Part shown: positions 1 to 64,000 of the stretch, in pieces
How the letters are laid out: the number at the start of each line of letters is the position of its first letter
Position numbering within the stretch: the stretch's first letter is position 1
Source of the DNA: Kappaphycus alvarezii
Lineage: Eukaryota; Rhodophyta; Florideophyceae; Gigartinales; Solieriaceae
DNA: 64,000 nucleotides
NCBI GenBank assembly: GCA_002205965.3
Contig: NADL03000024.1
Location: forward strand, 310,001 to 374,000
Reading direction: 5' to 3'
Notes under the pieces: model-generated
Seen by the model: the letters and a program-made list of their open reading frames with translations, nothing else
What the model was told of the DNA's origin: nothing
Database searches by the model: none
Position numbers and translations under genes: made by a program

Positions 1-692
1 AGCCACGTCCCTCCCTACGGTTTACGATGCATTGCACAGCCCGCTAAGACCTTCGGACATCTTCGACCGCATACCCGCAACCTGCATGCACAGCCTCGCC
101 ATATTACTCATACGGCTTTTCCGCGCTGCGGCAAACGCACGGAATGCAGATGCAGTCCACGCCACCCTCCTCCGATACACCTTCTTCCCACTGCAGTTCT
201 GCGACGCTTAATGCGTGGGGAAACCGGATGGCGGTCTCAAATAGGGCAAAGCTAAGGACTGCGCGAACGCATCCGCCGTGCCAACGCTGGCGAATGGAAT
301 GAACTTTGTGGACAGAAGCAATTCAAGCCCACAAGACCAGAGAAGAGAGAATCGTTAGGCGTCGCCGCCAGCAGACTGACAGTAAGCACGACCCGAAGTT
401 TCGCCGAGCATCCCACTTGGCAGCAGACGCACAATACGGACGTGCGATGCGCACGCTACATCAGTCGCGCATCGCCGACGTGCGAGACCCGCAGGTTATA
501 GAACGTCTGCAAGAACTGCACCCAGCACCGCAGTCTCCGGTGACAGCTATCCAAGCGAGAGACCTTCCGCTCCCGATGGACATCACTGAAGAAGCGGTTC
601 TGCGCGCTGTCCGACGCCTTAACCCAAGCTCCTCGCCGGCCCGGACAGAATGTCCCCGCGGCTCCTTCGTTTGCTGGCCAACACAACCGTGA
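1..692 (+). pseudogene. N-terminal region of non-LTR element protein (copy A)
   Basis: From base 1 an open frame reads through a helical segment to about 210 and then stops. The frame continued by the ORF at 306-692 carries segments such as RAMRTLHQSRIAD and RLQELHP. These resemble the helical region just before the RT in this protein family. At about 640-650 the frame jumps to that of the RT. The first 300 bases hold no other gene that I can see. The true start lies before the window. Confidence 0.6.
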
Positions 693-1573
693 GTCCCGAA
701 GCAGGAGTGACAGGCATCTCGGTGCTAACTGCTGTAGTGACGAGATTAGCACATGGGGACCTTCCAGACGACACAATTCCTTTGATCTCCTCTGCGACGC
801 TGCTGCCCATCCAACCTCGGCCAGGTAAGATTCGCCCCATTGCCATTGGGACGGCCCTGAGGAGACTTGTAACAAAGGTGCTTCTACCACAAGCACTGGA
901 AGACACGAGAGAATATCTTACACCCCTGCAGGTGGCCAATGGCGTGCCCTGCGGACTGGATTCCATTGTGCACGATGCACGGAGATTGGTACAGTGCCAG
1001 GGCAACAAGGAAGAGTACGCACTAGTGTCCGTGGATGCACATAATGCCTTCAATCGGCTCTCCAGACAGCGCATGATAAACTTGCTGCCGACCAAGGTAC
1101 CATCGCTATGTCGTTTTCTGAATATGGTGTACGCTCGCAACAAGCCTTCGCTAATTCTGCCTGTGGCGTCTGCACATGACATCCCTAGCCAAGAAGGGAT
1201 GCAACAAGGGGACCCGGCAAGTATGCTCATGTTCTCCCTTGTAGTGCATCCATTAGCAACAGAAATTGCCGGGCGAACTCAGCTCAGTCTACACAGATGG
1301 TATGCCGATGACTGCACCCTCATAGGCACTCATACGGAGCTCGACAAAGCAACCCAGATCCTCAGTGCCAGGGGACCCGATCACGGATTGCATTTGAACC
1401 CGGAGAAAACAGGTCTCTTCTGGCCGCGCCAGCCTGACAACCGTACATCGCCACTATTGCACCGCTTCCCTAGAGATAACTTTTCCACTGAAGGCATCGA
1501 CCTCCTCGGCGCCCCGATTGGAACGCCCCAATTCATGGAAAACTTTCTCACTGAGAAAAATCAGCGGCTGTAA
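650..1573 (+). pseudogene. Reverse transcriptase domain of non-LTR element (copy A)
   Basis: This 307-residue open frame contains the ordered RT motifs: PGKIRPIAIG, VDAHNAFNRLS (first catalytic Asp), EGMQQGDPASMLMF, and WYADDCTLIG (the YxDD box, here YADD). A LLGAPIGTP motif follows near the end. The RT copies element RNA into DNA at the target site. The catalytic aspartates are present. The frame ends at 1,573 by a shift, and the protein continues in the overlapping frame 1,518-1,895 (LPLRYGGHGFTP). It has no separate start, because the domain is internal to a larger protein. Confidence 0.9.
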
Positions 1574-1767
1574 GAACACTTTATCGCTGATCGACGGTAT
1601 CGGAGACGCTCGTACTCGGTTTCATCTTCACCGAGTATGTGCCTCGGCATGCAAGCTTCAACATGTGGTGAAGCTAACGCCGCCGGATGTGTCCACTGCC
1701 ATTGCAATGAGATTTGATGAAGAACAGTTGGAATTCTACTCGCGCTCCAATAATGTGCCGATGACCG

Positions 1768-2945
1768 GTGCAGTTCGACAGCAGGTATCCTTACCTCTGC
1801 GATATGGCGGCCATGGCTTCACACCTGTTGCGACGCTCAATATCGCAGCGTATGCGGCGAGCATTATTGAAGCCGAGCAACTGCGATGGCCCTGACGAGC
1901 CCGATGCGTTAGAACACCGTGAGTATAGGTACGCGGAAGCGGATGGACACCTTCGGGACTTTGTACGACAGCTCCAAGCATCCTTTCCGAACGAACAAGG
2001 CAGTCTTCCAGAAGCACTGACAGCGGCCAGCCTTGCTGCCAAGCCCGATAATCCACACAAGTTCTATATATCGGTGGTGCGAGTCGGCAGCAAAGTCCTT
2101 CTGGAAGGATGATGAATGGGCGAGATTCCCCAACCCCGCAACGCACTCGGAAGAAGATATTCGGCGAAGGATTCGCCGCCAAGCATACATGGGGACGCCT
2201 GCAGCAGCGTTCCTGACTGCGCATCCGTCTGCGGTCAACCGAACGTACGACGAGATGTGGACAGTAATGCTCCGTCGCCATCTGGGAGTGCCCGTATTTG
2301 ATGACACTGCTCCGCTGCGGTGCGCGGAGTGCCACAGGCCCATGGACGCTCTAGGAGACCATGCAGCAGACTTATGCAACAAAGGTCTCGGATGGACCAA
2401 CGTCACACAGCGGTGGTAAAGGTACTTGGCCGAGAGCTGTTCAAGGCAGCAGGAGTCAGCGTTCAATACGAAGTGAAGTACCTACTTCCTGGACTGAACG
2501 CGCGACCCGCGCACATTCTGGTGTACCCAAGGTCTGATGCAACAAACACCCAGTCCCCTCTCCCAGTGGCGTATGACGTGACTGTATCACCCCGTTCCAA
2601 GAGAGCTATAAGTCAATGGCAGCACGAGAAGCGCGAGCTGTTGCAAACGCAGCAGGAAAGCGGAAGAAGAGAGACTTAGCTACGAAAGTGGCAGCGATTC
2701 CAGGCGAGGCAATGCGGGACGATCAAGGCTAGGATGGGATTTTGTACCACTAGCCTTCGACTCGTTAGGAACACCCTCTTTAGAAACATCCAAGGTTATA
2801 GAGACATACACGGCAGCAGTAGCTTCTCGTAGGGGATGCTCGACTGGGGGAGTGAAGACTCGCCTGTATCAGAAGCTTAGCTACTCAATCTGGTCAACAT
2901 GTGCAGCATCCGTAATTTGTCGCGCACCGCAACACGCAGAGCTTA
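1768..2945 (+). pseudogene. Zinc finger plus restriction-like nuclease region of non-LTR element (copy A)
   Basis: After the RT the coding trace passes through several frames. At about 2,320-2,400 it reads CAECHRPMDALGDHAADLC, a C-x2-C-x8-H-x4-C-type finger followed by a Gly/His segment. Next comes RPAHILV and then VAYDVTVSP, which match the RP-(A/S)-D-I ... D-V-T pattern of the nuclease-like core in this family. The conserved Asp of the first motif is His here. In another frame the tail (about 2,730-2,945) reads GWDFVPLAFDSLGTPS and continues to the stop. At least four frame changes show that this copy is dead as sequenced. Confidence 0.75.
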
Positions 2946-2976
2946 GTCACCCAATTCCAACTTAATTTTAAATACT

Positions 2977-3465
2977 TTGCAACGTTGTACTGTACGACCA
3001 CAGCAGAAAAAAGGTTCTGAACGAACAAGCAGTCCATATAAACGGGGCGAGGAAAGGAAAAAGAGAACCCCTGTTCGATGCGGTCACCGCCATTTTAAAA
3101 AATTTCCCCAGCAGGCGCGCAACATAGTACTCTTACGGAGACTATCTTCCTCTGAGGCAAAATTCGTCGCTTATGACGGCAATAAAGACGTCAAGAAGTT
3201 CGTCTTCTGTGAAACTGTTGGTATGGCCGGAAAATTTGATTAGATTAGGAGAAGCTTCATCTATCCCCGGGCATCTAGACGCCCCCCGTTTGAGGTATAC
3301 TATGATTCTTTAACAGCTCGGGGAGAGTTGATCGAAGATACCAAGGGCTACGACGTTGCAAAGGAGAAGATTTTCGAACATTTCGCTGAGGAAGAAGTCT
3401 TTCAGAGCATCATCCGTCAAGCACTAGAAATCGCCTCTAGACTGAAGAAATACAGCGGTCCTTGA
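2977..3465 (+). pseudogene. Gag remnant of element E
   Basis: The first part (2,977-3,243) is an open frame of 88 residues rich in Lys and Arg. In another frame, 3,276-3,465 reads FEVYYDSLTARGELIEDT and then KGYDVAKEKIFEHF. This matches the Gag core seen in element B (YYE near 13,255, EKYDIVKKKLLAEF) and element C. The segment ends in a TGA at about 3,463. Gag forms the particle that packages element RNA. Identification rests on similarity to the other Gag copies in this window. Confidence 0.6.
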
Positions 3466-4620
3466 AGAATAGGTAACCAGTGTACAATAAGGATGATTTT
3501 GACAGTATCTGAAGCTTCAAGTTACTGAAAACTGTGAATATTGAAACGAAGCAGTTTCTATCGTTACCAGAACCAAATAAAACGCCGATTTAGTAAATTA
3601 TTTTAACCTCTTTCATGTTAATTTTATTTCAAACTACAGATCCCCGATACACATTGTGGAAGTACTGCCGGCAAGATTTTTAGCTGTTCCAATGCATGCT
3701 CAAGAAGAAATCGAGGACGTAAGGATACTCTGGCTGGAGATCAATATCCTCTGACTCCTATCGCCAATTAGAAGAAATTAAATACGGTAAAGTCCAAGTG
3801 CCATCTACATGAGCTCACAGAGGGAATACTACAGTATTTTGATCTAATTATCGCGAACTGGGTTGTGGAGTATCTATATGTGAGCAAAATTTGCACTGCG
3901 ATTTCCGTTGCCACCGTAAGCGTCTGGGCCATACATAGGTTACGTGCTAGAGTATGGCGAGTAACAGAGCTTTTAGGGCTTTTAAAAACCAAGATAAGGA
4001 AGGTAAAGTTAAAGTGGCCAACCAGGTCAATTTAAATCTTGAAATTCAGCCGGAAATCGATTCGACAGTCGGAGAGGTCGTTAAAGCGGCTAATAGAACT
4101 AATGAAGGAGAATTTGTGCCGAAATAGCATTTTTAAATAATTTCAAGGGGCTATTGATATGTCCTTTGTCGATATTAACCCGCAACAAGCACGGATTCCA
4201 CCTCTTGTTCCACCAGCAGCAGATTTTTGTGCCTCAAGTAGAAGAAAGAAGATAAAGAAGAACAAAAGAGGAATTAATAGCTTAGGTAATGTTCAATAGT
4301 ACATGTGAAAGTACGACGTAGTTGCAGAGCTAGAAAATGAAAACTGTGGGCTGAATCACGGTCAGCTTTTTCGTAAGGACGCTTAAGGAGGTACTCAGGT
4401 AATGAAAAGACTATTAGGGAAAAAGAATATTCATGTAGTGGCCTTTTAAATGATGAAAAGCCGCACGTTCGTCGACTGCTGCAGCTGAAGGCACACGGAA
4501 TGGGGATGCGAGCACTTTAGGGCTCGGAATCCGTACCGGATGCAATGTCTGCGGAGCTGTGCCGATGGCTGTATCTGTTTCCAAATACAAGTTGGAGAAA
4601 ATTAAGGTCTCAAATGGTGA

Positions 4621-4953
4621 TTGAGGCCCCTGTATTGGCTTCTTGCTCAAGATTACTACCTATTTTGGGAACTAAGTAGTCAAGCTGGAATATCTTCTCG
4701 TGAAGAATCACCATTTGGACTCATTATTGGCCTTCCGAATCTCTCAGCAGTTTGCACGAATCTAAATTTTGATGCCCGAATTGTGCGCCTTAACGTTGGC
4801 TCGAAGATAGCTATGCTGCCGTTGGAGACTGACACTAATTCCTCCGAAAAGCAGCTGATGAGCGGCGAAGATATTGGAACGCACATCGAATACTTCACTT
4901 ACGATAAAGATTCCGGTCATAAGTCTCCCATACTTCAGAAAAACTATTCCTAG
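4621..4953 (+). pseudogene. Protease C-terminal region of element E
   Basis: This 110-residue open frame contains FGLIIGLPNLSA, the flap-distal GLP motif of retroviral-type aspartic proteases. It ends with SGEDIGTHIEYFTYDKDSGH, which parallels the same position of element D. The catalytic DTG should lie upstream but is not recognisable. It is a fragment with no intact start. Confidence 0.55.
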
Positions 4954-5394
4954 CGATCCGAGAAGACATATACAGAAGCAGCGAAAACTTCAACCAATAA
5001 CTAGCCGGCAATTAAGCAGTCGCAGTCGAAGAAGAGGTTCATCAGAGCGAGCACATGGAGATAAAAAGAGCAAATAGATCCCAACGTGAACATATTTCTA
5101 AGGAAACAAAAGATAAGATAAATAAACCGCCCTATACTCTCATAGATATCGACAATATGCTCTACACTGGGATCATAGCAACCTATCTTCTGCTTGATTG
5201 CTTCCTGTTGTGATTTTTACGAGAAATTACTGTATGAACTGCTTTTTTTGTACAACCGCATGTTTAACGGTTAATTGAAGACAGACTGGTGGACTTTATC
5301 CAGTATGGAAGAAAAGTAAGATGAATTGAACGTAACATCAACCTTTAAAAACCTCTACCTCTTTGCAGGGTATTATGGAATTCTTATGAGCGAA

Positions 5395-5830
5395 TAACTG
5401 GAAGAGATTAAGACAATTGTCAGCAGCTTTGGCGCATTCAAATCCGATTTGATACCATTTGGCTTAATGAACGCGCCGTGTAAATTCCAGGAGTGATGGA
5501 CTATATCTTGGAAGGTACAAATTTTTCTCTAGTACACCTGGAAGACATCGCTGTGTTCTCGAGCTCGATGTTGAGCAGGTTCCTCACCTCAGCATCGTCT
5601 TCGAAGCTATCTGAAATGACGGAATAAAGTTGAGGATCACGAAGTGTGCCTTGGAGGTTTCTGCAATCAATCTCCTAGGCCATTTAGTCGATAAGGACTA
5701 AGTTCTTGTTGAAAAGGAGAAGATGAATGCTAACAAGTCTGCACCTACTCCAAAGGACACGAATGAGCTTCGAATCCTCCTAAGCTTGGCTGGTTCTTAT
5801 AGTTGCTTCATAAAAGATTCCGCAGGCATA
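5395..5830 (+). pseudogene. Reverse transcriptase remnant of element E
   Basis: In shifting frames this stretch reads LIPFGLMNAPCKFQ (RT motif before the catalytic box), then VHLEDIAVFSSS where Y-x-D-D should be, and then pieces matching the thumb and connection. The first position of the YxDD box is lost and the first Asp is Glu. Multiple stops make it non-functional. Orientation and order agree with element E. Confidence 0.65.
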
Positions 5831-8800
5831 TAATACGCTCTTTACTTTGCTCCTTTGTGTTCGCTATTTGGAGACTACGGCCAATATACGAAGTCTCCCT
5901 GTATTACACTTCCTAATGGATCATGTGCTGATTTTTCTCAATATAACATTCATTCTTTAAAGCTTTGATGTCAAAAAATTATTAATTACCTACAAATGAT
6001 CTCCAAAGACCTACGTAAGATACCGCAAAACAGTAAGCACTCTTTAAACAGCCGTTGAAGCCGCCTCTTTGGATGTCAAAGAACTCATTATGTATATCAC
6101 TCTTATGGCCTCCCTTTTCAAGAAAAACGCTCCCTAGTCAATCACTATGTAGTTTCTACTAAAGAAATCAACACAGGCTGAACTAAAAGAACGAAATGCT
6201 CGAAAAGAACTCGCAGCTAGAACAGGGAACTCTATACCTGGAGTTAGGTATGCGTACGCGGGCCTAGGAACGCAGAAGGTAACAAAGGCGAGTCTGGGGG
6301 GTGAGCACAGCCAAAAAGGAGTAAGAGAGAAAGGATTGGTTGGGGATCTTGGGGTACGTTCGACGCAATTTTCTGCTTTAAGTACTTTAAAATGCAAAAT
6401 ATAGATTAGATGATGATTTTGGTGGCTTTTAAATCTTTTTTAGAGTTTGCGTTACTAGAGAATTTATACTGTACCACGGAAAATTTTGTAACATGTCTCC
6501 AAAGTATGAATTACTACTGCATACGTTTCCATGGGGTTCGGCGCTCTCTTCCGGCTTACATTATCAATCACGTATGGGGTATCAGCGAAGGTAAGTATAA
6601 AGTTCTACGCACTGGTAAACTGATCATCATGAAGCAGAAATATTTGGCTACCGTTGCGACAATTAGACGAGAATGGAGACGCAAAAACGTCTTATACGCT
6701 ACCATGATGCACGATATTCCATATTACCTTCTTATTCAAACACACCGACCATTCAAAGAGGCTAGGTAGGACGTCCGACACCTGCATATTCGTAGCGTAT
6801 TAGTTTCATCAACTACGTTCAATATAAACTTTTCTTTTGACTCAAGGAAGTGCTTGCAGTATTATCGCTTCCGTTATCAATAAAAAACAGCGTAAGTGTA
6901 CTATTGCAGATGGGTATCGGGACTGGTCGCACGTAATCGATACACGTGACTTACTTTTACCACAAACTGTATTTTATTTAGACTTTCATATTATCTTACA
7001 TGCCAGATATATATGAAGTGCACGTTCTTAATGCTTTCATTGGCTCTTCGTGAGATAGTTTGGGATTTCATCCGTAGTTTCATGGCTGTTATGGGAAATC
7101 TATTTTATTTGCGGGAGGGGCTGATACAGCGCCAAATGCCGTTGCCAAACATGCGAAGGATGTTCCTTTAGATATTTTTTTTGGTTTCATCAATTGCTAC
7201 AGATTTATCTTTCGGGAGTGGTGGGAATAAAGCGGTTCACGTGCTTTTATGGGGAAAACTTTTCAATTACTGATTTATAACCATCTTCAGCCTCTTACCC
7301 TCCATCTCCGTAGTATCGTAGATGCGGTCGTTGACAAGATGCTAACGCTCTTTATCTTAATCCATCACTTGAGCACGATGGTTGCTCTTTCAAGTATCTC
7401 CGGTGCTTCTATGCACCGCGTTATCCTCCTCTGTAGCTCTGCTCTTTCCCATCTCTACTAGCCAAATCTCCTCCCCGGATGCCAGATAATTCTTGTAGAG
7501 TTCCGGTCGTTCGTCTCCCTCAATACTTTCCTCCCCTCCAAACTCATCTGTAACAAGGACGAAATCATATAGCAGAACCTTCATTTTGTCTCTTAATTCA
7601 GTAATAACATATGCAGCTGCATTTTATTTCAATGCCAAAGGGTTTGCGCTACTATTATTTTTAATCTACCCCTCAGCGTCTTCCATGCAGGGACATGGAC
7701 GTTGTACTGAGCACCTGACTGTGCAGGGATAAGAAAATTGAAATGGGTTCTTCTGAGCTGGCCTTTATCTCTCCATGCCGGTCAATATGAGCGTCTAATG
7801 ATATTAAATCATTCCAAAGAAGTATTTAGAATTCGGCGGAGAATCGAATGTGTTTCTTTTCGATCGCCAAAGACAGTTAGGGTGTTTTAGAATTGACGGA
7901 CTCAGTTTGGACTAGCAGCGGGGTATTTATACTTTTGAATGTTATCAATATGTGTATTAATGAATAGTACTGAAAGAGGCATAGGACGTAGCTGGCAGAG
8001 GGAAAAGAAGGGGGGAGGTAAATGTAGGAGATTCTGCCACCTTGAAATGGTGTCTAGGATAAAGCCTAAATTGCATCCCTCGTAGCATGGGCGCATCGAG
8101 GGTGTTTTATAAAGAGTAAAATTTACAATTTTACATACAGGGCATTGAAATGAATTATGGGATGTCTCGTAAAAAGAAAATATTCTTCATTTTCACACGT
8201 GTGGCCGATTTCTCCAAACAGTTCTTATTTTTTCGACTCACGACTTGTATTTATTCTCTCCATTTGAGATTTTAAGGTTCAATAAACTTCATTATTCATT
8301 CTTGATTCCTCAATTGATCTTCAATTTTGTTTATAATCTTTTAGATGCAGCCCTATTCATGCGAGCAAACTTATTTATTGATGAGTTTTGTTAACAAACC
8401 TGATCACATGGCTCATTATATTAGTATTACCTTAGTTTATGTGACGAATATGCCGAGTAGTACCAATATACCCAGTAATATCCAGCCAGTAGCCCTCAAA
8501 CCGCATGAGCACCGTAGAGAGGCACCAGTGCAACATAAGCACTGTAAGGAGACATCAGCGCAACTATTGTACTGTAATATAGCACCGACGCAACGCAAGA
8601 CAACAGATCCAATCAGACGAAGCCATTATGGATACCTGGCATACTCCTAGATACTTTCCAGGCAAGACCAATCAGCAAGTGCTTTGTGCTGTCTCGCCAA
8701 GTGAATCAATGGAACTCTGCCATGATGGGCAATACTGTCAGTCTCACCGTAATATTCTAGGTGAACTCTCAAAACCTTGTAGTATTACGCCCTAGGCCTG

Positions 8801-9239
8801 TTCTTCTAGTATACCTTTGAATTTAGTATTTTTTGCTTACCATTCATTGTCACTCTCGTTGAATGCTTCTCTATATAAACGATGATCAGAAGCTCCAGTC
8901 TGTTCACCGGAAGCTTCAACCATCAGTTTAACCATCGATTACCTCTTGTGCGCCCAAACTCACACAGTTTAAACCAAAAAAAGCCCCGGAAAAACGACAC
9001 GCGAAGATGAGCCTTGAATGGATAGAAAATATTCGTCGGGTACCGAAGACTAAAAAATACAAGGTAATTCAGTTTTTAGAAAGATCATTTTTTTTACTGT
9101 CATTCCCGTGCGATCATAGAGGGATCTTCCCTCTCATTTCTATTGAAGTCATACACGAAATAAGAAGCCCATATTAGCCCATAGCAGAAACTATGATTCG
9201 TATGTGCAACGAAATATACTGATCACGGCCACGATTTTC
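5831..9239. other. No gene recognised
   Basis: This AT-rich stretch holds only short open frames (up to 119 residues at 6,410-6,769) in which I recognise no domain. A frame on the minus strand at 7,390-7,584 is acidic and unknown. Around 8,500-8,600 a loosely repeated unit containing GCACTGTA/GCACCGTA recurs about three times. A TATATAAAC at about 8,872-8,880 could be a promoter or LTR-like signal, but nothing supports it further. Confidence 0.5.
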
Positions 9240-9289
9240 GAGTAAATTTTTGATATCTTTTGCGGGCTGGAACTCCGCCAATTTAAGCT

Positions 9290-9895
9290 TCATATGGTGC
9301 TTGGCGATGAAGCTTTAAATTCTCGAGACGTGCTCCGGATGCTCCTTTTAGGTTGGTGGAAAGAAAACCACAAAGTCGTCCAAATAACCGCGGGAGACGC
9401 CATAACTGCTAATACATGATCAATCATTCGTTGAAATGTTGATGGAGTATTCATGAATCCAAGCGGCATAATATCAAACTGGTAAGTGCAGAAACGACAA
9501 GAGGACGTTTCTTTTCTTTGCAAGACTCCTCAAGACGAACCTTCAATACCCGCTGAACAGGTTCATTGGTATAAACACCATAACCCCACAGAGTAAGTGA
9601 AAATATCCTCTATTCTCGGCAACAGCCAACGGTCACCCTTCATCTTTTGGATAATATTGCATTAATCGGCACAGAAACGAGTCTTACCGTCCTTCTTATT
9701 AGCGATTACAGCCGAAAAAGACCAAGCAGATGATGCGGGTTGAATTATTTCGGCTTCTAGCATATATTCTAGTTCTTCGCTGACGAATTGGTTCTGGTTC
9801 GGCAGTAGACGACGTCCCCTTTGATAAACTGTTTGTTTTTCAGTGACCTCAAAAGTATGTTCTGTCGGAACATTCCACGGGCGAAGATCAAACAA
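9290..9895 (-). pseudogene. Reverse transcriptase remnant of element F
   Basis: Two minus-strand open frames (9,662-9,895 and 9,290-9,523) carry the start of RT: EELEYMLEAEIIQPASSAWS, then KKDGKTRFCAD. The later part, FDIMPLGFMNTPSTFQRMID, is the motif before the catalytic box. The YxDD box is replaced by unrelated residues. The two frames are joined by a broken stretch around 9,600, so the enzyme is dead. Confidence 0.75.
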
Positions 9896-10392
9896 GGACT
9901 CAGCATAACATTGGCCAGAAATTAAAGTCTTAAACTGCTCCTTTTCAATGATCGGTAGGTGTTATAGATTATTGTTGAGCACCTTAGTAGTCGTGACAAT
10001 TTTAGATTCTTTCAACTGATGTTCCACATTTCCTTTAATTGTCAATACAAGTCATACGCCTTCGTTTTCCTCATCCCCCGATCCATGATGGCCGTCGTCT
10101 TCTAAAGGCACAACTGAAGACGATGAAGTGAAGTCATCACTATCTGTATCCTCTACTTCTTTCACAAGTTATTCCTCTGTCCAGCGGGCTAACTTGTGGA
10201 GCTAGTCGAGCACAGCGACCTTGCACTCATGCTTGAGGGTCACAGCTTTCGTTCCACAATCGAAAGTGGCCATTAATGATTCCATTTTCGGGTCACTGAT
10301 AAGAACGTCGAAGGTACATCCTTCCACAACGATAAATTACAAGCAAAAAAGGGTCCATCCAAAGATAATAGGGACATTATTCAGGATTTAAT

Positions 10393-10543
10393 TCACCTGA
10401 AATTTCACTCCCGTAGCGACAGTGATCATATAGTTGGCGATTTCGGGCTCTGCCGATAATTTTGCCGCAAATTCAGCGGAAACAAAGTCCGGTGTTGCTC
10501 CCGTATCGCACAATGCGCGCATCTTTGTCCCATAGACTTTCAC
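10393..10543 (-). pseudogene. Aspartic protease of element F
   Basis: The minus strand reads VKVYGTKMRALCDTGATPDF and then VSAEFAAKL. The catalytic D-T-G-A is intact. This fold cuts the Gag-Pol polyprotein. The frame has no start codon of its own, as expected for a polyprotein segment, and is broken further downstream. Equivalent motifs are DTGAV in element B and DTAAV in element C. Confidence 0.75.
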
Positions 10544-10614
10544 TTACACAAAATTTAAACAGCGCTTTCTGTCCTGTGCCTTCTTGTTAACGGCGCCCAC
10601 GACTCCTCCTCTAA

Positions 10615-10830
10615 TTAGCTCTTGAAGGAAAATTTGCGCGGTATATCGTCGCCACGCAGGACCTGGCCAAACGATAGAATGGTGCTAGCATTCGCCAGGA
10701 CATTGAGGAAATCGTAATTCGGTACGACCACCGAGAAGTCTCGACCCTCTCCAAAATTTTCTTTCCTTCCTTTTAGCCGTCTTCGACATAGTCTTCTTTC
10801 CTGATGCCTTTGTTCCTTTGCCGGGATCAT
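10615..10830 (-). pseudogene. Gag C-terminal region of element F
   Basis: The 71-residue frame ends with NASTILSFGQVLRGDDIPRK. It aligns with the segment before protease in element B (MNFGQLMRGDADEARKQ) and element C (MNFGQLLSGDAEEARKV). A basic KGRKEN segment precedes it, like the basic linker of the other copies. It is a fragment of the polyprotein. Confidence 0.6.
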
Positions 10831-11094
10831 TCTCCTTCCGAGATGCTACCGCTTCATGATGTGTTACCCAACCTCGGGGGTTCGACGGTCTGGCAGATTT
10901 AGGGCTAAGTATCGCCTCGATCGGAGCACCTTGCCCTCCACGAGCCAATTTACGGAGGTTTTCCCCCTTGAGTTACGTTTAACTACGATGACCGCCTCAG
11001 TGATCGAACCAATAACCACGGAGACGGGCCAATTGTCTTCCTCACACTCCGAACTCTCCTCGCCGGATCCTTTGATTGCAATAGAAATACTACC

Positions 11095-11292
11095 TCATGC
11101 GGACTCCTTCTTGCCGCGGCTCAAGCAATTGGCCTCCAAGTGCCCCTTCGTACCGCACTCTGAGCCCCTTATGTCGCGATGGGGATTGTATTGGCAACGG
11201 GTAGCCACGTGCCCCTGCTTGTGACAAAACGAGCAGACACGATCACTTTCAGCTGGAGCTGTCTTCCTAACTTCAAATAGCGCACCTCTCAT
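11095..11292 (-). pseudogene. Gag zinc knuckles of element F
   Basis: The frame holds CSFCHKQGHVATRC, a complete C-x2-C-x4-H-x4-C knuckle, followed by a second with the first Cys lost (SECGTKGHLEANC). Such knuckles bind the element's RNA in the Gag particle. Element C has the same pair at about 32,280-32,380, where it is the final Cys of the second knuckle that is lost. Confidence 0.8.
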
Positions 11293-11581
11293 CGATTCAT
11301 ACTGCTTTTCCGCTTCATGATCATTAGAGAGAGATCCTGAAAGGCGTTGACCATAATGCCCACTTTTTCCTCGACCTCCGGTACACGAGAATGAGTACGA
11401 GCAAGCAACCTTTGGGCCTTCTTCTCGACAGTGATGAGCAGGCCTTATGGCTCTATTTTATCTCCATGAACTAAACTAGAGCCGAATTATGTAGCGAAGC
11501 CAGCTTTCGGCGAAGAATGGGCGATTCTTTGCGCAGATTGAAACACCTTCTTTCCTTCATAAAAATCAGCGATATTATTTT

Positions 11582-12096
11582 TCATGGTCTTATAATCCCT
11601 CGGGCTGCCAGAGATGAAGTACTTGACTTGATCCGAATGTTCTGGGCCTTACGGAGGTGCCCAAACTTGGCTTTCTGGCTGAACATAGCCATAACGAAGA
11701 GATAATCTATCTTCCTAATCGATTCTGAGAGAATATTTGGCTCGCATTTAGCGTCCATTGCTTTCGTACAGCTCATTTTTGTCTCCAAACTTCTCAAATA
11801 TTGTTGCTTTGACCATAGAATAGTTCCTTTCGTCCGGCTGGAGATCACCGTTGTCATCCGTGAACATCTGAAAGAAGATATCAAACCCTTCGCCGTCAAT
11901 GTGCGACAGAAGGTCTAACGAGTTCTATTCTTCAGCCTTTCAGCGCATCGCGGAGTGTTCGAAGAAGAATAAAATTCTTTTCCCATCGGAGTCCCCATGG
12001 AAGACGTATATCGATGGGGCTGAGGTTACATCTCCTCCTCTCGACAAAAGTACCATGTTGAGGGCGCGAAGGGTTAATGGCATTCGCGCGCGATGA
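11582..12096 (-). pseudogene. Gag N-terminal and core remnant of element F
   Basis: On the minus strand, pieces read HIDGEGFDIFFQMF and then NYSMVKATIFEKFGD, equivalent to the Gag core of elements B to E. They sit in different frames separated by stops. An ATG near 12,050-12,096 may be the old start. Identification is by position and similarity to the other Gag copies. Confidence 0.5.
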
Positions 12097-12569
12097 CGCA
12101 GAGGGGTTGGACGTCGGAAATGCTGAAGAATGTTATGGAAGGTGAGGAGCGGAGGGGACCTGGTGCTGGAAGGAGGATGGACAAGGAGGTAGATTATTCG
12201 GCGCTTTTTCTGTCTTCTGTCACCCTAGGTAGCGTAGTATAGTCTCCTCAGGTTATCTCACCGCATTTACAGTAGGTAATAAATATTAAGATTTGACTGC
12301 AGTACAGTGCAACACCTCCCCAAGAATCCCTCGAAACTTATCGAAGCGCCACGTGTATGGGTGGAAGGTGCGGGAAGAATACTGTTTTTGTATAGGATTT
12401 ACACGTAAAATGCGGCCAAATATCCCGGCGAGGCACCTCCGAGGTGCACTTTGTAGTCGAGGTCCCAAGATGAATACTGGGGAGAATAAAAAAACTTGCG
12501 TTAGTCGGCCTTCAAGGGAAGGGGCCCAAGGCAGTGGGAACTTTGGTCCCATTATCTGGTACCACGACC

Positions 12570-12857
12570 TGAATTAACCTCTGATTCCGCGCCCAACTCC
12601 TGCTACTGCGTCCACGACTAGCGCCTCTTTTATCACATATCCTCCGGCGCCAACGGCATACATTACTATTGGAAATGCACGAATACAGTGCTGTAGGTGA
12701 GCCTCCAGAGGTTTTTACTGTAGGCCTCAGATTTTTGGGCTTTTGACGCTGGATGCTGCCTGCTGGACGGAAATATCGCATGCAATGTCGTCGTGACTTC
12801 CCCGTTCAAACAGTCCTTAATCACCGAAGCGACGCAAGTCGCGGTGGGTTGCCGCCC
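12570..12857 (+). pseudogene. Non-LTR element copy G, left part (nuclease region), cut by element B
   Basis: The plus strand near 12,730-12,857 reads FDAGCCLLDGNIACNVVVTS, matching the D-V-T-V segment of the nuclease region in this family (VAYDVTVSP in copy A). The protein resumes beyond the far LTR of element B at 18,369, where the C-terminal tail follows. This shows that B inserted into this copy. Upstream, 12,100-12,560 has no recognisable gene. Confidence 0.6.
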
Positions 12858-13062
12858 TGTGGGCTATGCGAGCTCGCCTGGGGAGATAATGTACTGTACT
12901 ATATCTCCCCAGTTGATGCAAGCTATGCAGTGTATACCCATCACCCGGCACAGCAGTACATATATGCTATACTGTGTCGAGTGTACGTGGGAAAATGGAC
13001 TGACCAGGTTTCGCTTGACCTAGTAGGACAGGAAAGAATAGAGGACATTTTCAAGCATTTCA
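12858..13062 (+). repeat. 5' LTR of element B
   Basis: The LTR shares the core GCGAGCTCGCCTGGGGAGAT and the end CAAGCATTTCA with the 3' copy. It contains GTACTGTACTAT, one of many ACTGT-rich words in this window. It is about 205 bp against about 180 bp for the 3' copy. The difference comes from several small indels. Confidence 0.8.
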
Positions 13063-13077
13063 TGGTACGCATCCAAG
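13063..13077 (+). promoter_or_regulatory. Primer-binding site of element B
   Basis: TGGTACGCATCCAAG starts directly after the 5' LTR. Element C has the near-identical TGGTACCGCATCCAAG at the same place. The leading TGG is what pairs with a tRNA CCA end. The tRNA used was not identified. Confidence 0.65.
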
Positions 13078-13090
13078 ATTCGACGATTCT

Positions 13091-14400
13091 ATGACAGACT
13101 CCAACGCCCCTCACCTCTCCTTTGATGAATCCCCCTCTTCCGACATTTCCCGTTTCCCTTTCGCATTCGAGAACGTCTTTATGCGCGGAAAGACGGAAAG
13201 CGAGAAGGTCCTCCAGGTTATGTGCCGTCTGGATGGGGCTGCTATTGACTTCTACTACGAGTAGTTTGCGCAGGATAGGTTTCTCACTGAAGACGCCGAG
13301 AAGTACGATATCGTCAAGAAGAAGCTCCTCGCCGAGTTCTCGAAGAAGCCGAAGCCGGAGGAGGAGGTACACGAATTCTTTGCCATAGTACTGGACTTTA
13401 GAGACATAGAAGGGTCTCTGGCGCGAATGGATGCTGTCTGTAAGAGGATAGGCTGCAAGGAGACGGCTTTTTTCGGGTTACTTCGGAAAGCAGTGGCGGA
13501 ACACCCAGACCTGGCTCAGTTTGCCATATATCCAGCGCAGTCGGACTACAAGGAACTTGAGAAGGCAACTGATGATTTTAAATTAGGAAAGCAGGCATTT
13601 TTAGCCGACAAAGAGGCGACTCGGGGCCTTTGGTCGCTCAGAGGAGGATTCTGCGGACGCCTGATGTGCACGCTTTCAAGCCGAGCCAGCTGGAGGAAAA
13701 GGTTGACCAGCTAGCGGGGCAGCTCGCGGAGTTGTCTCTCTTCGCGAAGAAGCAGTTTGAGAAGGGAGGACCTGCCGCTAAAGTCGATGACCACATTAGT
13801 CGCAGTTTCTGTAAGTAAAGGGGCCACAGTGCCTTGCAGTACCCGTAAACCCCTCACAGGCACACTCAGTGCTCTTTCCATGGGAAGAGAGTCACTAAGA
13901 GGCAACGTGCTAGTCCAAGGGACAGAAAGATGGAGTTCGCCGTGTATTAATTGTCATAACAAGTTTGGAGTCACAGTAATAACTTAAACTGAGGGGAAAT
14001 AATGACGACGAGCCCGTTTTTGTCGTCCAGGAGTCTCGCAAGGGCGATGTTGTTTGCCGCGGGAAAGAGAAATGCCGACTGCCAAGCCCTTCCTAATCAA
14101 CGCAGGACAAAGTCATGAACATCGACGCATTGATGAATAAGACCCCTCTCGTTCGCCCGCAGATGGTCTTGTCGAAGCCAAAGAAGAATAAAAATAAGGC
14201 TTAGAAGACAAAGAAAGCATCGGGAGCCCTTCAGGATCACGTAGGGAAGTATAATGTGGTCGCGGAACCGGCTTCAGCCTCTTCGCGAATGAACTTCGGG
14301 CAGCTTATGCGTGGAGATGCGGATGAAGCAAGGAAGCAGTTGAATCGTCTTGTTTCCAAGACTATCACGGTGACTCAGGCGTCCATGAAAAGTTACCCCG
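13091..14400 (+). pseudogene. Gag of element B
   Basis: The likely start is the ATG at 13,091, 28 bases after the LTR. The frame reads a Gag core (FAFENVFMRGKTESEKVLQV, RLDGAAIDFYYE) and hits a TAG right after YYE near 13,262. The equivalent position continues in element C (YYEAFARDR). It then continues with EKYDIVKKKLLAEF, FFGLLRKAVAEHPDLAQF and a C-terminal MNFGQLMRGDADEARKQ. The zinc knuckle area near 13,800 is degenerate (SFCKYRGHSALQ). An in-frame stop and several shifts make it non-functional. Confidence 0.8.
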
Positions 14401-14412
14401 AAGTCTCTTCGG

Positions 14413-14635
14413 GTGAAGTTCGTTGCCGTGAAGTCTTATGGAACGGAGGCGCACGGCATGTTGGACACGGGTGCAGTTACAAACCTGGTGTCCTCGAACC
14501 TTTGCGAGAGGCCGGCACTCGGTTCGATGGCTACGGATCGTCATGTCTCCGTCGCCGATGGAACGGTGACTGAAGTTATTGGGTATGTACAGGAGGTTCC
14601 AGTCTCCTTTGGAACCCCTGCCGTGCCTCCAGGCT
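14413..14635 (+). pseudogene. Aspartic protease (N-terminal part) of element B
   Basis: The frame reads GMLDTGAVTNLVSSNL with an intact D-T-G-A, and then VADGTVTEVIGY and VPVSFGTPA. After PPGS the sequence jumps straight into RT sequence, so the C-terminal half of the protease and the start of RT are deleted relative to element C. Confidence 0.8.
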
Positions 14636-15294
14636 CCTATCCCATTTTTCGTCCATTACCGTCAGTTGAACCGCTTGATGAAGCCAGACCGCTGGCCGCT
14701 ACCAAAAATGGAAGAAATTTTCGACAACTCTCTGGCGCGGAGTTCTTCACGACTTTGGAACTTTACAAAGGATACTGGCATGCTAGAATGTCCGAACCGT
14801 GCAAGGAAAATATGACTTTTGTCTCTCGATATGGAACGTACAAGTTCGAGGTGATGCCGTTTGGACTCATGAATGCTCCAGCGACATTTCAAAGAATGAT
14901 GGACGAGGTTCTTCGCGGGGTACCGTTTGCTATGTTTTACGTAGACGATGTTTTAATATTCTTTCAGAAGTTGGAGGAACACATAGCTCACTGCAAAGAG
15001 GTGTTCAGGAGGATTCAAGAAGCGAAAATGAAGCTGAAAGTAATCAAGTGCAGCTTTGCTCAGTCGGAAGTGAAGCTGCTCGGTCACATTGTCAATTCGA
15101 GCGGTGTGAAGGTGAATTCCGAAAAGATCGAGGATATCGTGGAGGTCCTTGCGAAGGTAAATGTAACTGAACTGAGGAGTTTTCTCGGGTTGGCGGGGGA
15201 CTATCGACGATTTATACGGAACTTCGCAGATATCTCTGCATTTCTACAAGCTGCAACCTCCATTAAGATGAATTTGAATGGAACACGGGAATGA
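14636..15294 (+). pseudogene. Reverse transcriptase (palm and thumb) of element B
   Basis: In the frame of 14,413-15,294 the RT reads FEVMPFGLMNAPATFQRMMD, then AMFYVDDVLIFF (catalytic Y-V-D-D), then KLLGHIVNSSGVKVN and ELRSFLGLAGDYRRF. The start of the domain (FVHYRQLNRLMKPDRWPLPK) is in the neighbouring frame at 14,645-14,710, so there is a frameshift near 14,710. The RT makes element cDNA in the particle. The catalytic core is intact here, better preserved than in C to F. Confidence 0.88.
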
Positions 15295-15785
15295 AAGAGG
15301 CTTTCGAGTACTTGAAGGAGAAGCTGACGACGCCTCCAGTACTCGCGTTCCCTGATTTCGACTCCCCTTTCGTAGTGGAGACGGATGCTTCTTCGACTGC
15401 CCTAGGAGTGGTTCTCTCTCAGAAGAAAGGAGATGGAAAAGTGCATCCGGTACAGTTCGCATCCCGGACAATGATGGAGCAGGAACGCCGGTAAACTACG
15501 AGCGAACTGAAGCAACTGTTGTAGTGTTCGCTCTAAAGAAGTTTTGTGTGTATCTGTTGTCCGACAGACAGTGCGTGGTATATACGCACCACATGCCTGC
15601 AGACGGCCTTCAAGAAGAAGAATATACACGTAAGGTTGGCAAAGTGGATGGATTTGATGGCCACGTACGACTTCGAAATTAAGTATAGCCCGGGAAGGCC
15701 GATGGGACGACTGATTATCTCTCTCGAAGACCCATCAGAGAATTTGAGGCTTCAAGGGAAGAAAACGGCACGAAAGGCCTCGTAG
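15291..15785 (+). pseudogene. RNase H of element B
   Basis: Frames 15,291-15,494 and 15,546-15,785 hold PPVLAFPDFDSPFVVETDAS, VVLSQKKGDGKVHPVQFASR and KWMDLMATYDFEIKYSPGR. TDAS is the first catalytic-site motif of Ty3-type RNase H. A TAA at about 15,492 splits the domain. It degrades RNA in RNA-DNA hybrids during cDNA synthesis. Confidence 0.85.
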
Positions 15786-15839
15786 CGATGATCCAGTGGG
15801 ACGGCCCTAAACTGTCTGGACTAGAACCGGACGTCTTGG

Positions 15840-17019
15840 ACATAACGAGGTTTATGGCCGGGAAACGGGTTCAGTAAAAGACCCAAAGAAGAAGACGGAC
15901 AGTCGACGGAAAGCGAAGATATTTATTATTTGGAACGACACTCTGTTTCGACGGGAGAAGGTTGTACTGCGCGATTTTCCGCCGATCGGACAGCGTGCCG
16001 AAATATTGACAACTTTCCACGATTACATCGGCCATTGAGATGCTGGTTCTACAAAAAAACTTCGTAAGGGACTGCTTTTGGTGACCTGTGGTGTATCGGG
16101 ACGTGACGGAACACGTCAAGGCAAGCACAGGCTGTCAACACTCTCGATACCGACTTATAATACGATTCTTAGGGCAACCGTTACTGTTTTGTTCGAAACG
16201 TTTTCAGTGGACTTTGCGGGCCCTTTCAAGCCGTCTCGGAAGGGAAAGGTTTGCTTTAATCGTAATGGAGCACATGACGGGCTGGTCAATAGCTTGGGCA
16301 ACGGAAAGCTCCACTTCCGATGCTGTCATATGGTTCGCTGAGAAGTAAATTATCGAGCCGTTCGGGCCCTCGAGAGGATATTTTCGGACAACGCCACGGC
16401 TTTTATGGTCGCTTCTGTCAAGAAGTTTATGAAGAAGCACGGATCGACTGGAACGCCGTCCTCCCGTACGCCCCTATGGCAAATAGGAGGGCGAGAGGAT
16501 GGTGGGTACTATAAAGCAAGCAATCAAAAGTTCAATGGTGCAGAATGGAAGCGGCTGGGTGTAGGCTATGCGAAAGTCTTGTTAGGCTATCGAAACGTGA
16601 TCGCATGGATGTCAACTCGCCGCTCCGATTAATGTATAAGATCGAGCCGAGAATGATGGCAAGCGACGCGGTAGCTCTTCTGGGCGAAGCCAAACCAGGC
16701 TACCGCCTCGTCGAGATGTTGGGGGAAGCTAGTGTGGGGGCTGCTGTAGCGGAAAGGTCGCGCGCTCCGCGAAAGGCTAAGGGGGAGGTCAAAAGGTTCG
16801 AGCTGGGACGGAAGTGCTAAAGCGTATGGGACAGCATTCAGTAGGGGTCGGAAGTGGCCAGAGTCTAAGTCGTTCTATTACGGACCGAGCCGCGTAATCA
16901 AGGTCAATCATCCGCGCTACGATTTCGTCTCGTCAACTGGTCGAGTGAACAGAAAGGCCATCCACGAGCGCCGGCTGGTGGGTATACTGGATATCGAGGA
17001 AGCTGTTTTGGGGAAATAA
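15840..17019 (+). pseudogene. Integrase of element B
   Basis: Pieces in several frames give the zinc-binding segment (HDYIGH near 16,020), the first catalytic Asp region (FETFSVDFAGPF, 16,195-16,230), a degenerate centre, ERMVGTIKQAI with the catalytic Glu near 16,500, and the C-terminal end YYGPSRVIKVNHPRYDFVSS and NRKAIHERRLVGILDIEEAV, closing with TAA at 17,017. The region before HDYIGH, GLEPDVLDITRFMAGKR, parallels element C. It inserts cDNA into the chromosome. It is too broken to act. Confidence 0.8.
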
Positions 17020-18188
17020 TCTAGGAAGTTGAAAAACTACCAAGGAGCTGCTGTTGAGGAATAAGTAGTAAAGCTATTGGCAGGAAAAAGGAATCGGACG
17101 TTTTTGGAGGAAGGCTAGGGCGAAATTGGTGAGGGACGGGGAAGCCGAGATCTGGGAAGGTTTTAGTCCGGCCACATGTGCGTCAGAGGGTGTCGAGCCC
17201 GTCAGCAAGTAAGAAGGAGTGAAGCAGTATGCCAATGTGGGGGAGGATGAATAAAGGAACGAAGAAAACAAGAGGATCGGAAAAGGAGTTAAAGAAGGAT
17301 TGTGGGACTGGACAGTGGCAAATGGAACGAGAGGCGATGGGAGGCGGGTTGCTTGGGCCTGGAACGCAAGGTGGGCGAGTCAGCCGGCGCCACGAGAATC
17401 TTATTGACTCTCGTTTGTTTCCCTCCCCCTCTCCTCTTATTGGTACTGTTTTTCCCTTTATGTGACGACGAGAGGACTTCCTGGAGGAGAGTGGACTTGA
17501 AAGAAGGTACTGCTGAGTGGTAGAGTTAGTAGAATGTGTGTGGGACATCGAAGTGGACCCCGGGATGAGCAAGCAAGTGCAGGTCGGGAAAAGAGTGAAG
17601 AGAAACCAACGAAGTATGGGGTGTCTTCTGTGGTCTCGGAGAAGACTGCCGGTGGGAAGCGCGGTAATTTGCCAGTATGGAGATTGCGCCGAGAGATTCG
17701 GTGTGAGTGAAGCTTGGAGATTCTGTGAGCGTTCCAAATTGAGAGCAGGAAGGTGGTTCGGAGCTGGTGTGGAAGGAGTCTGGTCGTGGTAGTCTTGAGC
17801 GTTATGTGGGCAACGGAAGATGAAATTGAGTGTCCCTGGAGGCCTGAGGATATTTACAGAGGGTTGGTATCAGTTAGCAGAGGCAACGAAGAGGAGTGTG
17901 CTAGGAAGAGGGAGTTGCGGGAGGATGATCTGGTGGAGAAAGCCCACAGGGAGGTGGTTGCAGCGACACACCAAAAGGGGCCACCACGAGTACACCAACT
18001 GCTTAACAGCACGTTAGCGCTTCTCAAGAGGCAGGCAGGGATGGCTGAGGGCGTGCCGCAGTAGTTGGTTGTTGACAGGCTGCATTTGGTTGGAAAGAAG
18101 GTGACGGTGGTAAGATGGTAGGGTGGTGAACTGGGGGGTTTTGTACTTGTCAACTGTGCGCCCTTGTCGCACTTTGAGTGCGGGGGCA
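17020..18188 (+). other. 3' non-coding part of element B
   Basis: Between the integrase stop and the 3' LTR lie about 1.2 kb, G-rich on the plus strand, without a domain that I recognise. A 184-residue open frame on the opposite strand (17,183-17,737) is Ser/Pro/Leu-rich and has no histone-tail motif, unlike the same position in elements C and D. A G-run (GAGTGCGGGGGCA) just before 18,189 may be the polypurine tract. Confidence 0.5.
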
Positions 18189-18368
18189 TGGGGTTGTGCG
18201 AGCTCGCCTGGGGAGATACTGTACGCTAGGCATTGTATACCCACCACCCGGCACAGTGCAGTAGATATATACTGTAATGTGTCGTGTGTACGTGGGAAAA
18301 GGGACAGGCCAGGTTACGCTTGGCCTAGGTAGGGCAGGAAAGAATAAAGGAAATTCCCAAGCGTTTCA
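18189..18368 (+). repeat. 3' LTR of element B
   Basis: It shares with the 5' LTR the words GCGAGCTCGCCTGGGGAGATA, GTATACCCA-CACCCGGCACAG, TGTACGTGGGAAAA-GGAC and the end AAGCGTTTCA. The copies differ at many positions, so the insertion is not recent. Confidence 0.8.
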
Positions 18369-18720
18369 GGCCCTCACTCACCAACGCAACGTCCAGGGCC
18401 TACATCACAAGCTGTCAAGGTGCCTGGTGCCCCCCTCCCTGCTCTGCCGCGACCCAGGTTTCCGATTCCAGCCTCTGGTTCTAGAATCCCTCGGTGTACC
18501 TTCTCCGGAGAAGTTATTTATGGAAGCTTTTGTACCACATGTAGTGCCACACCTCGGACGCTACTATTCGCACACGCATCTACCAGCGTATCAGTTGTGC
18601 GTTGCGGTAGTCGGTGGCTATGGCCATCATATCGCGCGCCGCACTGTACATGACCATTTTGGTCCATCCAGTTCTTAACTGAATAGTTAATCATTCAGTA
18701 CTCACTCAAGATAAGCAGTG
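18369..18720 (+). pseudogene. Non-LTR element copy G, right part (C-terminal tail and 3' UTR)
   Basis: The plus strand reads GFRFQPLVLESLGVPSPEKL, matching the tail of copy A (GWDFVPLAFDSLGTPS). It goes on to VAVVGGYGHHIARRTVHDHF and a stop at about 18,676. The same HHIARRT ending occurs at 34,290 (+) and 43,920 (-). The sequence after the stop (ACTGAATAGTTAATCATTCA) resembles those downstream of copy K at 62,370 and, reversed, at 43,870. Element B separates this piece from 12,570-12,857. Confidence 0.7.
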
Positions 18721-18772
18721 AGTAAAGATCCTCTTCTCTCTTGTACAGTGCACACTGGAGAATAGGGATATG

Positions 18773-18777
18773 AACCT
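18773..18777. repeat. Target-site duplication of element C (left)
   Basis: AACCT lies directly before the left LTR and again directly after the right LTR at 33,359-33,363. A perfect 5-bp match across 14.6 kb supports the boundaries chosen for element C. Confidence 0.8.
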
Positions 18778-19055
18778 CGTAAATCTTGTTTTCTGGTTAC
18801 TCAACTTTTCTTTTTCGGCCAAAAGGAACCTACTTTCCTTCCCCCGGGTTCCGGCCGCCCTCTCGTCCCCTTATAGTGGCGACCGGTCCGGTCTTTCTAC
18901 GCGTGTACAGTGCAAGTACAGTGTACAGTACTACTGTACACTGTACGAGCCCACTTCCCGCTCGTAAAGTGTGCAGTAGTACTGTATATTGCACGAGCAA
19001 ACCGGTCCAGTCAACCAGCGACGCTGGTGGTCATGCGAAAAAAACTCGTACGAAA
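18778..19055 (-). repeat. 3' LTR of element C (left copy)
   Basis: It matches the right copy through CTTGTTTTCTG, CTCAACTTTTCTTTTTCGGC, CGGGTTCCGGCCGCCCTCTC and GCAAACCGGTCCA. It carries an expanded ACTGTAC-rich middle (18,900-18,990). On the minus strand, the G-run next to its inner end (AGTGGGGGGCG, 19,055-19,066) is a good polypurine tract. Confidence 0.85.
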
Positions 19056-19257
19056 CGCCCCCCACTCGTGCAGACCACGAGCGCCACAAAAATAATATCG
19101 GACTCCAGCTCAGCAGACTCCAGCTTCCCCTCCCCACATAGGGGCCCTCTAATCGACACACTCCTCGTCCAGCCCACTCAAACACCACGTCCTCTACTCT
19201 TTCCATCGTCCCCAGTCCACACTTAACTTCTCAACACACTCACCTCTTCAACCTCCG

Positions 19258-19362
19258 TCGGGTGAACGACCCAGGTGCTGAAAAACAGCCGGTATACGCC
19301 CGAAGTGCAACCACTTCTCCGGGGGAACGACCTAAGTGCTGAAAAACAGCCGTTATACGCAC
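19258..19362. repeat. Two tandem copies of a 61-bp unit upstream of the H3-tail gene
   Basis: GGTGAACGACC and GTGCTGAAAAACAGCCG followed by TATACGC occur at 19,261-19,299 and again at about 19,322-19,360, a period of 61 bases. They sit inside element C, 240-340 bases upstream of the plus-strand accessory gene, where promoter sequences would be expected. The surrounding 19,060-19,600 is rich in C and T on the plus strand. Confidence 0.7.
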
Positions 19363-19599
19363 GGCGGTCCCACATCCTCCATCCTCCGTCAAACTCTTCT
19401 CCTCTCTCAACATCTTAACAGCCCAAAAACCATTTGCAGCTCCCCTTACACTTCTCGACATCTTCAACCACTCGAAACTGATTTACAACCCCTTTTTCCT
19501 TCTCCACATCTTCCATTGTTCAACAGTCTCTTCTCCACTCTCCACTTCCTCGTCTGCTCAATCCCATCCGCAATTTTTTCCTTCTTTTCTCCCTCCTCG

Positions 19600-20834
19600 A
19601 TAGCTAGAACCAAGCAACTCGCTCGTTTGAGCTCTGGCGGTCGCGCACTTTGGAATAATATTGCCACTAAGACGGCGCGAGTCGAACGCGGCGCAAAGGA
19701 ACCTCGTCCAGTGGCGAAGGCGAATCTGATGCTCTTGATTTCGGAACGGCCAGAAATCAAAAAGGTGCTCTTAATCGGTGGGGAGGAGCGCAACCCCTTC
19801 GTCATCCATACCGACTCCTGCGGAATCCATCCGTACCGCGTTTCGCGTAAGGAGTTCTTCAATCTCTTCGGAACCCACATTACGGATTACGTAACGCACT
19901 GCGTCGGTGACGAGGTTACGCGTGAGGACGCCTACCAACTCGGTCTCACGGAATCCCAGCACGATCGGCGCGTTTACGATGAGGTACGAGAAGGGGATTG
20001 GATTATTAGTACGGTCCGTTGGGACGACGATACCGAGACTTATCGAGCAGTCGATACGGAAACTGGAGAGGAGCACTCGGTTTTGCTCTACACTCTCGCG
20101 TTTTCCGGTACCCAAGAGCCAGGCGGTCACTCCATCTCTCGTCAGGCCCGGTTCTCCTTTGGGTGCGAAGGTCGACTTAGTGCTATGTCGTGCGTCCACA
20201 TGTCGTGCCAACTCCATCCTATTCGTCGTCTCTAGTTTTCATCAGTTCGTTCCAGGGAGTTATGTGCTTCCCCCGATTCTTTCTTGGCTCTCCTCGCACC
20301 GATGTGGTATTCCGTGATGAAACCGACCTATGCATCGGCTTCTCAATCTCCAACGCCCTCTGGCAGCTGGGTGCTCCTTCCGTTGCTAGATAGTGGTTGG
20401 AGTACTATGAGAGAAACGATCGAGATTTGAAGGCCGACTCTACGCGTAAGGGTCACATCAGGAGTTTGAGGGACGCCCAAAAGCGTGCGCCTCGCTGTTC
20501 GTTCATCCTTCATCAAATCTTCAGTCTCAATCCGGGCATCAAAGAGACTTTGGCCCTTCCTATTGGGGTCTACGTTGTGACGATACAGGGTTCCCGTGGT
20601 GTTCATCACTGTGTCACGATGAAAACTGTGACCAGCCAAATATGAGATCCTTGTGAGCGTTTTACCCTGTAACTCTCCTCTTAAGCTCTTCGTGAATGCG
20701 TCAGTGATAATTTTACGTTCATTTCCGTCTTAGAGGTCCGGAAGGAGGTGCTTGCGACTGCAGGAAAGCGCAGGAAACGGCGTCCAGATCGCAACTCCTT
20801 GTCCGTCCGGAAGCGCGAGCGGAGGATTAGGTAA
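19600..20834 (+). pseudogene. Antisense accessory gene of element C: H3-tail-like N-terminus plus peptidase-like region
   Basis: The reading frame begins (ATA at 19,600, presumably an old ATG) with ARTKQLARLSSGGRA and then IATKTAR, a near copy of the first 26 residues of histone H3. What follows is not histone. It has a middle section (YRVSRKEFFNLFGTHITDYV, GLTESQHDRRVYDEV), then GDWIISTVRWDDDTETYRAV, which looks like a small beta-barrel of Tudor type (weak). In another frame (20,280-20,645) come LCIGFSISNALWQLG and GVHHCVTM, spaced like the Cys and His of papain-type peptidases, and a basic end (KRRKRRPDRN). It lies on the strand opposite to gag-pol, between integrase and the 3' LTR. A frameshift near 20,200, a TAG near 20,391 and the lost start make this copy broken. 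Element D has a related gene in the same place. Function unknown. Confidence 0.7.
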
Positions 20835-21002
20835 AACCAGGTAGGCAGCAGCGCCGCTCTCTAGTTACTCAAGATTAAAGACTTCACCGCAATTTTTACG
20901 ATTTCTCTGCGTGCTTCTTTAGTACTTAGCCTTCTATCATGCGTTCTTCTCTGTCATTTCCCTTCAATCTACTTGATTCCTGTTTCTTCTCCTCTTGCTT
21001 CC
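20835..21002. other. Gap between accessory gene and integrase of element C
   Basis: A short T/C-rich stretch separates the convergent ends of the plus-strand accessory gene and the minus-strand integrase. It may hold the 3' end of both transcripts. No clear terminator motif is seen. Confidence 0.4.
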
Positions 21003-22274
21003 TCAATTTTTTTGCTTTTCCTTACTTGAGTAAAGGGTCGATCTTTTCTTATATAGGACGATCCGGCGCGCATGAATTTCTTTCCTTGTAACGCGACCGG
21101 TGCAGGACATTAACTCGTAGCGAGGGTGGTTCGCCTTAGTCATCTGGCACAGTCCATAGAAACATGAGTCGAAGGCCGGCCACTTGCGCCCCTTATTGAA
21201 GGCCGCACCGTGCGCCACCAACACTCATATACAACTTCGAACTCCCTGACGTTTCCCTTGGTCCTCCAGGGTTCGCTAGATTTCTCCACCACACCAGCCC
21301 GCGTTCCAGAATCGGCTAAGGTCTCGATAAGCCGATGATGGGGCCTGTGTCACTGAGAAATGCTACCGAATCACTGGCCAGCAGCCACGGATTAATTCCA
21401 TACATCAGTCCGAAAGGGAAGGGTCGTCGCTTCGGTCGCGTCTGCGGTAACCATATAAGACTTTGGGAGGGCTTCTGCCAAGTCTGCCCCAAAGCGCACG
21501 ATCGACCTTTTGAGCATGTGCTTGATAGTTCCCACCATCCGTTCCGCGCGACCGTTTGCCATCGGCGCGTAAGCAAGTACCGCCTTCCACTCGACTCCCT
21601 TTTCTTTCATGTACCTTTGTACCGATCCCGCCATAAACGCAGTTGCGTTTCCGAGACGATTCTCTTTGCGGTCCAAACGGTGATATTATCTCTTCCTCGA
21701 TGAACCTCATCACCTTATCGCCAGTGGAATCCGTTGTGGCCCACGCTGTAGGCCACCCAGTCATATGTTCCACGGCAATCAGAATAAATGTTTTTCCTGT
21801 CATCGAAGCCTTGAATGGTCCAGCGAAGTCCATCGAAAAGGTCTCAAAGAGTACAGTAACGGGAGCTCTCAGACTCTAGTAATACTTCGGCAACCTTCCG
21901 GCATGCCGACACACATCACAACCTTGTACATACTCGGTGATATCACGGTACTTCCCAGGCCACCAGAATCGATCTCCCACGAACTTTATTGTCGAACAGA
22001 TGTCCCAGTGGCCAATATCATCGTGAAAGTTGGCCAGTGTCTCTGGTCGTTGACCGATCGGAGGTGCGACACAGAGTCTGTCATTCTCGCGACGAAAGAA
22101 GGTGTCATTCCAGAGAATGAAACTCTTCGCAATCCGTCTGACTGCGACCTTCTTCTTCGGGTCGGATTCTTGAACTCGTTCTCCGGATAGGAACCGTGCT
22201 ACATCTAGCAAGTGCGGTTCCAACCCATCAAACTTTGGGTCTAACCAATCCGCTGTCGCTACCAATCCTCCCAT
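21003..22274 (-). pseudogene. Integrase of element C
   Basis: Read on the minus strand, the domain begins near 22,274 and shows the zinc-binding H-x4-H and C-x2-C (HDDIGHWD near 22,030, GCDVCRHAG near 21,920). It continues with FETFSMDFAGPFKAS (first Asp), GNATAFMAGSVQRYM with the second Asp lost (G at that place), and APMANGRAERMVGTIKHML (Glu). The C-terminal end reads LVAHGAAFNKGRKWPAF and then KANHPRYELMSCTGRVTRKE. The parts lie in three frames. The missing Asp and the shifts make it inactive. Confidence 0.88.
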
Positions 22275-22283
22275 TATGTTCTA

Positions 22284-22721
22284 TCATTTCTTCCCTCTGC
22301 CTTCTGATAGTTTTTCGCCAGAGATAATCGGCCGCCCCATTCGCCATTCCGGACGATACTTTATCTCGAAGTCGTATTCCGCCATTAAGTCCATCCACCT
22401 TGTCAACCGCCCATGAACATCTTTCTTCTTGAACGCAGATTGAAGGTCTTGATGATCCGTATAGATGACGAAAGGCTTTTCAGACAGAAGGTACTCTCGA
22501 AACTTCTTAAGAGCGAAACCACGGCTAGTGCTTCTCGTTCGCTTGTGGAGTAGCGGCACTCCTTGTCCGTCATCGTTCGAGAAGCGAACTGAATGGGATT
22601 TAGTTTCCCTCTGAGAGAGGACAACCCCAAAGGCTGCCGAGGAGGCGTCTGTTTCTACTAAGAAAGGAAAACTAAAATCCGGAAACGCCAATACTGGAGG
22701 AATAGTCAGTTTCCCCTTCAA
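22284..22721 (-). pseudogene. RNase H of element C
   Basis: The 145-residue frame reads IPPVLAFPDFSFPFLVETDA, VVLSQRETKSH, FVIYTDHQDLQSAFKKKD and RWMDLMAEYDFEIKYRPEWR. TDA and YTDHQ are standard Ty3 RNase H motifs. The centre (22,580-22,630) needs a frame change to recover the SRTMTDKECRYST segment. It lies directly between RT and integrase. Confidence 0.88.
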
Positions 22722-22734
22722 GTATTAAAAAGCC

Positions 22735-24353
22735 TCTTGCATCTCAAAGTCCATTCGAAAGCCTTCTTGGCAACGTCGCCGCGTGCAACACTGCTGAGCT
22801 GTCGGAAAAACTTCTTATGAACCGTCGGTATTACCCCGCGAGTCCTAGAAAAGTCCTGAGTTCGGTACCTTTTTCCGGCACCGGAGCTTCAACAATATCT
22901 TTGATCTTGTCGGGATCCACCTTCACACCACTTGAATTAACGATGTGACCAAGCAACTTCACTTCTGATTGGGAAAGGCTGCACTTGGAAACCTTCAACT
23001 TCAGCTTCGATTATTTGATCCTCCTGAACACTGATGGACAGAACGAGAGATAGGGAGCGAGGGAGCCAGACAGAGAATGAAGGAGAGAGCGGAAGAGCAG
23101 GAGAGGGAAGAGAGAAAGGGTAGAAATAGTGAGGGATCGAGAAAGAAGATGAGAGAGAAGAAGGTGTGAGGAACTTTACTCAGATAGAAAATGGAGAGAG
23201 ACCGGGGCTTGTATAGACTTCAAGGCGAGTCGACTGATGCTTTCAATTGATCGAAGGAAGTTTCCGGAAGAAATGTAGATGACGGTGAGTGTCTAACCCT
23301 ATCCTGCTTGAGCTGATCTAAATTTGATCAACTCAAGCATACAGCACTGTACAGTGCATAAACATAACGGTCAAGTTCTAGGTTAAACGGTAAAGTACAG
23401 TAATAACTCTAAGCCTCTTTGCGAGTTGACAGCTGTCAGAAAAAGGCAACGAAGCGAAATTACAGTAACAAACACTTCCTTGCAATGAGCTTATGTGTTC
23501 CTCCAACGTCTTAGAGAAAATAACACATCGTCCCCATAAACCATAGCAAACGGTAACCCGCGAAGGACCTCGTCCATCATCCTTTTAAACGTCGCTGGAG
23601 CGTTCATGGGTCCAAACGGCATTACCTCTAACTTGTACGTTCCATATAGAGACACAATTGTGATCTTTTCCTTGCAAGTTTCGGACATCGTAACCAGCCA
23701 GTATCCTGGTAAAGGTCCAGTGTTGTGATGAACTCTGCGCCAGGGATTTCGTCGAAGATTTATTCTATTTTCGGTAACGGCCAGCGGTCTGGTTTCATCA
23801 CCCCGTTCAACTGACAGTAGTCGACGCAGAACTGGGGCCTTCCGACTTTCTTCGTTGCTATCACTACCGGAAAGGACCAGGCAGACCTTGACGGCGTAAT
23901 AATTCCAGCTTCTAATAATTCCTTCACCTCTTTCCTTACCACTTCATTATGCTTAGGCGGCATTCGGCGTGCTTTCGAATGTTTCGGAGTCTCGTTCGTC
24001 AACTCAAAAGAATGTATCACCGGCACATGAGCAGGCTCCAGATCGTGAATGTCCCACGCTATGACATCCGTATCCTTGAGAGATTTCGCCAGCTCCTTCT
24101 GATTCCTCTCTTCGAGGTGGTCCAGCTTCGAGGCCAATAGAGCCGAGCGGTCCACCTTCATTTTTACCTCTTCCCTAATTTCAGCCTTCGCCGAGCGCGG
24201 TAGATCAGGCTCGTACGGTTCCTTGTTAATGATGGCTAAGACCAGGTCTTGTTCGGTATCCGATCCACCATCGGTTTCGCTAGACGACGAGAAAGGGTGG
24301 AGAGATTCCTCATCGTCCGAACCTTTGGGGGACGTAAAGTCCTCACTGTCCAT
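22735..24353 (-). pseudogene. Reverse transcriptase of element C, split by a 438-bp insertion
   Basis: From 24,353 downward the frame reads an acidic leader (EDFTSPKGSDDEES) and then RT: EVKELLEAGIITPSRSAWSF, RPQFCVDYCQLNG, VMKPDRWPLPK. The next frame (23,491-23,688) reads YKLEVMPFGPMNAPATFKRM and AMVYGDDVLFS, where the catalytic Y-x-D-D is YGDD. After the insertion (23,033-23,470) the domain resumes with KLLGHIVNSSGVKVDPDK. Removing the insertion and one AACACT restores continuity with element B's sequence. Frameshifts remain. Confidence 0.85.
23033..23470. mobile_element. 438-bp insertion of unknown type in RT of element C
   Basis: AACACT lies on both sides (23,027-23,032 and 23,471-23,476), a likely 6-bp target duplication. 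The insert starts with a 130-base purine-rich low-complexity stretch on the plus strand (GAGAGAGA-like, 23,040-23,170). It ends with a stretch containing CACTGTACAGTGCA and AGTACAGTAATA. It has no coding capacity, and its ends are not inverted repeats of each other, so it may be a non-autonomous element or a SINE-like sequence. Confidence 0.65.
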
Positions 24354-24357
24354 CTGA

Positions 24358-24744
24358 GCCCATTGATTCTGGACGGCTCATTGACGAATGGTAACAATCC
24401 CTCTTCTTCTCTTATAACCAAAATGACGTGTGAGAGTGCGTAATCAATGCGCGTCTGGAGAGATTCCAGAGTCAGGCTTCCAGCAACAACGTCAAACGGG
24501 GCATTATTGACAACAGGAACTCTAGACGCACAACCATTGACCCATAAGACACCGGAACTCCGTTGAGACAACCAAAAACCTTGGCGACAGTTCCGTCTAC
24601 TACCGTCTCCTAACGGTCGGTTTCCGTCGGAATGAAAGCAAGCCTTTGGCAGAGGTCCCAAGATATCAAGTCAGGAACTGCAGCCGTGTCCAAAAGGGTA
24701 TGAGTCTCCGTTCTATACAACTTTACGGCTACTTCCTTGAGTCG
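24358..24744 (-). pseudogene. Aspartic protease of element C
   Basis: On the minus strand, just inside the left flank of the nested chromovirus, the frame reads RRLKEVAVKLYRTETHTLLD and then TAAVPD. The catalytic D-T-G is D-T-A here. The C-terminal part (24,236-24,661 frame) reads PVVNNAPFDVVAGSLTLESL and YALSHVILVI. The Gag end at 31,754 joins this segment in frame (SSGVPR then RLKEVAVK) when the nested element is removed. Confidence 0.8.
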
Positions 24745-24749
24745 GCGGG
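24745..24749. repeat. Target-site duplication of the nested chromovirus (left)
   Basis: GCGGG here pairs with GCGTG at 31,754-31,758, one mismatch in five. With the element removed and one copy kept, the Gag-protease frame of element C is continuous. This is the main support for these boundaries. Confidence 0.7.
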
Positions 24750-25245
24750 CGAGCAGATAAAGGTGGACTGTGGTTGAAACTTTGGTTGAGGCTGGCTGGG
24801 TAAAGCCGGCCGCTCCAAACCAGGGTTTATATAGAACTGAAGATAGCTACAAACTAAAGGAAAATGCAGTCTAACAGTAGCGAATTCAAAGGTATTCCCG
24901 TAAAAAGCCCTGACGGTATCGTAAGTAGCGCTTTCAGAATTGTAGTCGGCAAGAGTGACATACTCTGACAAGATGTAAGAAGTACATTGGTCCAGATGGC
25001 ATGGGATAGCAAGGCGACTTTTGATTGGTAAAGCAATGATATAATATCCCAGTGTGCAACTCGCCCGTAACTATTCCAAGTGTACCAATGGGGTCAAACG
25101 CTGTGTTCAGAACTGTAAGGAAAGTGTAATGACAGCAAAGTGCCTAGTAGCCCTGGCTGCAAGGTTACCAGTGGTTTGAATCTACAGTACAGTATATGCA
25201 GTGAATTCGTGTAAAGCTGTAAGGTCTGTGAAGTGAAATACAACA
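24750..25245 (-). repeat. 3' LTR of young chromovirus (left copy)
   Basis: 496 bp. In element orientation it starts TGTTGTATTTCAC and ends ATCTGCTCG. It contains TATATAGAAC (24,827-24,836 on the plus strand) and a TACAGTACAGTATA word. The match with the right copy is almost perfect. Confidence 0.95.
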
Positions 25246-25257
25246 TCACTCCCCCTT
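25246..25257 (-). promoter_or_regulatory. Polypurine tract of young chromovirus
   Basis: On the minus strand AAGGGGGAGTGA lies directly before the 3' LTR, whose first bases are TGTTG. It overlaps the integrase stop codon (TAA) at its start. It would prime plus-strand DNA synthesis. Confidence 0.8.
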
Positions 25258-26681
25258 ACAGAGAAGAATCGCCCCGATTCTTGAGGTTCTGCTTGTACTT
25301 ATTCAAAAGTTCTTGTGAATTCTTGAGGTATGATTCGGGAAGCCACGAGTTCTCATGATCTCCGTACCCTTTCCATTTGACAAGGAATTTATTTTTTCCA
25401 CGTTCTTTTTTATGAGCGAGTATAGACTCAACTTCGTATTCCTCATGTCCATCTTGAAATTGGAGTGGTGGCGGTGGTGGAATTTGTCGGTTGAATTCAT
25501 CTTCAAAGAACGGTTTCAAGAGGCTAGCGTGGAACGCATTATGTATTCCTCTGTCGATCATCGGTTGAGATAACTGCAGACGGTAAGTTACACCGTTAAT
25601 GTCCTCTGTTATTTCAAAGGGACCACAATACTTTGGGTTCAGTTTGCGTGATCCAGCCGCATCTTCAAGTGATAAGTTCTTTGTTGATAGCCAAACCTTA
25701 TCACCAATCTTGAACGTAGACGGCCTTCTTTTCTTGTTTACATATTTTGCGGTGGACTCATTGGATTTTCGGATCTGATTCTGGGCTTTCCTTAATGCTT
25801 CTTGCATATGTTTTAGAAAACCTGCTGCCGCTGGATTGTCTGACGCTAAAACATCTAAGGGTACTGTTCGTGGTTGAATTCCGTAATTGAGGAAAAATGG
25901 TGAGAAAGTTGTGGTGACATTCACAGAGGAGTTGTAAGCAACTTCAAAGTCTACCAGGAAATTATCCCAATCTGATTTGTCGAAGCTAACGAAAGCACGG
26001 ATCATTTCCTCTATTTTCCTGTTCATTATCTCCGATTGTCCATCAGTTTGTGGGTGGTATGCAGAGGAGGGGGATATCTTTGTTCCTAGTAGAGCAAAAA
26101 GTTTTGTCCAAAACTTGCTCATGAAGATGGGATCTCGGTCACATATGATATTCTCTGGTAATCCATGATTTCGGTATACGTGATTCTTGAACAGCAGTGC
26201 TGTTTCAGGAGCATCTGTGTTTGGTTTCGTTGGTATTATTCTGATCATCTTAGAAAGTCTGTCAACGACTGTTAACACGCCGTTGTTTCCATTCTCGACT
26301 TTGGGAGAGGTGTGATGAAATCCATGGTTATGTGGGTCCATTTGGTTTTCGGTGGTTCTAGTGGTTGTAAAAGACCTGCGGGTTTGATTGGTTGCTTTGG
26401 TTCTCTGGCATTGGCAGGAACGTAGTATCGGATTACATCCGATCTTAAATTTTTCCAATAAAACTTTGGTGATATTCTGTTGATAGTTTTGCTTATTCCT
26501 AGGTGTCCCGTGTTGGGAGTGCAATGATAGTCATGCAGGAGCTTGACTCTGAAATTTCCTTCTGGTACACAGATCTTCTTGTTTTTAAGTAGAAGCATCC
26601 CTCGACGCTCAAAGGGAGCTTAGGATCTTGGTAATGGGTTCTGAGGTTCTCATCCCTACCATAATCTTCTACCAACCCCAC
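25256..26681 (-). pseudogene. Integrase with C-terminal chromodomain (young chromovirus)
   Basis: From 26,598 down: HDYHCTPNTGHLGISKTINR is the H-x-H half of the zinc site. Its C-x-C half appears only in another frame (SCQCQRTK). KWTHITMDFITPLPKS holds the first catalytic Asp. A shift near 26,295 leads to VVDRLSKM, then CDRDPIFMSKFW (second Asp), SSAYHPQTDGQSEIMNR (Glu), and KIGDKVWLSTKNL. The last 55 or so residues (about 25,270-25,440) are a chromodomain: EYEVESILAHKK, KFLVKWKGYGDHENSWLPES, with the aromatic cage residues in place. Chromodomain integrases steer insertion to methylated-H3 chromatin. At least two shifts break this copy. Confidence 0.92.
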
Positions 26682-27271
26682 TAACTCAGTGTTTGTGAAT
26701 GATATGGTCGAAATGTTATTGGATTCTGAGGATGTCTTGGTAATAACTTCTTGAAGTAATGAATTGTTTCGTGATAAGGTGACGGCACATCTTGTGGTTG
26801 CCTCGATAGTGCGTCCGCCACTACATTTGATTTTCCTGAGATGGGTATTATCTTGAAGTCGAAATTAACTAATCTTTCCAGCCATCTCACTTGTCTCGGG
26901 GACAAGTTTTCTTGGGTTTCTAGGTATCTTAGGGGATAGTGGTCCGAGTGAATGGTGAATGAATTACCATAAAGGTATGATCTCCACCACTTGAGGGAAT
27001 CTACAATGGCCAAAAGTTCCCTTTCATGGGCCGCATAGTTTTGTTCCGCATCATTAAGAGTCCTGGATGCAAACGCGACCGGCCTTTTAGAACCTAATTC
27101 TTCCTGTTCCAGCACTGCACCAATTGCATACTGTGATGCATCTGTGGTTACGTAGATAGGCAGTGTGGCGTCGAAATTTCTGAGAACCGGTGCGCTACAA
27201 AGTGTTTGCTTGAGTACTTTGAAGGCATCATCTTGAGTGTGGCTCCATTGGAAATTCACGTTTTTCGTCAA
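26681..27271 (-). pseudogene. RNase H of young chromovirus
   Basis: This 196-residue frame reads SAPVLRNFDATLPIYVTTDA, YAIGAVLEQEE, AFASRTLNDAEQNYAAHERE, FTIHSDHYPLRYL and VVADALSRQPQDVPSP. All the usual RNase H and connection motifs are present. It is separated from RT by a single-base shift at about 27,275-27,285 (the frame before reads LAKP and then stops; the next continues [12 protein letters not shown]). Confidence 0.93.
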
Positions 27272-28770
27272 TTCTGTGAGGGTTTTGCAAGAATTGAACA
27301 GCCTTTTATGAATCTCCGGTAATAATTGACAAAACCAAGAAAAGACTGTACTTGTTGCTTATTCTTTGGTATCGGCCATTCCATGACTGCACTTATCTTG
27401 TTTGGATCAACAGAAATACCACTTTGAGAAATGATGTGTCCTAGGTACTCGACTTCTGTAACTCCGAAGACACATTTAGATAATTTGCCAAACAATTTTT
27501 CTTTTCTGAGGATTTCGAGTACAGTTCGAATATGATCCAAGTGATCCTTCCATGTCTTACTGTAGATGAGGATATCATCCAGATAGACGATCACAAATAA
27601 GTCGAGCTGATCCTTGAAAATGTCATTCATTAGGTTCATGAAAGTTGCTGGCGCATTAGTGAGTCCAAACGGCAGAACAAGAAATTCAAAGTGCCCGTAT
27701 CGTGTTCTGAAGGCGGTAAATGGAATCGAATCTTCGTGTAGTCTAATCTGGTGATACCCAGATCTAAGATCAATTTTGCTGAAGAACTTTGCTCCTTTAA
27801 GCTGGTCGAAAATGTCGTCAATTCGTGGTAAGGGATAGCTGTTTTTTACAGTAAGCCGGTTTAAGGCTCTGTAATCGACACACATCCGTAGACTATCATC
27901 CTTCTTGCTCACGAATAGGATAGGAGCTCCCCAGGGGCTCTTACTAGGTCTTATAAACTCAGCTTCTAGTAGTTCGTCCAACTGTTTTCGGAGTTCTGAC
28001 ATTTCTTTGTCAGAAAGTCTATAGAGACCTTTCTTTTGTGGTTCTGCTCCTTCCTTTAATTCTATTTCAAAGTCTTGTTTCCTTCTCGGTGGCAAACCTC
28101 TTGGGAGTTTCTCTGGAAACACGTCAGCAAATGTTTCCAAAACCTTCTGTATGTCTCGAGGGTATACTGGTGCTCTTGTTTCACTAGAATGTAACGGTCT
28201 AAGTAAAACTGCAAATAACTCTTTTTTCTCATCGAAATCACTAACTATGGTATTGAAAGATACAAAAGGACTCACTACGGCATCATCAGCAATAAATATG
28301 AATGAATTTCCCTTATGTTCGATTTTCACCTCATTATTAAAACAATTGATTTTTGCCCCATGCGAGGCGCACCATTCTTTCCCAAGAATTGCATCATAAC
28401 GCTTCAATGGGCTTACTGCAAAGTACAGAGGTTCAGTATAGGCAGTTATATGTACAATGACAGCATTTACCAATTCTTGAAGTATCTGGTCCGCACCGTT
28501 GGCCATTTCAGCAAGCTCTCTGGAATCTCGGGTCTTTATTTGATGTTTCTTGCAAAAATTTCACTCAAGAAGTTGATCTCACCACCAGGGTCTATGAGGA
28601 TTTTTGCTGGTCCACCAGCAATTGTACCCTTGACAATGAGAAGGCCCTTGTGATTTCTCTCGAATGCAGGGGAGAATGTTTCAATGAACGTTGCATTCGA
28701 TCTGATGGTGGACACAATGGACCTTTTTGTTTGATTCAATGATAACTCCCGAGTTTCTTTGTCTAACACA
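27268..28770 (-). pseudogene. Protease and reverse transcriptase of young chromovirus
   Basis: The protease starts in the frame of 28,536-28,769 (GLLIVKGTIAGGPAKILIDP). The catalytic D-S/T-G is DPG here, a likely inactivating change. It continues in the 412-residue frame 27,268-28,506 with [22 protein letters not shown] follows: [66 protein letters not shown] (Y-L-D-D), and [20 protein letters not shown]. The RT is otherwise intact. The two frames are joined by a shift near 28,510. Confidence 0.93.
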
Positions 28771-28813
28771 AGGTTTTAATGGTTCTTCAATGACTGGAAC
28801 TGACTGGGGACCT

Positions 28814-29767
28814 TCAATCAGTTCCTCCGGGCTTTTGGGCAGTTCTTGGCCATGTGCCTTTCTGTCTGCACCTGAGACAGAGACCTTCGCGCATACATCT
28901 TTCACGTTCTTCTTTGTCAAGCTTCTGTAAATTGGGAGTGTTTCTTTTTAGCCCCGGTATCACTTCTACGTTCCCAATTTCCATTGGTACAGGACTGCTG
29001 GTTCCAGCAAAAGAGCTTCCATTTCCATTCCTTCCTCCAGAAGACTTTGGTAGGTTACCGGGTCCAGAACGCCGATAGGCCGACTCTACTCGCTCAGCAT
29101 CCTTCATTAGATCGGAGAGGTTGACGTATTCTTTGGTGCACAACGCCTTCCAGATATAGGGCTTCAAACCGCGAGAGTAACGATCTATCTGGTCTTTAAC
29201 TCCAATATCGGGGATGTCGAGTATAATTTTGTTGAAGTCTTCGTTGAAGGTAGGAACATCTTTGACTTGTTTCCAGCGGGCGAGTTTGTCTCGAGCGATC
29301 TTCTCTTTGTTCAGCGTTTCAAAACGCTGGATCAAAGCAACCTTCAGGGACTGCCAGGAATTTATTCCTTTCCCTTCTTCTGTCTTGAAGTGGACCATCC
29401 ACCATTCATGGGCATTTCCAGCCAAGTAGCTGAGTGCTATGTGTAGGGGTCCATTGCCATCATTTCCCCGAGGTAGTTGTCCATTTGAACGCACCAGCTG
29501 CAATTGATCCTTTCCCAGTGAATGTAGTTGGCTTGTTTTTCTTTGGGCCAGCCTGACTGTCCACTAGGGCATTATTTGACGAGCTGGCCTGGTTTCGTTT
29601 ACGAGTTCAGATTCTAAGGAGGATACCTTTTGCGCTGCAATAGAAAGCTCTGATCTGTGTGCCGCAATTTGGTTATTGGCGTGCTCAAGATTCTGCTGCA
29701 ACTGAAGCACCATTTGCGTAAGGGACTCTAGGGTGACTTGCGGCTGATCCATAGCGATTAGGTTCAC
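28814..29767 (-). pseudogene. Gag of young chromovirus
   Basis: Starts at the ATG at 29,767 or the second one 15 bases on (MDQPQVTLESLTQMVLQLQQ), with a heptad-like N-terminus. Three frames in turn give KKNKPTTFTGKG, QMDNYLGEMMAMDP and LHIALSYLAGNAHEWW. The core then reads VALIQRFETLNKEKIARDKL. The RNA-binding knuckle begins CLRCRQKG, but a missing base then replaces HMAKNC by TWPRTA, so C-x2-C-x4-H-x4-C is broken. Each break is a single-base shift. Confidence 0.88.
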
Positions 29768-30324
29768 AAAGCCAGTAACAGTATTTGGCCTGGTATCTGA
29801 GAGAAGTTTCCGACCTTACACGTGTACACGTGGTGATACGTGTACACGATTTCTGTAACACCTGGAGTAACAGAGAGTCTCCTAGATGGTTCCTGGGCAA
29901 ACTACCCACGATGCGAAGCCTCCAGCAAAATGCCAAATGATTTTTGAAAAAATTGTGATTTATAACCTGATTGGTCTCCTTGCACCTTCAAATTCCGGTC
30001 TGGTGACCTAGTGGTTAAGTGTAAGTAGCTCCTGATGAGTGGTCGCGGGTTCAAATCCGCCAGGAGCACTTACAAAAAGTTCCTTCTTGACGTAAGGGTT
30101 GACGTCAGTCACGTCGGGTGCGTTATAGTAGCCCTTCTTCCGATTCTTGCTTTGCGGTGGTTGTCCTGTCTAGGTCCTGATGGCGATACGGACTTACAAT
30201 TGTAAGTCCTACTACAAGGATCTGGGGGCAGCAGAGGAAAGCTTGCAATCACAGCGGAAGGGTGAACACAACACACACACGAAGTCGATTGAGAATGAAC
30301 TTATTGCTTATTTTCCTTTTTTAC
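29768..30324 (-). promoter_or_regulatory. Leader between zinc-finger ORF and gag, with palindromes
   Basis: This 557-base non-coding stretch contains CACGTGTACACGTG (29,819-29,832, perfect palindrome), a second CGTGTACACG 18 bases on, the tRNA-like hairpin at 30,001-30,073, and the perfect 20-base palindrome GGACTTACAATTGTAAGTCC at 30,190-30,209. Roles could include packaging, dimerisation or transcription. None is shown. Confidence 0.6.
30001..30073 (+). ncRNA. tRNA-like hairpin with A-box- and B-box-like motifs
   Basis: On the plus strand TGACCTAGTGG (30,004-30,014) resembles a Pol III A box, and GGTTCAAATCC (30,048-30,058) a B box. The arms GTAAGTAGCTCCTG (30,021-30,034) and CAGGAGCACTTAC (30,061-30,073) pair over 13 bases with one bulge, and GCGG/CCGC pairs inside. 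It does not fold into a standard cloverleaf with a matching acceptor stem, so I do not call it a tRNA gene. It could be a tRNA-derived SINE piece or an element RNA structure. It runs antisense to the chromovirus genes. Confidence 0.45.
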
Positions 30325-31083
30325 TCAAAAACAAGCAATTTTAATGGAAAAAAAGATACTAATTGTGACCCTGACTGTGAGTCGATGCTGAGCCCCGTTC
30401 TGATGGCGGACAAGGTCTTGTTCACTGAACAACTCAATATTGCAGTCCTTGCACTTGTACTCCTTCTTGCTTGTACGGCGGATGTGACGACGGGAACGGA
30501 GGTGCTCGAAGTACTGAACGCGGCCGGAGCAGGTCACTTGACAATGACGACAATGGAACGGAGAGGACTTCGGGTTCTTGTTCATCCGCGGCCTTTTCGA
30601 GGGCCTAGCCTTGCGGATTCGATGGTTTACCACCCTTTGGATCGACACAGAGGCGGCGTCCGGCAGTACTTGAAGCCTTCTCGGAGGAGCCCTTGAACTT
30701 GTCGGTGGCCTTGACGGGTTCGAGACGGTCGGACGCGACGGCTTCCTCGGGACCGGGGGTAAGGATCGAAGGCCGGTCGATGGGGTAGGGCAAACGATCG
30801 AAAAGGGGTGCGAGGCTCTTCGACCGTAACAAAGGGGATGCCACTGACAGTGCTCGGGGTAAGACAAGATCTTGGCAAGTCGGCGTCGGTGTCTTGGGCT
30901 CCTCGGGGCTGAGTAAGGCGATGGGGTTCTCGGAGTCGACGGAGGAAGCGGGGTCTTGGGATCTTCTTCCTCGCCAATCGGTAGTATTGGCGAGGTGGGC
31001 GGGGAACGAAAGTCGGCGAGGTCTTCTGAGTCGTACTCTGACGGCGATGGAGGGCGGCCCTTTGACTTCCTGTTGTACGACAC
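30325..31083 (-). CDS. Extra ORF of young chromovirus with two C2H2 zinc fingers
   Basis: An uninterrupted 252-residue ORF, the first in the element, starting 174 bases after the 5' LTR and on the same strand as gag-pol. Residues 1-150 are rich in Pro, Ser and Arg. Two fingers follow, each C-x2-C-x12-H-x5-H: at about 176-201 (FHCRHCQVTCSGRVQYFEHL and RSRRH) and about 209-233 (YKCKDCNIELFSEQDLVRHQ and NGAQH). The five-residue H-H spacing is typical of the U1/matrin/JAZ fingers that bind structured or double-stranded RNA. Standard chromoviruses have no such gene. It could be a captured host gene or an accessory RNA-binding protein. It is the only long ORF of the element without a frameshift. 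The final 15 residues are hydrophobic and may not be original. Confidence 0.75.
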   Translation of the reverse strand: MSYNRKSKGRPPSPSEYDSEDLADFRSPPTSPILPIGEEEDPKTPLPPSTPRTPSPYSAPRSPRHRRRLAKILSYPEHCQWHPLCYGRRASHPFSIVCPTPSTGLRSLPPVPRKPSRPTVSNPSRPPTSSRAPPRRLQVLPDAASVSIQRVVNHRIRKARPSKRPRMNKNPKSSPFHCRHCQVTCSGRVQYFEHLRSRRHIRRTSKKEYKCKDCNIELFSEQDLVRHQNGAQHRLTVRVTISIFFSIKIACF

Positions 31084-31256
31084 TGTGGGTTACCGCGTAA
31101 GGGTCAGAGTGAAAAACACAATGTTAGTCTCTGTTTGCAATCGGGCAGCTGAGATAAATCTAGTAGAGATTTTATCCCAACTGGCGGATTGGAAAAACGC
31201 ACAATAAGGCACAACTTACTTGCGATGCTACCACGATGTGGGGTGTTAAGCGCACA
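31084..31256 (-). other. 5' leader of young chromovirus after the LTR
   Basis: In element orientation this follows the 5' LTR. A TGGTAGCATCGC lies 18 bases after the LTR end and could be a displaced primer-binding site. No better candidate sits at the LTR edge. Confidence 0.4.
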
Positions 31257-31753
31257 CGAGCAGATCAAGGTAGAACTGTGGTTGAAACTTTGGTTGAGGC
31301 TGGCTGGGTAAAGCCGGCCGCTCCAAACCAGGGTTTATATAGAACTGAAGATAGCTACAAACTAAAGAAAATGCAGTCTAACAGTAGCGAATTCAAAGGT
31401 ATTCCCGTAAAACAGCCCTGACGGTATCGTAAGTAGCGCTTTCAGAATTGTAGTCGGCAAGAGTGACATACTCTGACAAGATGTAAGAAGTACATTGGTC
31501 CAGGTGGCATGGGATAGCAAGGCGACTTTTGATTGGTAAAGCAATGATGTAATATCCCAGTGTGCAACTCGCCCGTAACTATTCCAAGTGTACCAATGGG
31601 GTCAAACGCTGTGTTCAGAACTGTAAGGAAAGTGTAATGACAGCAAAGTGCCTAGTAGCCCTGGCTGCAAGGTTACCAGTGGTTTGAATCTACAGTACAG
31701 TATATGCAGTCAATTCGTGCAAAGCTGTAAGGTCTGTGAAGTGAAATACAACA
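31257..31753 (-). repeat. 5' LTR of young chromovirus (right copy)
   Basis: 497 bp, nearly identical to 24,750-25,245. The outer end is followed by GCGTG, the partner of the left target duplication. Confidence 0.95.
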
Positions 31754-33100
31754 GCGTGGAACTCCTGAAGAGTTTATCATCGATGCCTGTGTAACCGGTA
31801 ACCTCTTGGATAAAAATCTCCTTAAAACCTTTCTGGCCTCCTCGGCATCCCCGCTCAATAGTTGCCCGAAATTCATTCCCGTGGCAGCGAAAGCCAGTTC
31901 AGCGATCACGTTATACTTCCCTACATGATCTTTGAGTCCCCCGGATTTCTTCTTAGACCTGCAGTTTCCTCTCTTATTCTTCTTCCTTGGGACGGGAGCC
32001 ATCATCGACGGGCCATTAGCAGGGGCTTTGTTCAAGATGGCATCAGGATCCATCAAGTTTTCACTCCTCTGTTTCGGGAGTGCCTGCCCGTCGGCACTTC
32101 TCTGCGCGGCGGCAACCACGTCCTTTTTGCGAGATTCCTGAACAACAGCAACCTTTTCATCGTCCTTCGGCTTCTTCATTTTCAACTCTTCTCCAGACTC
32201 AGACCGGGCCCTAGCAGCTCCTCCTCGCTGATCATCACCACGAGGGTTCTTGGACCAGCTTTTTGCTTCCGAATGGCCTCTTCTTCCACAAATCATGCAA
32301 CTTGTATCTCTATGCGAATTATGCGGGCAATAGTTCGCCCTGTGGCCATTCTGGTTGCAATACCTGCAAAAATAATCTGCCTCCATCTTCACTGGAGGGT
32401 CGTACCGTCGAATTGTTTCTTCAATAGCAACGATGGTTCAGCGAATTGGTCGGCCAACTTATCCACCTTGTTTTTCAAATGCTGAGAACTACGAACATCT
32501 GGCCTTTGAAGGATCCTCTTCGGCGTTCCACTAGATGAAGCTCCTTGACTTCCTTCTCTGTAGAACGTCTTCTGTCCACTCATGAAGCCCTAGGTTGCTT
32601 TTTTGAGCCCCTTGTAGTCCATAGGGGCTCTAAACATCACTAACTGCGCCATGTCTTGAATTTCTGTCACTGCTTTCCGAAGCAGGCCGAACGAAGCGAA
32701 ATCATTGAATCCAACTCTCTTATATAGAGCATACAACTGCGCCTGGGAGCCCTATAAGTCCTTCGGGTCAAACCCAGCGTGGATAGTCTTCTGTAGATCT
32801 TCTTCCGGCTTCGGGGTCTTCTCAAACTCCTCTATAAGCTTGGTCTTAGCGGTCGAATAGTCCTTCGCCTCCTCCGGCAACGCTCTGTCTCTCGCAAATG
32901 CCTCATAGTAACGCTCAAACGCTGCGCCCTCGAGGTTGCAAATGATCTGGAGTGCCTTTTCCTCGTCGCTTTTCCCGCGCATAACTACATTTTCGTACGC
33001 CAAAAGAAGGCGCGCGAAGTCGGAAGAAGGGGGGCCGTCGAAGGAAACGTGGGGTCTCAGAGAATTTTTTCGTGTTCGTAGTCGACCTTGGATGCGGTAC
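31754..33100 (-). pseudogene. Gag of element C
   Basis: On the minus strand the frame begins near 33,100 and reads PHVSFDGPPSSDFARLLLAY, then ENVVMRGKSDEEKALQIICN and EEFEKTPKPEED. It stops at 32,752. Other frames continue with SFGLLRKAV, then SSQHLKNKVDKLADQFAE. Two knuckles follow: CRYCNQNGHRANYC (complete) and CMICGRRGHSEAKSW (last Cys lost). The C-terminus MNFGQLLSGDAEEARKV runs into the chromovirus insertion at SSGVPR. The order and motifs match element B. Several stops and shifts are present. Confidence 0.85.
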
Positions 33101-33102
33101 CA
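33085..33102 (-). promoter_or_regulatory. Primer-binding site of element C
   Basis: On the minus strand TGGTACCGCATCCAAGG starts directly after the 5' LTR. Element B has TGGTACGCATCCAAG at the same position, so both use the same primer tRNA. Confidence 0.65.
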
Positions 33103-33358
33103 TGTGATGCTTGTTTTCTGTTTACTCAACTTTTCTTTTTCGGCCAAGCGGAACCTATCTTCCCTCTCCCGGGTTCCGGCCGCCCTCTCGTCCTCTTGTA
33201 GGGGCGGGCGGTCCGGGGTTTCCACGCGTGTACAATGCAAGTACAGCGGGAAGTGGGCTCGTACTGTACAGTGTACAGTAGTACTGTATACTGTACGAGC
33301 AAACCGGTCCAATCACACAGCGACGCTGGTAGTCCTGCGACACAAAACTCGCACGACA
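33103..33358 (-). repeat. 5' LTR of element C (right copy)
   Basis: 256 bp, TG to CA, with AACCT at its outer side. It is shorter than the left copy mainly in the ACTGTAC-rich middle (33,240-33,300). It begins TGTGATGCTTG, where the left copy has CGTAAATCTTG. Confidence 0.85.
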
Positions 33359-33363
33359 AACCT

Positions 33364-34227
33364 GTTTGAAGTACTGTACAGCTAGCGAATGTACTGTACA
33401 GTACTCTACGGTACCGTACGGTAGTTGCACGGTATGACCGGGCTAAATTAGTCCCTCCGTAAACCTAAGAGCGCAGTCAAATCTGAGTTGAAACGGTTCG
33501 CTTTCGACCAACCGGACGCTTTTCTTCCCATCCAATCTTGCCTCGTCAACTTATCGATCCCACACATCCGCCAGCAGTGATCCGCATGTACTGTACTGTT
33601 CTGTCACGGCGGCAGATCCGCTATTGTTTCACCACCGTGTTGTGGTATTCAATTCCTCGGCCAATCTCTTGTCGGATCCATCTACATGTCACTGACAAAG
33701 TACAACAGATAGCATGAATAACTTAGTTGTAAAAAAAAGTTTTATTGTTTTTTTGAGAACAGGGCGCTCACTCGCAATAAAGCGAAATAAATATTCACAA
33801 TTGTGTGGCTGGTCTCGTTTGTGCGGTACTCGAATTGTTCAATGCACAAAAATATACTTGTAGAGGTTATTCGAGGAAGGATGAGATGGCCTTCTGAATA
33901 ACTGTCAGGATCTACCAAGATAATAGCTAACATCGCCACTAGTCTGTAGTGGGATGAGAGTTGCGGTATTGGGTTTCTGCAGATGAACACCAAACACTTG
34001 CTCTGCAAAGGCATACACGATATGGGGTATGCTCTGCTGAAAATAGAGTTTGGCTGCAGTGTTACACCAGTATCCTGAATGCCTGGTGGTAATGTGGCTC
34101 TCAAGGCTTGTCGATACGGCTTGCTGCAAAGCAAACGAACAAGTGCATGAGCAAGGGCTACCGACTGGTGAAATCGCCATCCGCAAATTCCCTTCAGTGT
34201 TGTGATCCTCTTGCGCAAAAGCCATAC
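33364..34227. other. No gene recognised
   Basis: It contains ACTGTAC-rich words at 33,371-33,425 and 33,587-33,600. A 170-residue open frame on the minus strand (33,742-34,254) has no domain that I recognise. Nothing else is supported. Confidence 0.5.
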
Positions 34228-34415
34228 CTCGGACGCTACTAGTCGCACACGCATTTACCAGCGTATGAGTTGCGCTTTGTGGTAGTCGGGGGCCATGGCC
34301 ATCATATCGCGCGCCGCACTATACGTGACCGACTTATCCCGCATAACGCATTAGCGGCGTGGATATAACCGACCATATCTTACATGCATTAAAATAACCC
34401 AAAAATTCCCCTAGA
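34228..34415 (+). repeat. Non-LTR element 3' fragment (copy H)
   Basis: In one frame it reads VVVGGHGHHIARRTIRDRLI and then PHNALAAWI followed by a stop, the end of the non-LTR protein as in copies G and J. The 3' UTR (CCATATCTTACATGCATTAA and AAAATTCCCC) matches that after copy J at 60,800-60,838. It is 5'-truncated, as is common for target-primed insertions. A related 3' UTR sequence lies in inverse orientation at 34,545-34,610. Confidence 0.65.
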
Positions 34416-36170
34416 TGAGGAGTAAATATCATTCTTCAAGAATCTTGCCGTTTTATTCTCCAGCTAATTGCAAAACCCTGGTTTCACTTTACAAATAGAA
34501 TGCGGGGGTTAGTCACGTGTTGAGAATTGCTGACTACCGCGATTGTAGATGATAGGGGGAATTGTGGAGTGATTTAGTATTTGAAAGATATGGTCGGTTG
34601 TGGCCCGGAATATTCTACAGGGTGACCAGTAGTACCTCTTAAATTTCCCTAAAGAGCTGGCTCATGGCCGCCAAGCGGACAAGCTGCGTTGGATGAAAGG
34701 TGATGTGTGCACATTCTTTGGTGCAAGATGATTATGGTTTTGCCATGTGACATTGGGAACAATCAAGTGCATCATGGTACAGTACAGTACTGCATTGGAA
34801 CTGTGGTGAAAATACATCATTTTGAAGCATACTGTTCGTGTGGAAAGTAGAAATAGCTGAGGAACTAGTTGAATACTGTATGTCGTCCCAGTACGGTAAT
34901 TCGGTAGAATTTGCTTTATTTTAGTATTATCCCGTATTGTGCAAACCGTGCACCCAACAAAAATGAGTAAATTAAGTACATGAAGCGCTATTCGTCCTAT
35001 CATCTTTATTAAAGCCCATCACACTTGCAGTTATTGTACTGTACAGTACTATTTTTCAAGATTGTTGACCTCGGTTAAGGCTGTATTATCAATATAATCA
35101 GTACGGTCAAGTACAGTACACTAAACATGTACTGTACTGTGTGCAGATACAGTGACTGTATAATCATTTCACGTATGCAACCGGTTTAGCGCTTAGCTTT
35201 TTAGCAGTGTCTCGGTACAGTATACTGTGGCCTACTGACAACTTTGTACAATGTTGTTATTTCGGCTCGCCGAGATTTCATTTGAGGAATTTTCTCCGTC
35301 CTCTTTGCTTGCACATATGTATCGGCATCGGTTGAGCCTTTGCCAGAGTGTGTCTGTTTAGCGGACGCACTTTAATCTCAAAGGTCCCAGTTCTACCCCT
35401 CAAACACGTGTACATACGAGGTTACGTTCTTAAGGTGCGACGATTGAGCAGCCAAATCCCTTTTTTAAAAAGATTCAGAAACATTCGAATTTCTGTTTCT
35501 TCGAATAAAATTGCTGTTTCCAGACGAAGGCGCCAGTGTTCGGTCCAGATACCGTTATTTGGAAACCTTCATCTATCCTCTCAATGGCCTTGTATCTGTC
35601 GGCTACCAACTGGACTCCCCGAAAGTATCCCCATGACAAGACGAAACCCCCCATACCCTAACCCGTTCGTTACCAACAAGGCACGATACAAAAAGCAACA
35701 TCTGTTATTACTTGATCGTCAGGCAATGCCCCGCACATTCTACCCCACAGCAATACGGTACTAATGTGCGGAAGTAAAGCCGCCCCAGTCGCTGCTGACG
35801 TGTGGGGCCCTGCGTAGGAAACACAAGGCCGGCATCCGCAAGGGTTACAGTAGTATAGAAATGCCTTGAGCAGGATGGAGGCGGGTGGCGGATGGCTCAG
35901 AGAAGGCAAGAAACGGCTAGGTAATGGATTCGTTGATTCGAGTGATCGCTCATTGGCGGGCCATTTGCAGTCGTCAATTCAAGGGTTGGCTTGACGTGAG
36001 TTGCGCTGCGGAGATAAGTCTTGCAGGTATCATACAGTACAGTAGCAAGATAAACCCCTGCAAGCCGCCGTGATGCTGCCGATTGACCGACCTAACAGAC
36101 GTGTGAGCTCCCGAACCAGTCAATCACGTGCGGGTATGTACCAGTCAAAAACCATCACCTTATCATCATT
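34416..36170. other. Intergenic region upstream of bestrophin gene
   Basis: No gene is recognised. It holds an inverted non-LTR 3' UTR remnant at 34,545-34,610 and several ACTGTACAGT-type words (34,778-34,792, 35,034-35,050, 35,105-35,140, 36,033-36,042). The 138-residue frame at 35,348-35,764 is basic and has no known motif. Confidence 0.5.
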
Positions 36171-36179
36171 GCACCCGCG

Positions 36180-36186
36180 TATAAAT
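36180..36186 (+). promoter_or_regulatory. TATA-like box upstream of the bestrophin-like gene
   Basis: TATAAAT lies 93 bases before the ATG at 36,279, in a spacing that would allow transcription to start near 36,210. It is preceded by GCACCCGCG. This is a motif call only. Confidence 0.45.
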
Positions 36187-36278
36187 TCCTCTTTCGTTTC
36201 CCCAAGCGCAACCTAAGGTCTCGCATGCAGTGATTCAACCTTCCTTCCACAAGCCCTCCCCCTCTCGATACCGCAGCC

Positions 36279-37434
36279 ATGACTGCACCGGCACCCAACC
36301 CCAGTCGCTACTTTCCTCCGACTGGACCTCGCCGATATCCTCCGCGCACGCCCACTACACCAAACTCTCGGCTCCCTCACCCCACGCACCATCCTTCACC
36401 ACCTCGTATCCACCCTCCCCGTCCGTGTACTCCTCTTCCAGCTTTTCACCTCTGTCGCCTTCACCGCACTCTCCACCCGCATCTCCTCCACCCACCGCAC
36501 CACACGTACACTCGTGGCCAACCTCTCCCTCCCCTCTCCCGATCCTTCTCACCGCCGCCTTTTCCCTCTTCATCCTGCTCTCCTTCCTCGTGTCTGAATC
36601 CCAATCCCGCCGCCGTCGCACCCAACTCCACCTCAACACCCCTCCACCATTCCCTCCGTCACGTTCTTCGCAAGCTCCGTCTCACCTACCCTGCCCCTCT
36701 CTGGCATCCCAACGCTCATTCACGTATCATAGCTCACCTTGCTGCAATTCCGCTCTCCCTTCCGCTCCATTTCCTCCCGACCACACCCCGCCCGCGGACC
36801 TTCTTCTTTCCCCCCTTCTCCACCCGTCCGACATATCCACCGCCTTTTCTCATCCCTCCCCTCCTCACCACCTTTTGCAAACCGTCCGTGCCTACTTTAC
36901 CTCCATCGAAGATGACTCTCCGCTCAACTTTCCTGCCTCCCTGTCTCAAAGACTCCCGCAGGGTCTGGCACCCGCTTCCATATCAACACCCTCCTCGACA
37001 CCGCTGAATCCTCCCTCAACGCCCTCACCGCCTTCACCATCACCAACTCGCACACGGTTATCTCAACCACCTCCACCTCTTCTTATACATCTGGGCAATT
37101 CTCCTCCCCATTTCCCTCATTCCGGATTCCCGTTGGTTCACCCCCCTCTGGTCCATTCTCATCACCTACGCCATAGCAACCCTCTTCTACATCGCCCGCA
37201 GTCTAGCCCGCCCCTTCCACCCCAGTCCCACCGCCATCCCTCTGTCCCGTCTTTGCGCTCGCTTCGCCGCAGACCTTCTCCAGGATGCACTTGCCTCCAA
37301 CCTTTCCTACGTCGCACTTGTCAAGCCCTCCCAAAATTCCGCCCACCAGCTACACTGGTTATCACAACCGCTGCCCTCGAATTTCCAAGGTTACTCCCCG
37401 AAATCCACCTGCCCTCCCTTCCGCCTTCTGCCAT
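36279..37434 (+). pseudogene. Bestrophin unit 1, C-rich and multiply frameshifted
   Basis: Pieces of one domain appear in turn in different frames: LRLDLADILRARPLHQTLGS and VRVLLFQLFTSVAFTAL (36,305-36,500), ILLTAAFSLFILLSFLV (36,540-36,600), HSRIIAHLAAIPLSLPLHFL (about 36,715-36,780), LLQTVRAYFTSIEDD, TLLDTAESSLNALTAFTI, and FLYIWAILLPISLI to RLCARFAADLLQDALA (to 37,295). About six shifts are needed. The long Pro/Ser-rich translation of the ORF starting at 36,230 is therefore mostly a wrong frame that stays open because the DNA is C-rich and stop-poor. Confidence 0.65.
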
Positions 37435-40400
37435 GCAGCGTATGCTCCGATTCAGGCGTGTTCATCTCCCTTTTGGCGCAATGTTGGCGTTGCTGGCAGC
37501 TGCTATGTGGGCAGCTTTCATTGTGTTTCTCACGTGGGGGTTGTCCAGAAATAGAGAGGTGTTTCGACAGAATGGCGACCGTTGGTGGTCTGTGCAAGTG
37601 CCATTGTCTAGCACGGCCACGGGGTATGCGAGTTTGGGCCTGTTTCTGCTGTTAACGTTTTGGACTATGGATGCGTACAATCGGCTGTGGGATGCTTTGC
37701 ACTTATGGCAGACTCGGGTTCGTCCGAGAGTGGATGCGTTGGCGCATGCGGTGTGTCTGTTAATGCATGAAGGATATTGGCATGAGAGGGATCATGAGAG
37801 AGTGTTGTCTTACCTGGCTGCGCTGCCGGTGGCCATGAAGTTACATTTGCGGGGCGAAGGAAGAGATGGGCGCGAATTAGGGGATATTTTGGGGTACGAG
37901 GAAATGAGCGCAGTGTTGAGGGATGGACGGGAGCTGCCTATGAGGTGCACGGATGTGTTGATGGCTTATTTGGATTCAGCAGATGCTGCAGTGGGCGCAG
38001 TGCTCTCCGAGAAGAAGAGGCCGTTTTTGGTCGAGGCGTTTACAGTTCAGGAGAATCTCTGGGAAATCGATCGCGCGTTGTGGGAGAGTGTAGCGTTGAA
38101 GGAAGCACCACTGGCACCCGCATTTACAATGCATGTTCGGGTGTTTGCTGCGCTGTGGTTGGCAATGTTGACCATGACCATTGTTCAGCACGATGGATTT
38201 TTGACATTCTTGTACGTGCTCCCAATAGCATATTCGATTGTCAACTTGGTAACAGTTGGCCTGCGATTGAACGACCCGTTTGGATATGACGAGGAGGACG
38301 TGCCCCTGGATCGGTTCTGCCAGGAAATACAAGACTCTGTGCATCGGATTTACTTGACCACTCGCGGTGGTTCTCGGGCGGTAGTGCATACTGAGGAAGA
38401 ATATGATAGGTCCCTGTTTGTCCCAAAGGCTCAAGGCCTTGAAGAGGCGATGAAAAAAGCGACCACTTACTCGCGACCTAAGGCCTCTGCCGATAAAAAC
38501 GTTGGGCGTTACTCCTTGAAGAAGCTTCGTTCCCCGTGGTCGAAGATCAAAAGAAAGTGGAGGTCTCTCTTCAACCAAAGCCGTCGCAGTGATGTGGTTC
38601 AATCATCAGAGTTACCTTACCTCGGAAATCACGTGAGAACTCTGACCCTAAAGTCCGCCATTAGAAACCTCATTGCCAGATTTCCAGCTATTTCATTTAC
38701 GTCTTACCTAGCAGTCACATTGTGGTCTGTTGCAGCTGTTTACGCCTCGTGGGGTCTGTCCACTTTGTGGGAAGGCGAGGACCGCGGAAATTGTCTACAG
38801 TGGTGCAGCCCAATTGACGTTCAGGGGAGTGTCCTGGCAGATATTGGGTTTGCGCTTTTCCTCATTCTTACATTTCGGGCAGCAGATGCGCTTAGCCGAT
38901 TTGATAACGGTGCAGTCGTTCTTCAGGACTTGGCACTGCAGATGCGCGGCATGGCCCTTGATTTTGTGCAAGCATTCCCAACGGGCTTTTTCCACACTGG
39001 AGACAAGGAGCGAGTCCTGGCGCATATCGTGCAAATTCCGTTATGTTTGCGGGATATGCTGCTCGAGAACGGCCATGGTCGCGAATCTGCTGCAGAGGGT
39101 TTGTTGTCTAATGCAGACCGAAAGCGGTTTGCCGATGCTGCTAGCCCTATCGAACATCTCTTCGAAACGATCGAAGCGTACATTCTTGTGGAGGATTCGA
39201 CAATCCGACGTGGTTGGGACTTGGACGACGACTTTCGTTCCATTCCTCCAATAATAGGGCCGCAACTCGGGCGTTTAGTTTCATTGCGAGGGGCGGTGTC
39301 ACGCCTGGCAACTACAAAACGGTTTGCAGTTGTGCCGTCCTACCGCCGCCATGAGCGCATTTTCACTTACATTTGGTTGACGCTTCTCCCGTTATCCATG
39401 ACAGCTGACACTGGTTTCTTTACAATCCTATGGGCGCCGATCATTTCGTACGGCGTCCTCATCCTGGAAGACATTTCTGGACAGCTCGTTGATCCGTTTG
39501 GATGCGATGTTAACGACCTACCGATTCAAGAGCTTTGCAACAGTGCCGCCAATGCTGCCCTCGACGCAGTTCATGCTGCGGGATGGGACACAGATAAGCT
39601 ATGTGCTCCACCAGCTCCTGAAATAGGAAGGGGCACGGCTTCTGTTGCTGGTGTGCGCTTGCGTGGTAAAGAGGTGGCGGGCCGTTTCATGCTGCCGAGT
39701 TTAGACTTTTCTGACTCGGAAGCAGACAATGTTATTTTTGACGGGCACGCTGTGAGTCGAACAAAGCGCTCGCTTTTCACGCACCTGATATACTCGACGC
39801 CGTGGTTTTCGGTGCTGGCGGTGTTCCTGTGGGCTGTAGGCGCCTCGCTGATTTCGTACGCCACTAGGAATGAGGGCGATAACTCGGATACTGAATGGTG
39901 GAGATCAACTATTGCTATAACCGCGGACGTCGTAAACGGTGCATCTTTTGGCGCGTTTTCGCTCCTTGGTTTCCTTGTGTCAACTGCATATGCGAGGTAT
40001 GAGCGGGGAGGTGGGTTGTTGGAGGGAAGATTGCGTTCCGCATGCCATGCGCTCGCTGCAAATATCCATATATACTATCGCGACGGGTCGCTGCACGTCG
40101 ATGACAAGAAGCGCCTGGTCGGCTAGTCGCTGCAATTCCGCTGTTATTCAGGGCGGAGTTACGCGGCTCTCGTGACATTCGGGAAGTCGGGTCTTTGATG
40201 ACGTCTAGTGACCTTGCTCAAGTGTCATGTGCCGACAGTATGGTTCTCCATTGCACAGCCGTAATCCCGAGCATGGCTGTTTCGGGTTGTCAACTTTTAG
40301 TGGACAGCTTCTTCACAGAGAGCCTTCCCGACCGACTACCCGCACAGCCTTTGTTCGGACCCCGATCAGTACGATTGAGGAGTGTTTTCAAGAGGCCATG

Positions 40401-41984
40401 TTCTTGAAGAACTTTCACTTGTCCCCAGTATTTAGGACTTTGACGAAAACATTACTGGCAATATGGTTCATGCTGCTCCCCTTCATTTTGTTTGAGCTGT
40501 CAGGTAAGTTCATTATCCAATTTTTTTTGTGAAGCTGGATAGTAAGAGAGTGCCTCTGACAAGTTTTCTTCTCAACCTGCCTCTACGTCACCAGGATGGC
40601 TTACCGTGCTTTGGTCACCGCTGATTGCCTTTGGGATCCTAGGGTAGGTATCTGATCTCTTTGTGCATTGACAAATTGTGACTAATGTATGGTGGTTGCT
40701 GACAGAAACATGTACTTGCACTGTGATTCTTCCCTATTCTTCCATAGGATGTATTCCATTGCCATCGAATTGCAGGATCCATTCGGGACAGATCTCAATG
40801 ACATTGACACGGATAGATATTCGCACGCCATTGTCAAAGATGTACTTTACACTCATCACTTCGAAACACCAGCATTCACACTGCTTACAAATCATGATAC
40901 ACCCCATGCAGACTGGACAAAGGAACGCCTCAGAGATGTTCCAGATCAACCACCTTCAAGGAATGGCATGGCTAAAAGTCGATGGTCGAACTTAAAACGA
41001 GGTGCCTACCTTGCTGCAACAATCGTGCCGTTCTGGGAGCTCATGGCCCTGGCGGTTGGGCGGCTGCCATCGTCGGACTTACTTCCCTGGTCAGGTCTCG
41101 ACTGGATATTGAAAACTGTAGCGGACAATGGTTTTGTGGGGTATCGCGATCAGCAGTGACATCCAGGAGTATGTAGGATTCGCATTGTTCCTGCTCTTAG
41201 GTTTCCGCCTGACAGATAGTCACAATCGTTATGTTCGCGCTCAAGAGCTTTGGCATGAAGGAATAATTGGTAACTGCCGTTTGATATCAAACCGATTCCT
41301 GGAATCATGTGCAGCCGGATCTTTTCATGAGGGTGACTTGGATCGCATATGTGGTCATATCGCAGCTGTTCCAATCGTACTTGCGGCAAGCTTGCGTACC
41401 GATGTTCATTGCTCGAAACGGTACAGAGCATTCTTGGCGAACGTGATATTCAGAAAATAATGAAATCACAGGAGCCTGTTTCGTTTTGCCTTGATGTTAT
41501 CCGATCCTACCTGTTCTACACGGAAACGCTCAGCTTAACAGCTCCGGAACGTAATGGCTCCCAGAGGAGATATACTTTAATGTTCTGCTCTACGTGGAGA
41601 GTCTCCAAAACGCCGCTTTCGAGTGTAGACGTGTGGCCAGGGTCCCAATACCCTTTGGATATGTGTCTCACTTGCGAATCTTTATGGGTATCTACCTCGC
41701 CATTTTACCAATCGGACTCGTCGCGTTCACAGGATGGCTTGCTGTGGTTTGGTTTGTGCTGATCAGCTACGGTGTTCTCGGGTACAAGGATGGGCGGATG
41801 AGCTAGCAGATCCCTTCGGCTGTGACTACTCTGATTTGCCATTAGGGATGCTCCGGGATCAGGCCGTGGATGCTGTCAAGACAAACATGCCACGTTTTCC
41901 CGAGGTGCAATATCCCTCGTTGATCTAGAGGAACGACGACAACCGTTTCCGAGCGGTGCTTCGAATCGCTACCCTTTCGAGTAG
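36279..41984 (+). CDS. Five-unit tandem bestrophin-like membrane protein (frames shifted)
   Basis: Five successive stretches each show the bestrophin pattern: membrane helices, a helical middle, a LP-x-x-L helix pair, and a closing DPFG-x-D-x-x-D signature. Units are about 36,279-37,320, 37,435-38,630, 38,640-39,620, 39,770-40,850 and 40,990-41,984. Signatures: unit 2 NDPFGYDEEDVPLDRFC, unit 3 VDPFGCDVNDLPIQELC, unit 4 QDPFGTDLNDID, unit 5 ADPFGCDYSDLPLG, and unit 1 ARPFHPSPTAIPLSRLC. Bestrophins are pentameric anion channels, and in algae some serve bicarbonate transport at the thylakoid. Units 2, 3 and half of 4 share one open frame (ending at 40,126). Unit 1 is scattered over three frames and unit 5 over several. 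Start: the ATG at 36,279, in context CAGCCATGA. I cannot tell whether these are real mutations or sequence errors. I saw no carbonic anhydrase fusion. Confidence 0.75.
37435..40126 (+). CDS. Intact open frame for bestrophin units 2, 3 and start of 4
   Basis: Unit 2 begins with LRFRRVHLPFGAMLALLAAA, has helix TGYASLGLFLLLTFWTMDAY, and HERVLSYLAALPVAMKLHLR in the middle. A basic linker (about 38,430-38,600) joins it to unit 3 (DIGFALFLILTFRAADALSR, LTLLPLSMTADTGFFTILWA). A second linker holds acidic DFSDSEADN. Unit 4 starts FSVLAVFLWAVGASLISYAT and is cut at 40,126 by a one-base shift: in the next frame VAAIPLLFRAELRGS carries on. No in-frame stop occurs in 2.7 kb. Confidence 0.85.
40504..40594 (+). 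other. Intron 1 of bestrophin-like gene (unit 4)
   Basis: GTAAGT at the start and CACCAG at the end, 91 bp. Splicing joins CTGTCAG to GATGGCTT and restores the conserved LSGW of the helix pair. Confidence 0.8.
40644..40747 (+). other. Intron 2 of bestrophin-like gene (unit 4)
   Basis: GTAGGT at the start and CCATAG at the end, 104 bp. Splicing gives GILG joined to MYSIAIELQDPFG, an uninterrupted bestrophin segment. The exon between the introns is only 49 bp. Confidence 0.8.
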
Positions 41985-43425
41985 ACCGTTAAGAACGATC
42001 TTTAGCTCGGAGACTACATACATATGCGTGTGAACAACTATGCAGCCTGAGCGATCAGCTGCACGCAGGGTGAGCTCAACATGAATGCGTCGAACCTTTG
42101 GAGAACGAAGATGGCGGGCACAAACGGGCCTGCAGACTACCACCTTGCGAAGAATGGGGGATGACAGGCCATTTTTGCACAGTACAACGTCTGGGGTTTG
42201 CATCCACACTCTCTCCCCGAAACGTCGCTGGCAATGCGATACGGAGCCTTATATGGTCCTCAGCAAGCAGAATGGCTTTCTTGGTCACTCTCCATCAGCA
42301 GCACATATATTTTACTCGTGCGTCACTGTTCGGTTCTAATGTGTAATAAGAGCCTGCGCTCCGCCCCGTTTGGACATTTGTTTAGCATAGCCCATTACTC
42401 CATCGCCGTTCTGTATGCATCTAGGAATATCTATGACGCACCCGATTATGCGGTGCACGAGTTACTGTATTCGCCGTCACTGGCTGAGTACCATTTCCTT
42501 CCTGCAATCTTGGGACAAAATGATCACCAAAAACACGAAACCATCGCGAGTATTACAGCACTGCACTTACAACTCCGCCTTTTTCAAACACCCTTCTCTT
42601 AACGAATGATCAAATGAGAGTACAACAGTGCTGTATGTACGTATCGCACTTCCTACGTCATACTGTTCGGCACACCTTGCGGCCAGGGCAGGAACACACA
42701 CACTATCTGTTCAGCGGCAATGTTTTCCAGACCGTTGGTTTCAAGTATCATTTGATTAGGACTACATTTTCGATGTCGATGGCTCATAAACTGACGACAG
42801 GTCAACAGAAAAGCCTATTACCTCGAGCGTTTCCACTGGTTGAAGCAAATGATCAAATTTACACTTTTGCTAATTTGATCCTAGGCTACGGTACACTCCT
42901 ATCGGTAGCTTGAAAAAGCAAATTTTTGCCAACATGATTAAACCAAGAGTCAAATCGGCTCAAGTTTACCTCCCAGATTTACAACTTTGAATTCCGCATG
43001 TATGTTCTTGTCATCATATGATTGGGCATGCTTCGGGTTTCAGAACGCAATAAAGTGCCCGAAAAAACTACAGACACAGATATTCTTTTAAGCCCATTCT
43101 ATTGAAAAGAATAAATTCAAGCGCAAAATTGCTCAATATGGTTTCCTTTAAAAGTCATACCCCAATGTTTCTTTTGCACTATACACCGACAGAAGGATCT
43201 TTACTCATTACTTATTCGGCAATCATATGCGATCTGCTACCTCGTTGTTTGAAAGCGTCCAAGACTGCAAAGCGTGGTTTGAACCGCTCCGTTGAGGGAC
43301 CTTTGTTCGCAATGTTTGATGTCTTAGGGTCGGATTCTCACTCGGCTCCGTCTGTTCCCCAAAGAAACAGGCCCATAGTGAACTACCTGTGGTACCGAAT
43401 ACCCCGCGCCCGCTACCTAGTGGCG
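41985..43425. other. No gene recognised
   Basis: Only short frames without known motifs. There are no clear repeats apart from T-rich stretches. The region may include the 3' UTR of the bestrophin-like gene. Confidence 0.5.
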
Positions 43426-43699
43426 GGAAGCTCTACTCTTCCACCTTGGTGGAAACCGCCGATTACCAAACAACACCCAAAGGCGTCTATGGGTAGACGT
43501 CATGGCGCGAGAGTGGGATTATTACGGCCACTGAGAAGGACACTAACCTGCCTGTGATGGGACCCTACGGCACGGAGCATTTGTGGGTGCCTGCCGCTGG
43601 ATGGACCTGGTCAGACCTCAACTCTTTGGACGGTGACGACGTCGGTGATGTCGCTGCCGACCTGGAGGGGTTAGAAGCTGGCGGGGAGAAGGATGAGTA
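43426..43699 (+). pseudogene. C-terminal coding remnant of an unknown protein
   Basis: One frame reads GKLYSSTLVETADYQTTPKG, then GIITATEKDTNLPVMGPYGT and LWVPAAGWTWSDLNSLDGDD, ending in an acidic tail and a TGA near 43,697. One TAG near 43,494 interrupts it. The amino-acid pattern looks like real coding sequence, but I do not recognise the family. It does not resemble bestrophin. Confidence 0.4.
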
Positions 43700-43859
43700 A
43701 GGGGCGGGCATATCTCTTGGTGCAGTATGCTCCAGGTAACTTTGCTGGTAAATAGGACTTTCATTCATCGGTAACCCTCCAAGCTACTCCGGGCCCCAAC
43801 GGACCTCATCTTTCAAAAATTAAAGCACCCAAACATTTCCCCACACTTATCTGGAGTGT

Positions 43860-43960
43860 GCAACGACTGACCGACTATTCAGTTAAGAACTAACTGGATG
43901 GACCAAATTGGTCACGTGCAGTGCGGCGCGCGATATGATGGCTGTTGGCGGGACAGGTAT
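43860..43960 (-). repeat. Non-LTR element 3' fragment (copy I)
   Basis: On the minus strand the frame ends ANSHHIARRTARDQFGPSS, like copy G, followed by CTTAACTGAATAGTCGGTCA and TTGCACACT, the same 3' UTR type as near 62,370. It is a short 5'-truncated fragment. Confidence 0.65.
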
Positions 43961-44069
43961 CATGACGACGGAAGGCCCAAAACGGTCCGCTACTGTATGC
44001 CGCAACTTTTGCCGTGCAATGAGTACTTTTCCCATTTTGAGTGATTTTTGCTCTTGCATAGTTTACTCC

Positions 44070-44111
44070 ATAAGCACCTGTTGCATGGTATACTGTGCAA
44101 TAGGTGCTTAT
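44070..44111. repeat. 42-bp hairpin next to the Harbinger transposon
   Basis: ATAAGCACCT (44,070-44,079) and AGGTGCTTAT (44,102-44,111) are perfect inverted repeats. After one mismatch the inner TTGCA and TGCAA extend the stem to 16 positions, leaving a 10-base loop. It could be a transposon end structure, but I found no partner at the other end. Confidence 0.55.
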
Positions 44112-44260
44112 AGTGGGCAATTGCTGAGAACAAAACTTGTGCGTGTACCCTTTTGCGCAAAATGTAATGAAAAGCGTCTTTGATACTCAACCGTTTGGAA
44201 AAGAAAGAGCACATATTTTAGGTATATTGCAAACAAAACTATGGGTGTATTACAGCTTCG

Positions 44261-45300
44261 TTGTCTTACAACCTTTTTTATCCACACACCACCATCAGAT
44301 CTTCTGTTCTGATTCCAATTCAACGGCTTAGTATGCTCTTTCTCTATCTCAAGACCTTGCTACTTCTCCATCTCAGGAACAAACCTGCGAGTCGTTTTAA
44401 AATGCAACTTGATCAATTCGGAAGAAGGCGGCGTGACAGACGTATTACACAGCGCACACTGCAGGCACCGGCGACGTACACATTCAAGTTTCTTTTATGC
44501 AGCGGCTGTGACCAATATCTTATCGCTCTTACTGGTTTTGATCATGTCGCTTTCCGACATGTGCTCACCCGCTTAAGAGGCCTTCCTCGATTACATCCTC
44601 CGTGCCATTGTTTGGGACTCTTCTTACCTTGACATCGCACTAGGGGATTAACAACGGCGCTTTGTGTGATGTTTGGCACAAAAAATTTTGCTTCCCTTTA
44701 CATTCGGTTTGCAAGAAGCTTAATCTACGAAATATTTGCCAGTGATGACGACCCTCGTGTGAAACTTCCGACGAATGATAAATTTGAGCAATTTAAAGAA
44801 GTATTTAGGGAGAAACAATATCTGCTTTAATATGTCTACTGTGTTGCAGATGTTTTGAAGCATAATCTGCCTCAGCCTGGAGATTTACTAATACGAACAT
44901 GTTTTATAACGGATGGACGCATGAGCACTACGTCGGGAATGTTTTCGTCTTTGGTCCGAATGGAAATATTATTGCTCGCTCTGTTCACGCACTAAGAGAA
45001 TTTCACGACCCTAACATTGCAGAATAGGGAAAATTGTAGGCGAAACTTGAAGAAGTGTTTAATTTAACAGAGGAAAATTTGTCGTCGACTCAGTATTTTG
45101 CAGAAAAATGCACCGATTTCTTATAAAGACGTCCTAGGATTACATATCAGCCGCAAGGGAGACTCCGGGACTAATTACGATGTTCCGCCTAGCAATCTCG
45201 GCACGGCAAGGGTCTGACTTTGGCGTTTCTGAGTTTAAAGGAACGTACCCAAGACTTCGACGATCGCTTTTTAAGATGGGAAACGGGAGCATAAGCATAT
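44261..45300 (+). pseudogene. PIF/Harbinger transposase
   Basis: Pieces in order: FGRRRRDRRITQ, SGCDQYLIALTGFDHVAFRH (44,500-44,565), TTALCVMFGTKNFASLYIRF, VYCVADVLKHNL (first Asp; family usually has WC-x-D-G-L-K), NGWTHEHYVGNVFVFGPNGN, HDPNIAE (second Asp; usually HDS), and ISARQGSDFGVSEFKGTYPR (Glu position is Asp). The nuclease cuts and rejoins the element DNA. Frame changes near 44,640, 44,900 and 45,150 and stops (TAA near 44,830) disable it. Confidence 0.82.
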
Positions 45301-45434
45301 TTTTCTTAAAACTGTTCTTTTCTACAACGTAAGAGCCAAACTTGTTGGGATAAATCAGATCCTTAGCATCTACATGCTGCAATTAAGCTTTGACGCCAAT
45401 CACTTTCTACACAGCACAGTAGGCGTGTGATTGG

Positions 45435-46673
45435 TCAGTCAAAGCTTCCGTCTGAAGTAGTATGGTTATGTGTAAAAGATTGGGACATAATTATCGCTAT
45501 TGTTTTCAACATGCGCTGCTGCATTTTGCTTTCATGGTCGGGTCGAAGGCGCTCTTCTTGACGCTCTTCTTCTCGATATTTGCGCTCTTCTTTCCTTTCT
45601 ATATTCCTCCGAAGTTCGTCGCCCTCTCGACGTCGCACTTCCTTCTCCCGTCGCTTTTGACCCTGCAAGATTGACAACTTCATAACAGAGATGAGATCCT
45701 TGGAATCTTCATTTGGCTCACTGACCAAGCGAAATTTGTTTACTAATGGCCTTGGTGTAGGGGACGACTCGGGGAGTGACGTTGGCGTACATTACACGGC
45801 ATTTGGAATTTCTGTTGTTGCCTCCGCCGTTTGCTGTGATCGATTCGATGAGCTGTCTAACAATTTTGTAACTCCTGACGTAGTCAAGTCTATACCGTCA
45901 TTTTCATCTCCAATGCCCGTCAGGTCGTCGGTATCCTCGTCACAAAATCCGATTTCAGCGCGTTCTGTCATCTTATGTCTAATTCGTTTCGCTTTACGCA
46001 CATCTTCGGGCATAAGAGGGTCGCCAGTCGGCATTAGCTTCCTATGAAGAGAAGAAAATTTCCGTTTCAAGTTGTCAGTAATGAGGTGTTGATTGCGGAA
46101 AGTTTGTTATAGTTTGCAAGAACTGCGTCCCACTCTTTTGCAAAGTGGTAAAGCAGTTTCGAGCTTGTGCAAAAGTGCGTCTGTTTCCATGTATGTGAAG
46201 CCAGAACCGCGGGTCGCAGTTGGCTTCGCGTTGTTTCTCATGGGAAGGGCTGCGCGATTGGCGACGCTTGAAGGAGAGATTTGTGGCAACAACCGAGAAG
46301 TAAACGGACCTCCGTAACCAATCATTCCACTAGGTTCGGTACGAGTGGGATGCGTGCTTCCATTCGGTGCAGGCGCCCTTTAAGCTGTGAATTGAGCAAG
46401 TTTCGATGATGATGCTGGAGCCGGAAAGCTTTGCGTTAGATTTTCGGTTTGAGATAAACTACTTATGATATGGAAGAGTGTCCCTCCAAGAGGAGCAAGT
46501 CGATATCTGGAGTGGATTACATGTATGCGACATGATGAGAGGAAAAGGAAAAAAGCGGGTCTATCAGTGTGCTTTTGGCGGTAAATGAAGATGTCTGGGT
46601 GTTTGAGTGTGCGACAGAAATCGTCTCCGATGCGGTTAAGAACTAATGGACGAGCAGGGTGGCAAACACTCAA
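45435..46673 (-). pseudogene. Myb/SANT-like partner protein of the Harbinger element
   Basis: From 46,673 down: an S/P/A-rich start, then a helix-turn-helix segment GSGFTYMETDALLHKLETAL and PLCKRV. Next come LKRKFSSLHRKLMPTGDPLM and PEDVRKAKRIRHKMTERAEI, the hallmark of these proteins. An acidic stretch (DEDTDDLTGIGDENDG) and a highly charged coiled coil (KRREKEVRRREGDELRRNIE, 45,510-45,660) follow. In Harbinger systems the partner binds transposon DNA and brings the transposase into the nucleus. Stops at 46,380 and between 46,100 and 45,730 break it. Confidence 0.75.
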
Positions 46674-47549
46674 TTTGCGGAAAAGTGTCCGTACGAAAAT
46701 ATATATTTGCGATTTCAGGAGTCACCCAGTAACTCTACAAATCTTGGAGCCTTTTTACTCCTCAACGGTCACTCCGATGAAGGACCAGTGGTCCATTTCT
46801 TGATCTGGAGAAGACTCGGAGTTAAATAAATGTTCAAATTTCCGAACCGATCAAGTTGCAGCTGTTTACCAGTGGATCCTTTTTGTTGAGTTTCTGACAC
46901 CCGCATCAGGATGGAAGTTCCAAACCCCGAGTTCTTTGCCGATCACGCCCCTTCCTCTTCACCTTCGGCAACTACTAAGGAGTTGCTCAACGGCAGTGGT
47001 AACCCTTAACCCGTACCAAACTCTGAAGTCTTCTGTAAGATGGAGAGTAATAAGCCTGTCCTACAAGCATGAGTCCGTTGCAGCTTCAAGCACCATCCGG
47101 TGCTGTGGATACACCTCCTAACGGCGGTATCAACTTAATTGATAGCGAAGAACAGAGGAAGAAAGATTTGCAGAACCGCCCGGTTTCAATATCGCTGGAA
47201 GCCCAATTTGAGGACGCTGAAAGTGATAAAGCTGCTGCAAGCGTAAATGCAGATGGTAATGGGAGTGGGCTGGTGGCAGATTTGGTTGCGACCAGTGGAG
47301 CTACAGTGGAAAGAGGTAATCAGTGAGAAGGGAGAAATTGTAGAGAAGAAGGAATCGTTTCTGGAGAAGGTGGAGGGTAAGCAGCACCAAGAGGCTCAAA
47401 AAGTGGAAGAAGAAGAGGATATTGGGGGAGAGTGTGGCACGTGGTAGGAGAAGTGGTTGGCGTGGGCGTAGGCGTGGAGGTGGAGCTAGAGGCACCAATT
47501 TGTATGATCAAGTGATGGGTGGACTTTAGGAGACAAGGTTGGATCTGCT

Positions 47550-48545
47550 TTGATGGAGAAGAAGTTTCCGAAGGATGTAATTCAGAACAGGACAACTTCT
47601 TTTTTCACTCGCTGTCAACAAGATGCGATTAGAGTGTAGGTTCCGGTATATAGCGCCCATGAAGGGTGGATTTATGGTTCTGTTGATGAAAAAGCTGTTG
47701 CAAAAGCTCGCAGACTGGTTGAATAGATGGATTAATATGAAAAACCGAGAGGCGCCACCTGTAAATTAGCCGACATGTATCGCTATGTGACAACTATGTT
47801 GTATGCAAACTCTTTTAATCACAGCCTTGATAGGTCTATAAAATATTTCAGGAAGTCTGTCTTTGTTGTAGCATCTTTGGAAAGAGTAAGATTGATCTCA
47901 TATCACGTGCTGGCATTTTCGGTATCAGGAATATGGGAGAAAGGAGAAAAGACTCGAAATTCGCAACGGAATTCAACTTGGCAGCTATCAGAGTTCGAAA
48001 ACATAGCCTTTCGCAAAACAAAGTTGGTATTTTTCACCCCTCTACATCTTTGTGCTACTCTAGATGATGAATTGTTTGGGTGGAGGGCACAACAAAATAC
48101 GGTTAAGGCAATATCTAATAGGAAGGCTGACGTGGAAGGACACATCGCCGATTCTTTTGCCTGCGCTTTCTTGAAGATTATTTTCCAGTCTAGATTTAGG
48201 AGGCTCCATGAGAGTCAGGATGGCAATGTTCGTAAGCTAATGGAAACTGTGTTGGACGGATGTGGGGAGAAGGAATTGGTAGGTATTACTGTTACATCGG
48301 ATCGTGGTTATGGTAAGGAAGCTTTTATCCCTTTGCCGGCAGGATTTGGTCTGGGTTCTGTTATAATTTTGCAAGAAAATCCATTGAAAGTTCAACCTTT
48401 TTTTGCACTCAGATATCTGAACGTCAGCAGAGTTGATCCTGTCACCACGGAAGCTGAAAAGAAGGATGGCCCTAATTCAACTGGGAGCTCATCTCAGCAC
48501 GAAGATGGTAATTTGAGGGAGAAAGTGGTGGTGTTATGGCTGTAG
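47550..48545 (+). pseudogene. DDE-type transposase-like protein
   Basis: The frame starts MEKKFPKDVIQNRTTSFFTR at about 47,551, has three early stops (near 47,635-47,730), then runs open for 256 residues from 47,775. Candidate catalytic segments are CATLDDELFGWRAQQNTVKA (Asp pair) and LVGITVTSDRGYGKEAFI (Asp in a DRGYG turn), followed by VIILQENPLKVQPF. After the stop, another frame gives CYGCRAGQKNGFVVDD and VYCSGP, possibly a Cys-rich tail. The DRGYG motif suggests an RNase-H-fold transposase. I cannot name the family from sequence alone. Confidence 0.5.
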
Positions 48546-48557
48546 AGCTGGACAGAA

Positions 48558-48888
48558 GAATGGATTTGTTGTGGATGATGTTTATTGTTCGGGTCCTTAA
48601 GAATTCATTGCAACGAAGAGCATGGTAACTTTTGGAAGCATTGTATGTGAACAGAAAATGATGTCTGTTGCAGTACGGAAGGTTGGCAGTGAGACATTAG
48701 ACAAGGTGCTCAGGTTTTTGTACACAGTCCTCAAAAGTGTGGGAGAATCTTCAACGGCTCGGATAGAAGTTCCTAAGGGTAATGTAAACTTTGAAAAAAC
48801 TCTTTTCGTCTGCGATAGAAAGGAATCGATGAGGTTGAAGAGCTCAGGGGTTTGGTGGGGGATCATAAACAGCGTAGTATTGTCATGA
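48558..48888 (+). pseudogene. Unknown coding segment after the transposase-like gene
   Basis: The frame reads MVTFGSIVCEQKMMSVAVRK, LRFLYTVLKSVGESS and VPKGNVNFEKTLFVCDRKES. It follows the preceding frame with only a TAA in between, so it may be the C-terminus of the same protein or the N-terminus of the nuclease. No domain recognised. Confidence 0.35.
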
Positions 48889-49000
48889 AAATTGGGCAAA
48901 GGTGTGCGGACTGATTTCTGGTGCCACTGTTCAGAGTTACTGGCACAAATGATGGGATGGTTCTGAAGACTGATGATACGGTACGCAAGTTTTTGGGGTT

Positions 49001-49675
49001 GTGAATAGTGAAGGTGGTGTGGAAAGGTCGGATGCTGAATGGGTTGAGATATTTGCAAATGGAGGGTTTAGTACTCAAGTGCCGACGGAAGCTATAAAGA
49101 AGGGATCTGAAAATGAGGATGCGGTTATAAACCAAATCCGCAGTAACAGTAACACGTCGGAAGTTTTGCAGGCCTGCATGTTAGGGATGAAGGAAAACAG
49201 CTCTTATGCTTGCTCTCCGGATGGAATTGGGGTTCTCAAGGGTGATGTTTTGCGCGGGGGTAGATGAAGATGCCGACGAATCAATTAAGGAAGGGGACGT
49301 ATTAGTTGCTGCATTGTAAATCAAGACCAGTGTTGCGCCGACCAGTCTCGGAAAGGATATTACGTTAGCAAACCCTGACATGATCATTGATAAATGAGAG
49401 ATCATACGTTTTTCAAGTATGTCCCAACTGAACACAGAAGGCAGCTGCTCCACCAAGCGATTGTGATGGAATTCAGGCATTTGATGCATGTTACCGCTGC
49501 TGAAACTGGTATCCTTTACTCTGTTCTAATACGCATATCTCAGAATCTATGTAGGTATAGTTTTGGTATTCTCGAAGATGTCGCTGGGCCGATGGTAAAG
49601 TGGGCCCATCAGTCAAGCCCTTCTGTTCCTAACTTTGTTCATTCTTCATGGAAAGAAAATTATCTAAGCGTCTAA
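49001..49675 (+). pseudogene. PD-(D/E)XK (YqaJ-like) nuclease remnant
   Basis: The frame 49,001-49,267 reads EAIKKGSENEDAVINQIRSN, where the GSENEDAV segment matches the first helix of YqaJ-type nucleases. It then reads MKENSSYACSPDGIGVL, with S-P-D-G as the first metal-binding motif. In the next frame DVLVAAL is followed by a TAA and IKTSVAPTSLG: the expected E-x-K would fall exactly on the stop (GAA to TAA). The frame 49,394-49,675 continues with RRQLLHQAIVMEFRHLMHVT, like the Q-containing motif after the core. Such enzymes trim or cut DNA. This copy is inactive. Confidence 0.6.
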
Positions 49676-49835
49676 AGTTCTGGAAATGTATCAACAATCA
49701 TGGTATGGAAAATGGTCTATATATGCCTTTTGGCTCTTAAAGCATGCATCACAATCCATTTATTCTATAAAAAGGCGGTTTCGATGGAGCAACTCAATTA
49801 AGGACTAACGTGCGTGCTCCATCTACTCATTTTAA

Positions 49836-50923
49836 ATGAGAGCAGAAGATTATCTCCCAGATAATTACGAATCTCGCAGTCAATTCATTAATTGCTTACA
49901 GGACGTCCAACGGCAAGATCTGTTAGAAACTGACTTTTCTTTCGGGCCGCTTGATGATTACCGAAACAGTTTGAATCAAGTACAGAAAATGGGAGATTTT
50001 ATTGAGGACACAGCTGAGGAGCTTCTTACCCATGCAGCTTCATTGGTCACTCTAGCAAATGAAATTTTTTTGTTGAAGTTGTTGACAAGGAAGAGAAGAA
50101 ACAGCTAGTGAAGCTTGTTTAGACACGAAAAACGAAGCTTGTTATCTGTTTCAAGCCCGCAGATGGTTTTAATAGACGATTTGGTCTAAAAGAGCACACT
50201 CTAGTACAAGACAAGAACTTCCTGTTTTGTGATCTCAGCCAACAAATTAAGAACATATGGACAGTGCATCGCTCGTCTTATCGTTCTCGTATATGTTCCA
50301 TTATGCTATTTTTGAATACCTACGATGGTTTGCGGAAGAGTTAATACAATATTTGGTATGAAAGGAAAGTGTTGGAACATACAAATTGCTCTGGAAGTCC
50401 AGCAAAATAGACAAGCAGCTGAAGGACAAGCGAGACTAGCAAAAAGTTTTTTAAAGATGTTTCAGAGGAACAGAATAACATGGTTAGCGCTGATTCATTT
50501 GATCCAAAAATCAACGTTGAAGCTGCGCAGGACACTCTAGCCATGGAAGCTTAGCTAGCTTCAAGGAACAGGCAGAGAACTAAGGCCCAATTTTCATCAC
50601 GTGTGTCAAGAAATAGTGTAAGAAAATCTTTGGGAAACAATTACAAGCCCTTAGCAGCACCAGTTTCAACAGCGGCGCCCACACTAGTGTCCAAAGTAAT
50701 GAGCGGATCTCCTTCCATGACTAAGCGCAAACGTACTGGTAATCAGAGTAGTGGTACAGGAAGAAGCGCAAGACTTCAGACGCTTAGAGACTTGAACATT
50801 GGTAAACTATTCAATTGTTTATGGATTTTTATACTGGGCATTAGGCCTTTTCGTGTCTTTTTCAACCTCCCCTGGGAAGCGGTTCTGCTCGGTGCACCGC
50901 GGTCAAACGGCTGGGTCTTTTAG
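49836..50923 (+). pseudogene. Unidentified coding stretch
   Basis: In successive frames it reads LPDNYESRSQFINCLQDVQR, SFGPLDDYRNSLNQVQKMGD, EEKKQLVKLV, TRKTKLVICFKPADGFNRRF, DLSQQIKNIWTVHRSSYRSR, and a basic end SPSMTKRKRTGNQSSGTGRS. The residue pattern looks coding, but I recognise no domain. It may belong to the preceding transposon, since it lies on the same strand 160 bases downstream. A GGTAAAC at about 50,800 could be a splice donor. Confidence 0.35.
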
Positions 50924-52807
50924 CTCAAACTTTTTGTACGGTTAGAATAGGTCTCATAGAGTATTTATGTCGCCTCAAAATGTGAGATAGCCTCTTTAAA
51001 ATATAAGTTAAGCCCGATAGAAATGTTTTACTGTATAATGTGCAATAATTTGTGCACGATATGATAGGTATGAGTACTCTAGATACAAAGCCGAAGATCT
51101 GCATGTGAGGGCAGCACCCAACGTCCGGGGTTTCCTGCCTACTCGTCTCTCTTTTTTTCTCTGGATCTCGTCTTACCGCCGGCCCCGACGGAACGCAACA
51201 TCTGACCATTTTTTCTAAAGTCTCCCATTTAATGCTCTCGAGCTATCCGTTTAGGCTGCAAAATGAAAATTAACTAAAAAACAATCACATGGAAAGATGA
51301 CGTCGCGACCGATCAGTGTACAATATGATACAATATGGCGTCATTAAAATTAAACTTGATATTATATTTCACAATGGTATCCAACTTACGAACACTTTCA
51401 AAAAAAATTCCAAAAAGGGATACCAGGGAAGGTGGAATATATATAGACGCAGTGAATAATTGCAAGATATTTCAACACAAATATCGTTCAATTATACAAA
51501 GTTTAGACAAATGAAATTGGAAAGGAACGAGCGATCTAATTTGCACCATTCCTTGATAATTGCGCATTTCAGCTCCTCTACAATAGAAAATTGCCTCAAT
51601 AGAAGACAATAGGCCCTGAATAGAAATATAAACACATTCACACTAGAGTTGATGTCAAGGCTTTTGACAGACCACTACATGAAGGTAATGTAACTGGACT
51701 CAACCAACTGTTTTGTCAGATTCGCCCAATGTATGGCATCCTCATCTTGTTGAAAAATGAAAAAACAAGAATGTTCTCCAGATCAAAATGCATCAAACAA
51801 TTCTTTAGCGCTGAAAATTCTTCTGTAGCTTTACGTTTTCTATTCGATATTGATATTGAATCGTATATTTCTCCGAATAAGCACCTATGTCATAACTGAG
51901 CCGCTCACAGTTTGAATTGTCGAATTGAAACCTTCTCTTCGACGATAGGTATGCCATCATTACGTGAGCCGGTCTTGGACGTCTAGATGCATCTAATATT
52001 TGTTTAAAAGGACAAACCTGTTCCTCTGAGACATTTTGAGTGGCCTGTGCTCACAATAACACTTAATTTGGTTGCTCACATGTATTTCTTTGTTATCAAA
52101 AGTGCATTTAAAGCCTCCCTAAAGACGAAAATAAGCGATAAAGAGAGATAATGTTGTGTTTAACGGTTTTTAATTGGCAGATTCAAGTCCTTTATTAATT
52201 CATCTTTCGTGTTATCTCAATGGATGGCTACCAATTAGAGCTGAAGAGTGTATTAGAGATTTTTTTGAGGCTCTATAGCCATTATGTGTATTGCTGTACT
52301 CTATTTGTGCTTTATTAAAATCTGGTTCGCTTTTTGACTTTTCGAGACGCCGAGCTATCTCTAGGATGCAAATATTTGTTTAGTCCATGTGAAGACTTTT
52401 TCTTGCTCTCCAGCATTCAGTTTACTATTTTTTAACATTTTCCGGTTCGAGCAATTGTCGGCAATTCCAATCAGTGGTGAATAAAAGAAAAGCACAGACT
52501 ACATATATGCGCTTATTTGCACTAAATTTGAGGAGTTTATTTATATTTTTAATCCTTCATGGTATCCTTTTTTTTGCAAATTTTATCGAAAAAAGAGATG
52601 AAATGTCGTCAAACTTGCTCTTTTGTTATGCTTTTGTACAAAATATAGTTTGACCACAATGTTTGACCATGTTTTACAACAAATTGTGAGCCCACGGCAC
52701 GCTTCTCGCTAGCGGGTCCTACTTTGCCTTCTATATCTCTCTCTCCATCCTGTTTCTCTGCCTGCGATGGCACAGCGACGGTGAAGTGGAAGCTTAGAGG
52801 TACGTAG
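50924..52807. other. No gene recognised, AT-rich
   Basis: Only short frames. No repeat pairs or domain motifs seen. The last 120 bases (52,690-52,807) resemble a leader before the H3-tail-like gene. Confidence 0.5.
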
Positions 52808-52870
52808 GTGCAGTTCCATCCCGCCTATGTACTCGAGGAAGCCGATCTTTTGGTGTGCACAAACAACCCA

Positions 52871-53585
52871 ATGGTGCGGACGAAGCAGTTCGCGAGGTTG
52901 AGCACGGGAGGCAAAGCGCCACGAAAGAAGATCGCTACCAAGGCGGAGAGGATTTTGAGGGATTCGGAAGCAGAGGCCGCGTCTAAGATACATCCGCAGA
53001 CAAAGGACCTTCTTGGGAGATCGCACATTACCAAGTTCAACTACATTTCTTCGAAGGAACCCGAACTCGTTGTGTTCCCCCCTGGATCCCACAAATGACA
53101 AGGTTTCACGCCTGTGAGTTTTCAGCCTTACTCGGAAATCATGTAATGGCGCAGCTTCCGCCTTCACTGCCGGGGAGAGTACGAAGCAGGTTGCTTTAAA
53201 ATTGAGCCTTACGGGGTCCGTACATGACTCTCGCACGTATAGAACGGTGTCTGAGATGGACTGGAAAGTCAAGTCTATAATGTAAGATGAATAAGCAGTG
53301 GCTAACAAGGGAAAAGTAGAGGCCACTAGGGAATTTCAAACTATTCTACTGTAAAACATTTCTTTTGGGGATCTAAATAGCTCCTTCATGTATGAGATCA
53401 ATGAAGCGGGTCTATCCACGCTGGGTTCGGACAACCGGTGGGAGGCGATCTTCGAGATTTACGAATTGTACCAAGAACACCCTGGCCGGAAGCTTTACCT
53501 TCGCTTTATCCGCTCTCTGGAACCCCGTGTTGATGAGACCAGGTACCTTTCTTTCCCGCTCCTCAAGAACCCTTTCACAGATTAG
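52871..53585 (+). pseudogene. Antisense accessory gene of element D: H3-tail-like N-terminus
   Basis: ATG at 52,871 opens a frame reading VRTKQFARLSTGGKAPRKKI and then ATKAER, almost the H3 tail to residue 26. It carries on with non-histone sequence to a TGA at 53,096. Broken frames then follow the same order as the element C gene: FHACEFSALLGNHVMAQL, LTGSVHDSRTYRTVSEMDWK, and finally YEINEAGLSTLGSDNRWEAI and EPRVDETRYLSFP to 53,585. The peptidase-like Cys and His are not kept. The gene lies on the strand opposite to element D's pol, 0.9 kb beyond the integrase end, as in element C. An in-frame ATG at 52,808 would add 21 unrelated residues. I prefer 52,871 because the tail starts there. Confidence 0.68.
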
Positions 53586-54506
53586 AAAGAAGGATACATT
53601 AGCGCCTCTATAGACATTGGATTGGGAACATTAGGAACCGGGGGCGACGCGAAGCGTTGTTTAGACCATTTCAAGTCACATTTGGCTTATAGCCACGCGA
53701 ATAGCTTGGAAAAAGGTCCCATACGGGACCTATTTGACGCATAAAGTCAAATACCCCCTAGAATACTATACTCGAAAAGACTAGACTATGGACCCCTCCA
53801 TCAAATTCGTGTTGGCGTTGGACTCCGCCGTTCACATCGTCTCTATAGAAGGTTAAAACGGTGTCAGGCATAGCGCCGCGATGAATACTCCGACCGGCCA
53901 TCTACTAGACGCGGTTGAAACTTCGGTCTTTGAGTTCTTCGAGAATTCCGTGGTTGAGTCCATGGGCAGAAGTTCGTGCTTCAACACGACATTGGAAGGT
54001 CTAAAGCTGCCTCTAAGAATTAGGCAGGCGTCATAGCTTTCCATCCGCAGTGTCACGACCAAATCGGAAATCCGTAAACGTCACGGCCGTGATGGAACGC
54101 AATCGGTGGTAAAGGGAAAGCCAGTTAGCCCAAAGCAGCAGTTTTTACGGTGATTCAAAAGATTCCATCACTCAATGGCGTTCTATGTTATACTGCATTC
54201 CTCAATTTTGTCGGGCGAGATTGATACTTCTTAGAAGGTTATCAATAAACAATGAAAGGGTGACCAGAAAATATCTTGTAGATATGCGTATAAACCAAAA
54301 AAATAAACATAATATTCAAACAAACAGGAGACAGCTTCTACTACAACGGTAATTCTGCGACAATTATGATCAGAGAGAGTTGGGTACACTAATTTTGCAG
54401 GTTGCTGGGGGGGAGGGCACAAAAGGAACATAACCCTTGAGTGGATGACACGTTGGAAGTGGCGTCCACCATACGAGGTCAGCCAATACCTCGGCTGATC
54501 TCCCTT
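53586..54506. other. Gap between accessory gene and integrase of element D
   Basis: No gene recognised. The position matches the shorter gap at 20,835-21,002 in element C, so the extra length may be an insertion or decayed 3' part of the accessory gene. Confidence 0.45.
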
Positions 54507-55700
54507 CTATATTCGGCACGGCCCGAGGTATCGGAACTTGAGCGCTGGCCACTTAACAGTTTTCTGCAAGGCCGCCCCGTGTGCGACAAGGGCCCAGTCC
54601 CTGACGTTTAACCATACCGGTTCCGCAAAGACATCATTTCTTGATACAAGCTCTTGATCATCCCTTCGTCGTGCGTAGAGCGCCAATTTGCTGTAAATCG
54701 GCAATGGCTCTCCGAGGCGTTGAAAATGAGTGCTAGGGCCCCTGATGATGCCCCGGGTCGTACCACTCCGTACATCAGCTCGAACGGGGATGCTTTGGAG
54801 GCGAGAATATGACGGCAGTATCCATACAAAACGATCGGCAGACTCGCCTTCCAATCTATTCCTTGACTTAGAAGCATTTTCTTAACGACAGTCTTGATAG
54901 TGAGTCCTATTCTCTCTGCTCTATCATTCTACTCGATGGTATAGGTCAGAATAGTGCTCCAGGTTACTCCTTGTTTCCCCAAAAAGGTATCAAGAGAAGC
55001 AGCGGTGAGGCATCCATCGTTGTGGGATAACATGTTCTTCAGGGGACCAAAATGGGATAAAATTTCTTTCCGTATAAACTAAGCAACAATCTCGGCCGAT
55101 AAGTCATTGGTGGACAAAGCGATTGGCCAACCAGCTAAATGCTCTACCGCAATGAGCAATGCCTTCTTCTGGTGCTTCTAATTAGTAAGCGGCTCGGCGA
55201 AATCGATCGAGCAGGTATCAAATATGTTCGACAACGTGGTTTTCAGGCTTGTAAGGTATGGTGGACTCTTTTTTGCCTTCTGACATTCCTTACAACTTTT
55301 TGCGTAGTTTCAGATGTCACTATGCGTAAAAGCCACCAGTAGCGGTTAGGGACGAACTTATTCGTGGTTTAAATGTCCTAGTGCCCAATAACGTCGTGGA
55401 AGCTGTGTAGTATCGACGTCCTATCCTCAACGAAGGGGACAATCTTGAGACTCATTTTCGTTCGTTGCAGTAGTTTCCCTTTCCAAACCATGAAGCGCTT
55501 CGCCATAAGCTTGATTGCACGCCTCATGGCCTCTTCTTCTCCTTAGATCTTGAACTCCTGCGAATAACGAGCGACCTCAATAACATGAGGTTCCAATGAA
55601 CGGCCCTCCAAAACAGAGACTGAAGGAACTTCTGCAATCAAGTCTCCTCTGTCGATACCTGAGGATGATGCAGAAAAAGTAGGCGCATCTTTCGAAAGTT
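54507..55700 (-). pseudogene. Integrase of element D
   Basis: The zinc site survives as HDVIGH near 55,395 and KSCKECQK near 55,285. The first Asp region reads DTCSIDFAEPL near 55,205. The later part gives GIDWKASLPIVLYGYCRHIL and ASKASPFELMYGVV (54,760-54,865). The C-terminal end reads WALVAHGAALQKTVKWPALK, as in element C (LVAHGAAFNKGRKWPA). Central catalytic residues are lost in broken frames. Confidence 0.8.
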
Positions 55701-55789
55701 AGTCCTAGCGCGCAGGCTATAATCGACTTCGAGCTCATACACCGCGAGGAAGTCCATCCAAAACACCAAGGTTACGTAAATTTAGTTCT

Positions 55790-56239
55790 TTTTGAGGGTA
55801 TGGCGAAGGGCTTGATGAACGGTAGCCAACCTGAATGGCTTTGTCAACAACAGCTATACGTGAAACTTCCGCAAGGCCAAAACTACTGCTGGAGCTTCCC
55901 TTCCACCTGCGGAATAGTTCTTCTCAGCCGAATGCATGGTGCTGCTAGAGTACTGGACGGGATTTATTCTACATTATTACTTTTCTCGGGGTTAACTGCC
56001 CCTTATGCGACGCTTAAGGCGCCAGTTTCCACTATAAACGAAGAATAGAAGTATGGAAATGCCAGAACCAATGGGGTAGTGAGCTTCTCTTTCAAAGTCT
56101 CGAATGCCTCCATCATTTTCTTTGTCCAGTTGAAACCAGTATTTCCAGACGTAGAAGCGTGAAAAGCGCCAGACATATCGGCAAAGACCCAAATAAAACG
56201 GAGATAATAACTGGAAAGACCGAGGAAACCGCGCAACAC
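55790..56239 (-). pseudogene. RNase H of element D
   Basis: The frame 56,003-56,239 reads RGFLGLSSYYLRFIWVFADM and then EAFETLKEKLTTPLVLAFPY, with IVETGALS where ETDASS is expected, so the first catalytic Asp is lost. It continues in broken frames to about 55,790. Confidence 0.75.
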
Positions 56240-56275
56240 AGTCGTATCACTTGGGACCGCAGATTACTTGATGAA

Positions 56276-56745
56276 CTAAACCTTCTCTTCATCGACGTGA
56301 ACTCTGGTTTTGTCAACTTTTTTTCCTAGCGACTTCACCGCTGATTTCTCAAAGTCACAAATAGTGATCTTGAGCTTCGAGCACGCCTTGCCGATAGCGT
56401 CGAAAATTTTATTTAAGTGATTAATGTGCTCCTTGACGTAGTTAAAATGAAGAAAAAGTAGTCCAGATAAACGCGGGCGTAACGGCAAAAAGGTAGTTAT
56501 CTCCTTAAATCCTCGCTCATACGAACCTGCGACCATCCTACGAACAAGTCGAGGGTATTGAATACAGAACTACTCTTTAGGTCATCGCATATTTCTTCTA
56601 TCTTGGGCCAACGATCGGCCTTCATCTTACGGTTCAAAGTGCGGTGGCCCATACAGAATCTGGGCTTTCCGTCCTTCTTGGAAACGATCACTACAGGAAA
56701 GGACCATACAGAAAACACTGGGGTAGTAATACCTGCTTTCAGCAT
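56276..56745 (-). pseudogene. Reverse transcriptase of element D
   Basis: Reads MLKAGITTPVFSVWSFPVVI, SKKDGKPRFCMGHRTLNRK and DDLKSSSVFNTLDLFVGWSQ. The central MPFG segment is deleted. The catalytic box appears as VYLDY. A later frame reads VKEHINHLNKIFDAIGKACS. It is truncated and inactive. Confidence 0.78.
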
Positions 56746-56946
56746 TTTTCAACTATTTATCGGATTGTATCGTTTCTGTGCGGAGCTAGGCGACGAATTC
56801 TGGGGTAAACAAGAGTTTGGTTCTTTCGCTCAAATTTTTTTCCACTGTAGCTGCGGTGGGACGGAGCTCTTCAATCTTCCAAGCAACTATTCCATTGTTT
56901 CGGAGGAAATAGTTTATTCGGGACTTTGATTCTTCTTGAAGGTGCG

Positions 56947-57722
56947 CTAGACGAGCCCTAAGAGCACCACTATTTTTGTCTTTTCTTGAACGGTGTTGAT
57001 TTCTTTCTCAGAAGGCTTCTCTTCTTCTTGTGCCATCACGTCTCCGTGGATAAACAGGACAAGTTTCTTCTTCAGAAAAGGTCGATCATTACGGCCCAGA
57101 ACTCGAATCGGATGTGAAATCTTCGAAGGAAATACCGATATATTTGCCCTCGACGAGCTTCTTGTCGGTGGCTTTGGTGTCAGGTTCGAGCAGAAGCATG
57201 ATTTCTTCGGACCCGATACACAGGCGCACCTTTTTCGCTCCAAATTATAGGCTCGCTCGCATAGATGAGAGTGCAGGAAGACCAATGATAATTTCAAATG
57301 TAGACTTATCGACAACGAGGTAGTCCAATTTTACCCTTTTTTTCTCCGAAAGTGGTACGAATATTCAGCAATGACCCAAACAAGCTTAAATTTTTCCACT
57401 AGCCACTGTTATCTTACTTAAGGTATAATTCGGCGATAGATATAAGCGAAATGACAAGACGGCGGACATCAGGTTGGTGTACGGCCTCAGAGTCCAGCAA
57501 AGTCCAAACTTCAGTGCCGTAAACCTTAAGTTGTGTGACGCTAAGTTGTGTGACGCGTAACAATTCTACGACGCTTATTAAGCGAGACTCTGGGTTGGAC
57601 ACGACTGCGACGCGAAGTACGCAATGCTTCCCAAACAGAAGGTGAATTACCGTAGTAGACTCATCCACCGTGCGTCTCCACGAAAGAGGTGGCCAAAACA
57701 CATGCAGTACTGTAATTAACAT
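56947..57722 (-). pseudogene. Protease region of element D
   Basis: The frame 57,414-57,722 reads QLKVYGTEVWTLLDSEAVHQ, with D-S-E instead of D-T-G. The C-terminal half in another frame (57,320-57,090) reads FEIIIGLPALS, then IGISFEDFTSDSSSG, as in element E. It is followed by an acidic Glu-rich linker before RT. Confidence 0.7.
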
Positions 57723-57749
57723 TCACAAGTTCCGATACAATGTCTTATT

Positions 57750-58190
57750 TTCCTGGCTGGTGGGACTTCTGAGACACGGCTTCAAAGGAAAATTATCGTT
57801 GGACGATTACAATGAAATTCTTTTAGAGTCTGCTTAATTCCTGAGTAATCCTGAGGTCCACAAAAGCTAATAAATACAGTAGCTCCTTGTCGCGGTAGGC
57901 CGGGGTGCGTAAAATTCAAAATATTTCAACGTTTCCGAAGTCGGCTTTATCATAAAAGCGATACACCTACTTCAGCGATCTAGCAATGCCTTAGATGTCG
58001 AACCTATCTTTTAATGCTTTTATGATGACTTCTTAAGGATCTTCTTCCTTGGCGGAATGCCCGAAGACGTTTTGCTTGACAATGGAGTATTTTTTGCCTC
58101 ATCTACAAATTCGCCATTCAGAGCGAATGCATCGTAGTAGAAATCGAAAGCCACACCGTCTATATGCCCAAAAAGTAAATAATAATTTAC
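57750..58190 (-). pseudogene. Gag core remnant of element D
   Basis: On the minus strand near 58,185-58,090 the frame reads HIDGVAFDFYYDAFALNGEF, then VDEAKN, clearly the Gag core shared with elements B (DGAAIDFYYE), C and E. The rest down to 57,750 is broken (YRDKELL near 57,890). The zinc knuckle is not found. Confidence 0.65.
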
Positions 58191-58829
58191 TCATCTGTCA
58201 TTTCTAGTGTGTATCGTAGCTCTTGATGCCATGACACACCACCCAAATCATAGTTTCTCCATTAAAATCTACTCTATTTTAAAAACCAATCTGATAAACG
58301 CATATAGCCCTCAATTAACCCCTAAACATGTGCATTTTGAAGTCAATACTAATGTTTTTTACGATCTCTTGAAGAAATAAGCTGCAGGCGGTGTCTGGTG
58401 TCATAGCGCACTTCAACTGATATAACTTCCTTTCAAAGTGGAGCCCCCATTCTTGATATCTATCCCTCTCAACTAACATCCACACGCTTTTTTTGTTCTC
58501 CAAAATACCACCCGGCACGGCGACTGACGGAGAATGAGCATTTCAAGCATTAGCGATGCAGAATCTGGCAAAAACGTCTACGACATTGCTCATCAACTTT
58601 AAAGTTCGCACAACAAAGTAAAAGCTTTTCTCGTGATAAAAAGGCTTATTGAAAAGAGACCTACCGCATTAAACACCGCAAAATAACGATTAGGGACGAA
58701 AGTAGGCTCTTGAGAGCATAATCAAATAAGCTGCTGAGCTTCCGAAGGCTTCGCGACGCCTTGCAATTGCTTATTTCAGTCAGCTCAACGCGGTAATACC
58801 TTACCTGTAACGTCCGTTTAAGGTACCTA
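58191..58829. other. No gene recognised
   Basis: A 67-residue minus-strand frame (58,315-58,518) could be the N-terminal part of element D's Gag, but no motif confirms this. The helix-turn-helix part of the following mariner transposase would be expected around 58,500-58,830 and is not readable. Confidence 0.4.
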
Positions 58830-59460
58830 AAAGTTAATCATGCCCCTTTGTTGATAGAAAGACAAAAAATCACCCGCAAAGAATGGACTCGAAAGCATGC
58901 CCAAATGGGTCAGGGTTTTGGGGGCTCGTTGCTGTTTACTGACAAGAAGCGTTTTAATTACGAAGGACTGGACGGTTTGGAGTGCTACTGGCACGATTTG
59001 AGGAAGGAATAATAAATCTTATCGGAGCTGCAGCATGAAGGAAACGGAATAACGGCTTGTGCTGGTTTGTGTGCACATGGAAAGAAAAACTTGATTAAAA
59101 TTTCTGGCAGTTGCAACAGTTTCAGCTATTCCAATATGTTAGAAGAGAACTTTTGCCGTAGACAGAAGATTTTATGCATTTCAAGTTGGAATTTTCAGCA
59201 AGATAATGCTCCTTCTCATGCTGCTAGATCAACTCTGGACTGGTTTAATGAGAAATTAATTCGATTGATGTACTCGCCTGTCCGTTGTCGGACCTTAATC
59301 CTATCGAGAACTTGTGGGAGGCACTGGAAAGGGAGGTCTACAAAAGTAATCGGCAATTTTCAAAAAAAAAGATGTGATGGCCTGTGTAACCGCTTGTTGG
59401 AATTGCATCCCTCATAATATTATCCGTAGTCTAATTGATTCTATGCACATGCGTACTTTA
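58830..59460 (+). pseudogene. Tc1/mariner transposase remnant
   Basis: Reads ERQKITRKEWTRKHAQMGQ, SLLFTDKKRFNYEGLDGLEC (first Asp), AGLCAHGKKNLIKISG, FQQDNAPSHAARSTLDWFNE (second Asp), and in another frame SDLNPIENLWEALEREVYKS (Glu), then CWNCIPHNIIRSLIDSMHMR. The spacing fits DD34E when the shift near 59,275 is corrected. Two stops near 59,010 and an A-run at 59,360 break it. Inverted terminal repeats were not found by eye. Confidence 0.85.
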
Positions 59461-60117
59461 GATGTCTTAGGACACCGGGGAAAGCACTTGATTATTGAGT
59501 GTAGATATTTTCCCTGGGCTTTTGGTTTGAAAGCATAAATGTACTATGACTTCAAACACCCTCTGAAATCGGTATTGGCGAGCATTGTTTAGAAAAAAGA
59601 TGTTATAACTCGCAAGTTCTATATCACAATCGTTTGTTGGGGCAGAGAACAAGTGGAGCAGATTTTTTGAAAAATAAACTATATTTTCATAATGAGAAGA
59701 TTAGTCATTACGTCAATTCCATAGGACATATCGTATTATTGCTCATCTAAGCCATATTAAGATAGTAGGCCGTAAACAGCCCTTTTTAATTGTGAAAAGA
59801 GGGGCGGGAGGGGGGAGCAGAGCCAGAGGGAGAAGCAATACTGTCTATCCTCGCAATGTAGTGGGTTCATATATAGGCCTGCGCGATGTGCGCTAAATAT
59901 CAGATTGTCTGGACTGCAACTCGCCCGAGATCTCTTTTCACACATTGGATTTGAAATCCATTTTGCAAGAAACTCAGATTTGGCGGGTGTGCTATGGCAG
60001 CGAGCGGGACTGTACTGTACACAGAGGTCCGTATTGCACTGTACTTGAAATAATAAAAACCTTCGCCAAAGCAGCGTTTGTCTCCCTCATTTCGCGCACT
60101 GTCCTTGCAATTGCAAA
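59461..60117. other. No gene recognised
   Basis: Short frames only. A GTACTGTACAC word occurs near 60,011. Confidence 0.5.
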
Positions 60118-60127
60118 TTACCCTGCA

Positions 60128-60840
60128 CTTATCCGCTCTTCGCCCCAGACACGCCGTGCCCACGCCCAAACTGCCCTGACGTCCTCGACTGCCACGGGGA
60201 TCACCTCATGCACTGCCTGCATGGTGGGCACCGTACCCGACGACACGACCGTCAAGTCGTCCTCCTCGCCCAAGACCTCCAGAAGGCAGCCCGTCATCCG
60301 GCTATCGAGCGGCGACAGGGGCTTCACCGCACAAGGCCGGATATCGAGGCAATGGGTAGCAACGGAGGAACGGACTTTTTGACGTCACGTTCGTCAATCC
60401 TCTTGCGCCCTCCAATAGGAGAGTGCGTACTTTCAACCCACTCACCTCCCTCAACGCAGCCATCTCCGCCAAACGTAGAAGGTATGAACCACTGCTCGCG
60501 ACTGCTACTAGAGGGAGGCTTGTGCCTATCCCAATATCCACCCTTGGAGGCTGGCACCCAGACGCGTACGCGGTGCTAACCGATGTCGCGCGGAACGTGG
60601 CCGTTCGAGCGATGGAGACCTATGGGATGGTTAGAGCGGTGCTTACCCAAAGGCACGCTGCTTCGGCCGTCATGTCCAACGCGCATGCTTGCTCGCCGGC
60701 GTTGAGCGGCTCTTTAAGGAAGGTCATGTACTGTAGTGTTACCCATCAGCGACGACTTATCCCACATAACGCATTAGCCGCGTGGATATACTGTAACAGA
60801 CACATCTTCCATGCATTAGAATAACCAAAAATTCCCCCTT
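60128..60840 (+). pseudogene. Non-LTR element copy J: zinc finger, nuclease and tail
   Basis: The best preserved C-terminal half in the window. CPNCPDVLDCHGDHLMHC is the zinc finger, followed by GGHRTRRHDRQVV. RPDIEAM and, after a one-base shift near 60,378, DVTFVNP form the nuclease-like core. Then come AAISAKRRRYEPLLATATRG, LVPIPISTLGGWHPDAYAVL and a stop. The ending RRLIPHNALAAWI is shared with copy H. It is 5'-truncated: no RT precedes it. Confidence 0.75.
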
Positions 60841-60989
60841 ATCCACACATGTGCCGCGGACGACGAAACCCGAATAGTTTCCATATCACAAGCCCAGGCC
60901 ATTCTCTAATGCTTGCGCCTGACCGGACCAAACTTCCCCTGCCCTACTTTTTAAGATAAGTAAAAGGAGTAAAAGATTCTCTCTTCCAT

Positions 60990-62420
60990 GTTAACCTTAA
61001 CCCTCAGCAAACTTCGGCCTGGTGGCCCTCACTCTCACCAAACCCTCTCCTACATAACCTGCCATGCGACGTCCTCGCCTCTGATGCTATCACGGTTCTT
61101 GGAAGCCCGATTGGCACCCCGGATACATGCACTTCCTGGCCCAAAGCTTTGCGGGAGGCGGAGCACTCTGGACATCCCTCTCCGCCATGAACGAGCCCAA
61201 TCTCATACCATATTCTCCATTCTGTGCCTCCTCATGTTGGTTAAGTACTTGTTCCGCTCAAACCCGCGCACATTACCTTACCACTTGCCAAAGCTTTGAC
61301 AAGGGGTTGCGAAGGGTTTTCCAGCAAGTACACGGAAGATGTCCGACATCGCGTGACTACAAGCCACGGTGCCTTTCCACCACGGTGGCCTTGGGCTCAC
61401 CCCATGCACTTCCATCAGCGTCATCGCGTACACGGTCCCAAATCTGACGAACAGGCCCCTACTTCGGCAACTCCTACCCACATACTCCGCGCATGTCACC
61501 AGGCCTCTGGCCCAATCCTACGACACACCTGGCCACGAGTGTTGGCCTCCCTGCAGAATACGGCTAGAGGCACTCATGTCACGCCTCAACCAACTCGACC
61601 ACAACGACGCTCGCTCCCTCCAGGAAGAGATCACCCGTCATTTCCACCTTTCCCGCCTCTCCCTGCTTCACGCATCGGTCCCTACTGCCTCTTCTTCACA
61701 CCTTTTTACTCGGCTGGCCTCCTCAACGGCTTCCGCCCCCTTCTCAACAATTCCGCTGCCGTCCACCGACCTATACACCTCAGGGGAGATATGGCGCACT
61801 ATGGTCGACCTTCGCTCAGGCGACCCAGTATTCTGCCGCTCCAGCGCTGCCTACCTGCCTAGAGAACTACTGTTCCCCCTCTTCCGATACCATGGGCCAT
61901 CATGCATCAACCTGCAAAGGGGGTGTCGGTGCGGTGCGCCGTCACAACCGTCTTCGGGATATTATCTACCGCGAACTGACTAGCCCGGATGAAGGTCTCT
62001 CAGCACCAACACGAGCTGAACGGCGGAAAAGGGAATACTATGCGCTACCTTGTCGCCGAGGGTATGGACCTTCTCCTATCGCCATTGATATTTATGGACA
62101 AATGGAGGCAATAGATCTCAGGCGCCTCATGATTTTGTATATTGACAGCCGGCCGTCAAGGAAGCATCCCATGTCTGAATTTCGAAGGCTGAAGACACGT
62201 GTGTCGACATTTGTTCTCCAGTAAACCGCGTCATGCTGAATCACCGAAAAAGGGCACGTTCCCAACCACCGGACCTCCAGAAGAGGCTCCTGCTGATCCC
62301 CGCCAGAATCCATAAAATAAAAATCTCTTTTCTCTTGTAGCAGCTGAACTGATTATTTGGCTACTGTTTAACTGAGTAGTCGGTCAATCAGTGCACACTG
62401 TAGATTCGTAATAAGCAAAA
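60990..62420 (+). pseudogene. Non-LTR element copy K: connection, zinc finger and 3' UTR
   Basis: Starts in the RT end (ITVLGSPIGTPDTCTSW, matching LLGAPIGTP in copy A), then FHHGGLGLTPCTSISVIAY (matching LRYGGHGFTPVATLNIAAY). At 61,890-62,000 it reads MGHHASTCKGG and RRHNRLRDIIYREL, the zinc finger and following helix. The nuclease core and tail are largely lost. The 3' UTR at 62,345-62,420 (ACTGAGTAGTCGGTCAATCA) matches copies G and I. Frames change several times. Confidence 0.7.
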
Positions 62421-63239
62421 AAATCCCCCTCTCACTTCCAAAGTTAGAAATGAACCGGTAGGTCGGTCGCGGTGCACACTCAAGATACGTAACGAGTAAG
62501 TATCATTTCATCAAGTCTAAATGAGATGACCCATCTCCGCAGGATGCGGGGCACAATCTGAAATTGATGCAGCACACCTGGACAACATCGCAAAGCTGAG
62601 CTGTTTGTGCAGCCGGTCTTCACCGCGGGCGACGAGCATCCGTTGCGTATCCCGACGACAGCCGCATATTCTTGGACGACTTTTGTCATCGCCTCAGACG
62701 TGACCCAGCAAGTCAAAAGCTGGGAGCCAAGTTCCAGTCTCGTCGCCGTGGTCTTGACAATGCGTCGTTTGGAATGCCCTCCAGTTTCATTGGCAGGTCC
62801 CTCTCTTTCCATTGTGTGCGGCGGCGGCAGCCGCTCGCGCCTTTTGTGCTCCTAGAAACATGAGCTCCGTTGGAATGGCACGACACTGTTCTAGCGTATG
62901 CCACGGGGAGGGGAGGCGTGATGTTTTCGTCACTGGCTGCGGGTGGACGAGGATGTCCGCAGGGCGGGCATTCAGTCCGGCAGTAGGTATTTCGCACTTT
63001 CTCGGACGCCGACGCCGCTATGGCTTTGAAAAGCTTGTTGCCAGGATCTCGGTTACTGCCTTGTACTATTTAAGCAGCCCTTGCCTTGTGCTTAGGTCGG
63101 CGGGTGGTCTTCCATGGATCCACAGTCTGGGTGGCGCACTCGCAGCGCGGTATGCAGTACAGTACTAGTCGTTCTGATAGCAGTATGAGGACCGTTGGGA
63201 CCTGGCGGCGTTTTGCGTCAGACAACCTGGGGGATTTTT
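62421..63239. other. No gene recognised
   Basis: GC-rich stretch with overlapping open frames on both strands (62,607-62,855 plus, 62,713-62,997 minus), none with a recognised domain. A Gly/Arg-rich segment near 62,815-62,845 comes from GGCGGCGGCAG repeats. Confidence 0.45.
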
Positions 63240-63340
63240 TGGGTTATTTAATGTTTGGAAGATATGGTCGTTGTAGTACGTATCCAGCGCTGCAAGTGCG
63301 TTGCGCGGGACAAGTCGTCACCAGGAAACATTAAATAAAA
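63240..63340 (-). repeat. Non-LTR element 3' fragment (copy L)
   Basis: On the minus strand GACGACTTGTCCCGCGCAAC and GCACTTGCAGCGCTGGATA match the end of copies H and J. They are followed by CGACCATATCTTCCAAACAT and CCCAAAAAATCCCCCAG, the shared 3' UTR. Confidence 0.65.
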
Positions 63341-64000
63341 ACACCTAGCACTGTACTGTAATTGCGTAAATGCACTTATTTCTGTGATGAAATTTAGCGG
63401 TCCTAGTTTTTTGGATAAAATAACTACTTGCGTAGAACTGGAGTTTTAGTCTCAGGCCAAAACGGGCCATATCGGGTTTACACGTATTTACAATTCGAAG
63501 GTGCGCAAATTGGTTACGGAGGCTCCCGGTTCAAATCAAAATGTCTCAATTCAGACTTTGTAAAACATCCTTGCGTCCATTAGGTGTAATTTCTGTACTG
63601 TACTGTACTGTACATGATATTACTGTACTGTACATACATTACTGTACTGCACAAAACCGTGTGCACCTAAAGCGAACTGTACTGTACAGTATCATCTCCG
63701 CCTCTTGGGCTCCCATTTAACCTCCAATACTCAAGGCGCCTGGAATGGTACAGAAACGCTCGAGCCCATCTCCTTTGGCGATCTGGAAGCTCCACCGCCC
63801 CCTCTTCTGAAACTACTGTTTTGCTTCCATGTCTTTCATCCACCTCCTGCCAGTTGCTTGAGCCACGCCTACGCCAATGAGCGATCATCATTTCATCCAG
63901 GTGCGGTACTTACTACGGTGGACTGCGAGATGCAACCCTGCTCAACTTCTCCTCAAAGAGGGCATTGTAGTGATTGCACTTACAATTTCTCTTTCTCGAT
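63341..64000. other. No gene recognised; ACTGT-rich
   Basis: Only short frames. It contains the (ACTGT)n tract at 63,592-63,690. The last 300 bases are ordinary mixed sequence. Confidence 0.5.
63592..63690. repeat. ACTGT-type pentanucleotide repeat
   Basis: TGTACTGTACTGTACTGTAC is followed by further ACTGTACTGTAC blocks at about 63,622 and 63,643 and by CTGTACTGTACAGTAT near 63,680. The unit ACTGT is the same word found dispersed through the window and inside LTRs. Confidence 0.8.

Follow-up and report, generated by a model that had tools for sequence, protein, structure and literature searches.

The genome of the red alga Kappaphycus alvarezii carries an old, selected and element-borne gene family, whose members lie antisense to the pol region of a Ty3/gypsy lineage and whose products start with a copy of the histone H3 tail. 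The starting point was a decayed copy in a stretch of 64,000 nucleotides (contig NADL03000024.1, positions 310,001 to 374,000), hereafter referred to as the window. A first-pass annotation of this stretch had proposed that the Ty3 lineage inherits the H3-tail gene as one of its own parts, as opposed to a chance insertion. This proposal holds in a stronger form than first stated and is based on the antisense position next to pol in 34 of 40 loci, LTR pairs in four of four extended loci, a correlation between gene and pol distances, the gene and pol trees, the retention of the tail in 38 of 41 copies from the host genome (own copies), and the existence of distant homologues.

The H3-tail gene copies of the window

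In the window, the accessory gene of the element termed C is located on the plus strand at positions 19600..20834, antisense to gag-pol. The frame that starts at 19600 reads I-ARTKQLARLSSGGRALWNNIATKTAR and continues into a non-histone body. This copy has ATA in place of the ATG start codon (the position is M in 29 of 37 aligned family rows), one frameshift near 20271-20290 and several in-frame stops, and is therefore considered a pseudogene of a living family. Comparison with H3 assigns the segment at 19603..19680 (plus strand) to H3 positions 1-26, of which 16/26 residues are identical to the canonical tail, while the best identities reach 21/26 among the other own copies and 23/26 among external homologues. 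Searched alone against the H3 chains of the PDB, the window copy obtained an E value of 0.03, the homologue P0013 one of 1.6e-6 and a 22-sequence family profile one of 1.3e-12; these matches and the tail identities rule out a chance likeness to H3. The first-pass description of a protein headed by an H3-like tail with a non-histone remainder is thus correct, as the match to H3 is confined to the tail, and a histone-fold domain is absent, with no Pfam family above cut-off in the proteins scanned. Frame reading and the family alignment place the codons of a Cys (20331..20333, plus strand) and a His (20607..20609, plus strand) in the columns of the conserved, putative catalytic Cys and His, and the proposed gene end at 20834 agrees with a C-terminal basic stretch, as read by eye. 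An Rfam scan of the window gave no match.

The boundaries of element C had been described as fixed by LTRs and an AACCT duplication, with the antisense gene between the integrase and the 3' LTR, and all of these landmarks were located. The 3' LTR lies at 18778..19057 (minus strand, inner edge approximate) and the 5' LTR at 33103..33358 (minus strand); the two agree at 217 of the 255 positions aligned without gaps, and their alignment contains another 26 gap columns. They are flanked by the left and right copies of the AACCT target-site duplication at 18773..18777 and 33359..33363. A primer binding site (PBS), differing by one mismatch from the PBS of other copies, was found at 33084..33102 (minus strand) as the single match in the window, where 0.02 matches are expected by chance. 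Broken pol remains comprising reverse transcriptase (RT), RNase H and integrase were identified at 21003..24749 (minus strand), with the individual pol pieces extending over 21006-24744, and the pol domains recognized in the window include Integrase_H2C2 (7.7e-14) and RVT_1 (5.4e-6). A younger LTR element, whose LTRs are 98% alike, is nested inside element C at about 24750..31753 and has its own pol on the minus strand, with matches at 26849-28041.

A second, broken copy of the H3-tail gene, assigned to element D, is found at 52871..54033 (plus strand), where it starts with MVRTKQFARLSTGGKAPRKKIATKAER and contains stops and frameshifts. The pol remains of element D are located at 54423..56971 on the minus strand, antisense to the gene, in line with the earlier claim that this element has a related gene in the same orientation to pol. 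An LTR pair for element D was sought and none was found. A further Ty3 element occupies the plus strand at 12922-18368, with LTR pieces at 12922-13062 and 18225-18368 that are 84.7% alike. Its gap between pol and the 3' LTR shows no match to the H3-tail gene, so the gene is not present in every Ty3 element here; the same gap exhibits an antisense stop-to-stop frame of 228 aa at 17183-17869 (minus strand).

A gene family linked to a Ty3/gypsy lineage

The genome search for further copies, advised in the first-pass annotation, covered 336,021,096 bases in 884 contigs and turned up at least 152 sequences that match the window protein (565 candidates, 150 scored). Forty loci were fetched for analysis of their context. 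In 34 of them, the end of pol is located directly downstream on the opposite strand, whereas the remaining six (L007, L010, L015, L025, L032, and L039) show no pol piece within the stretch examined. Four loci were extended, and in each of them LTR-like direct repeats (73-91% alike over 150-442 aligned bases) enclose both pol and the gene, which bears out the antisense placement inside the element. One of these, the copy C2, exhibits TG..CA LTR ends, a PBS and the flanks AATAC/AATAT (4/5 alike). The pol of the copy at L021 matches RVT_1 (2.8e-31), RNase H (6.5e-35), rve (3.2e-7, just under the cut-off) and, weakly, an aspartyl protease. The features by which a Ty3/gypsy element is recognized were all found: RT, RNase H and integrase in the order RT-RNase H-integrase, LTRs, a PBS and a short target duplication.

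Distances between gene copies are correlated with distances between the adjoining pol copies, with Spearman coefficients of 0.57, 0.60, 0.58, and 0.70 in four tests (33, 33, 34, and 20 rows, in which one copy is entered twice, as L001 and as the window copy winC, and L031 is included with its two gene copies), and in each test none of 2000 permutations reached so high a value. In the gene tree, the subfamilies A, B, C, C2, and D are each monophyletic (support 0.70 for A). The pol tree, restricted to those rows that offered sufficient pol sequence (34 of 40), recovers B, C2, and C+C2 as monophyletic; L028 breaks A and D, and C is paraphyletic to C2. The two trees thus agree broadly in outline. 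A host gene family, as opposed to a gene of the element, is ruled out for the own copies examined by the antisense pol, the LTR pairs and the trees, and a one-off fusion is ruled out by the family matches in the genome together with external homologues.

Two side observations concern the organization of individual copies. Within about 3 kb, the locus L031 contains two copies of the H3-tail gene that belong to different subfamilies and run in opposite directions, at 3874-4977 (minus strand) and 6544-6969 (plus strand). All ten copies of subfamily A that were inspected (L001-L010) exhibit a pyrimidine-rich stretch before the start codon, which is absent from B and C2.

Outside the host, three protein searches returned 1, 8, and 112 matches, the last at E values up to 0.1 and including many plain histones. 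Twenty-five external matches were assigned to the family (P0001-P0023, P0026, and P0027), and 17 of them possess the H3-like start. Ten members carry a species name, which is Chondrus crispus, a red alga, in every case, and each of these ten opens with the H3-like tail. The eight of the 25 without the H3-like start begin inside the body and represent fragments, broken copies or wrongly predicted starts. The deep lineages P0013 and P0015, only 24-26% identical to P0003, have kept the H3-like start. In the tree, own copies and Chondrus/ENA proteins form separate groups, with the exception of P0017 (“lgn”), which groups with own subfamily A.

Most own copies are broken. Nevertheless, the H3-like start, scored as present when at least 20 of 26 tail positions are retained, was found in 38 of 41 distinct own copies, the exceptions being L016, L026, and L029. 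A start restricted to a single locus, which the first-pass annotation had named as an observation that would speak against its view, was consequently not seen, either among the own copies or among the external homologues. Intact relatives without the start had been named in the same sense, and no clear case was encountered, although eight external members begin in the body and three own copies have lost much of the start.

Conservation of the tail and the C-terminal domain

Between subfamilies, conservation is highest in the H3-like start, with 61% identity in the tail and 23, 33, 33, 41, and 38% in the other regions of the protein. Within subfamilies the difference is small (76% in the tail vs. 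50-74% in the body). Pooled dN/dS values for tail and body within subfamilies are 0.24 and 0.34 in A, 0.30 and 0.57 in B, and 0.34 and 0.29 in D, which makes subfamily D the exception to the rule that the tail is better kept than the body; the comparison of C with C2 gave 0.09 and 0.14. Between subfamilies, the tail shows a dN/dS of 0.12 at a dS of about 3, and a value for the body is not computable at saturated synonymous sites. As these ratios are well below 1, the tail has been kept as a protein sequence. It has persisted through 60-77% divergence of the rest of the protein and through the split from the Chondrus lineages.

The pattern of residues within the tail is uneven. Nearly invariant are A1, R2, T3, Q5, S10, T11, G12, and G13, and residues 1-5, which directly follow the Met and mostly begin with Ala, form the best conserved part; K14 is poorly kept. 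In the following counts, which leave out the duplicate row winC, the copies are related and the residues are therefore not independent events. Position 4 is K in 30 of 38 own copies and R in six, with R, Q or L in subfamilies C and C2. At position 9, L is found in 30 and K in six of 39 own copies, and the external tails exhibit K, R, A, N, Q, L or M; several Chondrus proteins and, among the own copies, subfamilies C and C2 retain K9. Of 40 own copies, 38 have K at position 23, and 36 of 39 have R at position 26. Position 27, readable in 39 own copies, is V in 25, M in six, I in five, F in two and N in one, and is never K; in the 17 external tails it is V, F, R, Q or G, and again never K. When a majority residue was assigned manually to each of 11 lineages, K23 was found in all 11, K9 in four and K27 in none. 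M or I at position 27 with Arg at -1 occurs in all 11 readable rows of subfamilies B and C, where B shows AARMS (AARIS in two rows) and C shows AARIS; it is absent from A, C2, and D, with V or F at this position, and from the external lineages. The H3 of the host itself is canonical in the three of three genes fetched.

In structure models, residues 1-28 are disordered. The modeled C-terminal domain matches C39 peptidases, Josephin, staphopain, cathepsins, deubiquitinases and other clan CA enzymes, with weak scores (best E values 0.011 and 0.027; Z 8.9 for the full model and 7.9 for the domain model, against a tool background of 7-8). A Cys (34/37), a His (29/34) and an Asp (31/32) are conserved in own copies and occur in the same order in external members. 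The C-terminal half may therefore be said, with moderate support from the models, to resemble a papain-fold (clan CA) peptidase, in which the conserved Cys, His, and Asp would be putative catalytic residues, judging from the alignment and the topology of the model. A basic stretch follows this domain at the C-terminus. No Pfam family exceeded the cut-off for the window protein or three own copies, nor for the 22 members of alignment A4, in which nine families appeared at E 0.013 or worse, each in one member; a PAF domain was matched weakly once (E 0.076). NCBIfam gave no family for five proteins, and a viral structure library contained nothing below E 0.001.

Possible roles of the H3-like tail

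Mobile elements are silenced through histone H3 marks. As predicted from its sequence, the product would consist of three parts: an unstructured copy of H3 1-26, a body of no recognized fold, and the C-terminal peptidase-like domain with its basic tail. Removal of the Met would expose a free A-R-T-K-Q end, by which an H3-like tail would be presented to the H3 enzymes and readers of the host. The usual repressive marks could not be written on this tail, since position 27 is never and position 9 is often not a lysine. In trans, it might then act as an anti-silencing decoy or pseudosubstrate, and the peptidase-like domain would possibly cut or deubiquitinate what the tail captures; alternatively, this domain may be an effector aimed by the tail or have a separate function. 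The lack of a methylatable K27 in all lineages, beside a kept R26, K23, and N-terminus, argues for an anti-silencing role of the pseudo-H3 tail. We see about an even chance that the family represents an element-borne antisense accessory gene whose product acts in trans in this way. Nuclear action, binding through the tail, anti-silencing and any enzyme activity are what we infer from these features, and the first-pass suggestion that the element protein draws off chromatin readers or modifying enzymes appears plausible.

PRC2 is inhibited by H3 tails in which position 27 is M or I but not by those with K, R or E there, and Arg is its preferred residue at -1 (PMC6513997). In the subfamilies with AARMS or AARIS, the tail would match these known K27M/K27I inhibitors and, by analogy, a K27M-like inhibitor would be the strongest special case of an anti-silencing role. 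Among 43 SET matches in the host, L050 matches EZH2 at 2.2e-36 and the next family, NSD3, at 3.8e-21 (L049 and L050 are identical stretches), so that, judged by this sequence match, an E(z)-type SET domain is encoded in the host genome. About half of the repeats of another red alga, Cyanidioschyzon merolae, are reported to carry H3K27me3 (PMC5405695). A more specific proposal would be a natural oncohistone-like weapon, in which a tail with replaced K27 (and often K9) on the antisense-encoded peptidase-like protein traps repressive H3 methyltransferases in trans and unsilences the copies of the element; this is possible but rather doubtful. V, the commonest residue at position 27, as well as F, Q, and G lie outside the PRC2 inhibitors described in PMC6513997, and the R of P0013 and P0015 is not expected to inhibit. 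With V, F, Q, R or G at position 27 in many lineages, a role as pseudosubstrate cannot hold for every lineage. The decoy reading, in turn, has to accommodate the K9 kept in C, C2, and several Chondrus proteins, the eight of 25 external matches without the tail, and the broken state of most own copies. Apart from this, several SET matches of the host are near-identical (L053, L055, L056, and L059 among them), which suggests a multiplied, maybe mobile or repeated SET family.

Other explanations assign the tail a different task. It could mainly be a nuclear import or histone-chaperone signal, with the C-terminal domain as the working part and the loss of K27 either neutral or a way to avoid modification. 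An H3 importin contacts the tail at K14 and K23, and both K23 as the most constant lysine and the additional basic C-terminal stretch would suit such a signal; however, a plain signal requires neither residues 1-13 almost letter for letter nor a consistently changed K27, and the poor retention of K14 is likewise at odds with it, which leaves this explanation fairly unlikely. The emphasis might instead lie on the enzyme, as an H3-tail-clipping or chromatin-directed peptidase or deubiquitinase for which the tail would be a tethered substrate, a propeptide or an aiming device and not a decoy. The papain-fold matches, including cathepsins, staphopain, Josephin and other deubiquitinases, and the conserved Cys-His-Asp are consistent with this possibility, and cathepsin L is described to cut the H3 tail (PMC9749902). 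The support for the fold is moderate, though, specificity cannot be read from a fold, and the catalytic residues derive from alignment and model topology; we regard the enzyme-centered explanation as unlikely.

If the tail does act as a decoy, its targets might be readers of the unmodified H3 N-terminus (PHD, ADD or UHRF1-like), with consequences for DNA methylation or K4 reading and not for PRC2. This variant would make sense of the strong conservation of residues 1-5 right after the Met and of the weak PAF-domain match, but the presence of R, Q or L in place of K4 in C and C2 fits it poorly, and it seems highly improbable. The idea that the tail is a captured or decaying H3 fragment hitch-hiking in the element without function might appeal to the pseudogenized window copies and the stops in many own copies. 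It is already contradicted by the low dN/dS of the tail at synonymous sites near saturation between subfamilies and by the survival of the tail beyond the divergence of the body and the Chondrus split, and is barely credible.

The H3-tail gene among known systems

The closest arrangement is that of the antisense ORFs of plant Ty3/gypsy elements (aORF-3R), with Grande gene23, RIRE2 and Retand TRP28 as examples, which likewise have a gene in antisense orientation in the interval from pol to the 3' LTR; it is kept across copies and species, and some products are nuclear (PMC7264820; PMC11963269). In contrast to the TRP28 or SMC-type domains described there, the red algal gene combines an H3-tail start with a papain-like end; the word “histone” does not occur in the main texts of either paper. 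The antisense ORFs of gypsy elements thereby gain a case with a testable mechanism.

Subfamilies B and C share with EZHIP/CXorf67 and with H3 K27M/K27I the replacement of K27 by M or I next to Arg at -1, but EZHIP belongs to a mammalian host and resembles H3 over 12 residues (PMC6513997), whereas here a mobile element encodes the first 26 residues, in most lineages with V27. As in the viral H3-tail mimics influenza NS1 and SARS-CoV-2 ORF8, a protein of a parasite copies part of the H3 tail; in place of the short ARKS-like motifs reported for viruses, however, the copy consists of the N-terminal 26 residues at a true N-terminus and lacks K27 (PMC10208167). Accessory genes thought to oppose host silencing are also known as VANC of VANDAL elements (PMC10398659; PMC5735166) and as TET/JBP of fungal transposons (PMC12730594). 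Unlike the present gene, VANC binds DNA motifs and TET/JBP oxidizes DNA, both described in these sources without histone mimicry.

In open-licence PMC papers, no description of a mobile or LTR element carrying the H3 tail itself was found, which accords with the first-pass statement that no such LTR element is described. Should the tail act as a decoy or pseudosubstrate, it would give direct access to the arms race that transposons run against Polycomb/K9 silencing in an early-branching plant lineage. The element family would also provide a series of natural H3-tail mutants, in which A1-R2-T3-Q5, S10-T11-G12-G13, P16-R17, A21, K23, and R26 have to stay and K27 has to go.

H3-like N-termini are also found on other proteins. 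PAF15 (PCNA-associated factor) is a host replication factor whose H3-like N-terminus binds H3-tail readers; its resemblance to H3 is shorter than that of the element protein and it has no peptidase-like domain. In the JGI metagenome protein P0101 (284 aa), an H3 tail with 22/26 identical residues and A at position 27 is joined to a stretch resembling a chromodomain, whose Pfam Chromo match (E 8.6e-5) narrowly misses the cut-off, and to a C-terminus in which Cys, His, and Asp are present. As the likeness of this C-terminus to the family is weak (BLASTP E 0.04 for that piece) and a profile comparison aligned the tail only, P0101 was not counted as a member and is possibly an independent or distant H3-tail fusion; a scan of viral contigs with P0101 revealed no relative. 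In the NCBI protein P0105 (193 aa), the start is followed by low-complexity sequence unrelated to histones or to the H3-tail family.
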